A stretch of 64,000 nt of DNA from Thozetella sp. PMI_491 (lineage: Eukaryota; Ascomycota; Sordariomycetes; Chaetosphaeriales; Chaetosphaeriaceae). The DNA lies in assembly GCA_021432635.1 (NCBI GenBank), contig MU270040.1, positions 618,811 through 682,810 on the forward strand. The letters are read 5' to 3'. Positions 1-64,000 of this stretch are shown piece by piece. The position numbers and the translations under genes were made by a program. The notes beneath the pieces were generated by a model. The model ran no database searches and had not been told where the DNA came from. It saw only the letters and a program-made list of their open reading frames with translations. The stretch's first letter is position 1. Each line of letters begins with the position of its first letter.

Positions 1-1657
1 GAGCAGCTCTTCGGCGGCTACCCGATTGAGCAGAGCTTCGAGGAGATTCGTCTCCATTATCTACAAGGACAGCTCTCCGGGAATCCTCAGGGCGCTGTGA
101 GTGCACCCAAGCTGAGAGCTATCGACACCTAGCTAACCCCCGCGCCAGCTCAGCGAGATCGAAGGTCTCTACAGCCAAGCCCAGCAGAAGATACAGAATG
201 CCCTTAACAACCTCGACGGCGCCCTTCGATATGTTGTCGACGCGGGAAACAAGCACCCCAATCGGGTCGATATTTGCCAGCAAAACTCGCGGCCAGGAGG
301 AACCACGGGCGAGTTTGCGGTCGGCCGGCAGACGTCGACCGGCGCTACCGCCTTTGGTTCTCCCGCCTTTGGTGCTCCCGCATCGTCTCAACCGTCTACG
401 GGCGCCTTTGGGCAGCCGTCTGCGCTGGGACAGCGTTCAAATCCGTTTGGCGCGCCGGCCGCCACATCTGCCTTTGGGCAGCCATCACAGATGGGCGCAA
501 CAACATCGGCATTTGGAAAGCCAGCGCCGCTTGGAGGGACGACCGCGTTTGGTCAACCTTCGCAACTCGGAGGCACGTCGGCGTTTGGCCAGCCTTCGCA
601 GCTCGGCGCCGGCACATCGGCCTTCAGCCAGCCATCCCAGCTCGGCGCGTCGTCGGGCTTCGGCCAGCCCTCCATGCTTGGGGCCAAGGCCAGCCCCTTC
701 GGCCAGCCTGCGCAGTCCTCGGGAGGTTTCGGTCAGCCTGCGCAGTCCTCGGGAGGTTTCGGCCAACCCTCGTCGCTCGGCCAAAAAGCCAGCCCGTTCG
801 GTGGAGGTGGAACATCCGGCACAAGTCCATTCGGCGTTCCCAGCAGTGGTGCATCTAGCAACCCCTTTGGACAACCTTCCCAGGCACCAGGCGCCAGTCC
901 TTTTGGACAGCCGGCGCAGACGCAAAGCGCCAGTCCCTTCGGTCAACCAGCGCAACCTCAGACCTCAAGCCCCTTTGGCCAACCCAACCAGCCTCAGACC
1001 GCGAGCCCATTCGGCACTCCCGCGACCGGCGCCGGCCAGAACACGAGCGGCACGTTTGGCCAGCCGTCGACGACCACAGCCGGCTTCGGCCAGCCATCGC
1101 AACCCAGTCCGTTTGGGGCTACCCCAAATAACGCAGGAACCAGCGCATTTGGCGGCGGTCCAAACCCTTCTCCCTTTGGCGCCCCAGCAAACAGCAACCC
1201 CACGCCAAATGCATTCCAACAGGCTGCCCCGCAAGCTTCCCCGTTCGGCGGCGGCGGCGGCTCTGCACCGCAGGCCCAAGCGCAGGGAGGAGCACAAGGC
1301 CAGGGACCTTATGCTCCCGGCGCCAGTCGCCAGCATCCGCCCATCGAATCGTACGCCTCTAAGGCCCCGAACGGAAGGCTCCAGATGTTCAAGGGTCGGC
1401 CGGTAGAATACCGCGTACTCAAGGGCGAGGAGAAGGAGTCTCCAGTGATCCGCGGCCCGAACGGCGGCATGATTCGGGTATGGCACCCCGACGGGGCCCC
1501 GCCTTACAACCCGGACACCGAGGCGGCGGATCCGAGCGCGTACAATAGCAACCAAGTGATACAGCAGTGGATGAGCTTTGCGGAAGCCGGCAAGTTCGTG
1601 GATGGTCTGGTACCCGAGGTCCCACCTCGGCGGGAGTTCTGTGCCTGGGACTTTTAA
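1..1657 (+). CDS. FG-repeat nucleoporin, Nup42/Amo1 type (5' end outside window)
   Basis: Two exons are visible: from before base 1 to 96, and 149-1657 (TAA). The intron 97-148 starts GTGAGT, has CTAAC at 133-137 and ends CCAG; splicing keeps the frame. The first exon plus the start of exon 2 is a helical, Gln/Leu-rich region. From about base 330 the protein becomes a long low-complexity stretch of FGQPSQLG- and SPFGQP-type FG/GF repeats, followed by a compact conserved C-terminus with IRVWHPDGAPPYN and ending in CAWDF. FG repeats line the nuclear pore channel and bind transport receptors. Fungal Nup42/Amo1 proteins add an N-terminal CCCH zinc finger and act in mRNA export; that finger would lie upstream of this window, so the family assignment rests on the repeats and the tail. 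The two 30-nt GGTTTCGG-containing units near 720-775 are a recent tandem duplication. Confidence 0.8.
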
Positions 1658-2129
1658 GGATATCCTCTTGGGTTCGAACCCGGTCGGCATCGGGGATGAT
1701 GTTACGGTGAGAGTATACCACGCTAGTTTGGTAAGGGATGCAGGGGAGGCTTGAGCATGTAGCCTCGCTAACAGGTGGCAGGGCGCCGGCGTTTGGGTGG
1801 AATAGGGAAAGTTGTGCACGCCTCGGGTTCTATACAGGAGCGACTGGAGTCGCTCTCGTTTTGTACGCCATCCAAAGTTGGTACTAGAAAAAAAAGTAGG
1901 GGTGACTGAGCCCAGCACCAGCAGAGTTGGCATATTTTCATGCCCTCATATCACATCACAAGCGAATAAGCTCTACTTTGTAGACTGGAATGTTTTGGTT
2001 CTTTTATCTCTCTGGCTAGCCAAGGCTCCTCAGCGGGATCTGGCGTCCCGTGCCATGAAGCTCTAGATGTAGCCCTCCAAGGTGAGCCAGCGGTGTTTTC
2101 CACCGTCGCACAGGCGACACCCGGTACGC
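1658..2129. other. Convergent intergenic region
   Basis: This is the shared 3' space of the nucleoporin (+) and uS10 (-) genes. No reading frame with coding character is seen. A B-box-like GGTTCGAACCC near 1,670 has no tRNA around it. Confidence 0.6.
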
Positions 2130-2535
2130 TTAAGCAGCAATGGTGACCTCAACCTCGACACCGGCCTCGATGTTAATGATGATCTGCTTGACAATCTCGG
2201 TCGGGGCGTTCAGGTCGATGACTAGGGTCCTGTCAGTGACGGCCACAGCTGGCTCGGCTGGGGGGGATAGACTTACGGCGCTTGTGGATGCGCATCTCGT
2301 ACAAATCCCAGGTCTTGGAACCCTCACCACAAGGGGTCTTACGGGTGGTGATCTTGAGGGTCTTGGTGGGCAGGCGGACGGGGCCCTTGACGCGGAGCTC
2401 CTTGGACTTGGCGCGCTCAATCAGCTCGGTGGTGACCTTCTCGAGGCTCTTGACGTTGCGGCTGGTGAGGGTGATGCGGATCTTGTGCGTCTTGGGCGCC
2501 TCGCCAAAGTCCTTGTCGGCCTTGTTGTACGACAT
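2130..2535 (-). CDS. rps20: 40S ribosomal protein S20 (uS10)
   Basis: Two exons on the minus strand: 2535-2277 and 2221-2130. The intron 2276-2222 begins GTAAGT and ends CCCTAG; splicing restores [17 protein letters not shown] exactly as in the family. The 116-aa product begins [12 protein letters not shown] and carries the uS10 signature [14 protein letters not shown], the [17 protein letters not shown] loop and the terminal [10 protein letters not shown]. uS10 sits in the head of the small ribosomal subunit. An earlier AG (GACAG, 2231-2235) would break the frame, so the CTAG acceptor is the right one. It is divergent from the Cue3-like gene with about 680 bp between start codons, so the two share an upstream region. 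Confidence 0.97.
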
Positions 2536-3216
2536 CTTGTCGGCTGTGGATGTGTTTTTGGTGGAAAGGTTATGTGGTTGTGAGTGGCAAGTCGGAGCGA
2601 GGTACCAACACGACTCGAACGGTCTGCAGAGGAATTGAGGTTAGTAAAGAACACGGCCTATCCGCTCGCGCGGCTCAGGGGAGTCGACTTGCCTGCTTGG
2701 GACGGCGTTTCGGCAAAGTGATGTTGGTGAGGTTCAGAGGAACAAGTTCGTGAGAGCCGCTCCTTTTTTTTTTTGGTGGGCTTGGTAGGGCTGGGCAAAA
2801 GTTTTGCGCACGGACCACATATGCCCCACCACGGCTGTGAAATCGCGAGGATCTGTGGCTGCACGGGCAGGGGGAGGGGAGTCAGCTTTCCTTAGCTTCA
2901 AGGCGCTTGGTGGGGTATGGATCATGATGACACACCCGGTGAAAGACTCACTTGGTTTGTGCCCGCAGTTGCAGGATCCCTGAGGCTTGCCAGGGGAGAG
3001 AGGTTTGTTTACAAAAGGGGAGGGGCTACAGCACTCGTTGGCGATTGGCACTGCAAGCTACCGACGCTTACAACTTGCTCGTCTATCCTTCGTTCTCTTC
3101 TATATTCCCGCTTGCTCGGCTGCCTAGCTAGACTTTAACACATTTGGACCTACATCTTGGCCCCTCACCCTGCCCCGCGAGCAGTTTAAAGAGCTCCTCA
3201 GGTAGCTCTTGCGAGA
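2536..3216. promoter_or_regulatory. Divergent promoter region of uS10 and Cue3-like genes
   Basis: The region lies between two start codons that point away from each other. It contains an 11-T run (2764-2774) and pyrimidine-rich stretches just upstream of the + gene, but no recognised reading frame. No specific factor site is claimed. Confidence 0.45.
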
Positions 3217-5255
3217 ATGGCTGACAGTCTGCCGGCCTTCGCGCCATTCCCCTCAGCAGCGTTGAGGGATCATATTCCTCCCGACGAGTGGATCGCCTGC
3301 CTGGATTCCTGGGTGACCCTTGTGGACGGACATCTCTCCCTTTCAGAGTCCAAATCCTCCGCCTCCCTCAAAGACGAGTCTCTACCCGTCTTCCTTGCTC
3401 TCTTCGTCGAGGAGACCGCCCGGGGTGGCGCCAACGTTCTTGGGTCATCTCCAGCGGCGAGGAAGCTCCTGAAGGACAGCTACCTGTTGGTACGTATTCT
3501 ACACGTAACGGTGCAGCCACTGCACCACGGCTCAGCCGGTTCAGGCCTAATGGGCTGCAGATAGCGAGACTTCTCCAGCAAAATGCGCCTCCTCGTGGGC
3601 TGGTGCAATGGGAGTTCTTATCTGATCTGAGCCACCTCTATGGCAAAAAGAGGGCCGAGGTGGTCCTCTCCTCTCTCTCCAAAGCCAGCCAAGCGAGTCT
3701 GGACTCATCCCTCGCGAGCCTTAAGAAGGACCTTATCAAGGATCTCGATGCTGGAATCAACGGTGACCTGAAGGCCGTCGAAGAGCGGCTAGATCGCATC
3801 AACCACCTGATCCATGTCTCCCCGCAGACAGCCGAGTTCTTTCTGGCCGGCAGCGACTTCCTCGACGGCCTGATAAACTGCTACAAGGTCATGAACCCCC
3901 CACTGAGGAAGGCCATCATCAGCATGACCTACCTCTGTCTCATCGGCCTGGTCGGAGATCAGTCGCCGAAGTTCTCCATGCTAACGGATCAGCTCTATTC
4001 GCTCAAGGCGGCAGCCGAGTCGCATAAGGCCGGCCCGCTGAACGCCAACGACTCGCTCGTCGCCGAGCTTGTCACAGCCACTCCTCTCATCCAGCAAGTC
4101 GAGCACAAGCTGGAGGCTGCAGGCTCGTCGACGACCAGGGCCAAGGGCATTCTGAAGGATCTTGCTGCTTTCCGGAAACCCGGCGGCATGCAGAAGCCAA
4201 AGAGATTCATCAAGCGGAAGATTGACAAGGGCAAGCGCGTCGAGCTGGTGGATCACTCTGCGATCCAACACGAGATGCACGTACATCGCATGAGCCAGAT
4301 TACTCAGGTCCAAGACTTGTTCCCCGAGCTTGGGTCTGGGTTTGTTTCCAAGCTCCTGGACGAATACGAGGATGATAACGAGCAAGTTATCGCTCATCTC
4401 CTGGACAATTCATTGCCTGCCCATCTTCAAGATGCCGACCGCAGCGAAGGGCTCGACACGGCAGAGCCGCCGCGCGACCTCGCGCCGCGCCCAACGCCCC
4501 CGCAGATGCCGACGCGCCGCAACGTATTCGATAATGACGAGCTGGACAGGCTCGACATGGACGTCTCTAAGCTCCACATCGGCAAGCGCGGCGCCGACCG
4601 CACTGCAGACGACGTGCTTGCGGACAGGTCTACCGCGCCGAACAAGGCCGCCATTCTCTCAGCCTTGGCCGCGTTCGACTCGGATGACGACGAGCGTGAC
4701 GATACGTATGATGCTGAGGACGTGGGCGGCACTGTAGATGCTGCGGCCGAGGATCTCTCCGAGGGCAGCGAAGAGACGCTCTTCCGTGCCTTCCAGAGCA
4801 ACCCAAAACTCTTCGATCGGGATCAAGCGACGAGGAAGGCAGCGACCCGCACGCGCCTGAAGGACGAGACTGGCATGACGGACGAGGCGATCGAGGGGTG
4901 GGCGTTGATGCTCTCACGCAACCCGGCGCAGCGGAAGAGGCTAGAGGCGCGATACAGCCAGTGGAGTGGCGAGCAGGTGGAGCTGGCCAGCACAGCCTGG
5001 CGCGCAAACGCAGATTCGGGCGCCGAGGACTCGGAGGCAGATGCCAACAGGCCCGCCTTCCGGGGAGGACGCGGCAGAGGCCGGGGGCATGGCCGGGGGG
5101 GCGGCCGCGGGGGCGGCGACGTCGCCGGGCCGACTGGGGAGCAGACTACCGAGACGGCGCGCCGGCGAAAGGAAGCTAGCAAGGGAAGCCGGGCGAACCA
5201 CAACCGCCGCGACCAGCGAGCGCGCAAGATGGCCAGAGGCGGGTTCCCCGGCTGA
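3217..5255 (+). CDS. CUE-domain protein, Cue3/ASCC2-like (RQT complex)
   Basis: Exons 3217-3489 and 3561-5255 are joined in phase 0 across a 71-nt intron (GTACGT...CTGCAG), giving 655 aa. The N-terminal half is helical (LPVFLALFVEET; QWEFLSDLSHLYGKKRAEV; INHLIHVSPQTAEFFLAG) and matches the ASCC2/Cue3 layout. A CUE ubiquitin-binding domain follows at about residues 335-385 (VQDLFPELGSGFV...QVIAHLLD). After it come an acidic linker and a Gly/Arg-rich tail with repeated RGRG near residues 590-605. Cue3/ASCC2 is a subunit of the RQT complex, with the Slh1/ASCC3 helicase, which splits ribosomes stalled on mRNA and recognises ubiquitinated ribosomes. The N-terminal exon and intron are firm from frame continuity. 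Assignment to this family rather than another CUE protein is from domain order and length. Confidence 0.82.
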
Positions 5256-5455
5256 GCGGAGCTTGGGCCGTGCCGGAAATCTCGTGGGACGCTCATCGGG
5301 TGATCAATGGGGCTGTATAATCATTTTAGATGTTCAACCTCGTGGCAGTGGCCTGAGTTCTACAAGCCTCGCACATGGATTGTATAGTATGAACTGCGCC
5401 ACCTCCGGCCCGGCGGTCTGCACGGCGCAACAGTCCACTAGGACCTCGCCAACTC

Positions 5456-6985
5456 CTATGCAATGCCCTGTGACGTCTGTGACTTCTTCTCTATCCTAAA
5501 TACCTCAAACTCAGCTCCGCTGTGTACCCGCTGAGCGTTCAAGTGATGCAGCTTTTCCCGATAATCGAAATCGGAGACGTAACATCCTTTCAGCCACCTC
5601 TCCCCCGTCGCCGTATTGAACTGATTCCGCCCATGCATGACACGCAGGTTGTCAAACACGACACATTCACCGGGCTTCATCTTGTACTCAAACATGTTTT
5701 CCGGCGCCGATATCTCGGCCTCCAGCTCCCGGGCCGCTTCCTTCCACTCCAGCAGTGCCTCCTCGTCCATTGAGCCGGCTATCGGGAGTTGGAACGAGCC
5801 CTGGAACGGCGGGGACCAGTTGACACGCTCCAGTCTTTGCTTTCCGTCCACCACTATGGTCGCGAGCTGCCGCCAGTAGCTATTCCCGTCCTTGTGGTAC
5901 TCAAAAGTCGGCTGCGCCTCCAGGAGGGCTTCGAATAGGTCGGGCTCCTCGCGGCGGAGCACTTCGGCGGCGCGAAAGGCATCTGCGAAGATCGACTCGC
6001 CACCGTCGCAGCTGTTGGCCAGGCAGTGGAGGAACTGGATGCGCGGCGAATTCGGGAGGTACATCAAGTCGGCGTGCAGGCCCAGGAACTGCGACGTGTA
6101 GGCGATATTCTCGGCGTTGGGCTTCGACACCACGTCGAATGTGCGTCCGTAGAAGGTCTCCTGGATGGGTCCCATCTGGGCCGCGATGTCCTCGACCGCC
6201 GTCTCCGAATGGGGCGCGCCCGTCACGAAGAGCAATCCTGTCTGCTGGAAGGCGTGCATGGCCTGCCAGAACGCCGGACCCCCCTCGGTCCAGTCTTGAA
6301 ACGACACCCGACACCGCGGCTGGAGCTCGGCGAACTCCTTCTGTGTCCACTCCACTGGCTTGATGTCCCGGAAGTCTCTCCTCGCGGCCGATGAGCTCAG
6401 CCCCGCTCGCCACCTCGATACCTCGGCAGCACTCCACGTCGAAACGTGCGAGCTTGCGCCGTGCGGTGCGCCGGGGCCCCACACTACCCTGAGAGATCCG
6501 TCCTCGCTGACCTCGGCGCTCTCGCACGCCGGGTTGTCCGGCACCACAGTGCTCGAGAAGGAGCGCTGGCCCGAGTCTGGATCTCGGCAGAGCGGGCATA
6601 GGCAGTGGTCGCGCAGCCAGAAGGCAGGCACATTGAGGATGCGCTGCTTCTGTTTGCCGTCTAGCTCTATTCTCAGTGACCCCTTCTCGTTGATTGCTTT
6701 GGATTCGATCGAGACGTGTTTCAGCTTCCAGTCATGACCGACTGGCTGGGCGGGCGTAGGTGTTCTTCTCGGCGTACTAGTTGGACGGGTGCCTACCGGG
6801 GTGGCCGCGTCCGAGTAGAAGCGCACATTGCCATGACGAGGTCGAGGGAGGGAGCATCGGTGAGGACGACGTGCTGCGAGGCTAAGATTCAAGCGTGAAG
6901 TGAGGAGACGAGCGATCGGGGCACCTGCCCGGCCAGACAGCATCATGAGGCCGGTGAACCAGAGGATGAGGAGCAGGTTTCGCAA
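5456..6985 (-). CDS. Gamma-butyrobetaine hydroxylase-like Fe(II)/2-oxoglutarate dioxygenase
   Basis: This is a single uninterrupted frame of up to 509 codons. The N-terminal zinc-binding domain typical of butyrobetaine/trimethyllysine hydroxylases has FWLRDHCLCPLCRD (Cys128, Cys130, Cys133). The TauD-like catalytic domain has the iron facial triad in LHADLMY (His304, Asp306) and VMHGRNQF (His451), with Arg453 for 2-oxoglutarate. Enzymes of this family hydroxylate gamma-butyrobetaine or trimethyllysine in carnitine synthesis. Start choice: Met14/Met15 (6946 or 6943) begins an Arg-rich, acid-free leader (MLSGRAGAPIARLLTSRLN) that looks like a mitochondrial presequence, so the first Met at 6985 may not be used. 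Which of the two carnitine steps it performs cannot be read from sequence alone. It is convergent with the Cue3-like gene, 200 bp away. Confidence 0.85.
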   Translation of the reverse strand: MRNLLLILWFTGLMMLSGRAGAPIARLLTSRLNLSLAARRPHRCSLPRPRHGNVRFYSDAATPVGTRPTSTPRRTPTPAQPVGHDWKLKHVSIESKAINEKGSLRIELDGKQKQRILNVPAFWLRDHCLCPLCRDPDSGQRSFSSTVVPDNPACESAEVSEDGSLRVVWGPGAPHGASSHVSTWSAAEVSRWRAGLSSSAARRDFRDIKPVEWTQKEFAELQPRCRVSFQDWTEGGPAFWQAMHAFQQTGLLFVTGAPHSETAVEDIAAQMGPIQETFYGRTFDVVSKPNAENIAYTSQFLGLHADLMYLPNSPRIQFLHCLANSCDGGESIFADAFRAAEVLRREEPDLFEALLEAQPTFEYHKDGNSYWRQLATIVVDGKQRLERVNWSPPFQGSFQLPIAGSMDEEALLEWKEAARELEAEISAPENMFEYKMKPGECVVFDNLRVMHGRNQFNTATGERWLKGCYVSDFDYREKLHHLNAQRVHSGAEFEVFRIEKKSQTSQGIA

Positions 6986-7498
6986 GGGCGACGGCCAATT
7001 GCGACAGCTCGAGGGGATGGACGCAACTCCGACGCTTTCTGGGAAGCGGGAGGCGGGCGGGCGGGCGGCGCAGATTCAACGGCCCTTGTACTCGTGCATG
7101 TGATGGGCCGGACGGAGGGAAGCTTGAGTATGGCGTGCGGTGGATGAGGGGAGCTAAGGCCGACGAAGGTGGGGGAGCTTTGGAGCTCTGTTGCCTCGGG
7201 TCGGGACCCCGCCATTCTCATACGACTCCCCCACCTCTGACGGCTGAAGCCACTACGGAGTAGGTACCGGAGCGACCTAAGCGCCGCTGAATAAAGGCGC
7301 CCCCTGGCAATTCTAGGCAGGAGTCAGCACTTTATCTACAGGACCAACAGCCCTTCGGCACTCAAGTGCAGCTTTGACTATAATCAGAAGCAGGCAGCAC
7401 AACGTTGCCACGGAGCATGTTTCACGTATTCGCTGACTTTCTTTTTCTTCTTTCCTTGTTCTTAACTCTTATTTTATTTACATGGTTGTCTCGGAGGC
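6986..7498. other. Intergenic region
   Basis: This is upstream of the dioxygenase gene and downstream of the NmrA-like gene, both on minus. No coding frame is seen; the right part (7430-7485) is T/C-rich. Confidence 0.5.
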
Positions 7499-8530
7499 CT
7501 AAGCACTGCGAGACTGGAGGTAATCCCTGACCGCAGCACGGAGGTCGGTGTGGGGAAGCCCTAGAAGCTTGTTGCTCATCTGCTCCTCCTTGAGCGCGTG
7601 GTTCTGCCCATCGCGGAAGTTGAAGATTGTCAGGAAGTTCAGGAAGGCGCTGTGGTCGCCCTTGGCCAGCTTCTCGCGGCCGTCCTTCTCGATGTCAGCG
7701 GTGCTAACGCGCGTCACGTCGAACTTGGTGCCCGTCTCCTCCTCGAAGGCCTTGAGCAGCTGGTTCTGCGTGGTGGTGAGCTCGACCACCTCGAGATACT
7801 TGTTGGCCGTCTCGGCCTCGTGTTGCAGCACTGCCACCACCGCCTTGCCGACGTAGGGCAGTGATGTGGCTGAGAAAGGCTCATCGCCGGAGTCCATGAT
7901 CCGTGCTGTCTTGTCCTTGGGATTAATGCCCAAGCTGCCGTAATCCAGCCCCTGAATTCGGGCATTAGAATCCACTGGCATTGCTACATGAAATTCCAGT
8001 AAGAAGAGAACTCACCCAATCGAAAAAGAGGCTCGTTGTGATGCCAGTATAAGTCAGGCTCGGGTTCTCCTTCGCTTTCTCCATGACATAATCCATCGCC
8101 ACCTTCTTGCCCGATATCATGGCGCTCAGGGTGGGATCCGGGTTTGTGCGTGTGTTATGGCCGAACTCAGAGGGGATAAGCCTCTTCACGCCTGCCGCCA
8201 CCGCGGCATCTGCGATGGGGTTCTGGCTGCTCAGGGCCGCCACGGTCCCGACTGTGGACACGACCGCATCTTGGCCCGCGAAGGCGGCCGTGAGCGACGG
8301 AACGGAGGCCTCATCGGCCTTGCGCACTGCAACGCCAGAAGGGAAGGTTGACGTGGAAGACTCCCGAGTGACAGCTGTGACGTTGAAGCCAGCCGCCAGA
8401 AGGGCCTTGACGACTTCCTTGCCGACGCTGCCAGAAGCCTAGCAGAGAGGTGTGTTAACCGACGATATCTGCAGAATTAGAAGCTATAGGAAGCACTCAC
8501 GCCAATAACGGCAACGTTCTTGATAGCCAT
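7499..8530 (-). CDS. NmrA-like / isoflavone-reductase-like NAD(P)-binding protein
   Basis: Three exons on minus: 8530-8501, 8438-8016 and 7951-7499, with introns 8500-8439 and 8015-7952, both starting GTGAGT. The 301-aa product opens MAIKNVAVIG and, across intron 1, completes the Rossmann glycine motif GASGSVG. It continues with GVKRLIPSEFGHN, a conserved block of the isoflavone reductase/NmrA family, and a C-terminal half ending in YLQSRSA. Members are atypical short-chain dehydrogenases; some reduce phenylpropanoid-type substrates, others (NmrA) only bind dinucleotide. I cannot tell which applies. The first exon codes for only ten residues, so open-frame searches miss the true start and the glycine motif. 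Confidence 0.88.
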
Positions 8531-9672
8531 GGTGTTCTGATGAGCAGCAAGAGGTGTGACTAGTGGATGAGGTAGCGCAGGTCCGTGTATGGTCTTCTGA
8601 ACGGCGCCCCAGGAGATCCGGCCACCACGGAGGAATCCTGAAGCTTATATAGACACGGCCATCCACAGGAACATATTAGTGACGCCAGGCTGAGCCGCAT
8701 TGGGGGACCGCCTTGCCCGGTCCGGAGTGTAGCACTCTGTGTTTCGAGCATCGGTCCTGGGGACGGACCAGCAGTGTTGATTAGTTGGACTATGTTGCAG
8801 TGGCTTCATCTGTTGTCTTTACATAAATCGCAAGGACATTCACAAATAATGCGCCAGCTTCGCAGAATTTACTGTCCTGCCTCAAGGAGATGGCGCAATG
8901 GGCTGTGGGTTTCACAGTGCCACTAGCCAGAACTCAGATGCCAATCTAGGAAATTTTGTGCAAAGATTCAGGTACGGACTAGCCAAGCCCCATTACTCAG
9001 CCGCTTGCGAGTTTTTGACTGCTGAGCAAGCTCGTCCGCTCGTTCGGTCGAAACTCTCTGCCCTGCCGGTTCGCTTGGGCTGCTTGGCATATGAGAGATC
9101 ATCTCAAGGTTTCTGTGGAGAGTATGTAGGTAGCGCCTGGCGAGCGATAATGATGACTATTTCTACCATGGAATTGGGGGACACCAGTTCACGACGGGAA
9201 GATGGTTTGCCCGCCCTGTGGATCTCGCATCTAAGCTCGCACCCCTGCTAGTATCGTATGTTGACTTCCCTGAAATAGGTATGCAGGATATGGACGGACG
9301 CGTGTTTGGAAGGCCCAATATCCAAAAAATTCTGCTTCAACCAAACACCAACACTAGTGGTGTCCACAAATCTAACTTCACAGTAAGTTTGGGTAGAACT
9401 CTATTGCCCACGAGACCTCATCTCCGCTTCCACTGTCTAAGCCTATTCTTTGCATCCATCTGCATCTTACACCTCCCTCGTCTGTGCACCAGAAGACACC
9501 TTTGCTGATTCGACATAGGAAAGAATAGAAAGCTGTACGGTTGTACTAGCATGGGTGTGTGTTCGTGTGATTCGTGGGGTGGTTCCGCCGCGTATGACAA
9601 AAGAAACAATTCGTGCAGCGTGTGCTCATAGCATGAGGGAAAGCACCCTCATCTGGTGCGTTATGGTTTAGC
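8531..9672. other. Intergenic region, 1.1 kb
   Basis: This is the upstream region of the NmrA-like gene. A 117-codon open frame (8898-9251, +) lacks any recognisable domain or intron context and I do not support it as a gene. Confidence 0.5.
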
Positions 9673-10033
9673 TCATCGGCGGCGGCGGCGTGTCGGCCTT
9701 CCCATCCTCCCCGCCCAGCACAGCAGCCAGACTAGGATGATGACCCCGATGAGCGTCCCGATGACGATCCCAGCAATGGCACCGCTGTTCCCAGTCAGCT
9801 ATGAACAACGACTATCCAACATTCGGCGTTGTCACGTACGGACTCAAGTAATTGGGATCTGCATAGTACGGCCCCGGGGCCCAGCCGTACCTCTCGGACA
9901 GCGGAGGGGCGCCGTCGAGCGCAATGGTGGACAGGTTGCGCTCATTGAGATCCGAAAGCACCGGGGAAGTAACCGAGAGCACTGGAAGACATCCAAACAG
10001 TAGAAACAATCTGAGCAATAGAATCGCGATCAT
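9673..10033 (-). CDS. Small single-pass membrane protein (signal peptide, TM, Arg tail)
   Basis: I found this gene by splicing; neither exon is convincing alone. Exon 1 is 10033-9840, intron 9839-9785 (55 nt; GTACGT, CTGAC, ACAG) and exon 2 is 9784-9673 (TGA). The product is 101 aa. It starts with a signal peptide (MIAILLLRLFLLFGCLPVLS) and a short luminal segment with GWAPGPYYADPNY. A glycine-zipper-like membrane helix follows (AIAGIVIGTLIGVIILVWLL), and the protein ends RPTRRRRR, which sets an N-out/C-in topology. No function is known to me; the TM type resembles those of fungal wall-stress sensors. It is divergent from the DUF3237 gene and adjacent to other secretory-pathway genes. Confidence 0.62.
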
Positions 10034-11394
10034 GGTAAGCGAGGACTCGACAGTGGCGCAACGGTGGTCGCAGATCAGAACAGGAATGCGAAGCGAGCCA
10101 AACTGAATGGCTCGCAGTCTTATACCCGACGACGCATAACCACCTCTCTTATCTCTGGATAGGTTCTGTCACCAAAGAAAACAAAGCCGGCTGGGGCGAA
10201 GGCTGGAGTGCAACGGCTGTCTTGACGACAGCCGCCATCCTACCGGACAACGCTGCTTGGCCCCAATGGCATGCACCAACCGAATGTGTCAAGGCGGATT
10301 CAGGGAATTCAATGGACCCTGTTTTGGGGTGGCTAGATGTTTGTTTGTGCCTTTTTGTTGGTTGTAGCACCCAAGTGGTTGGGAATTGGTTTACCAGCCG
10401 GCCGGTTTCCGAGGCCGTCTCCGAGATTGGGGATGCCGACTTTATCCAGACACATCAGCCGGCGTGTGTATATATGTCAGCTGACTATACACTAGTTTAA
10501 GCCTCTATTCGATCACAATTGTCCATGTAAATAGTGTACAATGGCGTGCGAGTGCCTTCGGCGCAGGGTCATCGCTCTCCACATTGGATGAGTTAGGCCC
10601 CAGCAACGTGGTCTTCGGCGAATCGTAAGCCCAAGATGGTTCGCAGCTCCTACCCAAACAAGACTCGGCTTAGGGAGACCCATGGCTGTATTCATTGCTT
10701 TGCCAGACTGACATAATGATGTAACCCCGTGGTAATTCACTGGCTTCATTCGGGCGCTACCACTTACCCCGATCAGACTAGCTTGTCAGCGACAGCCTGA
10801 AGCTGCTAGTCCTGGGGATGCATGCAAATCGAAATGCAGTACCGCCAACGGAAATATATACATGCAAAATAAAGGCCAACATTTTAAATGCCTAGCTAGA
10901 TATATCGGTTCGAGCCGATCGTCGGGCCACAGATGACACCTTTGTCCTAACCTGGCATTAGCTCTCTGCATGTCGGAGCCGTGCTGCGCGCATTTCGGCA
11001 TAGTCATCTAATACAGCTTCAGAGGTACCTCTGCTGCGACGTTCTTGGGTGTGATAGGATCGCCGAGTTTGCCACCACCGCGCTCACTACACACCAGAAC
11101 ATCCTGCAAGCTCCAAAACGCCTTCGCATTTGAGAACCGCCGTGTTCTTGCCGGTGCAATACAAGCCGTCATGGGGGCTTGGCTGCTTAACTCGTGTTGA
11201 AGACTCGGCGTGAGGTGAGAGATGCAGAGCAGGGCTATCAATGTGCACTGACTTACCTTATCTATGGGGAATGAGCTCGCTAAATGTATATTAAGAGAAG
11301 GCATCGATCCTGTCAGCGGCGTCTATCATCGGTTCATGGGTCATTGGTTTTCTATTCGAGTTACTCTCAACTAAGGACCTGCTCAAAAATCAAT
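10034..11394. promoter_or_regulatory. Divergent upstream region, 1.36 kb
   Basis: The region lies between start codons of the small membrane protein (-) and the DUF3237 gene (+). It has no supportable gene. A quasi-palindrome ATCGGTTCGAGCCGAT at 10904-10919 could be a factor site but resembles a tRNA B box only superficially. Confidence 0.4.
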
Positions 11395-12161
11395 ATGAAG
11401 TCTACTTTTGTCTCGTCCCTTCTGGCCGTTTTAGCCTTTGCTTGTGGCTCTTCTGCCACGCGCTTGCATCCACCGAAGCCAGATCTTACGTATCTCTACA
11501 CTGTCAACATCACTGTCTTACCACCCATGTACGTATTTCGCAGTCCTAATTGCCCCTTTTAGGTTCATAGTCGGGCCCTCAAGGAGACAGTCTCAACCGA
11601 GTGCCGCCAAATTGAAAATTCTCATACATATCTTGGCTATTTCTAAGCTGAATACTAACCCAATTCGCGTGTAGTTCGATGGGACCTGGGCCCCTCGGAA
11701 CTCGCATCCTATCCACTATCCTTAGCGGTTACTTTCATGGCCCCAAGCTCAATGGTAACTGTGACAACTAAGCTCTTGCTGGAACTCTGGGTAAATAGGA
11801 CTCATCTAACGAGTAGTAGGAACCCTTATTGCGGCAGGAGGAGATTGGAATATTATGGACTACCAAGGAAACTACCATCCGGACGTACGGCAAACCTTCC
11901 TGACGGATGATGGTGCTTACATCCAAGTCTTTGAGACTGGGTGTGGACCTCAGGCAGACGGCAATATTCATGTTCACCTCGCTTTCGAGACTGGAAGCGA
12001 GACATATTACTGGATGAACAAGGTCGTTGGCGTTGGGATTTTGTCGGTGGCAGGCGATCTTATTATCATTGATGCGTGGCAGGTAAGTCGCGAGACTTGC
12101 AATAGCAAACGATAGTTTCGCAGCATGTACTAATTATATATAGCTTCTTTCTCCCCCGTAG
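11395..12161 (+). CDS. Secreted DUF3237-domain protein
   Basis: Four exons: 11395-11528, 11675-11754, 11820-12082 and 12144-12161. Every intron has GT...AG ends and a CTAAC/CTAAT branch site (for example TACTAACC in intron 1). The last exon codes only LLSPP and the stop. The 164-aa product starts with a signal peptide (MKSTFVSSLLAVLAFACGSS, then cleavage near ATR). It then matches the DUF3237 pattern: LTYLYTVNITVLPP, SMGPGPLGTR, SGYFHGPKLNG, GGDWNIMDYQG and a closing GILSVAGDLIIIDAWQ. DUF3237 proteins form a small beta-barrel of unknown biochemical role; fungal secreted forms are common. Length and motif order fit the family completely. Confidence 0.82.
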
Positions 12162-12431
12162 CAGAGGATAAACATCAGCCCGAAGCTGCGAGTTCGTCTA
12201 GGGGAAATACCGACTCGAGGAAGAATATAGCTGATTAGAATATTGGCTGTGCATCAAGCCGTGGTATTTTCAAAACTACTAAGTCAACCGTACTCAAGGA
12301 CCGTGGATATCTTTGATATAACCCTTCCTCACTTATCAGTGGTGTGAACCGTTTCTAAAAGAGTGAAAAATCTCAAATCCAGGACGCCTTTCACAGTTCC
12401 TGTCCCTGTTCCCATCTCATTAATTACCCTA

Positions 12432-14298
12432 CTATCTCCATTGCCCTTGGGCTCCAGGTTGCTGCGGGTGCTCAGGCGGGGCATATGTCCCACCTTGACC
12501 CATGTAGGGCACTTGATGCTGCTCTGGAGCTTCATAGATCGTATGCCCAGGATAGTGTTCCGGAGGCGCCTCGTGGATCACCTGGGACGGAGGCGCCTCG
12601 TATACGTTAGGCGCATACATTTCCGAGTTCGTGGTCCCCCTGGCGCTCCAGCTCGGGCTCGAAGGGGCCTCTTGTATGTCACTTCCCTGCACGGAGCCCC
12701 AAGACATGTGCTCGCTTCGAGTGGGTGGGTATCCGGCCATGGTGGAGCTAGACTGCCTGTGAACTGGCCTTGGCTGGTAGGACTCCGGCGGCGGGAATGG
12801 CACAGGGGGGGTCCTGTGAGTCGGTGGAGGAGAGCCGGCCATGCTGCTGTGCGGAGATACGATTTTGTCTTCGCCACCGGGGAAGGCGGCACCCGTCATG
12901 CGTGATGCTCCTCCAGTAGACATCATATCAGAGTCTGGTCCAGAAGGGCCAGAATACATGATTCTAGAGGCGCTATCGTTGGAACCGGAACCGGAGTCGG
13001 CCTTCTTCTTCCGCCATCTCCAGAACACCAAGCCGAGGGCGGTGAGCAGGACGACTGCGCCGACGGAAGAGCCGACACCAATACCGATGGTTGCTGATGG
13101 GGAGAGCCCGGTGGCCCCACCAGAGCTTGAGTCGGCCGCAGGTGTCTGGAAGATTACCACTACGCCACTTGAGGTCGAGGTTACGAGGGAGAGAGTAGGG
13201 ACGTTCGATCCAGTGGTCGTGAATGTGGGCGTAATATAAATAGTTGTTGGCGCTGGTGCTACGGGGCTGGATGTTCCCTGGCCATCAGGAGATGAATTCG
13301 GAGCAGGCTGCGTCGTAGTAGGCTGCGGTGTGTTAGCCGCCGTAGGCGATTTGACCTCTGTGGAGGAGGGCAACGGTGAAGATGGGGGTGGATCTGAGGG
13401 GCTGCTTGCCGCTGGTGTGGTTCCCTGGTCGGGAGGAGGTGTCCTCGAAGTGACAGTAGTTGTCATTGTCGTTGTAATAGTGCTGCTGGCGCCATTATAG
13501 ATGACTGTCGTGCTCGTCGGGGCAGCCGCGCCGCTTGTGCTCGTCACCCATTGTGTCACGTAATTGGTTGCATAGGCATACTTGTACGAGGTGACGACAG
13601 ACGTGTAAGTAATATATGCGATCGATGTCCTCTTTCCGAGGAGGAGGCGGCGAAGATCGATGCCGGCATGTTCTCCGGCCATCTTCATTGCATGGGTTGC
13701 GCCCGGGATTGGTTGAGCCACTCCACCAAATACGCCCGTCTCCTTCGGGAGAGTATCTCGCTTGAGTATTGTCGTGACAGTAGCCCATACTGTATTCGTA
13801 GCCACTCCAGTCTGGCTTGTCCTGGTAACCACGACGGCGGCCGGTGTCGTGACTACCCAGTATGTAGAGGCGACGGTGGACAGAACGGTGGAGAAGAGAG
13901 TGGATACTGCGGTCACTGTGCTGGTCAGGCAAGACGTAATGCTGTCGCAAATGGGTTAGTATATTTGGGTACGATTTGAATGCTCTGTATAGAGTGGCTG
14001 CAAAATGTTTAGGGGGCATGTACACGGGCTCGACCACGCAAAGACCCGAACGACAAGCATATGTGGGCTTGCAACACGTTGTGACGGAACAGCATGTGTA
14101 GCCGGCTGAGCACGAGACACCGAGGTCCCAGCATGTGATGTCTCCTCCTAATCCACATTCTGCCCGTAGTTCTAGCGCAGAGCTGGCGAGGGAGAAGCTC
14201 TCATTCCCTGCAAGTGGCGGGTATGCGTGGATGCCCAGGGGGAAAACACAAAGCCAGAGGCCCCAGGCAGCCCGGCTCCATTCGTCATGAATCTTCAT
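12432..14298 (-). CDS. Cys-rich, Ser/Thr-rich single-pass membrane protein (sensor-like)
   Basis: Exon 1 is 14298-14024 and exon 2 13941-12432; the 82-nt intron has GTACAT, TACTAACC and GACAG, and the frame is kept only with this pair. The 594-aa product begins with a signal peptide (MKIHDEWSRAAWGLWLCVFP). It has a compact Cys-rich module (residues about 50-92; CWDLGVSCSAGYTCCSVTTC) and a long Ser/Thr/Pro-rich stalk. One membrane helix lies near residues 370-396 (IGIGVGSSVGAVVLLTALGL) followed by WRWRKKK. The cytosolic tail is rich in Pro, His and Glu with repeated YEAPP and IHEAPPEHYPGH-type units. This is the architecture of fungal cell-wall stress sensors (Wsc/Mid2 class), but the Cys module is not a WSC domain I recognise. 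The role is inferred from architecture only. Confidence 0.75.
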
Positions 14299-16264
14299 GC
14301 TCTGTGCACTAGGTGAAACGAGCAAGTATAGCAGCTGGCAGCTCGGTGAAGAGAGTGGAACATCGCAAGAACGACGAAAGGGACCAGGCTCTAGGCTCTG
14401 GGCTCCAGCATGTCTTTATTCATCTAGAGAGGATGCCCTCCTGAACCCACGCCTGACCCCAGCTGCTCCTCTAGACTCTTCTGAAAACGCCATCCTGCCT
14501 CCTTCGTGCGAAAAGTGCATTTTGAAGCTGGACCATGCATGCGGCTAACTAGACTCGGCTGCCTTCGGGGACGTCGAGGTTGAATCCCTGGGACGGCAGC
14601 CGAAACGTGACAGAGCTTTATCGTAGAACTGCGCCGGAGGACTGATTGGCGCAAAGCTGTCAACTAGAGAGGGCAAGGTTTGCCACTTCAGGTTCATATA
14701 ATTGACAGCCTCGTCTAGGTAGTCTCTCAAGAAGGCTTAGGGGTAAGCACGGAACCGCTAGTTCAGCCACTGGTGCTATGCCAAGACGGCAACCTCAAGT
14801 ACTACAGGCCCAGCTGAACCCAGGCTCCTGGAGACGAGCCCTTGCATCAGCTGGTTCTAGAGTATAGTCCTCTTTACATGGTCGCACACCCTTGATGGCG
14901 ATAAAAATTTGATCACAAGAGATATGCCATGCCCCCCTGTCGCCGCAATTGGGAGGAGGTTGGGTCTAGAACTCCTCAGAAGGGACAGCGAGAATCTGCC
15001 TCTCAGCCTGAAGAAGCAATGATCGGCACGACCTGCTGGCGACGCCACAACTGCCCTCTGAGACTATTTTTATGCTTATTTTGAATGAAAATTAGAGTGA
15101 ATTTCGATTAGAACTCCAGTTGAAGATAATTCTCACTATTTTGAGACGCTGTTGGCACAAATTGTATTCACAGATAAATACGATCCTCCCGTGACATTAG
15201 TACTGCCTTTTTTTCGCTCACTTGGGCCATAGATGACATACTGTACTTTTTTACGGCATTATGGCGCACGTCATGGCTGCTCAGCTTAGTGTGAAAGCGT
15301 TAAGTGTAAGGAGGCCGCAAGTGAAAGGCTTCGGTTCGGAGCATCCCATTCCATAGCCCGGGACAGAAATTGCGGAGTAGTAAGGCTGTGTGATGTCAGT
15401 TACCACGGATTACGAGATACAGAAGGCTGGAAAAGAGAAAATACAACGGCTGGGCCATGATTTGGGAGGTACCGACTGTCCCGGCTAAAAGGGCGGCCAA
15501 CGAGGGTCTGCGGACCAACTGTAGCAACACGTACTGTCGAGGGAGGAATGACGACGGCCACCTGTCCGGCCACCGCGAATACACTAAGAATAAAAAAACA
15601 TTGGCCGATTTTTGAGGGCAACATTAGGCGTATTCTTGCGCAGGATGGGCTGTCGTGGTTGTCGGGGTCCTTTGTTTACCAAATGGGTGGGCCCCAGCCA
15701 CGAAAAAGGGGTGAACCCCACCCGGGTAAATAGGCCAGGAGCCGCCCGGTAGGCCACGATCCCTAACCCATCCCCCGCCATTTCCCCTGTGACGTTGTGT
15801 CATCCACTGAGAGGAGAGGTTTACCAGCAGGTGGCTGAAAACGCAGGGCCACTGTGGCGAGAGCGAGCCGCACGCTGGTTCGGCCGTTCCCACTCTGCTG
15901 TTCCGAGTATCCGAGACGTACGGCTGGTGCCTCAGCCCGACCTCGCCAGCAAGCCCATTAAGAGCCTATGGCGGAACTCATCACATCTATAGCACCGATT
16001 TCTTAAGCATGTGGGTCGCCACCTGCGAGAACCGATTCCAGGCACTGACCTCCGACTGGATAGTGAGGCCGCCTACGACCTCACGATGGTTGGGTTGACG
16101 ATGCCAAAGTTTGGTAGAGGGTTGGGGATTCTGTCGTTGCCTGTTGGGAGCTATCAGAAGGCTGGTGGAAAAGGTTCTATAAGTGCTACAGTCTCCCCGT
16201 GAAGCGGCGAGTCAAGACTTAGAGACAGTCGGCCTTTTAGGACTTGCATCTGTTTGCATTCGGA
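14299..16264. promoter_or_regulatory. Divergent upstream region, 2 kb
   Basis: The region lies between the sensor-like gene (-) and the peroxidase gene (+). It includes an A/T-rich patch at about 15,060-15,260. I see no supportable gene. Confidence 0.4.
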
Positions 16265-17440
16265 ATGAAGTCTTGTACTATCAACACAGTCATTGCCGTC
16301 TTTGGGGGCGTCGCCAGTGCCTATCCCGGCATGGCACGCATGCTCAAGGACATGGGCCGCCTACACGACCGCCAGCAGGGAGGTTTCCCAGGCTCAACCC
16401 AGCTGCTCGGGGATCTCGTTTCGCTCCCCGACAGCTCCCTCACCAAAGTGGGAGCCGATCTCAAGGCTATCCTTCAAGGGGGTGGCCAGCCCCTAGGTGA
16501 TACATCTACATATAACGCACCGGGTGAGTTGGGAAGCCAGGCGTGCAACAACGACCCGTGCTGTGTGTACAAGTGGATCGTCAACACCATGCAACCGCTC
16601 TTCTACGACCGTGTGTCCAACCAATGCACGCCTCTCGCCCGCGGCGCCGTCCGGCTCGGGTTCCACGACGCGGGAACTTGGTCTGTCGATTCCGGCTACG
16701 GCAACGGAGGTGCTGACGGGTCCATCCTCCTGACGGAGGAGCTCAATGCCCCAGAACACGCCGGGCTCGACACGGTGGGCCGTCAGACCGCCCAGTGGTA
16801 TCAAACGTTCCGGCAGTTTGGAGTCGGCATGGCAGATCTGATTCAGCTCGGAGCCCTGACAGCCACTGTAACGTGTCCCTCAGGCCCACGGATTCGCTTC
16901 TTCGTCGGCCGCAAGGACAATGCGACGCCAGGGCGGCTCGACTTACTCCCTAGCCCTACTGGTAGTGCGGACTCAATCGTGGAGATCTTCCGTGCTAAGA
17001 GCTTCTCTCCCGGTGGACTCGCGGCACTCATCGGCGCGCACACGGTCAGCACGCAGTCCTTTCAGAACCCGGCGCAGGCCGGAGCGCCGCAGGACTCGAC
17101 GCCTGGTACTTGGGACAATCTCTATTACAACCAAACCATACAGGCCAACCCACCCGGAAACGTCTACAAGTTTCCCAGCGATGTGGCTCTAGCACAGCAT
17201 GACGGTACGGCAGCGTCTATGCAGTTCTTCGGGTCCCAGGCCGGTGGCACTGTTTGGCAGTCTGTAAGTTCGACACTCCATCCCCAACAGGCTAGACCTA
17301 TGGAAGAGGGGGGAATAAGAAGCTAACATCTTCAGGCGTTTGCTGCCGAGTATATCCGTATGAGCGTGCTCGGGGTCTACAATCTCAACGAGATGACCGA
17401 GTGCACCAAGGTTCTACCGCTGTCGACTTTCCAAGGCTGA
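16265..17440 (+). CDS. Class II (fungal lignin-peroxidase-type) haem peroxidase, secreted
   Basis: Exon 1 is 16265-17263 and exon 2 17336-17440, joined in phase 0 over a 72-nt intron (GTAAGT...GCTAAC...TTCAG); 367 aa. The signal peptide is MKSCTINTVIAVFGGVASA. The distal haem site is in VRLGFHDAGTW (Arg130, His134), a Ca-binding-like GGADGSILL follows, and the proximal haem ligand is His259 in LIGAHTVSTQ. A Cys cluster (CNNDPCC) precedes the distal helix. Class II peroxidases oxidise phenolics or lignin-like substrates with H2O2; ascomycete members exist but lack a settled substrate. No long tail with the Mn(II)-site pattern is evident. The upstream frame extends a few codons beyond the chosen ATG, but the signal peptide starts here. 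Confidence 0.9.
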
Positions 17441-19725
17441 GACAATTCGTCCGGCGGGACGAAACTTTTTTGAGGGGTGGTCTTATCACTTGCATCTGTG
17501 GCGTTCATGGATTATTTAGCTTAAGCTCAGGAGTTTGGCTCATACGATGGCTAGAAGAAGGAACGATGACACGATCATTATGCCAATACCCACTCATTGT
17601 CGACGGTATGGAGGAAGCACGAGAGACGACACGACGGGGTTGTTTGATTTTTCAGTTCGTTTCCTCAATCTGCAACGATTTCCTTTGTACCCGGTGTCAT
17701 TTCCTGCAAATTCTCACCAACACACTCAAGGAGACCTCAAGTGAGGCCTAGGATGACCAATACTGCAGAAAGATATTTTTGGATCACCTGCCCACTCTTG
17801 CGGGAGCACAACTCAATCTTCCTGCTGCTCAACGGTGGGGCGCGCCCCGCGAATTTACCTTCGTGTCCCGAAGTTTTGGAAGAGATAGCTGTTGCCTAGG
17901 CATTGATTGAGCGATATATTTTCCATGGAGTTTTGAGAGGAGACAAAGAGAATCTATGGCGAGCAACATTCCGTTCTAGAAAATAGAAGACAATTAGTCC
18001 GAGTTCGCAGGATCGACGAGCGCCACGACTCGCAATCCTCCGGTAAAATGGCCATGTGTCCATAAAAAAATTCGGCCACCCGCTGAGACCTACCCAACGA
18101 TTACCGCCCGGCCTTCCTTTCGCGGGGGTTAAGTTTCTTTTCGTGGGGCAGTAGATGGATGACGGCATGGCGGCACACCCCCCCTAAGGTGCTGCATGAA
18201 GCCTCTAAAATACGTGTTCTCTTCAGCGCCGGCCGAGCCACGCTGTGCCGCGACCCCGGAGTGGCTATTTAGAACCCCCTTTATTCCCTCCTCGCTCCTT
18301 CGAGCCCCTCCAATTGTGGCCCCTCAGCGAATTCCGGAAAGATCAAGCAAGTGCCCGCCATCACGATAGTCCATGATCTGCATGCAAACAGCGTCATGCC
18401 GATGCCCGATGCCTTGCGGCCGGCCTGAACGAAACTCCTGGTGAGCCCCGCACGCCTACCGCGCCGACGATGGCGGAACGCATTCTAACCTTGGATACCA
18501 GAGAGGTTCCAGACACCGCACGCACCATGTCTTTCGGGTCCGGCTTTCTGGCAAACATCACATCGTATGAGCGGCCAATGCTCAACATCATGGCAGTCCT
18601 CGGGGGCGAACCTAGCGAGGAACAAGTCCTGAACGGCATCTGGATCGGCTTGCTTGGGCTGGAGGCGCTCATAGTAGCTGGGGTTGCTGTCTACAAAGTC
18701 GCAGGGGCTATGGGCCCGCGACAGAGAATAAAGGCTTCGCAATAGTGCCCGGCCCATCCAGCAATACCGCCAGACTCCCGCGGCCTCAGAGCCAAGAGCA
18801 TGCGGAAGGGAGAGTGATAAAACAGCTGCCTATGCATCCCACAAGGGTCACGAGGACTACGAATAAGGCGTAGGTTTTGTGGAGCATCTAGTGTCAACTC
18901 GATCCCATGCGTAACGAGCAAGCCAATGGAAGCCATGGCGTCTTAACGTCACACCATGTCCGCTACATTCACTAGCCCAATAGAACCAGTCGACATCCCA
19001 CCAACGGAATCTCCTTTAGACCTAGCATCGTATTGAGGCTGAGTGACAGTTGTTCTGCATCTGAGGCGATGTGGGTTAGATGTACGTTCATGGTCATAGA
19101 GCCGTCCTGTGACACTGGGGATTGAGGGTCGGCTTCGGCTCGTAGTCAAGGGCCAATCTTTTAAGCAGACCCGGTTGGTTGATCCGCTACGGCCTATGCC
19201 GAGCACGCCACTTAACTCCGGCTTACTCGCACCGCTGACGGCTGGGAGATCCCCGTTTCCCGGCAGAATTTAATTACGTGGCGGTAGTATCGCCGGCGTC
19301 TGTATCGGGTTCACATGATTAGCTTCGCCGGGCGGCGGCCCTTGTCTAGCGGTGCGGTAATGCGGCCGCGTCCGCATTTGTGGAACCCTGGTATGCATAT
19401 TCCTCGCCAGCCTCTCACAGCTAGTTATTTGCTTAGCCTTGTCAACTTCTAATAGCGATGCATCCATATCTTGGCCGGAGATAATGCTGCGAGCCGAATA
19501 GTGAACATGCCCATCAACGTCTTGATGCATCCCTCCTAGCTGGTCTTCCTCCTCGGGGTCTAGATAACGTCCGAGATGTCATCTAAGACCATGGCTACTG
19601 GAACGGACGTGCGAAACAGGAGGTGTATAAATGCCTTCAAAGGATCGCCCCGTCGTGAACGGCATTGCGCTTATCTCTCAAGTCTCGACATCCAATGTCA
19701 TATCTGCAGATCCGCTCTAACCATC
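17441..19725. other. Intergenic region, 2.3 kb
   Basis: The region lies between the peroxidase and the aldo-keto reductase, both on plus. Apart from the weak small frame listed separately at 18470-18745, I see nothing recognisable. Confidence 0.45.
18470..18745 (+). CDS. Possible small tail-anchored protein (weak)
   Basis: An ATG-initiated frame of 91 codons reads MAERILTLDTREV and has one hydrophobic helix near its C-terminus (IWIGLLGLEALIVAGVAVY), followed by a short basic tail. Nothing in it is recognised, and opposite-strand frames are also open here. It is listed because of its isolated position and membrane-like tail; it may be chance. Confidence 0.25.
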   Translation: MAERILTLDTREVPDTARTMSFGSGFLANITSYERPMLNIMAVLGGEPSEEQVLNGIWIGLLGLEALIVAGVAVYKVAGAMGPRQRIKASQ

Positions 19726-20873
19726 ATGTTTAGCCGAATGCAAGTTCCCAAGGGCCTAGCCCAGTCCGTTGAACAAACCAAAGTAGAGTACAGGCGACTG
19801 GGCCAGAGTGGCCTTCGTGTGTCCAATCCCATCTTGGGTTGCATGGCGTTTGGCGACCCTAACTTCTATGACTGGTGCCTGAACGAAGAAGAGGTAAGCA
19901 GCTTCCTTAGAATCCCACATCCTTGGGAACTACCGCTAACTACCGGCGTGCTTAGGCAGTCCCTATCCTCAAGTATGCGTACGACCACGGCGTGAACACG
20001 TGGGACACGGCGAACGGCTATTCCAATGGCGAGTCGGAGCGCATCATAGGCGTCGCTCTCAAGAAGTTCGACATCCCCCGGCACAAAGTAGTCATCATGA
20101 CCAAGATCTGGTCCAACGTCGGGGAGGAGCCCGCGGTCCGCTGGCCGTGGATGGCGGGCGAGATCGGCCGAAGCAAAGACTACGTGAACAACTACGGCCT
20201 CTCTAGGCAGGCCATCTTCCGCCAGGTGGACGCCTCGCTGGAGCGGCTCGGCACCGACTATATCGATTTGCTCCAGATCCATCGCTACGACGAGTCCGCC
20301 CCCATGGACGAGACCCTGAAGGCCCTGCACGATCTCGTGCAGCTGGGCAAGGTCCGCTACCTGGGCTCGTCGTCCATGCGGGCCGTGCAGTTCGCCCAGC
20401 TGCAGTTCTGCGCCGAGCGGAACGGGTGGACCAAGTTCGTCAGCATGCAGAACCACTATAATCTGCTGTACCGGGAGGAGGAGCGCGAGATGATCCAGTT
20501 CTGCAATGACACCGGGGTCGGACTGATTCCGTACTCTCCGCTCTGCCGCGGGCACCTAGCGCGCCCGCCGTCCGAGTTCGGCCGGTCGCTCCGCTCGGCC
20601 GACGAGAAGGCCGGCTGGAAGGGCTCGCACGGCACGGTCGAGCCGGACCTCAGCATCATTGGGCGCGTGCACGAGACGGCGGAGAAGCACGGGTGGCCCA
20701 TGTCGCACGTCGCACTGGCCTGGATCAACAAGAGGGTGGCGGCCCCGATCGTCGGGGGAAGCTCAATCGCGAGGCTGGAGGAGGTCCTGGGAGCCCGTGG
20801 CAAAGTGCTTACTGCCGAAGAAGAGGGCTACCTTGAGGAGCTGTATGAGCCAAAGCCCGTCTCTGGGCACTGA
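19726..20873 (+). CDS. Aldo-keto reductase
   Basis: Exons 19726-19893 and 19956-20873 with a 62-nt intron (GTAAGC...GCTAACT...CTTAG), phase 0, give 361 aa. The start at 19726 puts [13 protein letters not shown], the usual beginning of the barrel, near residue 21; an upstream in-frame ATG at 19576 would add 50 residues unlike the family. The catalytic tetrad is visible: Asp73 and Tyr78 ([15 protein letters not shown]), Lys106 (VVIMTK) and His165 (LLQIHRYD). [11 protein letters not shown] near the end is part of the NADP(H) 2'-phosphate site. It resembles the fungal aryl-alcohol/versiconal-reductase branch of NADPH-dependent carbonyl reductases; the substrate cannot be told. It is convergent with the Erg28-like gene, only 43 bp away. 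Confidence 0.92.
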
Positions 20874-20916
20874 TATGCTACACAACAATACATGCTGCGC
20901 TTCCCTGCGCCTCGTT

Positions 20917-21411
20917 TCATGCTAAGTAGAAGTCCCGATACATCCACATCCAACTCAAGACAGCCGCCCGGGTGGCTAGCGAATGGATAGCGTCTGCGAT
21001 GCCTACTGTCTTGTAGAAGAGCACCTCTGTGATGGCGAGGAAGAGCGTCCCCGCGTAGGTCAAAGCGGCCAGGGTGTAGAGCTCCGAATTTGTGATGTGA
21101 TAGGCGGCATAAAGAGTGATCAGAGCGGCGTAGGTATTCTGCAGCCCGTACAAACGGGCGAGCAGGCCATGTGGCGGTGGCGCGTTGGAGCCGCCGAAGA
21201 ATACGAGTGCCTTATGCGGCACCGCGCAGTAACATACAGCGGCCTGGATCAGGGCGGATGCGCTCGTCTGCTTCGGCATCAGTTCCAAGACAGTTCTGGC
21301 TGGTTCAGGGGCTGGGACCACGGGGCTGCTAATCTCGTGCCTGGGAAGGGGTCGTACATAGAGCAGAAAGTAGGGCAGGAAGCCCTCGTGCTGGGAAAAG
21401 AGGGAAGCCAT
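20917..21411 (-). CDS. Erg28-like membrane protein
   Basis: The only ATG giving the frame is at 21411. The frame reads through for 164 codons, but a 90-nt segment (21357-21268: GTACGA...CTGAT...GCAG) is a credible in-frame intron. Removing it joins FLPYFLLY to TSASALIQAAV and yields 134 aa, close to usual Erg28 lengths. The product has about four hydrophobic helices and an Erg28-like core: RLYGLQNTYAALITLYAAYH, then LAALTYAGTLFLAITEVLFY and a terminal WMWMYRDFY. Erg28 is an ER scaffold that tethers the C-4 demethylation enzymes (Erg25, Erg26, Erg27) in ergosterol synthesis. Some canonical positions differ (RLYGLQNT instead of RTFGTWT), so this may be a divergent paralogue. Confidence 0.62.
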   Translation of the reverse strand: MASLFSQHEGFLPYFLLYVRPLPRHEISSPVVPAPEPARTVLELMPKQTSASALIQAAVCYCAVPHKALVFFGGSNAPPPHGLLARLYGLQNTYAALITLYAAYHITNSELYTLAALTYAGTLFLAITEVLFYKTVGIADAIHSLATRAAVLSWMWMYRDFYLA

Positions 21412-23269
21412 CCTGCCTGAGATGAGGTTGGCGCTGCGAACAGCCAATGGCTTAGCCCGGCAGAAAATTCCCAGGGCAAAATTTCATTCTTATACCGAGC
21501 AGGTTGTCGTCGGTGGGCCCATTTCCGAGCAAACCGCGAAGATTTGCCAAGTTCAAATCCCGGCGGTCAAGGGTAGAAGGCGTGGAGCCATTCGCGGGTA
21601 GACAGCCTCGGACGCCGAGAGCCATTCCCCTGCTGCTCCTCATCAATCCACGGTCCCAACAAGATGACAGACATGGGAGAGGAGAGAAAAAATGAGCGGG
21701 TAAAACAGGGAGTTTTGTTTGCATGCCTCCTGAAAGATGTCAACAAGGCTCTTCGATGGTGCCGGAGTGCATGCAGCATCCACCGGCAGCGCAGCTGACC
21801 CCTGGCGCGGGTCTCGCCTCGTCCAGGCCGGAGGCTGCCGGGCTTTGGTCTCCTGGCATGCCCCAGCTGGATGTGCTGAAGCCCCACTGTAGCTGCCCCA
21901 CCCTGGCACCATTTCAGGCGCTCGCACGACAGTCATGCCACCGGGAAGGCCCATTGCCGCCCACTGGCTCGCTCCGATGGGATGAGGCTCCCGGGGGGTC
22001 GTTAATTAAGCATACGGGGCGGCCGTGATCGAATTTTTCTTTTCTTCCAGGTGCATCTCCAGTTGGATCATCCCCCCCCCCCAACAAATTGCCTCAACTC
22101 GCAGCGAGGAGAAGCTTCACCTGCGCCCGCACCACGCGGCGAAAATGCCCACTCTGCGGGCGCGGGCGCCAAACGCATTCGGGGATCGCTATCGATACCA
22201 GTGGGGCTTTTGCGTCCTGCTAGCACAGCCTACCCCAGATTTCCCCAGATTTCCCTTGGTCGCGCAGGCTCGGATCCCTGGTCGTGCTTACAACAGATGG
22301 CGTCACCAGTGGCCCCGAGCGGGCTGCGGGCCCTCGTGAGCACGAGACACGGGAGCTCCGGGCGTCGCGGTCGAGTAGGATCCGGGGAAACAGCAGAGCC
22401 CTCGGGCGACAAAAAACATGCGTTGAACGATGAGAAGAAAAAAAAAGAAGCACCGAGGCATGCGAGCGCCGCCGAGCTTGGGGCGATTGAGCAAAGCCTT
22501 AGGTCAGATGATCGACTCGCAAGGCCGGTCAAACAAAGGGCTCCTAGGGCTCCTCCAGAGCCAAGGTAGGGCAGCTTGGCCAGCTTCTAGCTTTCCCCTC
22601 TCTTCCGCCCGCTCCTCCACTGGGAATGGGCGGAGCGGTGCCACAGTTTCCCACAGTTTCCTGTAACATGGCGCACGAGCCAGGTACATGGCCCAAGATG
22701 AGCCGGAAGGGCGAGCTCGAGGTCGCGCGACGCCCAGTGATGATACGTCAGTCACGCGACGCCCGCCGCCGTGTCTGGTGATCGCTGTGGCATTACCCCG
22801 CCCGGCCTGACGAAACAGTCGGAGGCAGGAACAGTGCATCAATCCGTGTGCCAGCCACGGACGAGGGGCCTTGTCGGGGCGCCCCTTTCCTCGTCGCTCT
22901 TCCCCTCCCTCCAGCTCGACTTGACTCGCTTTCCCTTCTTCCCCTCTTCTTCCCCTTCGTCTTACAACAACCCAAGCCTCTCACTCACAGCTTCCCATCG
23001 TCTACACACGCAAACACACCACACCCACTCCCAACCCAACCACTTCCTCTCGCCAAAAAGGTATTTGACCTCGGCCCATCCCGCCGCCTCCTTCCCTGCG
23101 ATTGCCCCCCCCCCCCCCCCGTCGCCTCTGCTCGATGCCATTGAAGCCCTGGTGCTAACCGTCAGCCCTGCCTTATCCAGCAATTCGCCGGGCTCCCCTC
23201 CATCAGCTCGGCTCACATCCCACCTTACCACACATCACCAAAACCTTCACATACAAACCAACCTCCAAC
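21412..23269. promoter_or_regulatory. Divergent upstream region with pyrimidine tracts
   Basis: This 1.86-kb region separates the Erg28-like and DUF6699-like genes. It has runs of 11 C (22072-22082) and 16 C (23105-23120) and a C/T tract at about 22,927-22,967. Such a tract upstream of a highly expressed fungal gene is a usual promoter or leader feature. No supportable gene is seen. Confidence 0.4.
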
Positions 23270-24030
23270 ATGACGGAACCACTCACCAAGGTCGACTCTG
23301 CCGTCCAGGGCATCACACCAGCGGCCAAGGAGGCCAAGAACCGCCGGCAGAGCTCTGCTGCCGCGCCTGGCGTGATGAACGTCAATGACCTGGGTAGGTC
23401 TTCTCCGTGCCACGAGGCAGCCTTCCCCCCCTCCCCTCCTTTCCCGCTTCCCCGCACCTCCGGAACCGGCTCACCCGTACTAACACGTTGTGCATGGCAG
23501 AGTCCCAGGGCATTGAGCTCAAGATTGCCCCCGAGACCCAGAAGCTGGGATGGTGAGAGCTCCCTCGTTGCCTCTCTGTCGCCGCCCTCCATCTCGCTGA
23601 CGCCTTGCTTGCCGCCTCACAGGAAGATCAACACATCAACATCTACAGTAGATGACCCAGCCTACCTCAAGCTGCTCCTCACAACACCACCCATCAAGAA
23701 GATTGACCTTCACTTCCCATTGGGGCTGGAGGTAACAGCAAGGAACCTCAAGGGCGTCACCATCAAGGATGCATTGGACGCCATCTACAAGCAGTTCAAG
23801 AAGAGGGTATGCACTGACCAGCTTCCCGTTCCCCACGTTCCATCTACCCTTAAGAGTGCTCCTTATTGACGCTCTGCATCTAGGCCGATGATGAGTTGGA
23901 CAACCCATACCTTAAGGGATTTGAGTGGGACAAGGAGGAGTCATGGACACGGCTCGTCGTCCACCTCCAGAAAGAGTCCGGCATCTCCCACAGCGGCAAG
24001 GGCAAGAAGAAGAAGAACGAGGACGCCTAG
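23270..24030 (+). CDS. DUF6699-like fungal protein
   Basis: Four exons: 23270-23393, 23501-23552, 23623-23806 and 23884-24030. The introns start GTAGGT, GTGAGA and GTATGC; intron 1 has TACTAAC. The 168-aa product has a low-complexity N-terminus. The core reads WKINTSTSTVDDPAYLKLLL, TTPPIKKIDLHFP, LEVTARNLKGVTIKDALDAI and YKQFKKRADDELDN. This is the pattern of DUF6699, a small domain common in fungi without known function. It closes with a Lys-rich tail (GKGKKKKNEDA) that could bind nucleic acid or direct nuclear entry. There is no signal peptide or membrane helix. The splicing is well supported by frame continuity at all three junctions; the domain name is from memory of the pattern. Confidence 0.72.
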
Positions 24031-24977
24031 GCGTGTAGCCCCCCTATCGTACCCCCTCTTCCGTCCGTTTCCCGCATTTGTTGCCCGTAGCTTTTCGATT
24101 TGGGGGCGCTCGGCTTGCGTTGTCGACGTTGTACAATGGGACACAGTGTAAGGGCAGACCGGCGAATCGGCGGGATCCGTTAGGTCTCTAGGCTTGCTTT
24201 CTCCTCGGGGTCAAATGGAATGCAATTCCTTTGGCCGATTATGTCACGGCATCCATTCTAACAGGCTGGACCATGGGCTACCTTCATCGCTACTCCATAG
24301 GCAATTCACAGCATCTCCAGCCACCCCCGGTCCTCTGCTCCGTGCGAAAAGTGAATGCTTCCACCGTCATAAGTGAGCGTGTATGCTCTAGACTTGAATG
24401 TGGGAAATGTCTCTCGATACGGATAGCTCTTTGGAGCAAAGCTCTGGAGCAAGCTCTATCCGTGACCGGAAAGCATAGCTCTCCATCCCCGTGACTTGCC
24501 AGGCTGACTGCGCTGTGCCGTACCTCCAGCTCCGTTGTGAGTTCCTGCAGCAGGGGCCGGAATCGACACGGAATCCCCTGGAGCTAGCCGCCCTCCCTCC
24601 CCTACCTCCCCGCCTTATCACACAGCCCATTTTCTGTCTTTGTCAGCGGCAACCGCTCTGCTCTCATGTGACCGCCGGAATCCCGCTCCCCAAACTCTTC
24701 AGCCGAAGTGGAATCCATGGGCCGCACCCCACATTCCCCCGCGGATTCCCGGCGGCGGATAGCGTCGGTCTTGTTCCGCCGTGCGGAATCGACGCTCGCT
24801 CCCGGAAACCTTATGGGAGGAACCCAGTCAACGTCACCCCGGGACACGGGGGGAGGCTTTAATACGGTGCGGCGGCCTCGATCATTCTGTACTTCATAAT
24901 CTGGCTATCAACGATTAAAACGTCGTCTAGCGTCCCGAGGCTTGAACCCGCGAGGCTCGTCCCGCCCAGTAGTGACC
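24031..24977. other. Intergenic region, 0.95 kb
   Basis: This is the upstream region of the homogentisate dioxygenase gene. Nothing recognisable is seen besides C/G-rich sequence near 24,700-24,850. Confidence 0.45.
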
Positions 24978-26437
24978 ATGCCGGTGACGCAATTCGAGTT
25001 CAAGGAGAAGTACCGTTATCAGAACGGTTTCGACAACCAATTCGAGTGAGCAGGACCAGCGGGGATTGCTGATGACCGGCCGGGTTGCAGTAACTGACAG
25101 GGCTTGATAGGACGGAAGCCGTCCCGGGCGCGCTACCCGTCGGCCACAACTCCCCGCAGAAGCCGCCGCTCGGCTTGTACGCGGAGAAGCTCTCTGGAAC
25201 GGCCTTCACGGCGCCTCGGCACGAGAACAAGCAGACATGGACGTACAGGATACTCCCTTCTGCTTCACACCCGCCCTTTGAGCTGGCCAAGGTAGGCGAG
25301 GAAATCGCCGAGCACTTCGAGCCCAAGAAGCTCCAGTACATTCCCAACCAGCTGCGGTGGGATCCTTTCGACCATGAGGAGGATACCGACTTCGTATCGG
25401 GCTTGCATCTAGTGGCGGGCGCCGGCGACCCCACCGTCAAGCAGGGCATCGCCATCTACATCTACGCCGCTGGCAAGTCCATGGACGAGCGGTCGGCCTT
25501 CTACTCGGCCGACGGCGACCTCTTGCTCGTCGCGCAGGACGGCGTGCTCGACATCCGCACCGAGCTCGGCTGGCTGCTCGTGCGCCCCATGGAGATCGCC
25601 GTGATCCCGCGCGGCGTCAAGTACCAGGTCCACCTGCCGGCCGGTCCGGCCCGCGGCTACGCGCTGGAGCTGTACCAGGGCCACTTCCTGCTGCCGGAGC
25701 TGGGCCCCATCGGCTCCAACGGGCTGGCCAACGCGCGGGACTTCCAGGCCCCCGTGGCCAGCTTCAGCGAGGACCACGGCACCACGGCGTCCAACGGGCC
25801 GAACGGGTACACCGTCACGGCCAAGTTCAACAACACGCTGTTCTCGACGGTCCAGCCGCACACGCCCTTTGACGTGGTCGCCTGGCACGGCAACTACTAC
25901 CCGTACAAGTACGACCTCGGCCGCTTCAACACCATCGGCTCCATCTCGTTCGACCACCCCGACCCTTCCATCTTCACGGTGCTGTCGGCGCCGACCGACC
26001 ACATCGGCACGGCCGTGGCCGACTTTGTCATCTTCCCGCCGCGCTGGCTGGTGGGCGAGGACACGTTCCGGCCGCCGTGGTACCACCGCAACACGATGAG
26101 CGAGTTTATGGGCCTGATCACGGGGGCGTACGACGCGAAGAAGGGCGGCTCGGGCGGGTTCGTGCCGGGCGGCGCGAGCCTGCACAACGTCATGAGCGGC
26201 CACGGCCCGGACGCCGAGAGCTACGAGGGCGCGCGCAACGCCGAGCTCGCCCCGGCCAAGGTGGGCGCCGGCAGCTGCGCCTTCATGTTTGAGAGCTGTC
26301 TGATGGTGGGCGTGACCGAGTGGGGCCTCAAGAAGTGCGCCAAGGTCCAGGCCGAGTACAGCGACCACAGCTGGGGCGGGGTCAAGGTGCACTGGCGCCG
26401 GCCCGAGGGGGCCGACGCCGCAAGCCACTTGTTGTGA
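24978..26437 (+). CDS. hmgA: Homogentisate 1,2-dioxygenase
   Basis: Exon 1 is 24978-25045 ([20 protein letters not shown]), intron 25046-25110 (GTGAGC...AACTGACA...GATAG) and exon 2 25111-26437; 464 aa. Family blocks are complete: [36 protein letters not shown] and [16 protein letters not shown]. The iron ligands are in [12 protein letters not shown] (His348, Glu354) and SGHGPD (His387), spaced as in the human enzyme apart from a three-residue insertion. It opens the ring of homogentisate to maleylacetoacetate in phenylalanine/tyrosine breakdown and limits pyomelanin formation. The partner genes fahA and maiA, clustered with it in some fungi, are not next to it here. The coding sequence is strongly G/C-biased at third positions. 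Confidence 0.97.
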
Positions 26438-27699
26438 TGCCCGGAGCGAGCAGGCCGGGCTGGCGGATCTGCGGGCCCATTGTCGCCCCCTTTGGGTTGC
26501 GTTGGCCGGAGGTGGGTTTGTCGCACATAAAACGCGCAGCCGCTAGTCACGCGGAGAGGACAGCCCATGCACGAGAATGAGTCATGAGCACAACGGGGGA
26601 GGAAGGCGGTCGGCTCGTGCGAAGGCAGTATCGTATGTACGACTCTCAGTTTCGGGGTGGACGGAAGAATAGACAAGCCTGGGCTCAGTAATTCATCCCC
26701 TCGATATAGTGAGAGAATAGCACGCAGTTGGGCACGGAATAGCAGCCCACCGCTTTAGGAACATGCAAAGACAGGGTTTGTCTGCTGTGGTATCTGAAGA
26801 TCGTGATATCATGGCACTGCTGTGCTCGTCATACCCTCGGGGCAACGCCCAGCTCGAGCCGAGCTCCCCTGCCCGCCTAGGCACACACTAGTGTTCCCGT
26901 AATGCTACGGCCTGCCCCCTGAAAACGAAACAAAATCCGTAGAATGCAGCCATCCGGAAGCCGGGTCCCCAAAGCGTCACGCCGACCAGGCCGTCCTTCC
27001 GTATTTTATGTATGTCCGCCATCCCCTTGGAATGAATGAAAAAGGCCGGCGCCGTCATCACCATCGTCCACCGTGGTCTCATTATATGATTTCGTAGCAG
27101 ATCAAAAAGAAAGGTATCATGTATGCGGGATGCTGGGGCGACGCGGCGACTAGTCGTCTGCTGACCATCACTCTGTGTCGCCAACTCTTCGCTGTCCTTT
27201 TGCCCTTCTTTTTTTCCCTCAACTTGGACAAGTGCCACCTCAGCCCGCCAACCAAATGATCAACCAAATATGCAGCCCTGGGTCCCCTGTACGATGCTAA
27301 TGCTGCCAAAAAGAATTGGGTTCGAATGTGGTGTGCCCATGCCACTCTTTCGTGTTGTACTGCCAGGCCGTCATGTGCCTGCCTGCCCATGCGAGGCGAC
27401 CTAAGACTTAGTACAGCCGGGTGAGGCGAGTTTCGAGCATGCGTATGATTTGGGCGAGAATGTAGCGGGCTCTTCCGTGGAGAACGAACCCAGCCAAAGT
27501 ATAGCGTGTATGCGGAGTCAGTAGGCGCACTCTCGGGGGCTGCGCTGTTTCGCCGTGCCGCGAAGGAAGGAGGCAACTGCAGTTGCGCCACGCGGGCACA
27601 CCAACTTCCGACCTCGATGTGGTCCTTCTCCGCTATCCTTTTGTGATAAATGGATGGGTTACCGGGGAGGATGCTCCCGCTTCCAGCTCGCTTAGCACC
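26438..27699. other. Convergent intergenic region, 1.26 kb
   Basis: The region lies between the ends of the homogentisate dioxygenase (+) and LaeA-like (-) genes. Short open frames on minus (26,888-27,591) overlap each other in several frames and show no domain; none is supported. Confidence 0.45.
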
Positions 27700-29960
27700 T
27701 CAAGACGGAGCGTCCAGCGGCTTCCTCCCGTATACGACGTGAAAGGGGTAGTACGTGTGAAACTTGCTGTCCATGACGGCCTTGCGCACGTCCATGAGGA
27801 AGATCTCGATCTGCAACGGCGTCCAGCTCAGGCCAGTAGCCAGGGGCCGCTGAGCGAAACCGCGCAGACCGTCCATGACGGCGGTCCGTAGGAACAGGCC
27901 ACACAGGCGGAGGCGCTTGTCGCGCGGCCACACGCCGAGGGGACACTTGTGCGACACAGCCTGAATGTCCTCGAAGCCAGCTTCGGCCAGCTTTTCGCGG
28001 ATGTTCAGGATGGCGTGCAGCTCGGAGCCCAACGCACGCATTCCCTGTTCTAGGTATTGCAAGAAGGCCCGCCAGGCATAGGGCGTCTCAGGTGTCAGGG
28101 AGTCGTCGTCGCAGTGCGCCCAGTACTCCAGCTCTTGGATCTCGATGTAACCGCCAGGCTTGAGATGGCTGCAATGGGTGTCAGTCGCCCTAGAGGTAGT
28201 AATCATGGCTACTGCCACTCTCCTCCTGCACCCGCGCCTTTAGAAGCACTTACGTGTAGGCCTGCTTAAGCACTCCTTTGATATCTCGTATGGAGTGGAG
28301 CACATGTCGGATGTGGATGTAGTCGAATTTGTCGCCCTGGTCTACCCACTCCTCCTCAATGTCGTCGATGAAGAAGTGCACGTTCTCGGGTACGTAGTTG
28401 GGCTGAATCGGCGAGAGGTCGAGGCCGGTGATCTCTGTCGCTGGGTACTTGTCGCCTACTACACGGCGAGGAACACACGGGTTAGCCACCACAACTTAGT
28501 CATGCAAGAGAGGACAGAGAATCAAATCCGTCGCGCCACGTTTCGACCCCTAGAGAGAGCGCTGAGCTGGCCCGCGAACCGGAGGCTGACTGTAGGCAGG
28601 AGAAANNNNNNNNNNNNNNNNNNNNNNNNNNNNNNNNNNNNNNNNNNNNNNNNNNNNNNNNNNNNNNNNNNNNNNNNNNNNNNNNNNNNNNNNNNNNNNN
28701 NNNNNNNNNNNNNNNNNNNNNNCCCCCCCCCCCCCCCCCCAAAGAAATGCCGTTCCAGGCGTCCGACTGGCCCGGATTGGAGCGCTGATGTGCCACAAGG
28801 ACGCCCAGCGCGCCAAGGTGCCTCAAACGGCGGTCCTGCCGTCTGGCTGACGATGCGGCGGCGGCACAGATCGACGCTTAGAATGGAATAAGCCACTTAC
28901 ACTCAATCGCCCAAATCCCAGTTCCCGTTCCTGTTCGTGGGTAACACAGATCAGCATCTTGTCTCAGTGCTATGCGACAGCAACGACTACACAGCTAGCC
29001 GCCGCAAACAGTCGCCGGAAGACTGCTGCTCGGCTGGAAGGAGCCAACTTTGGCCGATCCCTCCCCCGTCCAGCAGCATGTTAGGTCCTGGGATACTGCA
29101 GGCCAGCGTTGCGACGTGGCTATCAGGCGTCGTCATTGGCCAGCCCGACGCCATTTTGTCGGTGCATCCGGTGGCAGCATCGGTTGGCTTCCGCGGTCGC
29201 TAAGAAAGTTGCCACGTTCTTCGTAACGAAGAGCGACCTCGCTTCTAGCAAGGAGCGCCTCGCCCCCCTCGCCCTAGGCACCAAGCACCCCGCGGCACCC
29301 AACCAGTCCCGGTCGGACGGTGCTGTGTTGACCTGCAGCAGGCGGCTAACCGCGCCAGCGGTTCCCTCTAAGCCGTGGATTCGGAGTGTAGTCGCGGAGG
29401 TGGGCGAGGAATGTCGTCGCGAGAGAAAATGGGCCAGGAGGCAACTTAAAGCAAGAGAAGGAAAGCGGCAAGAACATACCTAAGTCTAGCACTTGGGCCC
29501 CGGCCTGGAGCCGTTCCTCGATGGGGGCATAAAAGTACTTGCCCCTAGATAGTATGAGGCACATGGTGTGCTTCATGTCGTCTCGGTTCTGCTCGACCTC
29601 GTCGTTGGGGAATGCATACCGTCCGTCTCGGAAGGCGTGGTATCGCAAGCCGCCTTCGTAGACGTGCGCGCGCACCGACGACGTCATGGAGCTGGGATAC
29701 TTTTCCATGTCGGTCTCAAACGAAAAAGTCTCTCCGGTCCCCGACGAGTTGGTATCCCGTGTGCTGATGCGGGAATGTGAAGATTGGGATTGTTGGCTGG
29801 ACGTGGGCGAGGTTGCGTTCCCCGGCACCCGCAGCGGCAGATGTTCGAGCTCGCCAACGGCGGCGTACAGCTCCTCCTCGGACTCTGTCCCGACCGCCAT
29901 GTCGGTCGAGGATGACGAGGGCGAGAGGCGAGAGGCGCCATCAGGTTGGTCTGTGGACAT
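27700..29960 (-). CDS. LaeA-like SAM-dependent methyltransferase
   Basis: Four exons on minus: 29960-29480, 28930-28901 (only 30 nt), 28458-28254 and 28168-27700. Splicing gives 394 aa and recreates the SAM-binding motif VLDLGTGTGIWAIE (residues 157-170), which spans exons 1-2. ITGLDLSPIQPNYVPENVHF, the post-I/II motifs DKFDYIHIRHV and HLKPGGYIEIQE, and the distal YPFHVVYGRKP follow. The first 90 residues are Ser/Thr-rich and acidic. LaeA and LaeA-like (Llm) proteins regulate secondary metabolism and development. This family is large in Sordariomycetes, so it is called LaeA-like, not LaeA. Introns 1 (549 nt) and 2 (442 nt, with an assembly gap) are long for this genome. The microexon was chosen because it alone supplies GTGIWAIE. 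Confidence 0.85.
28606..28722. other. Assembly gap (117 N) beside an 18-C run
   Basis: Bases 28606-28722 are unknown and are followed directly by 18 C (28723-28740). The gap lies within intron 2 of the LaeA-like gene, so the coding sequence is unaffected. The neighbouring homopolymer suggests the true sequence is a longer G/C tract that defeated assembly. Confidence 0.95.
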
Positions 29961-31283
29961 GGTGGCGAAGGTGCAGATTATGTACACGGTGCAAGATGGC
30001 AGCGGCCGTGGTGAGGATTCAGCCGTGTATAGGTCGAAGCCGAGCCTGGGAAAGAGTCGATGGTCGACGTTGTCGTCGAGCCTCAGGGGAGCCCAGATTC
30101 ATAATCAGGAAAGGTAAGATCAATATGGGGAGGTCTTGACCTGACTAAGACCGTAGCATGCGCAAGCGGAATCCAGGTGAGCGGTCTCCAAAGTGACGGC
30201 AGGGCGTGACCGTCCGTGGCGGCTTATAAGTGAAGAAGGGGGGAGAGGAGAAAAGGGGAAAAAAAATAACGTAAGCCGGGGCGAGGTCGGCGACACCCAC
30301 GGCAGAGGGACGAGACGAGCAGGGTCAGGCTGGGGGCACAAACGTGAGTAAGGGATAGCCGGGGAGTCCCCACAGGCAGGGAACCTCTAACCTCGATACC
30401 GGTGGTTCGGGTCTGTTGGGTTCGCCCCGAGGATCAGGAAGGGTTTTTTTTTTTTGGCCTGGAGGACGTGGGATGGGGAACGGCGGGATATGAAGGTAAC
30501 GCAGCTGCCAACCCTCTTGGCCCCTGGCTCCTGGCTCGTGCCTGTTGGCTGGACCCTGTCTGGCTCCTCGGATGTTTTCCCTCGCTGATGGGTTAGACCA
30601 CAGGCGCTTGGGTCCCTCTCTGCTTAAGAGGGAGGGGGCCGCACTCTTCGACTCTGCGATAGGTCATTCAGAGTCTTGGAGGGGGGGAGAGCATCCAAGC
30701 GGGCGGGACAAGGGGGGGCAGGCTAGGCTATCGCAGATTGCGAGTATGCCTGTCTCCGTGACTGGGCGAATCGAGAGTTGCAGGGGGGTGTGGTTGGTGC
30801 TAGTCTGGTACGGCGGGCCCTATCTCACCACACTACTGCGGGAAGGCTCTCTAGCGACAGCTATATCAGCGCCTATGAACTTGCTTGGTGCAACCTCTTG
30901 GATGTGGTGGGGGGGATCCGCCAGATGAGGCAGCACGTATGCGATGGCACCGTGAACATCGGGACGAGCCCATCGAGTGAGTGACGGCTGCGACGCAGGC
31001 GGTCGTGGCTCTCATTTGATGGACGGTCGCGCGTGTTGTGCAGGAACGGCCGGCGTGGCCCCGTCGCTGCGCATGTCTTGCGGCCAGGATGGAAAAGGAA
31101 AGAGCCTTGGAGTCTTGGCTCTGGGTTTCAGCCGCACCACCTGCACTTGTCTGCCGCTGCCACCAGGCCCTGGTGTTTGCCGCAGCTCGCGGTGAAATTG
31201 GCAGAAGGGGCGAGAACAATGGTACCGGTGGTTTGGTCGCGGCGTGGACGTGCGCGACCGGGGTAGAGGGGGTAAAGGCCCTT

Positions 31284-31356
<73 letters not shown>

Positions 31357-34300
31357 CTTTAGCACGTCTCGGTCTGGCTTCCAAAGTGGCTTCCAGAGAT
31401 GCTGTGGAGCCCGGCCGAGCGTTGGGCCGGCTGTCCCTTGGGCGGTGTTGACCCCGACACCCTTTGCTACCTACACACACAGGTAGCCTAGGTACTTCGT
31501 GTAATTACTTCGTTCACACACACTGACACACACACAGTCACCTGGCCCCGAGACGCATGATTCAAGAGGCTCCCGGAAACAGAACCAAAAATACGCGTCC
31601 ACCCCAAGCGCCTGTGACCGACCGCGCGGCCGCCCGGCAGCCAGCCACCTAGACGCTGACTGCCCTCTGGAGGAGCCTGCAGCTGCGCTCTTCGCTTGCG
31701 AGGTGGGGATGTAAGCGAATCTGCAGGCTTCTCCTACCGCGACGATGCGGCCAGGAAAGGCATCCCGTACTGCCGGGCAGAGGCTCAGGCGGGCTCCCAA
31801 GAGCTCCCAACCCCCTGCCCTGGCACCACCAGACATACAAATCGCGCAGCCAATTGCTAGGGCACGATGCGAGATTGCAAGAATGCCCATAGTTCGGGAA
31901 GATACATCCACTATGGCCCAGGGGGGTCCTTATATAGCGCGCTGGCCGGGCTTGGTTTCCCGGGCTAGCGGATGCCCTGGCGTCTCGACCCGAGAAGCTG
32001 GGAATGAGGCGTCGACGGGCGGTTCGTAATGGCTCGCGGGAAGGAAGAAGGGGGCCTCTGAAGCGACCGGGATCCACCCCGTTGTTCCATTCCATGCGAG
32101 CTAGAAATGATTTGGCAAACGCCCGCCGGATGGCGGCGCTGGCACCGACTTGGGATAATGCATAGAGACAAAAGGACCGTGGCAGGACCTTTCCTGGGAC
32201 AGCTCGACCCAACAGGCTGGATCAAGTCGATTAAAGGGGGAGATCAATCACTCGTCCCGAAGGTCTGGGAAGAAGCGGCGCAGTTGCCGGCCGGGGTCTA
32301 GTCTACCTACCGCAAAGTACTGAACAAATATTCCCGTACCTACCCCAGCGAATTAGCCCCCCGCCCCCGACGACCCAACAGTAGGGTCCCCCTACCTCTC
32401 GGAATCTTGAGTTCAGAGAAGTTTAGAGAGCAGCCTTGCGCATCTCCCCTTGTTGCTCTCCAAGCTTGGTGCCCGTCCAAGTTGCGAAAAAAGCGGCTTC
32501 CCTGGCAAGTACCAAGTCCTTTTTTTTTTTTTTTTTTTACTTTCTTCCTGGTTTGGGCGCGGGCCTATTCTCGGGATCGGTCCACCCAAACCAAGGAGCC
32601 AGCTTGGGATGAATAAGTAGGGGCAAGTAGGCAGTGGACAAGACAGGGTCCAGGTATGTACAAGACGAGACGCACACCGAACTACCGGATTCGTTCCACT
32701 CAATCTTCGTACCTGACTTGCGGAAACTACCTACGCAGCAGCACCTTCTAAAGGAAAGTGGCTTCGTATCGGAAAGCCATTAACGATAAACGGCCACCGG
32801 ACAGCACGCCGTCGTGCCTTCTAAGTTGGCGCGCGCCACTACTTCTTAATACAATTTCATTTTATTTTTATTTTCCGCCCGGTCCAATCTAGAAGGCCAG
32901 ATGTACTGCGCCAGCGGCCCCCGGGGAGGAGACTTTGCACAGACGAATCTCGATTGTTTGCAGCCGCCCCCCCTGAGCGGCCCGCGAAACAAAATAAAAT
33001 AAAAAATGACAAGGAGACTAGGGGTTGGCAAACAGAGAGCGAGAGGGCAAAAATAAAGCCGAAGCGACGGCCCGCATGGAATCACAACCAAAGCCCCTGC
33101 CTATAATCCAATCCCCCCGGTTGTGGTTGTTGCACAGCGAGGGCCGGGCGAGAGAGAGAAACAAGAGTCGAGCAGCAGCTGGAGGCCCCGATCCAGCCCC
33201 GATCCAGCCATGATCGCCTAGGCCCAACTTGCGGTGAAGATGTGCTCCCTCACGTCGCTGCACCGCTTGCTCTCGCCACCCGACCCGCCTGCGAAGAGGG
33301 TCGCAGGGTGGCCTCCGCTGCAGGTGGTTCCATTTTTGGTGAATTTCCCTCTGTTTGGGGCTTTCTCGGCGGCTCTCGTTCGTCACGACTACGTAAAACT
33401 CTGTCATCCCTTAATTATCATTTGGTTCGCTTCTTCGCCCTTTCGCCTTCTCAGCCGGCCCACCTGGGACCCAAGCCTCAACGGCCCGCCGTTTCTGCCC
33501 TGCATCGCGCGTATGTATTGTACTTAGCACCTATGTGTTAGCTTCGCCCACTTTTCCTGCCCTGGGCCTGGGCCTCTGTGCCGCTACGGAAGGAAGGGGG
33601 GGCAACCTTGGGGAGGATGGAACGAACCGAACTGCCACCCCCTCTGCCCCGGGAAAGGGCGCCGACCGGCTCTCAGGGGTGAAACAGGCAGCCCCCCCCC
33701 CCCAAAAAAGGTGCCGAGGGTGTTCGCCCACAAATCTGAAATCTGACAAGCAGCAGCATGTTGTGCTTCCGTGCTAGTGGCCCCCGTTTACCAACTTCCG
33801 GCCCACGGGGAATGCCGGCCGTGTCTTGTTCTAGGCAGTCCCCTGTGCCTGTCCCATCTCTCGGGACCCATTGATCGCTGCGATCCCATGCCTGCTACTG
33901 TAGCATATAACATAGGTCCGCTTCGGTAATAGACAACCCAATCTTCGGCATTAGATGCTCTCCACTGCTCAGGAGAGCTTCAAGCCCTATACTTTGTACC
34001 AAAAGCCACACCATTGAATTGTCTAGAAGGTCTAATCTTCTTGGAACGCCGCATTAAGTGGATATACCGACTTGCCGGCGAAGTAGCGTGGTTCTCTCAA
34101 GCCAACACGCACAAGACCCTCCCCCTCTCTCCCCATTGCCTCCCTCCCCCCAAGCTCCTTCGCGGAAAAAAGACACAAGCGAACAATACCCAATAATCTC
34201 CACCGCGTCCTCCCGCTCCGTTGTCCCGCTGGGAGCTTCGTCTTCCTCCCGGTGGATACTAAGTCTCTCCTCGTTAACTCAGATGCTGATCTGCTGCTCC

Positions 34301-35219
34301 TCGACCGCCTGCCGGCCAATGCCTTTCCTAATTACCTGCCAAGATCACCTCAGCAGGGTAAGGAGCGGGCAAAAGTCCGCATGACGACGACCGAGACGCA
34401 CAGTCCGTGTCACGATCATCGAATTATACATCTACTTAATAGCACTAAAGCTGCAAGCAACGCTGTCCCCACCGCATGGCCGACCACACAGAGTTCCCAT
34501 TCGCCGGCTGCTGCAAAAAGGTCATCGAGTCCTACGGAGCAGAGGCTCGCCCCCTCCCAGCGTGCATAGCTATCTGTGCTGGACAAGCCGGGCCCTGCCA
34601 AGCTTAACCCCGGCATAGCGAGTCAGAAGATTTGGTTCTCTCACCGGTCTCAGTTCAATGTGGAAGTTGGCTGCCGAACGTGGGGCCTCTCCTCTCTTTT
34701 GGGGGGCACTGTGACCCCCTGCAGTGGTGGATTCCTCGCTGCTGGCGGGTCACTCAGGAACACCCCCTCTCTTGTTCTGCGGCACCTTCCTGTTGCACCT
34801 CGCCACCGGGTGCCCTCTTAGGTCTACGCCTAGCCAGTGCGGCTGCCTAGATGTGGCAGGACCGTGGAACTTAGCTCCTCCGAGGAGATAGATGCTCCTA
34901 GGAACGGCTCCCGAGGGCCGCCCAGTGAGCCTTGAACCTTCATGGCCGGTACCTGGGTGAAGAACACTCCGCTCTTGCATATAATATTGTGTAATGTATA
35001 ACCCCCCACCCTGCCCGGGATATGAAAGTCAAAGGCTCCTCATTCTCGTGACGCGCCCTAGTCTACCCTGCCGGCGGGCAAGCGCCAGTTCCAAGGTTTG
35101 CACCCTTGCCTCCCCGAGGTCTGGGGGGAGGAGAAACATCCATATCCTGTGGGGCGAGATGGTCGTCACAACCGAAATAGCAAAGAGGCAAGACACACTC
35201 CCGGATCATTACCGCTCAT
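29961..35219. other. 5.3-kb stretch without a supported gene
   Basis: The stretch lies between the LaeA-like and FAD-oxidoreductase genes. It holds homopolymers (G68 at 31287-31354, T19 at 32520-32538, C12 at 33692-33703) and pyrimidine-rich segments. The proline-rich frames across the G tract are artefacts of the homopolymer. A 43-codon frame at 34476-34607 (MADHTEFPFAGCCKKVIES) with five Cys is noted but not supported. Confidence 0.5.
31287..31354. repeat. 68-base guanine homopolymer
   Basis: It is an uninterrupted run of 68 G on the given strand. Its true length in the genome is uncertain, as such tracts slip during amplification and sequencing. Confidence 0.9.
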
Positions 35220-36755
35220 CTAGCTCGAGACCCCCATCCTTGCGCCGTCGTCCTCCACCGCTGCCGTCGTGTGCAAGCCTCCCCGGAAGCGCTTCGCCAT
35301 CCGCTGCTTGCTGACCCGGAAGGCCTCGGGGAACCAAGCTCTGAGGTCCTCCCCATCCCGCCCTTCCATCATCTCCACGAGCGCTCGCGCGCACATCCAG
35401 CATAGCACCATGCCGTGGCCCTGGAAGCTCGCGCTCACCCACAGTCCTTCTGCGCCCGGAACTTCTCCAACAAGCGGGAACCCGTCCGGGCTATACCCCA
35501 TGATCCCCGTCCACTCCCTCCGAATCCGGCCCTCGGCGTCGTCCGCGCCCCAGTGGGGACCGAAGTAACGCGGCGTCGTCTCGCGTAGGTATTCGCTGAT
35601 CGGCTGGCTCACGCTTGTATCATCGGTGGTGCCGTATTCGAGTAGCCCGTCCTCCGGGCTGCGTACCAGCCCGCCGCCGATGACGATGTCTCCCGCAAAC
35701 CGCGAGCCGGCCGGCCTCGGTATCATGTACTCGTATCCCTTCTCGTAGATGAAGCTATATGTGGTCAGGAGAGCTCCAGCGGCAGGCATGGCCTGCCCTG
35801 GGCGGTGGGCCGTGATCTGGCCGCGGAGGGGCACGATGACGCCTTGAAACTCGGGTACAAGACGGGCTGTGTAGCCATTCGTCGCCAACACGACCCGCTG
35901 GGCCACGATGCTGCCCCGCGGCGTCTCCACGGTCCACGTCCCGTTGCTCTCGTCTTTGCTGAGACCCAGTGCCGGCGTGTTGGTCTGGAGGTTCAGGCCC
36001 TGGGCCAGGCCCAGCTTCAACACGCCGATCCCAAGCTTGTACGCAGAAAGACTACCGGCAAAGTACACCACGCCGCCGTGGACCGTCTCCTTCTCGCCCT
36101 GGAAGTCGTTGTCGTGGCAGTAGAACTTCTCACGCACCTGCTCGGCGCTGTAAAACGTGTATTCTGCTGCTTCATCTCCGGGCGGGAGCGCGCCTCGCAT
36201 CGCGGCGACTGCCGCGTGCGCTTGGGTCCATTGCGGCTCGTCATAAATGACATCGATGGTGTCGCATGGGTTCAAGTCACAGTCGATCTCGAACTCCTTC
36301 GCGAAGGCATGCACGGCCTTGATGTTGGCGAGCTCAAGCTGCGCGATCTTGACAGCGGCTTCCGTCCCCAGCTCCGCCGCAATGTCCAGAAACGATCTGT
36401 ACGAGGCGGCTTTCGTGTGGCCTCCTAGATAGACGTCAGTGAGTCTCGTCGACAGTACACGCATCCCACCAGGGGGCGTTATGCCCCAGTCCAGCCCCAT
36501 ACCGTTTCGCCCAGTCGCGCCGGAGCAGGCCTGTCGGGCCTCAAGCATGACAATACTCCGTGATGCATCGCTCTGGAGCAAGCCCCATGCTGCCGCGGCT
36601 CCCGAGATTCCGCTGCCAACTATGACTACATCGGCCGTAGACGGAAGCGCCTCCGTCGTCCGCAGGTCGGCGATAGCATCTGGCGGGTCTTGCCAGTAGC
36701 TCTGGGTGGGGCTCTCCCGAGGAAGAGAGACGGGTATTCTGGCGCGCTCATCCAT
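35220..36755 (-). CDS. FAD-dependent oxidoreductase (DAO family)
   Basis: The single exon from ATG 36755 encodes 511 aa. The frame is open further upstream, but MDERARIPVSLPRESPTQSY starts the conserved family block, so this Met is preferred over one at 36923. The FAD-binding glycine motif VVIVGSGISGAAAAWGLL lies at residues 43-60. QACSGATGRNGMG follows, and near the C-terminus MGYSPDGFPLVGEVP and ASFQGHGM close the FAD site as in D-amino-acid-oxidase-type enzymes. Such proteins oxidise amines or amino acids, typically producing H2O2. No signal peptide or C-terminal peroxisomal tripeptide of standard type is seen (ends MGVSS). The substrate is unknown. Confidence 0.88.
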   Translation of the reverse strand: MDERARIPVSLPRESPTQSYWQDPPDAIADLRTTEALPSTADVVIVGSGISGAAAAWGLLQSDASRSIVMLEARQACSGATGRNGMGLDWGITPPGGMRVLSTRLTDVYLGGHTKAASYRSFLDIAAELGTEAAVKIAQLELANIKAVHAFAKEFEIDCDLNPCDTIDVIYDEPQWTQAHAAVAAMRGALPPGDEAAEYTFYSAEQVREKFYCHDNDFQGEKETVHGGVVYFAGSLSAYKLGIGVLKLGLAQGLNLQTNTPALGLSKDESNGTWTVETPRGSIVAQRVVLATNGYTARLVPEFQGVIVPLRGQITAHRPGQAMPAAGALLTTYSFIYEKGYEYMIPRPAGSRFAGDIVIGGGLVRSPEDGLLEYGTTDDTSVSQPISEYLRETTPRYFGPHWGADDAEGRIRREWTGIMGYSPDGFPLVGEVPGAEGLWVSASFQGHGMVLCWMCARALVEMMEGRDGEDLRAWFPEAFRVSKQRMAKRFRGGLHTTAAVEDDGARMGVSS

Positions 36756-37403
36756 GGGCGCGTCCGAGGTTGATGGACATCTGGGCTGGGCCAATGTTTC
36801 GTCGCTGTCGCGGGGACATGCGATACCACCTGAGAAGATATCTCCACACGCCACAGATAACCGGAGCACAGCGGGGCCCTGCAGCTCGTGTTGGTCGGCG
36901 ATACAGAGCCACGGCTCAAGCATCAAAACACTCCGCAGTAGCTTCCGCTGCACACTGTTAGCCAAGCGGGTTTTTGTCTAGGCTTCCGGCTATACCTGCC
37001 TAATCCGGCCAGCGTCACTCTAGCTACAGGAGCGATAAATGCCTACGCAAACACTCATGAAGCTATTGTCATCCTTTGCAACTGAGGCCATCAGTTCACT
37101 ATTAACGGAGACAGACACTTTTTAGTAGTCAAAAGGTAGTTCTGCCTTCTAAACACGGACTAGAACAGGCTCAGCATCCTTCGACCAGGCAAACGGCCAC
37201 TCTAGCAAGGCCAGTAACGGTCGAGAAGACGGCAACGTGGACAAGGACAGAGCTGAAACGGCGATTATTGCGTGTTTGAAGCGTTCAAATAATCGTGATT
37301 AGGGTCTAGTATCAGATATATATTGAGCTAGGGGTATCATATTTACGTTTGCTTTCTCCTCTTTTGGGGGTATATCTCCACGGCATTGCTCCCGTTCAGT
37401 AGC
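36756..37403. other. Intergenic region
   Basis: This is the upstream region of the FAD oxidoreductase. A/T content rises at 37,060-37,330; no coding frame is supported. Confidence 0.45.
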
Positions 37404-39693
37404 TCAGTAGCATGGCGCTCCCTTCCTTAGGGGCATGATCTCTTGCTCCAGGCCAAATCCTGCCCTCCTCAAGGGAACAGGCATTCCATTGGGCCCCACA
37501 CCCATCGTCTTGGGCTCTTCGTTCATCAGCAACCCGAAGCGCAGCTTCGTGCGGGAGAGGTCCCAGCTCATGGGGTCGGCGCCCAGAGACTGGCCTTGCG
37601 TCAGATTATCCAGGGTCCGGTTCCGAGTCGTCCTCATGATGGCCGAGAAGGACGTATTGTGGCCCACTCCGTTGCTCCGGTAGGAGAACATGCCGGCGAG
37701 CACACCGATGAGCGCGGCAAGGAGGGTAACGGCGTAGGTGATGATGAGGACGAGTTTGTTATAGGCGTATACATTCATCGTCGTCGAGGTAAGCACTGTA
37801 GTGATATTCCCCGTAGAGGCCCTAGAGAAGCAGCGTTAGAAGGGAAGAGGCGTGAGTCCAAGGTCGAATAGCGCGGCTTCACATACAAGACTTTCTCCGC
37901 GCTGAACATGCTGAGCGTGAGGTTCCGGGATAGCTCTTCGATCAACTCGCCAGGTGTCTTCCCCCTTGCGAGAGCCTTAATGTCCTCCGTCATTAAACTG
38001 GGCGCGAGTCCATGTTCATTGGCATCCCAACCGCTGGTGGTCGCCTTGAGCGAGCCAAATATAGCCGTCTGGGATACTCGGGACTTGTAGGACAAAATCC
38101 CGCTCAAATAGCCAGAGACAGCTCCCTCTAGCAGGTTGGCCACGGCATTTCCGAGGACGAAGTAGTTGCCGTACAGATCCTCGTCCGTCCAGGTGAATTT
38201 GTATCCTGGGTCGATGCGCTGCAAGTCTTCCGACGCGGAGTAGGCGAAGTTGGCCTCGTAGACGGTGTCGGTCAAGACGCAGTCGTAGGTCTCGTTCTGA
38301 GCCCACACCCAGAGCCTCCCGTAATTGAGGTTGGTGTCGAGGGACCGAACGAAGGTCGAGTTCACCCGGTCCTGGTTCAGCATGGGCTGCGGGATGGTGA
38401 TGCCCTCGCACTGCTGGGACGATCGTGAGGCGTCGTCCTCGGATTTGAACCCGGTGATGCAGCTGACCGTATATCCTAGGAAGACTTCCGATATCTTGGA
38501 GAGATTTGTGTTTTGCACCATGGCACCGAGGATCGTGGAGGTCGGGGTAAACGCCAGCCACGAAAAGTCGGTATCAGTCCGGCTCTTCATGGGCGACAGA
38601 GTCGACTTGAAGTTGGTAGCGTTGAGCACCTGGTAGATGGCGTCTTCGACAATTGTAGACGGCTTCTCGCACTTGAATGATGGGCCGTGGAAAGTCATAT
38701 TGTAGCTCGAGTTGCGCAGCGGTGCCATCGGGAGAATCTGGAGGGCTGAGGACGTCGACGTGATGAGTCGGGTCATATAGGGAGTGAGGCCATTGTCTGA
38801 GGTTCGCACGTCGCTCATCAAGTCGCTCACCGTGTAGTTATACAGCGGATCGAAGTTCGTGAAGTTGACAGTAGGCACCTGGAGATCCTGGACCACATTG
38901 GTGGTGGCCGGCACAACGGTCAAGGTCGCGGGTGTGACCAGGGCGGAGAAGGGAATCAGCCTGCCGGCCTAGGTTAGCATATATCGACAGCGCGAAGATG
39001 AGGAGGCTGTGCGCAGACTACACACACACGCCAAACGAGACGAGCGCCGCGATCTGCTTACCATATCAGCATGGCCAGGACGACGCCGAACTTGGCCTTC
39101 GCCAGGTATTCCCTGCTGAAGAAGCTCAGAAAGTTGTGGCCAGCCGCGAACAGGGCATCCAGGCCTTCGACGGAGATGGCCGTCCGCCGGACCAGGACCC
39201 AGGTGTATTCTTGATAGGCCGTGGCCACCGCGCCCGCATAGAGGGCTTTGACGAGGAACCCAAATGCCGAGCCGAACCGGATTTTCCACTCCTGGCTGTC
39301 GCGGAGCCCCTCAATATTCCACTGCGACGCCACCGATTCGACCGGCGTGCCGTCCAGCGAGTCGTAGTAGAGGTGGTGTCCGACAGCCAGCGCCGTCGCC
39401 GAGAGGAAGAGGCCGAGCATCAGGGTCGGCGACCGCCACCCGACAACCCAGTTAGCTACTGGTTGGCTGAACTGTGGCGGCCGCGCTGGCTCTGACGTCT
39501 TCTGCACCCATACTCCTCCATTGTATGCGGTTCCATATGGCGGCGCCTGGTACGGCCCCTCGTAAGGCTCTCTGTAGGGGCTGTCGGTGTGGTGGGGAGC
39601 TTCGGAGGGGTAGTGGTGGTCCGCTAGGTGGACGCCCACTTCCTCATATCTCGCGGGCTTGGAGAAGGGATAAAACCCCGGCGCATTCGACAT
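37404..39693 (-). CDS. Multipass membrane protein with large glycosylated outer domain
   Basis: Three exons: 39693-39062, 38960-37887 and 37821-37404; introns 39061-38961 and 37886-37822 (GTAAGC/GTATGT donors). The 707-aa product has a cytosolic Tyr/Pro/His-rich N-terminus. Three hydrophobic helices follow (PTLMLGLFLSATALAVGHH; FGFLVKALYAGAVATAYQEY; FGVVLAMLIWLIPFSALVTP), the third completed across intron 1. An outer domain of about 370 residues has many N-glycosylation sequons (NFTN, NSSYN, NTNLS, NVTF-like). A fourth helix (LVLIITYAVTLLAALIGVLA) precedes a short cytosolic tail. This layout belongs to a large Sordariomycete family, often labelled formylmethionine-deformylase-like without evidence. 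I see no deformylase motif. Function unknown. Confidence 0.78.
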
Positions 39694-41434
39694 GGCGAAC
39701 TACCATCGACACGGCGGGTATGAAGAAGGAAAACCCAGATCGCGCGCAGCGATGATCGGTTTTTTTGGGAGAGGTTTTTTTTTTTTTTTTACGTCCACCA
39801 TCCCGTCTTCCAGGGCCCGCTGACTAGTCGTTTCACGGGGAAGCTGAACAGCTTAGCAAGGATGGCACCAGGTCGCACCGGGGCCCCCGGCTGAAGGCGA
39901 CTGCCTACTCTGGTGCGCAACTGCGGGCCTATCGGCGCCTTTACAGCGCCGGCAATCACTGGTGCCAAGGTGACGGAACAGGGTCTAGATGTCTATTTAC
40001 GGGATCGGGCGGGGATCATTCGCTCCACAACACAGATCTAGTGTCGCTCAGCCTCGTTGAGTCCCCTCCTTAACATTTTATTTCGTTGCATCAGATCCCA
40101 CTTAATAGCACATTCTAACCACAGTCCCCTATTCCCCTGCGACTTCCCTGCGATCTAGCTCCTGGGAATTCTCGAGCTCGGTGTAAGTAAGCTCCTTGAC
40201 TAGTAGTAACTGACATGACCGAGATAGCTTACCATATCGCTCAAACAATTTAGAGCTGTTCTTCTCCGTAATAGAGGGGATGCTCACAATAGGTATGAGA
40301 CGAGTTGTTCTGCTCCCGCGTAATTCTCTGCAGCGACGGTAATTGCCTTTGTACTCAAGGTAGAGGCCAGAGACAAGAATCCATCTTGGCATTAAGTCTT
40401 TATGCCGATGCTTGTCGCCTCTCAATCGTGTTGACTCTCTGCATCTGAGACAACTCCCCAGGATTCGATATATCCTCTGAGAATCTGGTCATAAAGAAGC
40501 CTATCAGGGGCGTATGCGTTTCCCGTGATCATTGCTATACAGCCGTTTGCTTGGTCCGCCACTTTGCTGTTTTTCGGATTTTCTGTCGTCTAAGACGGTG
40601 CGATGGGCTAGAGGAGACTTTAGAGAAGCCGATGGTTTGACGAGATGTCTACCTCTACCGTCTTGACCTGCAGCTTGACCGCAAGTCTCTAGTTCCTCTA
40701 GGCGAAACTTTTCGAAAGCGGTCCAATAACTATCTGGACGCAAGTTGTGAGAGGGCCGCTATGAGTTCGGCAGAAGGCGCACATATCAATTTCCTTGCCT
40801 CGTTGCTAGACTGCTGCTCCTAACTTGGTCAAGACTGAATCGATTGACACGCCTTGGCAAATTATAATCGTCTGGGCGAAACTTCTGGGCGAAACTTCAT
40901 GTCTCGCCGATAAAGAATTCACGGACTAGCTGTTTAACCTCGGTGCTATTACAGGTTTCTAGGATTCTCAAAATCTAGGCATTATGTTGCGTAGGATTGG
41001 TTAGCAAGTTGTTCCATTGAGGGTGTCCCATAGTGGACGATCGTGGATAAAGAGGCCCGAAGAGAGTCCGGTGTTTCGAAACTGAGAAAAGCCAGGGTGC
41101 TAATACTACACGTCAGCGCTGTTGAGGATTTTCACAGACCCAAGATAGCAAGAGAGAGTTAGAGCTGTCGACTAATCGTGCAAATGAAGGCAGTTGATAC
41201 ATAGCCAGCACCTTCTATTTAACGGCCAAGTTTCTTCAATGACGACGGCGGTGTCGCACTACCGGGGCAAGCCCTGGGCAATAGTCCAGACTCTGGAAGC
41301 TATACTTAAATGTGCCGATTGCATGCGATAATAGCCGACAGACTGTCGCATTGCCTATCCACATTCATTCTATTTATAGATAATTGGCTTGTTTTCGGTA
41401 TAGAACCGAGATGATTCGCATGGGGTGTCAAGTT
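39694..41434. other. Transition to the repeat island
   Basis: This is the upstream region of the membrane-protein gene, with T16 at 39775-39790, followed by A/T-richer sequence. It includes the degenerate reading frame listed separately (40129-40764). Otherwise nothing is recognised. Confidence 0.45.
40129..40764 (-). pseudogene. Degenerate reading frame, unknown protein
   Basis: One minus-strand frame carries coding-like sequence over more than 200 codons, interrupted by TGA, TAG and TGA near 40,480-40,506. Recognisable stretches are SYWTAFEKFRLEELETCG and SITEKNSSKLFERYGKLSRS. The same frame seems to continue upstream toward about 41,000 with further stops (RPDDYNLPRRVNRFSLDQV). TGA in place of CGA fits RIP. 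I do not recognise the protein; position and damage suggest a transposon relic. Confidence 0.35.
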
Positions 41435-41583
41435 GGCGAGGTGGCCGAGTGGTTAAGGCGATGCCCTGCTACAGGAAGAGTAGTGAGAGAGGCATTGGGT
41501 TCGCCCGCGCGTGTTCGAAGTATGTCATTATGAAAACTCAAGTCCTCACAAATGTTGACCCATGAATAGTCACGTCCTCGTCG
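41435..41583 (+). tRNA. tRNA-Ser(GCU) gene with intron, broken in the T-loop
   Basis: The acceptor GGCGAGG (41435-41441) pairs with CCTCGTC (41576-41582). A serine-type D-arm follows (GGCCGAGTGGTTAAGGC). The anticodon stem is ATGCC/GGCAT, and the loop reads CT-GCT-A, then an 18-nt canonical-position intron (41472-41489), then A. GTAG in the intron pairs with CTAC at the anticodon, as pre-tRNA-Ser introns do. A long variable arm (GGGTTCGCCC) follows. The T-arm is split: GCGTG-TTCGAA, then 50 foreign bases (41520-41569, GTATGT...GAATAG), then T-CACGT. Removing the 50 bases restores a regular T-arm. Seven T (41602-41608) would end Pol III transcription. As it stands this is a pseudogene, or a gene with an unprecedented second insertion. 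Confidence 0.7.
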
Positions 41584-42844
41584 AAGAGAGGCTGCTCAAT
41601 CTTTTTTTACGTCCTTTTTTGTACCTCCCGAGCTCCCTCCGCTTTCCAAGGTAATAATAACAGAAGATTACGCTTGTCATTGCCCATTGATTAAAATGAA
41701 TCACCGTAGTAACTAGCTGTTAACGTTGAATACTATAGAAACTCGTCACCGTGCAAACAAACATCGTACGTTAACGAGATATATAGCTAGGGCACCATCT
41801 ATATTTGATATTTGGTCTTTTGTGCCATATCATCACGTGATACATGGCCTGTGCTCTATGTTAACCGCCCCAGCGGCGAAAATCAAATATGCGCCGCATT
41901 GATGCTAGTCGGTATCTATCCCTGAAACTAATATCTGCTCTCTTGCTCTATTTTTTTTTTTGGCTCTTTTGCAACTTTTTGACGGCCAGAGTTCATGTAA
42001 CATGTTTTTAAAAGCAGATTTTGCGAACTCAATACCTATTTAGTAGAATAATGTTACTACTAGAAGATCTCATCCAAAGAAGATATTCACCCCTACGCTC
42101 CACCATTCCCTAGCATGCCGCCGTGTATATCCCTGATGACCTTATTCTCACCCGGTCTCGTCCACCGGCGCTCTGTTTTCAGCTCACCTTTGACGTCACG
42201 AGCGAGTTTTTCTTCTTGCCTGGCATACCTACGACCCCCTCCGCTGTGCAAGTCATAATCACACCCTAGGGTAGTCTTAGCCCCTTCCCTCCCAAAGCCC
42301 CTTCCATTTCTTCCAAGCTGTAGGTTGAGTACGGAGAGGTCCAGATCAAGGCCACCCAGGGGGCAAGCGGTGCACTCGGGGTCAGTAGTACCGGGCGGAT
42401 GTGTGCGGTTAGTGAATAGGTTGGCGCCGAGACGGTCAAGATGAAGTGTCTACAAAAGCCGTACACTCTCTGCTGAAGCATGCACCCCAGCCTGGTTAAT
42501 ACCAACCCTTGTATATCCCGAAGGCGAGATATAATGGGAAGAAAACCTATTAGGAGGGAAAAGGATGCTGTTGTTTAAAGACAAAGTTATCGGGAAATTG
42601 CGGCGGAAGAAGAGTCTCCTTCGTAGTATCGCACTACACTCTCTAATAGCGTCAAACCGAAACCGAGTTTTCTAGGGAAAAAAGTGTTGGGTATAAAGAG
42701 AGGAAACTGTCTATACGCATGTTAACAGGGTCGAGGTAGCTCTTGAAGGAGAATCTCGCTGTCTTCTGTAGGTCTTCTAAAGTCTTAGAAAGGCTTATAT
42801 TTGCTCGTTTAGAGGAGGCGAGTAGTTGGTAAGGATGTACGGTG
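41584..42844. other. A/T-rich spacer
   Basis: Apart from the oligo-T just after the tRNA, no gene is supported. The first ~100 bases are shared, in a RIP-mutated version, with sequence downstream of 44,000, so they belong to the duplicated tRNA segment. Confidence 0.4.
41602..41608 (+). terminator. Pol III-type oligo-T terminator
   Basis: Seven consecutive T lie 18 bases after the tRNA-Ser 3' end, the usual place for RNA polymerase III termination. Confidence 0.5.
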
Positions 42845-43273
42845 TTAGAGGCGTGTGCTACCTATAAGAAGGCTCCGACGGCCAGAAATGACATCTTGGT
42901 GATAAAATCGATTGCCGGAAGGATCGCCGTCGAACTCATCAACTCTAATCTTCCTAGCCATTTTCCCAGCTAAGCTGAGCTCGGGATTTATGCGAAATCT
43001 TCCATGCAAGTCACTCTTAAAGTCATACTGAAGGCTGTTTTCGAAGCCAGTGTTAGATGCGTTACCGAGGCTTCTATTGAAGCTGGTCCCGTAGTTGCGT
43101 AGGAAATTGACTCCTGAGCCAGGGTTGAAGCCACTTCCGAAGTCGTGGGCAAAGCCGTTTCCGACCCCATTGAAGCTACTTCCAAGGGCCCAGTTGAAGC
43201 CATGTCCGAAGTCACCTCCGAATCATTCGTCGAAACCACCGCGAAACCCATGGCTATTAAAGTTGTTCAACAT
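42845..43273 (-). pseudogene. Gly/Phe/Asn-rich reading frame with one internal stop
   Basis: The frame starts MLNNFNSHGFRGGFDE at 43273, meets TGA at 43225-43223 (GAA-TGA-TTC, fitting CGA to TGA) and then stays open to TAA at 42847-42845, 142 codons in all. After the stop it is a repeat-like run of FG/GFN/SFN units (FGGDFGHGFN, GSSFNGVGNGF, DFGSGFNPGSG) with period near 8-10 residues, then a different C-terminal part (KIRVDEFDGDPSGNRFYHQD). No family is recognised. A single RIP-type stop suggests a recently broken gene or domesticated fragment. Confidence 0.4.
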
Positions 43274-43879
43274 TGTACACTGAACTTTAAGCTCGGCCTA
43301 TGAATTGACACGGCGGGGAGCGGCGCGGGTTGCATTGGAAGTAGTGTCAAAGTTAATTTATTCAGGAAAGGCAGGGAATATAGGGTCATTGGGCTAAATA
43401 GGCGGTCTGAAGACGACTTGCCTCTTACATCACTTGCACAACTAGAGATGCACAGCGCGTCTGTCCGCCTACTGCGACTCGTCCAAGCCCCTCTCACGCC
43501 CAGAGCACACACCTGACCAAGGCTAGTTTTCACAGCATAGGCGCCGCATAGCCAGCGCGAATAACGCCCAGACTAGAATACTTGTCAAGTCGAGGAGCTA
43601 GCGGGCTATAGAGCTGTCGTCTTGGTCGCGTGCGAGGGTTGATGACTGGATTATCCTTATCACTAAAATAGTGGCGCTACAAAGGCGTGTGTAAACGGAA
43701 CACCACTGCTACTCAGGGCCACCGCCTACTTGAAAATAGCTAAGCAAGTAAATTAAATACCTTGAAATCATCCAGCGAGAAAATAATTTACATATATAAT
43801 AGGGACCCTTGAAAATCGACAAGCACTGGATTCGGCCATGCCTAATGCTCGTAGTTTGGAAATCTGCCGAAAGATTTAT
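43274..43879. other. Spacer within the repeat island
   Basis: No coding frame or repeat could be recognised. Confidence 0.35.
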
Positions 43880-43944
43880 CGACGAGGACGTGATTCGAAC
43901 ACGCGCGGGCGAACCCAGTGCCTTTCTTACCATTTTTCCTATAG
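43880..43944 (-). pseudogene. 3' half of tRNA-Ser(GCU), uninterrupted T-arm
   Basis: On minus, starting inside the anticodon loop (CTATAGG), the sequence runs through a diverged intron, GGCAC, the same variable arm GGGTTCGCCC, and an intact GCGTG-TTCGAAT-CACGT T-arm. It ends with acceptor CCTCGTC plus G. No 5' half precedes it; instead it abuts, head to head, another copy starting at the same base. Confidence 0.65.
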
Positions 43945-44146
43945 CTATAGGAAAAGTAGTGAGAGAGGTATTAGGTTTGCCTATATATATTTGAAGTATA
44001 TTATTTTACAAATACAACTCCTTATAAATAGTTATACTCTTGTTAAATAAAAAGTTACTTAATCTTTTTTAAAATCTTTTTTTAGTACCTTTTAAGCTTC
44101 CTTGCTTTTTAAGTTAATAATTATAAGAGATTATCCTTAATATTAT
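43945..44146 (+). pseudogene. RIP-mutated copy of the broken tRNA-Ser segment
   Basis: The segment starts CTATAGGAAAAGTAGTGAGAG and follows the 41,470-41,675 sequence base for base with many C-to-T and some G-to-A changes. It includes the 50-bp T-loop insert and the downstream oligo-T and TTTCCAAGGTAATAATAA-like stretch (here TTTTTAAGTTAATAATTA). It ends where the LTR at 44147 begins. Confidence 0.6.
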
Positions 44147-44438
44147 TGTCATGGCCGCTAGCCCTGACCATAGATCAGACCACCTGTTGCGAGCTTTACG
44201 AGCAGATGGCCGCAGCTGCCCAGCCATTGATCTCTGTATGGCCACGTACACCAAGATCGTGGACAGCAGAGGAGCTGTGGGCGCCCAGAGGCCCTAGCTC
44301 CCTGGATATACCCCTGATCAGAGCTGGGGAGCAGCTTCGCTGTCTCCTCTTCCCTGATCTCCATCTTAGAGTCTTTTAGTCTATTTCTAGAGTATGGTCA
44401 ACCAGTCCCGTACTGCGCCAGTGATCCTCGCCGTGACA
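44147..44438 (+). repeat. LTR (292 bp), TGTCA...TGACA family
   Basis: It begins TGTCATGGCCGC and ends CTCGCCGTGACA, with perfect 5-bp inverted ends as in LTR retrotransposons. A second copy lies inverted at 50362-50669. It is GC-normal, so little RIP is visible. No internal retroelement sequence follows, so this is a solo LTR or fragment; the flanking 5-mers (ATTAT/CCAAC) do not match, which suggests a rearranged right or left side. Confidence 0.7.
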
Positions 44439-45856
44439 CCAACCTTATTTAGCCAGTGTGGCGACTCAAAGGTGGCTGGTTCTCTGTGTATAAGCTCTAT
44501 CAACCTATTAGCTGTGTGTTTTACTTGATTGATTGATTGTGTTTAAGATGTTAGGTATGGCATCTGTTATGCTATCTTTATTGATAGCGGGAGATGATTA
44601 TGTGAGCTCGTGCGCTGGTCTGGTATGTGAAAACACATACACACACAACCACACCTGCCACTAACTTCAGGTGGCGACCCCAAAGATTCAGTATGCCAGC
44701 GAATCACGATTCCTGCAGAGGGCTTCGTAGGCGGCACTGCCTAGGGCTGATCAGAGGCAACGCTCTTCTAACAAGCTACTCCTGGCGTTCTTCGTGGACT
44801 GGATAAATGGCGCTCCCCCCGTGATAACAACGATAGGTCTAATAAGCGCGTGTTCTTCACAAAACCAACTTGTCTTGGGCTCTGGTCAAGGCACTATAAT
44901 CTCAGGGAGAGTAAAATTAAAGAGCGAATGTCGTTGGTATTAAATACAACTGTTGTTTTACTTGTTCTTTGTGCTTAGTGATCTGTGTCTGATGGTCCTT
45001 TTTCTGAACCTTGAGAGCCCCTGCACATAGATACATGATTCCTGACTACTAAGCTGGGCCCTGATCAGATCTCCATAGCCAACACTTAGCCCCAGATCAA
45101 TATATGCTTCTTGGCTTGTGCTGGCTCAGCCTGAAAACTGTGGGCAAAGTATATATTTAAACCTTATACAAATATATTAGGTTTATTTTGTATTATATTC
45201 AGAAGGTGGGATCGCGCGAAATTGCTCCACACGCTTCCACTGCAAGCGTCAATCCTGTTTATCAAGGCTCTTTTTAAGACTTCATACCACGGGCGCTTTG
45301 ACGGAGCGGTTAACATGACGTCCTGAAGCCTACATGACAACCTGCCGAGCCTCTAGCGAACCTATATACTGTACCAGTATTACAATATCATTTGCATTTT
45401 GAACCTAAAATGTTAAGACTATAGGTACCGACAACAATACAAGACTTCCAACTTATAAGGCTGTCTAGATACAGAATTTAACTCGAATAGACGTGTGGAG
45501 GTTCTCCAGGGGAGAGTATGCTAACAGAAAAATCTCGCTAGTGACGCATCAAGTGCACCTTATAGACCCAGACGTTCGTCCAAGCCGCAATACTATACAT
45601 CCAGTAACGTAAACCTTTGAAGATGCCACACTCGACGCATATGAGTCCTCCATACGACTGATCGTACTGTCCGATTCGTTGGAGGGGTGTAGCTGCTGAA
45701 TCTCGAAAGTGGCTCCACATCTTCAGTGAAAAGGTACTTTGAGGTTGCTCGTGATGGTCGACCCCATCGCTCCTGCCCGTTCCTGCCTCTCTTCACACAA
45801 CAGATGTGTGCATTCCTAATTAGACACACAAACTAGGCAGAAGAAAATTTAGAAAT
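44439..45856. other. Spacer within the repeat island
   Basis: No gene is supported. An A-box-like TGACGGAGCGGTTAAC near 45,300 resembles a tRNA 5' half, but no matching 3' half was found. Confidence 0.35.
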
Positions 45857-48799
45857 ATGCGAAGACGTGCAATGAAAGATTTGGTTCGTCCCGACATTGC
45901 CGCTCGTTTGATGCTCGTTCAACATTTCCAGCCTGTGTTTCCGTGTCCGCTTGCGCTCTCATGCATGATAGTATTGGACCGTTTCGACAACCAGCAACCT
46001 TCGTCCTTTGGCTTCGTCTTGTACCTCTACATTCGACATCGGGGGTTTTCTCTTGTGGAATTCCTCATGCGCCGACTAGATAGCCTGTGTCCTGGGGTTG
46101 TCCCTTGTGGACATCCTCACCACCGACTAGATAGCCTGCCTCCTGAACTTGTCCCTTGTGGACTTCTTCACCGTCGAACTGATAGCCTGTGTCCTGGGGT
46201 TGTCCCTTGTGGACATCCTCACCACCGACTAGATAGCCTGCCTCCTGAACTTGTCCCTTGTGGACTTCTTCACCGTCGAACTGATAGCCTGCCTCCTGAG
46301 GTTGTCCCTTGTGGACTTCTTCATCGTCTACCAAACAGCCTGCCCCCTGAGGTCGTCCCTCGTGGACCTCCTCACACGCTTAGTAGAAAGGATCCCTATC
46401 GAGGCTGTCCCTTGTGGACTCCCTCACACTCCGCCGCCAATATGACAGACCCCCAGGGGGATAGGCATGCTTCATTCACTCTCGGCATCTGCTATTCTGA
46501 TGACATTGCTAATACAAACTGCAGAAAGGTTCATGCTACCGGTTCTACGGGTGAGATCCATGGCGATGGCACAGCCATGGAGAAATTCTTACAGCGGTTT
46601 CCGTCCGGATACCAGCGTATCCCTACGTCTGGAGAACAGAACCTCTGCGGCCTTCGGGCATTGATAGGAAGTATGGACGCTCAGGGCTTCGCCCGCGTAC
46701 CGACACTGTCGGACCTGCAAGACATCGCCACTAGCACCCCGATGGTGGAGTTTGAACAGGAGATATGCGGTGCACTCGATGCCCCTAGGTCGCTGAATGA
46801 CTCTTTCTACGTCGACCAGCTCGCCGCCATCATTCGCCTGTGGGGAGATTTGCACGACATGGACCTGCAGCTGGGCTACGTCCTACAAGGCGGTGATGTT
46901 TTCCTGGTGCCCGGGCCGACGACCACGGAGACAAGAACCATCTGGATCGTCTCCTCAAGTACATCCGGAAGAGAAGCTGATTTCCTCGACCATTACGAAG
47001 GAATCGCTCCAGCGTCAGATGTCGCCCCCTCTCTCTCTCGCTCCCATCGCCACGCAAAACGTACGTGTTCATTCTCTCCCCTCCAGACATGCATTCTGAC
47101 CAGACCATGTCTAGGCCGCAGTCATTCTCCAGACCAGACGCAAGCTAAGAGACTCCGCACCTGTCAATCTACTAGTCGGTCTGTGACGCCTCCGGGAGCG
47201 ACCAAAATTCCCATGCCTTGGCTCGATCGTCCCAGGACGCCAACTCTGCCCTACGCTGCAGGGCCCTTCAGTCAAGGACCGCCGGACCCGCTAACCCGCA
47301 CAGAGGAGGTGCAAGCCATACCCGTGCCTTTTCCCGCCCCAGCACCGACGACCCCACAGCTGGCGCGCCTTGCAAAGAGAGACGGGGATCTATACGACCG
47401 AGCCTGGCGAGCCCTGTTGTCGGCCTGCGAGTCTTTTGTCCAGGACGCCCCGTCCCATCAAAACCCCTTCCAGTACCGCCCTTGCCCTCCTAACTACACC
47501 GACGCCCCCGATTTCTCCCAGTACGACATCGACGGGCTCATGCAGAAGCTTCGTGGCCCCAGCTTCCACAAAGTCGTCCATGTTGGGGAATACCTGCTGT
47601 GGGCCGACGCCATCAAGGACCTCTTCTGCGCTGCCTACCGTAAATGGCGACCCCGTCCCTTCCCCAGCACGCGTCCTTGGAACATAATGGCACGCATCAA
47701 GGAAAAGGTATCGGGACTCCCTCCAGGGAATGAAAGGTACACCAGGTACTTCCAAGACCACTCCCTCGAAGAACTCGTCCGCCGCCTGCTCTCAGAGTCT
47801 GAAGTAGCCAGCCTTTTGTTCAGTGGCGAACATGGCTGCCGAGAAGCTCTAGAGGCACGGGCTCGAGATGCCATTGAGCATAGGGGCCCGGGATGGTACC
47901 TTGGTCTCATGACGCGTCCCGAGGATGTCGATTTCTGGATGAAGTACGTCGGCCAGAGCAACAAGGAGAAGGGTGGCGTGCGGACCCGTACGACGGAACA
48001 CAAGAATGCCGCAAACAACAAGTATAGGAACACGATGCTGTACCACTTCTGGAAACTCCAGAAAACGCGCACCATGCGCTGGATTCTGCTTGGCCGCCTG
48101 GGAGGCCATGATGAGTCTGCTGAGGACAGGCAAACATGGTTCAACATCGTTGAAATGTTTTACGCCCTCGCCTTCCAGACCCTCACCGAGAAGGATCTAG
48201 AGTCCTGGCTTCCGCAGAGCGACCTCCTCCAGCAACCACACCGCGGCCTCAATGTACGACTGCCATTATACCAGGGCCAAACTGTCTCCCACGGTTGGAC
48301 TTTCGGACTCCAGAATGTCCTCCGTTCTAACGACCCTGAGCAAGTCAAATGGGCCAGTAGCAGGATCAAGGAGATTGGGGACAAAGGTCGCGAAAACGCC
48401 TGGCAAAGCCAGAATCAGCATACAAGTGATTGGACGGCGCCTTTACAGTGGAAACAATTATCTCATACTATGTTTGCGAGATACGGCCGCACGGACATCA
48501 TACGCGAATGGCAGGAGGGCGACCCGGAAAATATCCCGATTATATGCTCAAACTGCAAAGATCCAAGGTCAATACGCATCGACAGCCATCCCAAGTTTGA
48601 GATAAGCAGCGGCAAATATGTCGCCATGGCCCAACACTGCCTAGTGTGCCCCCCAGGTCGAGTAGGCGATAGACAAGGGTTTTACACGCATATTCTAGCT
48701 TGTGAGCTGGATCGTGGCCAAATCAGTAGGTGGAGTGTTGGTAGGAAGTCAATAAGGGCTAGGACACGTCAGGAGCGCTCGGATGCCGATGAAAACTAG
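45857..48799 (+). CDS. OTU-like protease / GIY-YIG nuclease-like / zinc-site fusion protein
   Basis: The open frame has 980 codons. I place the likely start at ATG 46442, after the 51-bp repeats; the longer frame has no recognisable domain before it. A probable in-frame intron lies at 47061-47114 (GTACGT...CTGAC...TCTAG, 54 nt), leaving 767 aa. Domains, spliced numbering from 46442: an OTU-like fold with Cys69 in GEQNLCGLRAL and His184 in DHYEGIAP, with LQLGYVLQGG between; then a GIY-YIG-like domain with GWY (466-468), KYVGQS (Tyr484), Arg496 in RTRTTEHK and Glu553 in NIVEMFYAL; then CSNC (684-687) and CLVC (715-718). It has no signal peptide or TM helix. It is GC-normal and undamaged amid RIP-mutated repeats. 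The domain calls are pattern-based. A deubiquitinase-nuclease combination is my inference. Confidence 0.68.
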   Translation: MRRRAMKDLVRPDIAARLMLVQHFQPVFPCPLALSCMIVLDRFDNQQPSSFGFVLYLYIRHRGFSLVEFLMRRLDSLCPGVVPCGHPHHRLDSLPPELVPCGLLHRRTDSLCPGVVPCGHPHHRLDSLPPELVPCGLLHRRTDSLPPEVVPCGLLHRLPNSLPPEVVPRGPPHTLSRKDPYRGCPLWTPSHSAANMTDPQGDRHASFTLGICYSDDIANTNCRKVHATGSTGEIHGDGTAMEKFLQRFPSGYQRIPTSGEQNLCGLRALIGSMDAQGFARVPTLSDLQDIATSTPMVEFEQEICGALDAPRSLNDSFYVDQLAAIIRLWGDLHDMDLQLGYVLQGGDVFLVPGPTTTETRTIWIVSSSTSGREADFLDHYEGIAPASDVAPSLSRSHRHAKRTCSFSPLQTCILTRPCLGRSHSPDQTQAKRLRTCQSTSRSVTPPGATKIPMPWLDRPRTPTLPYAAGPFSQGPPDPLTRTEEVQAIPVPFPAPAPTTPQLARLAKRDGDLYDRAWRALLSACESFVQDAPSHQNPFQYRPCPPNYTDAPDFSQYDIDGLMQKLRGPSFHKVVHVGEYLLWADAIKDLFCAAYRKWRPRPFPSTRPWNIMARIKEKVSGLPPGNERYTRYFQDHSLEELVRRLLSESEVASLLFSGEHGCREALEARARDAIEHRGPGWYLGLMTRPEDVDFWMKYVGQSNKEKGGVRTRTTEHKNAANNKYRNTMLYHFWKLQKTRTMRWILLGRLGGHDESAEDRQTWFNIVEMFYALAFQTLTEKDLESWLPQSDLLQQPHRGLNVRLPLYQGQTVSHGWTFGLQNVLRSNDPEQVKWASSRIKEIGDKGRENAWQSQNQHTSDWTAPLQWKQLSHTMFARYGRTDIIREWQEGDPENIPIICSNCKDPRSIRIDSHPKFEISSGKYVAMAQHCLVCPPGRVGDRQGFYTHILACELDRGQISRWSVGRKSIRARTRQERSDADEN
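46074..46379. repeat. 51-bp tandem repeat, about six units
   Basis: Six 51-bp units (46074, 46125, 46176, 46227, 46278 and 46329), plus degenerate half-units on both sides, share CTTGTGGAC and a CTCCTGA-type core. Odd and even units differ, giving a 102-bp higher-order pattern. As 51 is a multiple of three, both strands stay open: plus reads RLDSLCPGVVPCGHPHH, minus reads GGEDVHKGQPQDTGYLV. Confidence 0.9.
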
Positions 48800-49763
48800 T
48801 ATTCCAAAATAGTTTACTATTCGTAACCTTTCGCGGGTTGATATAACCAGTATACTGTGATAATTCGTGAGGTTAAGGCGCGTATTGGGCTAAACTTTTG
48901 ACATTTCCCGCCAGAGGTTCAGCCCAGATCGTTACAGTGGATAGTAAATATACCATGGTATATCTATTAAATCGCCACTTGCAGCGAGGCCCTTAGCCAG
49001 TGGTAAGCTATGACACAGGAGCCACGCTTGCTTGTCTGTCGCAAAGCGTAGTTACTCATCGTAAGAGCAGCTACTGTTCGTCAGCCTGCTCCCTATATGG
49101 GAGCTTTAATCAGATATGTTCATGTTGCAACGTTCTTCCCTCTGCCTACTTAGCATAGAGTTGTCCTGTCTGCTATTAGAACGACCTCCTCTTCTCGTAG
49201 GGCTCCCATTTTCAGGTTCCTCCAAGCCCCCCACGCCTTGCTTACCCGTTTTGCTCGCAAAGTTTGCCCCCTATATCGACGTGGCTCTACTAACTATTCC
49301 TAGGCAAGTCGTTGGTAAATCGCTGTCTCATATCTAGATTAAAGTATAGAGGAAAAGAGGAAACTCTAGCTGAGTTAATAGTGAATATATAAGATAAGAG
49401 AGTTATAAGAAACTTAGTTAATAGAGAATAAGATAGACTGTTAAAGACTAAACTAATAGTAACTAATCAGGTTATTTATATAGTTAATTATATCATAGTA
49501 AATCTTAGATTACCTAACTTAGGATTAGCTAAGCTGTCTCTATTTAATAAGAAGAAGTTAATAACCTATCTAAGGAAGTTTAACTTCTTTTACCAGCAGA
49601 TAAGACTAGATAAGACATAATAATATAAGAACTCTAGTATGAAAAAGAGGCATCTCCCCCTTCCCCCCCCTAATACTGCAAAACCACCTCATTTTTATAA
49701 TTAGCTAGGAAGGCTAATTAGCTAAATAAAGTCAGGGCGCTTTGCAAGAGCCCTGATCTTAGA
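48800..49763. other. Spacer with retroelement remnants
   Basis: GC-normal sequence to about 49,340, then A/T-rich. At 49531-49620 plus a short frame reads KLSLFNKKKLITYLRKFNFF and on to RLDKT, which resembles a Gag capsid segment; this is a pattern impression only. Confidence 0.35.
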
Positions 49764-49882
49764 AGAACAAGCAACCTCTTTCTTTCCTGGAGCTTTTGGA
49801 GCAAGTTTATGGAAAGCTGTATTTTGACGTTGAAACCAGGATCCCAAGGCTTTGCTCCATTATTTACACTATGATCAGGGCC
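49764..49882. repeat. Direct repeat, copy 1
   Basis: About 119 bp (GAACAAGCAACC...ATGATCAGGGCC) recurs in the same orientation at 50343-50770, where it is split by a solo LTR. It is probably part of an older repeat. Confidence 0.65.
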
Positions 49883-50342
49883 CAGAGCTTCCTACCGTCT
49901 CAAATATGTGCCCGTCGACCACTATGGCTAAGCGCTTGCCAGGCCCTACCTCAGGCAAGTGGTCTCTAGAAGTCATATTAGTAGCTAGATTACAGCGATC
50001 AGACTATAGGCAGTGAAAGTGAGTTTTGTTTGGTGGTTTTGTTGCGCTGAGCGCTCCTTATTAGTATAAAAAGAAAAAGATCAACTTTCTAGCCTATTGC
50101 ACAACTAAGATCAGGAAGATAGTCACCGGTCAAATATAAGAGTGCTTTACCTGGGCTAGATTTAAGAAAATAATTAAGAAGACATTTAAGCATCTTGATC
50201 CAGTCCAGAATGAAGATGCTAAAGAACTCCTTGACGATTTTTAAGGGATGGTAATTGAGGACAATAGAGCCATGATCAGGGATGCCATTGTTGCCTTTGA
50301 GGGCCTCTTTCCCTCTCTGCCTGACGTAGACGCGGTTGAGAA

Positions 50343-50770
50343 GAATGAACTTCTTTCTTTCTGTCACGGCGAGGATCACTGGCGCAGTACGAGATTGGTT
50401 GACCATACTCTGGTAGTTGACTAAAAGACTCCAAGACAGAGATCAGGGAAGAGAACGCAGCAAAGCTGCTCCCCAGCTCTGATCAGGGGTATATCTAGGG
50501 AGCTAGGGCCTCTGGGCGCCCACAGCTCCTCTGCTGTCCATGATCTTGGTGTACGTAGCCGTATAGAGATTAATAGCTGGGCAGCTACTGGGCAGCTGGG
50601 GCCATCTGCTCGTTCCGTACAGCTCGCAGCAGGTGGTCCGATCAGTGGTCAGGGTCAGCGGCCATGACACTTTCCCGAAGTCTTCAGAGCAAGTTTCTGG
50701 AAAGCTGTATTTTGACCTTTAAACTAGTATCACAGGGCTTTGCCCCATTATTTATACTATGATCAGGGCC
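50343..50770. repeat. Direct repeat, copy 2, interrupted by a solo LTR
   Basis: 50343-50361 and 50670-50770 together match 49764-49882. The break falls at CTTTC, the target site of the solo LTR, so the uninserted copy serves as the empty site. Sequence 50,100-50,340 reads on plus as a degraded frame (FKKIIKKTFKHLDPVQNEDA) of unknown, probably retroelement, origin. Confidence 0.65.
50362..50669 (-). repeat. Solo LTR (308 bp) with 5-bp target duplication
   Basis: It is the same family as 44147-44438, in reverse orientation, with TGTCA/TGACA ends. CTTTC occurs immediately on both sides (50357-50361 and 50670-50674), a perfect target-site duplication. It is longer than the other copy mainly through a duplicated GCTGCCCAG-type segment. 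The ATG-bearing open frame that crosses its left edge is spurious. Confidence 0.88.
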
Positions 50771-50778
50771 TTGTCAAC

Positions 50779-51200
50779 TGTTACAACACTAAGATCCTAA
50801 GGTCAGTATTCTCAATGAGTAGGGGGTTCTTTCCTAAGGTAGGGAGGGTAGAGACGAGTGGAGCATCAATCAACTAAGGGGTGTAGAATCTAAAGCATAA
50901 GCTAAGGTAGCTTAAATAGATTAATTGCTAAAGAGTAAAGGCTAACTGATCTATCTAGGTAGAGACTGTGGTCTTATATACTAAGTTGCTCTTTATAGCT
51001 CACTAGGCTCATTATGGTGATCCAAGTGATCTGGAGCGCTGGGCTCACTATGGTGATCCAAGTGATCCTTCCTGATTAGCTAAGCATCTGTATAGATGCC
51101 TGAGGCATCTATTAGGGGTTCTGCCCTTGTTAACTACTGCCTCGAGGCACTAGGCCCTGTTGGTGGTTGCGGGGAGGTGACTGATGCCTTAATCGTAATA
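50779..51200 (-). repeat. Gypsy LTR 1 (422 bp), outer 3' LTR
   Basis: Read on plus it runs TGTTACAACACTAAG to TTAATCGTAATA. It contains an internal direct duplication of TATGGTGATCCAAGTGATC. It keeps many CpG and CpA and is clearly less mutated than LTRs 2-4. Confidence 0.85.
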
Positions 51201-51317
51201 TAAGCTCTTCCTTTTATATTAATGTCTGTAGCGACCTATAAGTAGGCCCTTGTCTCACGTTTATTAGTTGGTAGGTCACTGTATTTCTTCCCTTCTTTAT
51301 TGTTATATTCTAATAAG

Positions 51318-51911
51318 ATGTTTAGTTATATAGAGAAATAAAAATTTATAGCTGATAAAACTTATAAGTGTTATATACTAACTACTTAAATTAATCTATA
51401 TAGATTTATACTTTTATCTGATATAGCGTGTTCTTTTTCTTTTAAATATAATCTAATATATAAGATATTAAACGAAAAAGTATTAAGATACTTTAAGTAT
51501 ATAAAGTAAGGTTATATATATAATAAATCCTTAATAGTTTTATCTTATAAGTTTTATAGGTCTTATATATTAAGAGTATAGGTTTATTAATAATTATTAA
51601 TAGTATTAAAATATTTAGATAATTAAAAGAAATTATATCTTAAAGAGGAAGAGGCTAAAGAGATATTATTTATACTATAAATATAAATTTTTATTATAGT
51701 TAGTTGTTTAGCTTATTTATATAAGTAATACAAAGCTTTAAAGATAAAGGATATAGACTTATTTACTTAAGGGTTTATAAACTTAAAAGCTAAGGAATTA
51801 GTAAAGGCTTATACTATTAATTACTTAAATAAGCTTAGTATAAAGGATTTTTCTTCCTGGTTAGATTTTAGGTTAGACTCTTTTATATTAGCTAACCTTA
51901 GTTTAGTATAA
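51318..51911 (+). pseudogene. Antisense reading frame in gypsy 3' region, copy 1
   Basis: On plus, opposite to pol and next to the 3' LTR, one frame runs from ATG to TAA for 197 codons with no frameshift; all its stops are TAA/TAG that could come from CAA, CAG or TGG. It has a Cys/Lys-rich start (YFKYIK, RCSKCIK-like before mutation). A helical middle follows (LKEEEAKEILFIL), then YKALKIKDIDLF and a defined end (SSWLDFRLDSFILANLSLV). This resembles a conserved, convergent extra gene, not a random shadow. Confidence 0.5.
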
Positions 51912-52856
51912 GCTAGTTAGGATTTTAAAGGTAAAACTATTAAATAAGCTCTTATAAGTTCTCTAAGTATTTATTAAGTTCTTATATATTTTTACTAGTA
52001 TTATATCTTATCTATTTAACTAGATACTTTAATCTATCTTTAATATTATAAGAGTCTATAATATTTTTAACTTTATATTCTAGTTATTTATTAACTTTTA
52101 TATATTTGTCTAGTCTAGTATTCCTTAGTATTAGTTTAAATAATAAGATATAGAAAATTAAATATATCTATATTATTATAGGTAGTTTTAACTTATAGGT
52201 GACTTTACTAGTTTATTTTTTAATCTAAAATAGTCTTAATTTTTTAAAGTCTAATTTATTACTTAGTTATATTATTTTAATATTTCTTTATAAAAGGTAA
52301 ATCTTATCTCTCTTTTAAAAGGTTAGTCCTTTTAATCTTTTCTAGTTAGTATATTTATTTATTTTATTATAGATAAATTCTAGTTTCTTTTTTATAAGTT
52401 TATATAAAGTTTTTAATTCTTTAACTTTTAATCTTATTTTAGGGTTTTCTTTTAAGTTAAAAGGGGTTTAATAGACTTTTAATTTAAAATTATAGTTAGT
52501 AAAAAATAAGGATATCTTAGTTAATTCTTATCTAGTGTTATTATAGGTAAACTAAATAATTAATAATAGTTATACTTAGTTATTTTATTTATAGTTAATA
52601 TAATAATATAGGTATTATTTTATCGTTTAATTAAGTCTTTTTATTTATTTATTAGACTATAAGTAGTAAGTTATTAATAATTAGTGTTTAGTTTTAAGTT
52701 AAGCTATAAGGGCTTTTTAAAAGTTTAAGGTAAATAATTTGTCTTTATTACTAACTAGCTTATTTAATAATTTATAGTTTATAATAATATTTTTATAAAT
52801 ATATAGGCTAGTTCTTTAATATTACTAGCTTTTTTATATAGGATAAAGTAATTATA

Positions 52857-53278
52857 TGTTATAATACTAAGATCCTAGGGTTAGTACTTTTAATGTGTAA
52901 GGGATTCTTTCCTAAGGTAGAGAGGATAGAGATAAGTAGAGCGTTAATTAACTAAGAGGTATAGAATCTAAAGTATAAGCTAATATAGCTTGAATAGATT
53001 AATTACTAAAGAGTAAAGGCTAATTAATCTATCTAGGTAGAGACTAAGATCTTATATACTAGGTTGCTCTTTATGGCTTACTAGGCTTATTATAGTGATC
53101 TAAGTGATTTAAAGCACTAGGCTTATCATAGTGATCTAGGTGATCCTTTTTAATTAGTTGAGTATTTATATAGATACCTAAGGTATTTATTAAGGGTTTT
53201 ACTCTTATTAATTACTAGTTTAAGGCGCTAGGCCTTATTAGTAGTTATAAAGAGGTAGCTAATACCTTAATTATAATA
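52857..53278 (-). repeat. Gypsy LTR 2 (422 bp), inner 3' LTR
   Basis: TGTTATAATACTAAG to TTATAATA; same layout as LTR 1 with far more A/T. Confidence 0.85.
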
Positions 53279-53394
53279 TAAGCTCTCCCTTTTATATTAA
53301 TATTTATAACAACCTATAAGTAAGCTCTAGCTTATATTTATTAGTTAGTAGGTTACTATAGTTCTTTTCTTTTTTATTATTATATTTTAATAGG

Positions 53395-53987
53395 ATGTCT
53401 AGTTGTATAGAGAAATGAAAATTTATAGCTAATAAAACTTATAAGTATTATATATTAGCTATTTAAATTAATTTATATAGATTTATACTTTTATTTAATA
53501 TAGTATATTCTTTTTATTTTAAATATAACCTAGTATATAAGATATTAGATAGAAAGGTGTTAAAGTGTTTTAAGTGTATAAAGTAAGGCTATACTTATAA
53601 TAGGTCTTTAGTAGCTTTATCTTATAAGTTTTTATAGTCTTATATATTAGAGTATAGGTTAGTTAATAATTATTAATAGTATTAAAATACTTAGATAATT
53701 AAAAGAAATTACGTCTTAAAAAGGAGGAGGCTAAGGAGGTATTATTTATATTATAGATATAGATTTTTATTATAGTTAGTTATTTAGCCTATTTATATAA
53801 GTAGTATAAAGCTTTAAAGATAAAGGGTATAGATTTATTTACTTAAGGGTCTATAAATTTAAAAGCTAAAGAATTAGTAGAGGCCTATATTATTAATTAC
53901 TTAAGTAAGCTTAGTATAAGAGATTCTTTTTTCTAGTTAGACTTTAGACTAGACTTTTTTATATTAGCTAACCTTAGTTTAGCATAG
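53395..53987 (+). pseudogene. Antisense reading frame in gypsy 3' region, copy 2
   Basis: This is the homologue of 51318-51911 in the inner element. It starts MSSCIEK, keeps FKCIK near the middle and ends ANLSLA-stop, but has small indels that break the frame. Preservation of the amino-acid pattern in both copies supports an original gene. Confidence 0.5.
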
Positions 53988-56900
53988 GCTAGTCAGGATT
54001 TTAAAGGTAAAACTATTAAATAAGCTCTTATAAGTTCTCTAGGTATTTACTAGGTTCTTATATATTTTTACTAGTATTATATCTTATTTATTTAACTAGG
54101 TATTTTAATCTATCTTTAATATTATAAGAGTTTATAATATTTTTAACTTTATACTTTAATTATTTATTGACTTTTATATATTTGTTTAATTTAGTATTTT
54201 TTAACATTAGTTTAAGTAATAAAATATAAAAAACTAGATATATCTATATTATTATAGGTAGTTTTAGTTTATAAGTAACCTTACTAGTTTATTTTTTAAT
54301 CTAAAATAGTCTTAATTTTTTAAAGTCTAATTTATCACTTAGTTATATTGTTTTAATATTTCTTTATAAAAGGTAAACCTTATCTCTCTTTTAAAAGATT
54401 AGTCCCTTTAACCTTTTCTAGTTGGTATATTTACTTATTTTATTATAGATAAACTCTAGTTCTTTTTTTATAAGTTTATATAAGGTTTTTAATTCTTTAA
54501 CTCTTAATCTTATTCTAAGATTTTCTTTTAAGTTAAAAGGAGTTTAATAGACTTTTAGTTTAAAGCTATAGTTAGTAAAGAATAGGGATATCTTAGTTAA
54601 TTCTTATTTAACACTATTATAAGTAAACTAGGTAATTAATAGTAGTTATACCTAATTATTTTATTTATAATTAATATAATAATATAGATATTATTCTATA
54701 GTCTAATTAAGTCTTTTTATCTGTCTATTAGACTAAGGGTAGTAGGCTATTAATAGTTAGTGTTTAGTTTTAAACTAGGTTATAAGAGCTTTTTAAAAGT
54801 TTAAGGTGAATAACTTATCTTTATTACTAACTAGCTTATCTAATAATCTATAGTTTATAATAATATTTTTTATAAATATATAGGCTAATTCTTTAATATT
54901 ACTAGCTTTTTTATATAAGATAAAATAGCTATACTTAATAAGTCTATTAATAATTATTAAGATACTATTAAAAGATACTCTAGTTAAAAGTTCCTTTAAA
55001 AGTAGTAATTTTATAATAAAGTCTAAAGAGATTAAGCTCTATAACTTTTTAAGGATTAAAAAGGGTTATAATTCTTTATAGGTCTTATACTAATTTACCT
55101 TATTTTTATTATATTTATTATATTTTTTAATTACTTTTTCTATAATTTTCTTAGCTCTAGAAAAGTTATAAGTATAATATAGTTATTTTAAAGTCTTAAT
55201 AACTCTTTAATATCTATAGGAGAGGATTTTATATAATTCCTTTACTAGATCTTATTATAAAGTATTAAAGATATAGATCTTTTTATAGAATTAGTAAACT
55301 TTATTTTTCTTTTCTATATTTTTACTAAGGCTACTTTATATAAAGTCTATAAAGTCTTAATTATTATAGGCTTTCTTAATCTTATTAGTCTAATTAGGGT
55401 TTAAAAGGACTTAAAAGGCAGTATTTAGCTCTTAAAGGGCCTAGCCTAGACTTTTATCTTTTAAAACTATTAAGATATTTTATATATAAGATTTTAGTTC
55501 TTATATATAGTCTTCTCTTTAGCTAAGGGTATCTACCCTAGTATTTTTTAGTTTTTTTTTATATATAATTTTAAAATTAAATTTAAATAAGAATTTAGTC
55601 TATTTAATTTATTATTTATTAAATTCTTTATTTATTATAAAGTAAGTAAGGTTTTTATAGTCTATATAAATAATAACTTAGTATTATACTTTATAAAGGT
55701 AAACCTTTTATTCTTTAAAAGCTTTAATAATAGTTATTAGTTCTTTATTATATATTTAATAGTTAATTTCTACTCTTTTAAGCTTTTTTAAGAAGAAGGT
55801 GACTAAGTATAATAGTTCTTTCTTATTATATTGTCTAAGTTATCTTTTTATTATAAAGTTTAAAGAGTTGGTTTTAACTTTATATAGTTTTATTAGATCT
55901 AAAAGTATAAGTATAAGTTTACTTAAGATCTTTAACTTAATAGCTTTAAAGGCTTTATTAGTTTAATTAGTCTAATTAAACTTAGTCTTTTTATAGATAA
56001 GCTTTATAAGTAGTAATATAAGCTTATTATAGTTTTTTATAAAGTAGTAGTAATAATTAGTAAATCTAAGGAAAGCTTATACTTCTTTTTCTATTTTTAA
56101 TAGTAACTAGTCTTATACTATTACTACTTTCTTAGGGTCTATTCTTATAAATCTAAGGATAATCTTAAATCCTAAAAAGATAATTTTTTTAATATAAAAC
56201 TTACTCTTCTTTAATTCTACTAGGAGTTTAACATCTTTTAAAGCTTATAGTATAATATAAATATATTACTTATGTTTTGTTTTATTTTTTAAGTAGATAA
56301 GGATATTATCTAGGTAGATAATATAAAATCTATTAATATAGGGTTATAAGACATAGTTAATTATAGCTTAAAATATTACTAGGGTATTTTATAGTTTAAA
56401 TAATATAACTAGGTACTTATAGTGTTTATACTTAGTTTTAATTACTATTTTCTACTCTTTTCCTTTAGCTACTTATATTAAATTATAAGCTCCTTTTAAG
56501 TTAAAGTATATTATTATTATAGCTCTTATTAATTAGTCTTATAGTTTAAATATTAAAGGTAATAATCCTTTATTAAGGATAATAATACTATTAAGTTATT
56601 AATAGTTAATATATAATCTTTATTTTCTAGTTTTATCCTTACTTTTTTTTAGTATAAATAAGATTAGGTATCTTACTAGTAAATTTAATAGTTATATATA
56701 ATCTTTCTCTAGGTTTTTATTAAGGTATTATTATAAGGCTATAAGTTTTTCCTTGTTTAGTCTATAGATCTTATATAACTTAAGTTATTCTCCTAGTTTA
56801 ATTAGTATATAATAGTTAAACTAATTATATTCTAATAACCCTATATCTAATATTCCCTTAAATAATTTATTATACTTTTAATATTCTTCTAATATCTTAT

Positions 56901-59900
56901 TTAAGGTTTTTATTATAAATACTTTAGTAATTATTAACATCTTAAAAGTCTTTTTTATAAACTTACTTAAGGATCTCTTATAAATTATTCTAGAGGCTAA
57001 GTCTTTTTAAATATCTTTAGTTTCTTTCTCTAAGATTAATTAGGTATATTCTTTAAATATTAGTCTAAAAAATATCTAGCTAGTTATTTAATTAATTCTT
57101 AAATTGTTTTTTTATAACTATAATATCCCTAGAATTAAATAGTATAGTTTAATTTTTATAATATTAAAGATTACTTTTTTATTATATATACTATAGGTAA
57201 ATATTAAGAAGGGTATAATCTTTATTATAATATCTCTCTTTCTATATTAAGCTAGTTTTTTTTTATAGTATATAAGTAATATATAAATTCTTTCTTTTTC
57301 TAAGGTAATTATAACTAATTAATAACTTTAAGTAATATATAGTTTCCTTAAGATCTACTATTAATTACTATAATAATATTATATTAATTATTAATAATAA
57401 AAATATAGGTAAATAGTCTTAAGTTTAAGCTAATAACTATTATAAAAGTCTTTATTTTTAAGTTATCTTATTAACTCTTTATAGATAATATCTATTATTT
57501 TTTATCTAGTCTTATCCTAGGGTTAGCTATAAGTATTAGCTTTTATCTATAGGTTATAGCTTATATTATATAGGGTTTTTAAGCTAGGGCTTAAGTCTTA
57601 TATTAATAAATTATTATTATATATATTTTATAGTTTTAATTTATTCTTTTATAATTTCTATTTATAAGTTAATAAGATCTCCTCTTATAAGAGTATATCC
57701 TTATATTTTTCCTTAATATTATTATATAATTTTCTCTAAGTAGTAATATAAATATATTACTAAGGTATATTATATTATATTTAGCTTATTTTTATAATAT
57801 ATTAAAAACTAAAGGTTTAGCCTAAAGATAACCTATCTATTATATTAGTCCTTTATTTTTTAATACTTTATTTCTTCTTATAGGTATAGGTTATTAATTT
57901 ATTATATCTTATACTTAATAAGAAAAAAATTATACTTAAGTTTATCTATAGTATATACTTTATATAATATAATATATTATATCTAAGTAATTTCTTTATA
58001 ATATCTATATTAAGGGCTTATTTAAGGGTTATCTTAATAATTTAGTTATTAATTATTTTTTAAAGAGTTATAATATAAAACTCTATTTATAAAGAATAAT
58101 ATATATTCTCCTTTTAAGATTAGGTTAAGTCTAATCCCTAAGTATTTTTAAACTATAAATAAGGGTATATTATATAATTCTTTTATTAGTTCTTTTTTAA
58201 TTTTTAATAAGCTATTAAATTCTTTTCTTTATTACCTAGATATATAAAAAATAAGTTGTTTATCACTTCTTTTATAGATATAAGTCCTAATAAAAAAGTT
58301 ATCTAACTATATTTTCTAGACTTTTTAATTATTATAATATACTATTATAAGGTATTATTTAAAATAGTCTAGCTATTTAGATATAAGTATTAAGATATTT
58401 AATTGTTAGAGTTTCTCTAGTTATTATTTACTAATAGGTTTTTATCTTATATATAGGGTATTATCTTTAATATATATATTATATCTAGGGTTATTTAGGT
58501 TTAAGAATTAGTATTTCTTCTTATTTTTAAAGTAGTTATTATATACTTTTTATAGCTAATAGTTTAGTCTATTGTCTTAATTTTTTATATACTTTAAAAG
58601 TAGTAATATATAAAAGAGTAAGTACTTTTTATAATAAATATATATTATTATTTCTCTTTATTCTTAGATATAATAGACTTTTTTACTTTAGTATTTTAAG
58701 TATATTTTAGCTTTATTTATTTTATATAGTTTATTTAGTTTATAGTATATAATTAGCTTTAGTTTTTATATAGTTAGGGTTATATTATTTTTAGTTAGTA
58801 ATAATAAGTAGTTTATTTTAATTATTATCCTAGGATATAATATAGCTTTTTTAGTTATTAGTCTACTTAGGTCTATATATTAGTTTAAAAATAGTTCTTT
58901 TATTAGTATTATAGTATAAGTATTATTAAGATCTATAATATTATAGGCTAGGTTGCCTTATATAATTATATTTAAAGTCTAAACTAGTTTATACTATATT
59001 AGGTTAGCTAACTACTTTTTAAGTATTAGTTTCTAACCTATCTTTTTTAATTATTTATATATATTAATATAATATCTCTTTTTTTAATAGTTATAATATT
59101 TAATATCTTTAAAGTTTTATTTTAGTTTTTATTATATTATATTTAAGTCTATAAGTCTTAAATATATCCTATATACTATTATTTAGTAGTTTTAGTATTA
59201 GTTAATAGATTATTTAGACTAGTTATACTATTAAGGCCTTTTAGTATTAACTTATTATCTTAATTCTTATTATTATCTTTTTATCCTTTATTTATATAGC
59301 TAGTTATTAATATAGGTTATTATTTTTATATATAATAAGAAATCTTTTAAGGTATTAAGTTTAAAGACTTTATCCTTAACTTTACTCTTAAGTCCTTAGT
59401 AAAATAAAAACTTTTTAGTTTTATCTATATAATTAAGGAGTAAATAAAGTTATTAAAAATCTACTATATATTAAACTATTAATCCTTTTTATTTAAGTTA
59501 GTATAAGTCTTATTCCCACTAGTATTTCTTATTAGGTTTTTAAAATAATAATCTTAAGGCATATTTATATCTTATATAAGATATAAATATATTTTAAGTT
59601 TCTAGGCATAATATATAAGTAAGTCCCTTTTTAAAGAATTTTATAAGGTAGGGTTTAAACTAAGCTAATACTTTCCCCTTAAAAAATAAAGTAGTATATA
59701 CTACTTTTTCAGCCTTATTTTTAAAGCTATTAGTATAAAAGTAATAATAAGCTCCTATTTAAGCTAGATAGCTTTTTAAGAGTCTAAAGGTACTATTAAA
59801 AGTCTAAAGCAGGTTAAGCTTAAGTTTTTTATGTCTTATAATAAGAGTCTTAATAATATTAGTAATAGTATATAGTATATTAACTTTATCAATAAGTTTT

Positions 59901-60181
59901 AAGACTTAGTATACTTTATTATAAACTTCCTTTACGATCTTTACTATTTTATTAAAGTTGTTTTTAAGCTTTTTATAAGTATAGTTAGTATTATCTCTAC
60001 TATCTTCTCCTATATCTTTTATTTCTTAATTAAGGCTATATTAAGTAAGGGCTTTATCTTTTTCTTTTCTAGACTTACTAAAGTTATAACTATTAATAGA
60101 TAAGGTGTTTTTACTAGATATATTAACTATAAAATATTGTTAATTATACTTGTCTTATCCTTTAAAAGAAAGTAATTAATA

Positions 60182-60603
60182 TATTATAACACTAAGATCT
60201 TAGGGTTAATACTCTTAATATATAAGAGATTCTTTCCTAAGATAAGAAAGATAGAGACAAATAAAGTATTAATTAACTAAAGGGTGTAAAATCTAGAGTA
60301 TAAGCTAATATAACTTAAATAGATTAATTACTAAAGAGTAAAAGCTAATTAATCTATTTAGATAAAGACTAAGATCTTATATATTAGGTTGCTCTTTATA
60401 ACTTATTAGGCTTATTATAATAATCTAAGTAATTTAAAGTACTAGGCTTATTATAGTAATCTAAGTAATCCTTCCTAATTAGCTAAATATCTATATAAAT
60501 ACCTAAGGCATCTATTAAAGGTTCTACCCTTATTAACTACTAGTCTAAAGTATTAGGCCTTATTAATAATTATAAAGAGATAGTTAATACCTTAATTATA
60601 ATA
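60182..60603 (-). repeat. Gypsy LTR 3 (422 bp), inner 5' LTR
   Basis: TATTATAACACTAAG to TTATAATA; its first TG has become TA. It is followed on the right by CTATACTTAATAAG, the continuation of the interrupted outer element. Confidence 0.85.
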
Positions 60604-62311
60604 CTATACTTAATAAGTCTATTAATAATTATTAAGATATTATTAAAAAATACTTTAATTAAAAGTTTTTTTAAGAGTAGTAATTTTATAATAAAGTTTA
60701 AAAAGATTAAGCTCTATAATCTTTTAAGGATTAAGAGAGGTTATAATTCTTTATAGATCTTATACTAATTTGCCTTGCTTTTATTATATTTATTATATTC
60801 CTTAATTATTTCTTTTATAATTTTTTTAACTCTAGAAAAGTTATAGGTATAATATAGTTATTCTAAAGTCTTAATAACTCTTTAATATCTATAAGAAAAG
60901 ATTTTATATAATTTTTTTACTAGGTCTTATTATAAAGTATTAAGGATATAAATCTTTTTATAAAATTAGTAAATTTTATTTTTCTTTTCTATATTTTTAT
61001 TAAGGCTATTTTATATAAAGTTTATAAAGTCTTAATTATTATAGGCTTTTTTAATCTTATTAATTTAGTTAAAGTTTAAAAAGACTTAAAAGGTAATATT
61101 TAACTTTTAAAGGGCCTAGCCTAAGCTTTTATCTTTTAAAACTATTAAAATACTTTATATATAAGGTTTTAATTCTTATATATAGTCTTTTCTTTAGTTA
61201 AAAGTATTTATCTTAATATTTTCTAGTCCTTTTTTATATATAATTTTAAAATTAAATTTAAACAAGAATTTAATCTATCTAATTTATTATTTATTAAGCT
61301 CTTTATTAATTATAAAATAAGTAAGGTTTTTATAGTCTATATAAATAATAACTTAATATTATACTTTATAAAGGTAAACCTTTTATTTTTTAAAAGCTTT
61401 AATAATAGCTATTAATTCTTTATTATATATTTAATAGTTAATTTCTACTCCTTTAAGCTTTTTTAAGAAGAAGATAATTAGATATAATAGTCTTTTCTTA
61501 TTATATTATCTAAGTTATCCTCTTATTATAAAGTCTAAAGAATTAGTTTTAACTTTATATAATTTTATTAGATCTAAGAGTATAAGTATAGGTTTATTTA
61601 AAATCTTTAACTTAATAGTTTTAAAAGCTTTATTAGCTTAATTAGTCTAATTAAACTTAGTCTTTTTATAGGTAAGCTTTATAAATAATAGGGTAAGCTT
61701 ACTATAGTTTTTTATAAAGTAATAGTAATAATTAATAAATCTAAGAAAAGCTTATACTTCTTTTACTATTTTTAATAGTAGTTAGTCTTATATTATTACT
61801 ACTTTTTTAGGGTTTATTCCTATAAATCTAAAGGTAATTTTAAATCCTAAAAAAATAGTTTCTTTAATATAAAACTTACTCTTCTCTAATTTTATTAGGA
61901 GTTTAATATCTTTTAAGGCTTATAATATAATATAAATATATTACTTATATTTTATTTTATTTTTTAAGTAGATAAAAATATTATCTAGGTAGATAATATA
62001 AAATCTATTAATATATAATTATAAGATATAGTTAATTATAGCTTAAAATATTACTAGGGCGTTTTATAGTTTAAAAGGTATAACTAGATACTTATAGTAT
62101 TTATACTTAATCCTAATTATTATTTTCTATTCTTTTCTTTTTACTACTTAGATTAAGTTATAAACTTTTTTTAGGTTAAAATATATTATTATTATAGCTT
62201 TAATTAGTTAGTCTTATAGTTTAAATATTAAAGATAATAGTTTTTTATCTAGGATAATAATACTATTAAATTATTAATAGTTAATATATAATCTCTATTT
62301 TCTAGTCTTAT

Positions 62312-62733
62312 TATTATAATTAAAGTATTAACCACCTCCCTATAACTACTAATAAAGCCTAACACCTTAGACTAATAATTAATAAGGGTAAAACCCCTAA
62401 TAAATACCTTAAGCACCTATATAAATACTTAGCCAATCAAGAAGGATTACTTAGATCACTATAATAAGCCTAGCACTCTAGATCACTTGGATCACTATAA
62501 TAAGCCTAGTAAGTTATAAAGAGCAACCTAATATATAAGACCTTAGTCTCTACTTAAATATATTAGTTAGCCTTTACTCTTTAGTAATTAATCTATTTAA
62601 GCTACCTTAGCTTATACTTTAGATTTTATACCCCTTAGTTGATTAATACTTTACTTATCTCTACCCTTCCTATCTTAAGAAAGAACCCCCTACTTATTAA
62701 GAATACTAACTTTAAGATCTTAGTGTTATAATA
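62312..62733 (+). repeat. Gypsy LTR 4 (422 bp)
   Basis: It is the reverse complement of the other three: TATTATAATTAAAG to AGTGTTATAATA, the same 422-bp length. Confidence 0.85.
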
Positions 62734-63669
62734 TATTAATTACTCTCTTTTAAAGGATAAGATAAGTATAATTAACAATATTCTATAATTAATATATCTA
62801 ATAAAAATACCTTATCTACTAGTAGCTATAACTCTAGTAAGTCTAGAAAAGGAAAAGATAAGGCTCCTACTTAATACAGCCTTAATTAAGAAATAAAAGA
62901 TATAGGAGAAAATAGTAAAGATAATACTAATTATACCTATAAAAAGCTTAAAAATAATTTTAATAAAATAGTAAAAATCCTAAAGGAAGTTTATAATAAA
63001 GTATACTAAGTCTTAGAACTTATTAATAAAGTTAATATATTATATATTACTGCTAATATTATTAAGACCCTTATTATAAGACATGAAAAACTTAAGCTTA
63101 ACCTACCTTAGACTTTTAATAACACTTATAGACTTAAATATAATATAATAAAAACTAAAACAAGACCTTAAGAATATTAAGTGTTATAACTACTAGAAAA
63201 AAAAACATTATACTAATATATATAAATAGTTAAAGAAGATAGGTTAGAAACTAGTACCTGAAAAACAATTAGCTAACCTAGTATAATATAAACCAGTCTA
63301 GACCTTAAACATAGCTATATAAGATAATATAACCTATAGTATTATAGATCTTAATAATACTTATACTATAATACTAATAAAAGAACTATCTCTAGAATAA
63401 TATATAGCCCTAAGTAAACCAATAACTAGAAAAGTTATACTATACCCTAAAATAGTAATTAAAACAAACTACTTACCACTATTAGTTAGAAATAATATAA
63501 CCCTAACTATATAAAAACTAAAGCTAATTATATATTATAAATTAGATAAACTATATAAAATAGACAAAGCTAAAGCCTACCTAAAATATTAAAGTAAGAA
63601 AGTCTACTATATCTAAAAACAAGGAAAAACAACAATATATATTTATTATAAGAAACACCTACTCTCTTA
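62312..63669 (+). mobile_element. Third gypsy copy, opposite orientation, 5' part
   Basis: Its 5' LTR is 62312-62733 and is followed by leader and Gag on plus. The Gag zinc knuckle lies at 63179-63229 (KCYNY-stop-KKKHYTNIYK for CX2CX4HX4C). It corresponds to the reverse complement of about 58,650-60,181, lacking several hundred bases. It interrupts the outer element at 62311 and is itself cut at about 63,669 by a fresher sequence. Confidence 0.8.
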
Positions 63670-63670
63670 T

Positions 63671-64000
63671 TGTTGGTTCAATACTAGGATCCCATTCCTG
63701 GGGTAAAACAAAGGGCTAAAACTGGTTCATACTGTTGGTCTGGTCTTCTCTGTGTATCTGGTGGAAAGCAGTCTAGGAGCTCCAGAGAGCTCTTAAATAG
63801 CTTCCATCTTGATCACGTGGTTGCTCCCCACGTGGCTCCCATGGAGCTTCCAGCTTCCATATCCACAGCGAGCGAGCGCTGCGAATCTACTGTTCCAACA
63901 CTGGCTCTTTTTCTCTTTCGCTGCGCTCGCTCGAGCGGTCATCAGCTGCTTGCCAGTGCTGGCTTTCCCACTCTATATATGCTCTTCCGAGCTCTCCGGT
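63671..64000 (+). mobile_element. Start of a fresh, GC-normal repeat (probable LTR), cut by window end
   Basis: At about 63,671 the A/T-saturated element stops and GC-normal sequence begins TGTTGGTTCAATACTAGG. It holds CACGTGG twice (near 63,815-63,840), an inverted repeat of CGAGCGAGCGC with GCGCTCGCTCG spanning about 63,866-63,940, and TATATATGC near the end. A TG start at an abrupt junction within a retroelement suggests an LTR; the other end is not in view. Confidence 0.45.

Follow-up and report, generated by a model that had tools for sequence, protein, structure and literature searches.

In polymorphic toxins and also in viral polymerases, according to excerpts of two papers (PMC3482391, PMC11071308), OTU domains serve as peptidases for auto-processing, and excerpts of two others (PMC6431247, PMC5148889) place an OTU domain together with an endonuclease in Helentrons and a GIY-YIG domain in Penelope-like elements. 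A fusion of an OTU-like with a GIY-YIG-like region was not found described among the literature matches listed. Here, we describe such a gene in the fungus Thozetella sp. PMI_491, within a window of 64,000 nucleotides (the whole stretch of DNA that was analysed, from contig MU270040.1). Within this one genome a single N-terminal domain family is found with three different followers, and this pairing of one front half with several back halves points to a small family of the mix-and-match kind, which may serve in genetic conflict. Our tentative reading, to which we give somewhat less than an even chance, is that of a single-copy host gene belonging to a modular family and encoding a protease-regulated nuclease in conflict or defence.

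The preliminary description of this DNA had claimed one intact frame, and the frame reading bears this out, with 785 open codons, a terminal stop of its own and all quoted motifs present (Table 1). The longest open run in 2000 trials of 99-nt-block shuffling of the same stretch was 304 codons. Counted from Met 46442, the motifs begin at residues 67 (NLCGL, Cys69), 183 (DHYEGI, His184), 484 (GWY, to 486), 502 (YVGQS), 514 (RTRTTEH), 568 (NIVEMF, Glu571), 702 (CSNC) and 733 (CLVC). The residues earlier numbered Tyr484, Arg496 and Glu553 are Tyr502, Arg514 and Glu571 when the open frame is counted; they differ by exactly 18, the codon length of the in-frame intron candidate at 47061-47114, one of three candidates from a pattern scan. 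Upstream, the frame stays open to 45857, for a total of 980 amino acids, through a 51-bp tandem repeat whose unit easily holds one frame open. Because the codon statistics of the 45857-46442 extension look non-coding, Met 46442 is the likelier start, and the 980-residue reading was rejected. Six other window frames have a GC3 of 0.67-0.93, whereas the gene reaches 0.62; its codon bias is also weaker than theirs, and of its eight blocks two score below zero, 47042-47341 and the final one, which starts at 48542. The reference table derives from these six frames, so their own codon scores are inflated.

Table 1. Features of the gene and its flanks (window coordinates)
Feature	Position	Strand	Basis
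LTR-like element of the left flank, 292 bp (TGTCA...TGACA), without a visible target-site duplication	44147..44438	+	
51-bp tandem repeat (7.5 copies) preceding the gene and without stops in its frame	46044..46427	+	
Gene: open frame, 785 codons + stop	46442..48799	+	frame reading, genome search, codon tests
OTU-like / papain-like cysteine-protease-like domain, residues 40-190	46559..47011	+	paralogous domains L002, L005; no Pfam match
Cys69 codon, putative nucleophile	46646..46648	+	invariant in 3/3 paralogous domains
His184 codon, putative general base	46991..46993	+	invariant in 3/3 paralogous domains
Candidate in-frame spliceosomal intron, 54 nt (GTACGT...CTGAC...TAG)	47061..47114	+	pattern scan, 1/3 candidates
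GIY-YIG-like nuclease region, residues 484-575 (GWY, YVG, R, H, Glu571)	47891..48166	+	PADLOC PDC-S14, motif test
Four-cysteine putative zinc knuckle (CxxC-27-CxxC), residues 702-736	48545..48649	+	motif reading
Same LTR-like element as 44147..44438, inverse, right flank; own 5-bp flanking repeat CTTTC	50362..50669	-	
Long terminal repeat, ~420 bp, of a ~7.3-kb retroelement family; start of RIP-damaged block	50779..51199	+	

For the N-terminal domain an OTU-like identity had been proposed; a Cys and a His that are conserved, in the expected order and at a suitable distance, in three paralogs favour it, but no statistical homology test supports it, and the OTU call, which rests on motifs, is best taken as putative. 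A genome search with the window protein found two paralogous N-terminal domains (L002, E 1.2e-13; L005, E 2.4e-4), and the alignment of the three contains 28 invariant columns, Cys69 and His184 among them. As in OTU proteases (PF02338), Cys is followed by His, here 115 residues on, within a region of single-domain size, and an aromatic residue comes after the His (HYEGI in the window gene, HYNSL in the OTUD6-like protein of the same genome). The Cys motif of the window family, however, is NxCGLxAL rather than DGHCLFAA. OTU proteases have a conserved Asn or Asp at position +2 from the catalytic His; since this position is Glu, Ser and Ser across the three paralogs, the standard OTU triad is not visible. 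Significant scores were absent: neither the window protein nor its N-terminal segment matched any Pfam family, PF02338 included, at E <= 10, and hhalign (0.1% probability) and hmmsearch scored the domain against a canonical set of six OTU sequences no better than shuffles. NCBIfam, PHROGs and PDB sequence searches did not name the domain either, PADLOC returned no family for the OTU-like segment, and a poor single-sequence AlphaFold2 model of it (pLDDT 44.1) gave no Foldseek match at E <= 1e-3. When the three-sequence profile was searched against the PDB, YUH1 was the only molecule listed (E 0.56-0.57), and hhalign against a 62-residue YUH1 piece reached 53% probability over 14 columns. Taken alone, the Cys motif is equally close to UCH, reading NACGLYAILHSL in the window gene and NLCGLRALIGSM in YUH1. 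A match over a whole UCH domain was absent, as YUH1 covers profile positions 40-103 only, and the Cys-His spacing of the UCH family is shorter than that of the window gene's domain.

In the back half, the GIY and YIG strands with their Tyr can be read within residues 484-571, followed in the usual order by Arg, His and Glu. A GIY-YIG-like identity for residues 484-575, as the preliminary description had it, is upheld at moderate strength by a match over these motifs to the PADLOC candidate-defence family PDC-S14, with none of seven reversed or shuffled controls matching PADLOC. Model PDLC04921 of this family covers residues 482-529 when the segment is the query (E 7.9e-4) and residues 482-528 with the whole protein (E 0.0059); PDC-S14 is tied to GIY-YIG only via weak matches of two SLX1 segments (E 0.012-0.038), and these fall on sister models, not on PDLC04921. 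When the whole genome was searched with PDLC04921, the window site was the sole place listed (E 0.208), and the genome's own SLX1 was not listed. That canonical SLX1 is encoded separately, and its segment is closest to PDB 6seh, an entry from a Sordariales species. Among 14 control genomes, PDLC04921 found matches in one and PF01541 in 12. Of 40000 shuffles, 3 contained a strict GIY-YIG pattern and 2021 a loose version, both patterns having been written after the protein was viewed, with a family motif that follows in part an excerpt of PMC1564403. Sequence searches of Pfam (PF01541), NCBIfam and the PDB found nothing for the region, PHROGs gave only unknown-function families (E >= 0.29), and comparison with a small SLX1-only profile (hhalign, hmmsearch) scored no better than shuffles. 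The single-sequence AlphaFold2 model of the segment was again poor (pLDDT 43.4), with no Foldseek match at E <= 1e-3. The region is like the GIY-YIG nucleases (SLX1, PF01541; PDC-S14) in its ordered GWY, YVG, Arg, His and Glu and in its PDC-S14 match, and differs from them in the absent PF01541 match, the negative SLX1-only comparison and its joining to a protease-like half.

The two paralogous N-terminal domains have other followers. At the C2 locus (L030/L002) the domain shares its frame with Clr5 (E 2.5e-13), an ankyrin-repeat frame lies downstream of Clr5, and the paralog adjoins a HET-NACHT gene; PADLOC gave no family for the C2 frame. At the C17 locus (L031/L005) the next frame after the domain resembles an IGHMBP2/UPF1 helicase; in it AAA_12 scores just above its cut-off (E 3.3e-6), AAA_11 below its own (E 6.3e-5) and an IGHMBP2-family helicase model far below the curated cut-off (E 2.5e-7). 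A single stop separates the two frames of L031, inside a 72-nt in-frame intron-like stretch, and we infer that each paralog locus makes one protein. The frames scanned at the three loci, window gene and both paralogs, gave no Pfam NACHT or NB-ARC, the neighbouring HET-NACHT gene excepted. Clr5, HET and Fungal_trans_2 domains in the frames scanned, together with RIP-like damage, agree with a fungal genome. The back half of the window protein has relatives of its own. A relic on C116 is 51% identical over residues 682-718, covering the first CxxC only, and carries stops; a relative on C4 is without the GIY and YIG segment and has Val aligned to Glu571. PADLOC had no match for the C4 relative and no family for the C-terminal part of the window protein. 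These decayed relatives point to gain and loss.

The gene was earlier placed inside a RIP island with mutated repeats on both sides; it is at the edge of a RIP block rather than inside one. To its right the claim stands, with repeats starting near 49.66 kb and a composite RIP index that is 0.53 for the kilobase 49-50 kb, -0.01 for 50-51 kb and between 0.88 and 1.56 beyond 51 kb, but on the left the index is low (-0.29 to 0.28 per kb over 40-46 kb). Of the repeats claimed for the left flank there is one LTR-like element, whereas 40000-44000 has only a few matches elsewhere, each about 115 bp or less. The gene itself is without a RIP signature (-0.55, against -0.27 to -0.81 in five other window frames). 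The inverted repeats around it have arms of 225 nt and belong to an LTR-like family with at least 40 further places in the genome (40 of 59 candidates scored, some being fragments of one copy), five pairs of which lie in direct orientation about 7.1 kb apart. Because of these direct pairs and the right-hand copy's own 5-bp duplication, we read the flanking repeats as LTR-type insertions and reject the idea that they bound a DNA transposon. No Rfam family matched anywhere in the window.

Several other readings of the gene can be weighed against these data. It may be a genome-maintenance nuclease without a conflict role, in which the protease half, as a deubiquitinase, would read the ubiquitin marks that sit at lesions or stalled forks, while the DNA would be processed by the GIY-YIG half as it is by SLX1. 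GIY-YIG enzymes include repair nucleases, according to an excerpt of PMC1564403, and the helicase frame of the C17 sibling also fits nucleic-acid maintenance, but the position at a repeat boundary, the GC3 below that of six other window frames, the decay of the back-half relatives and the separate canonical SLX1 make this unlikely. It is rather improbable that we see a lineage-specific gene on its way out, its frame still open, its function lost and its motifs remnants: the weak codon bias with its two negative blocks and the two relatives already broken or altered agree with such a history, whereas 785 stop-free codons, the presence of every motif residue and the clean intron-like sequence do not.

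Mobile elements offer a further source, the frame being cargo or a remnant ORF of a Helitron/Helentron, a Penelope-like element, a Starship or another element, and both domains element enzymes. The published domain combinations and the adjoining retroelement repeats are compatible with this, but close copies were sought throughout the 72.3-Mb genome and none was found; a genome search matched the 785-residue protein over its full length at one of the six places listed, in keeping with the single-copy option of the preliminary description. Since no Pfam family at all was found in the window frame, it contains no Rep, helicase or RT; no transposase was found either, and the inverted repeats on its two sides are of the LTR type, the right-hand copy carrying a separate 5-bp duplication. 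The seven matches to the Starship captain (DUF3435) lie on contigs C12, C74, C28 and C22 and none on the gene's contig, C26, which led us to reject Starship cargo, although a captain may have escaped detection. The suggestions of a simple transposon ORF and of cargo of a large mobile element thus have little support, and an origin in mobile DNA seems improbable. A viral, phage or prokaryotic origin was also rejected, with no confirmed relatives in a phage tblastn search or in two IMG/VR and two GTDB contig scans, which were pattern-based and would miss distant relatives.

The protease-regulated nuclease that we tentatively favour would share with its paralogs an N-terminal papain-like (OTU/UCH-like) cysteine-protease domain and would differ from them in an exchangeable back half, which in the window gene is a GIY-YIG-like nuclease with a zinc knuckle of four cysteines and in the paralogs is Clr5/ankyrin or an SF1 helicase. 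The protease half would control the back half, either by self-cutting that frees the nuclease or by taking ubiquitin-type tags off the protein or a partner. The freed or activated nuclease might then nick DNA to which the zinc knuckle binds, and so act in conflict or defence as an effector directed at mobile DNA, at viruses or at non-self. Catalysis, processing, a DNA substrate and a defence role are what we infer for the window protein. The conflict or defence option had been raised before; the sharing of modules and the decay of the back-half relatives would fit it. More speculatively, and in our view doubtful, the three loci may represent a new fungal conflict family, a papain-like protease chassis with exchangeable effector or sensor halves, maybe NLR-partnered. 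Such a chassis could conceivably work like protease-processed polymorphic effectors, but inside the fungal cell. Were other fungi to show the same module sharing, the family would include a nuclease member open to direct test, and a domain missed by the curated libraries tried (Pfam, NCBIfam, PHROGs) would be named; were the gene only a lineage-specific oddity, it would still document an OTU-like/GIY-YIG-like fusion.

In Helentrons, as excerpted, a single protein of the mobile element unites an OTU-type domain with a nuclease domain, but their endonuclease is of the AP type rather than GIY-YIG-like, and the window frame is without Rep, helicase or multiple copies. Fungal NLR and Clr5-ankyrin proteins likewise have exchangeable N-terminal and back-half domains, and one paralog adjoins a HET-NACHT gene; the window protein, however, has no Pfam NACHT or NB-ARC that would place it among fungal NLRs, and neither have the paralog frames scanned. 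The polymorphic toxins and polinton-type viral polymerases, in the excerpts cited, join an OTU-like peptidase to a separate effector or enzyme half, but they are bacterial or viral systems, and the IMG/VR, GTDB and phage scans found no sequence match. Module sharing of this kind, if confirmed in further fungi, would define a protease-based effector family comparable to the N-terminal domains of NLRs and to bacterial polymorphic toxins.

The open frame of the window gene contains all of the motifs quoted in the preliminary description. By chance, an open run in this stretch reached at most 304 codons (2000 shuffles within 99-nt blocks). Its own phase scores 0.116 bits/codon, the remaining two forward frames -0.115 and -0.187, and the opposite-strand frames 0.045, -0.091 and -0.222. 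Six further window frames score 0.33-0.87, values flattered by a reference table made from these same six, and the GC3 of the window gene is 0.62 versus 0.67-0.93 in those frames. The residue positions first assigned to the motifs run exactly 18 below those of the open frame, an offset that matches excision of a 54-nt candidate intron. Upstream, the frame continues without a stop to 45857 across a 51-bp tandem array in which, of the three forward frames, only that of the gene is open throughout; the unit, if translated, would give a 17-residue repeat. The codon statistics of this extension are poor, and it was set aside as leader sequence.

Coordinates of the features (window positions, except at paralog loci, where positions are within the locus)
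Feature	Position	Strand	Basis or remark
Window gene, 785 codons and own stop	46442-48799	+	ORF reading
Candidate in-frame intron, 54 nt (GTACGT, CTGAC, TAG)	47061-47114	+	Pattern scan, one of three candidates listed
51-bp tandem repeat, 7.5 copies	46044-46427		Immediately upstream of window gene, in its frame
LTR-like element, 292 bp	44147-44438		Left flank
Inverse copy of the 292-bp element	50362-50669		Own CTTTC flanking duplication
Second LTR family	starts 50779		Leads into RIP-damaged block
C2 locus: OTU-like domain-Clr5, ankyrin-rich frame; divergent HET-NACHT NLR-type gene	L030 (G000:C2:904500-914000), 3427-7702 and 162-2693		
C17 locus: 763-aa OTU-like frame and IGHMBP2-like helicase frame, same phase	L031 (G000:C17:801500-811000), 1693-5502	minus	

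RIP-like damage, together with Clr5, HET and Fungal_trans_2 domains, marks the source genome (72.3 Mb, 157 contigs) as fungal. A search of it with the window protein listed six places, itself included. Two match the N-terminal domain only (contigs C2, E 1.2e-13, and C17, E 2.4e-4) and two the back half only (C4, E 5.9e-8, and C116, E 6.9e-7); a match on C33 (E 0.045, containing a stop) was discarded as chance. The C17 domain found four places, including C2 and the window gene, one of which (E 0.22) was discarded, and the C2 domain found three, including C17 and the window gene. What follows the domain differs at each locus. At C2 it is Clr5 in the same frame (E 2.5e-13), with an ankyrin-repeat-rich frame downstream and a divergent 844-aa neighbour carrying HET (E 3.2e-15) and NACHT (E 3.4e-14). 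At C17 a single in-frame stop separates the domain frame from a downstream, helicase-like frame of 506 aa. This second frame matches AAA_12 (E 3.3e-6) and, below the cut-off, AAA_11 (E 6.3e-5); a match to an IGHMBP2-family helicase model (E 2.5e-7) falls far short of that model's curated cut-off. The separating stop ends a 72-nt in-frame stretch (GTAACA...CTGAAT...TAG) that could be an intron, and we infer one protein per paralog locus. In the window gene, the same domain precedes the GIY-YIG-like half.

The three aligned N-terminal domains share 28 invariant columns, among them Cys69 and His184, which in the window gene lie in NLCGLRAL and DHYEGI; a canonical OTU protein of the same genome, found with PF02338, has DGHCLFAA and EHYNSL at the equivalent motifs. 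The likeness to OTU, judged by eye, lies in order, spacing and the His motif; for the Cys motif, UCH proteases are no less close than OTU. A motif pattern defined post hoc arose in 0 of 40000 shuffles. OTU membership found no Pfam match, failed by hhalign and failed against shuffles by hmmsearch. Against the PDB at E <= 10, the three-sequence profile retrieved only two YUH1 sequences (E 0.56-0.57), and an AlphaFold single-sequence model (pLDDT 44) was too poor for Foldseek to inform. Because the statistical OTU tests failed and the Cys motif is also near UCH, we word the domain as OTU/UCH-like; it appears papain-like and cysteine-protease-like, and is not classed as OTU.

The second half presents GWY (484-486), YVG (502-504), Arg514/516, His520 and Glu571 in GIY-YIG order; a strict pattern, written post hoc, occurred in 3 of 40000 shuffles and a loose one in 2021. 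Independently of these patterns, PDLC04921, one of the PADLOC candidate-defence models PDC-S14, matches residues 482-528 of the protein (E 0.0059), or 482-529 when residues 441-634 are searched alone (E 7.9e-4); none of seven control versions of the segment (one reversed, six shuffled) matched any model. Two SLX1 GIY-YIG segments match the sister models PDLC04925 and PDLC04923 (E 0.012-0.038). They cover profile positions 64-106, close to the window protein's 48-90, each range being in the numbering of its own model; PDC-S14 is a putative GIY-YIG family by these SLX1 matches alone. PDLC04921 lists one place in the genome, the window gene (E 0.208). It matches in 1 of 14 control genomes versus 12 of 14 for PF01541, which counts against the GIY-YIG call. 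Also against it, Pfam, NCBIfam and PDB sequence searches gave no match to this half, PHROGs only unnamed families (E >= 0.29), and an SLX1-only profile did no better than shuffles; the predicted model was too poor for Foldseek to inform. The C-terminal CxxC-27-CxxC could bind zinc. A weak, partial hit to PF01541 (E 0.044), interrupted by a stop, lies at G000:C26:207189-207287, on the contig of the window.

The back-half relatives look decayed. In the C4 frame (L032 4356-5066, minus strand) the GIY and YIG segment is missing, and Val stands opposite Glu571; at C116 (L033, around C116:63728-63986) a second match carries two stops, and a relic of the CxxC region is 51% identical over 37 residues, a span that includes only the first CxxC pair.

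The gene had been placed inside a RIP island. A RIP-damaged block does lie on its right, but its own three 1-kb bins are unmarked (composite RIP index -0.41, -0.38, -0.43). To the left (40-46 kb) the index is -0.29 to 0.28; to the right it is 0.53 (49-50 kb) and -0.01 (50-51 kb), then rises to 0.88-1.56 beyond 51 kb. Among best-scoring candidates, 40000-44000 has just a few short matches in the rest of the genome. The 292-bp LTR-like family has at least 40 further genomic places, including five direct pairs ~7.1 kb apart. The RIP profile and the flanking elements put the gene on the edge of a repeat block: LTR-type insertions lie on both sides of it, and no single element visibly contains it. 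The inverse LTR-like pair flanking it could promote inversion of the segment. Elsewhere, the mechanical frame 28295-28891 includes a run of unknown bases near 28.6 kb; the whole window has 117 N.

We favour a protease-controlled nuclease for conflict or defence: the protein would be a nuclease under the control of its protease half, and its role would lie in conflict or defence. Module sharing, the HET-NACHT neighbour at C2 and the decayed relatives are compatible with fast-turnover gene families. Less likely are a maintenance role and, slightly below it, an origin from a mobile element or decay of the gene itself.

Among the full-text matches listed, which covered few subscription papers, no description of an OTU-like/GIY-YIG-like fusion was found. 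Effector domains of fungal NLRs have been described in a paper (PMC9815663) in whose main text a word search found neither "OTU" nor "nuclease". In polymorphic toxins, OTU domains may serve as auto-processing peptidases (PMC3482391), and for viral polymerases it has been proposed that vOTU domains cut off parts of the protein (PMC11071308); the likeness of the window protein to these systems is one of analogy, not homology.
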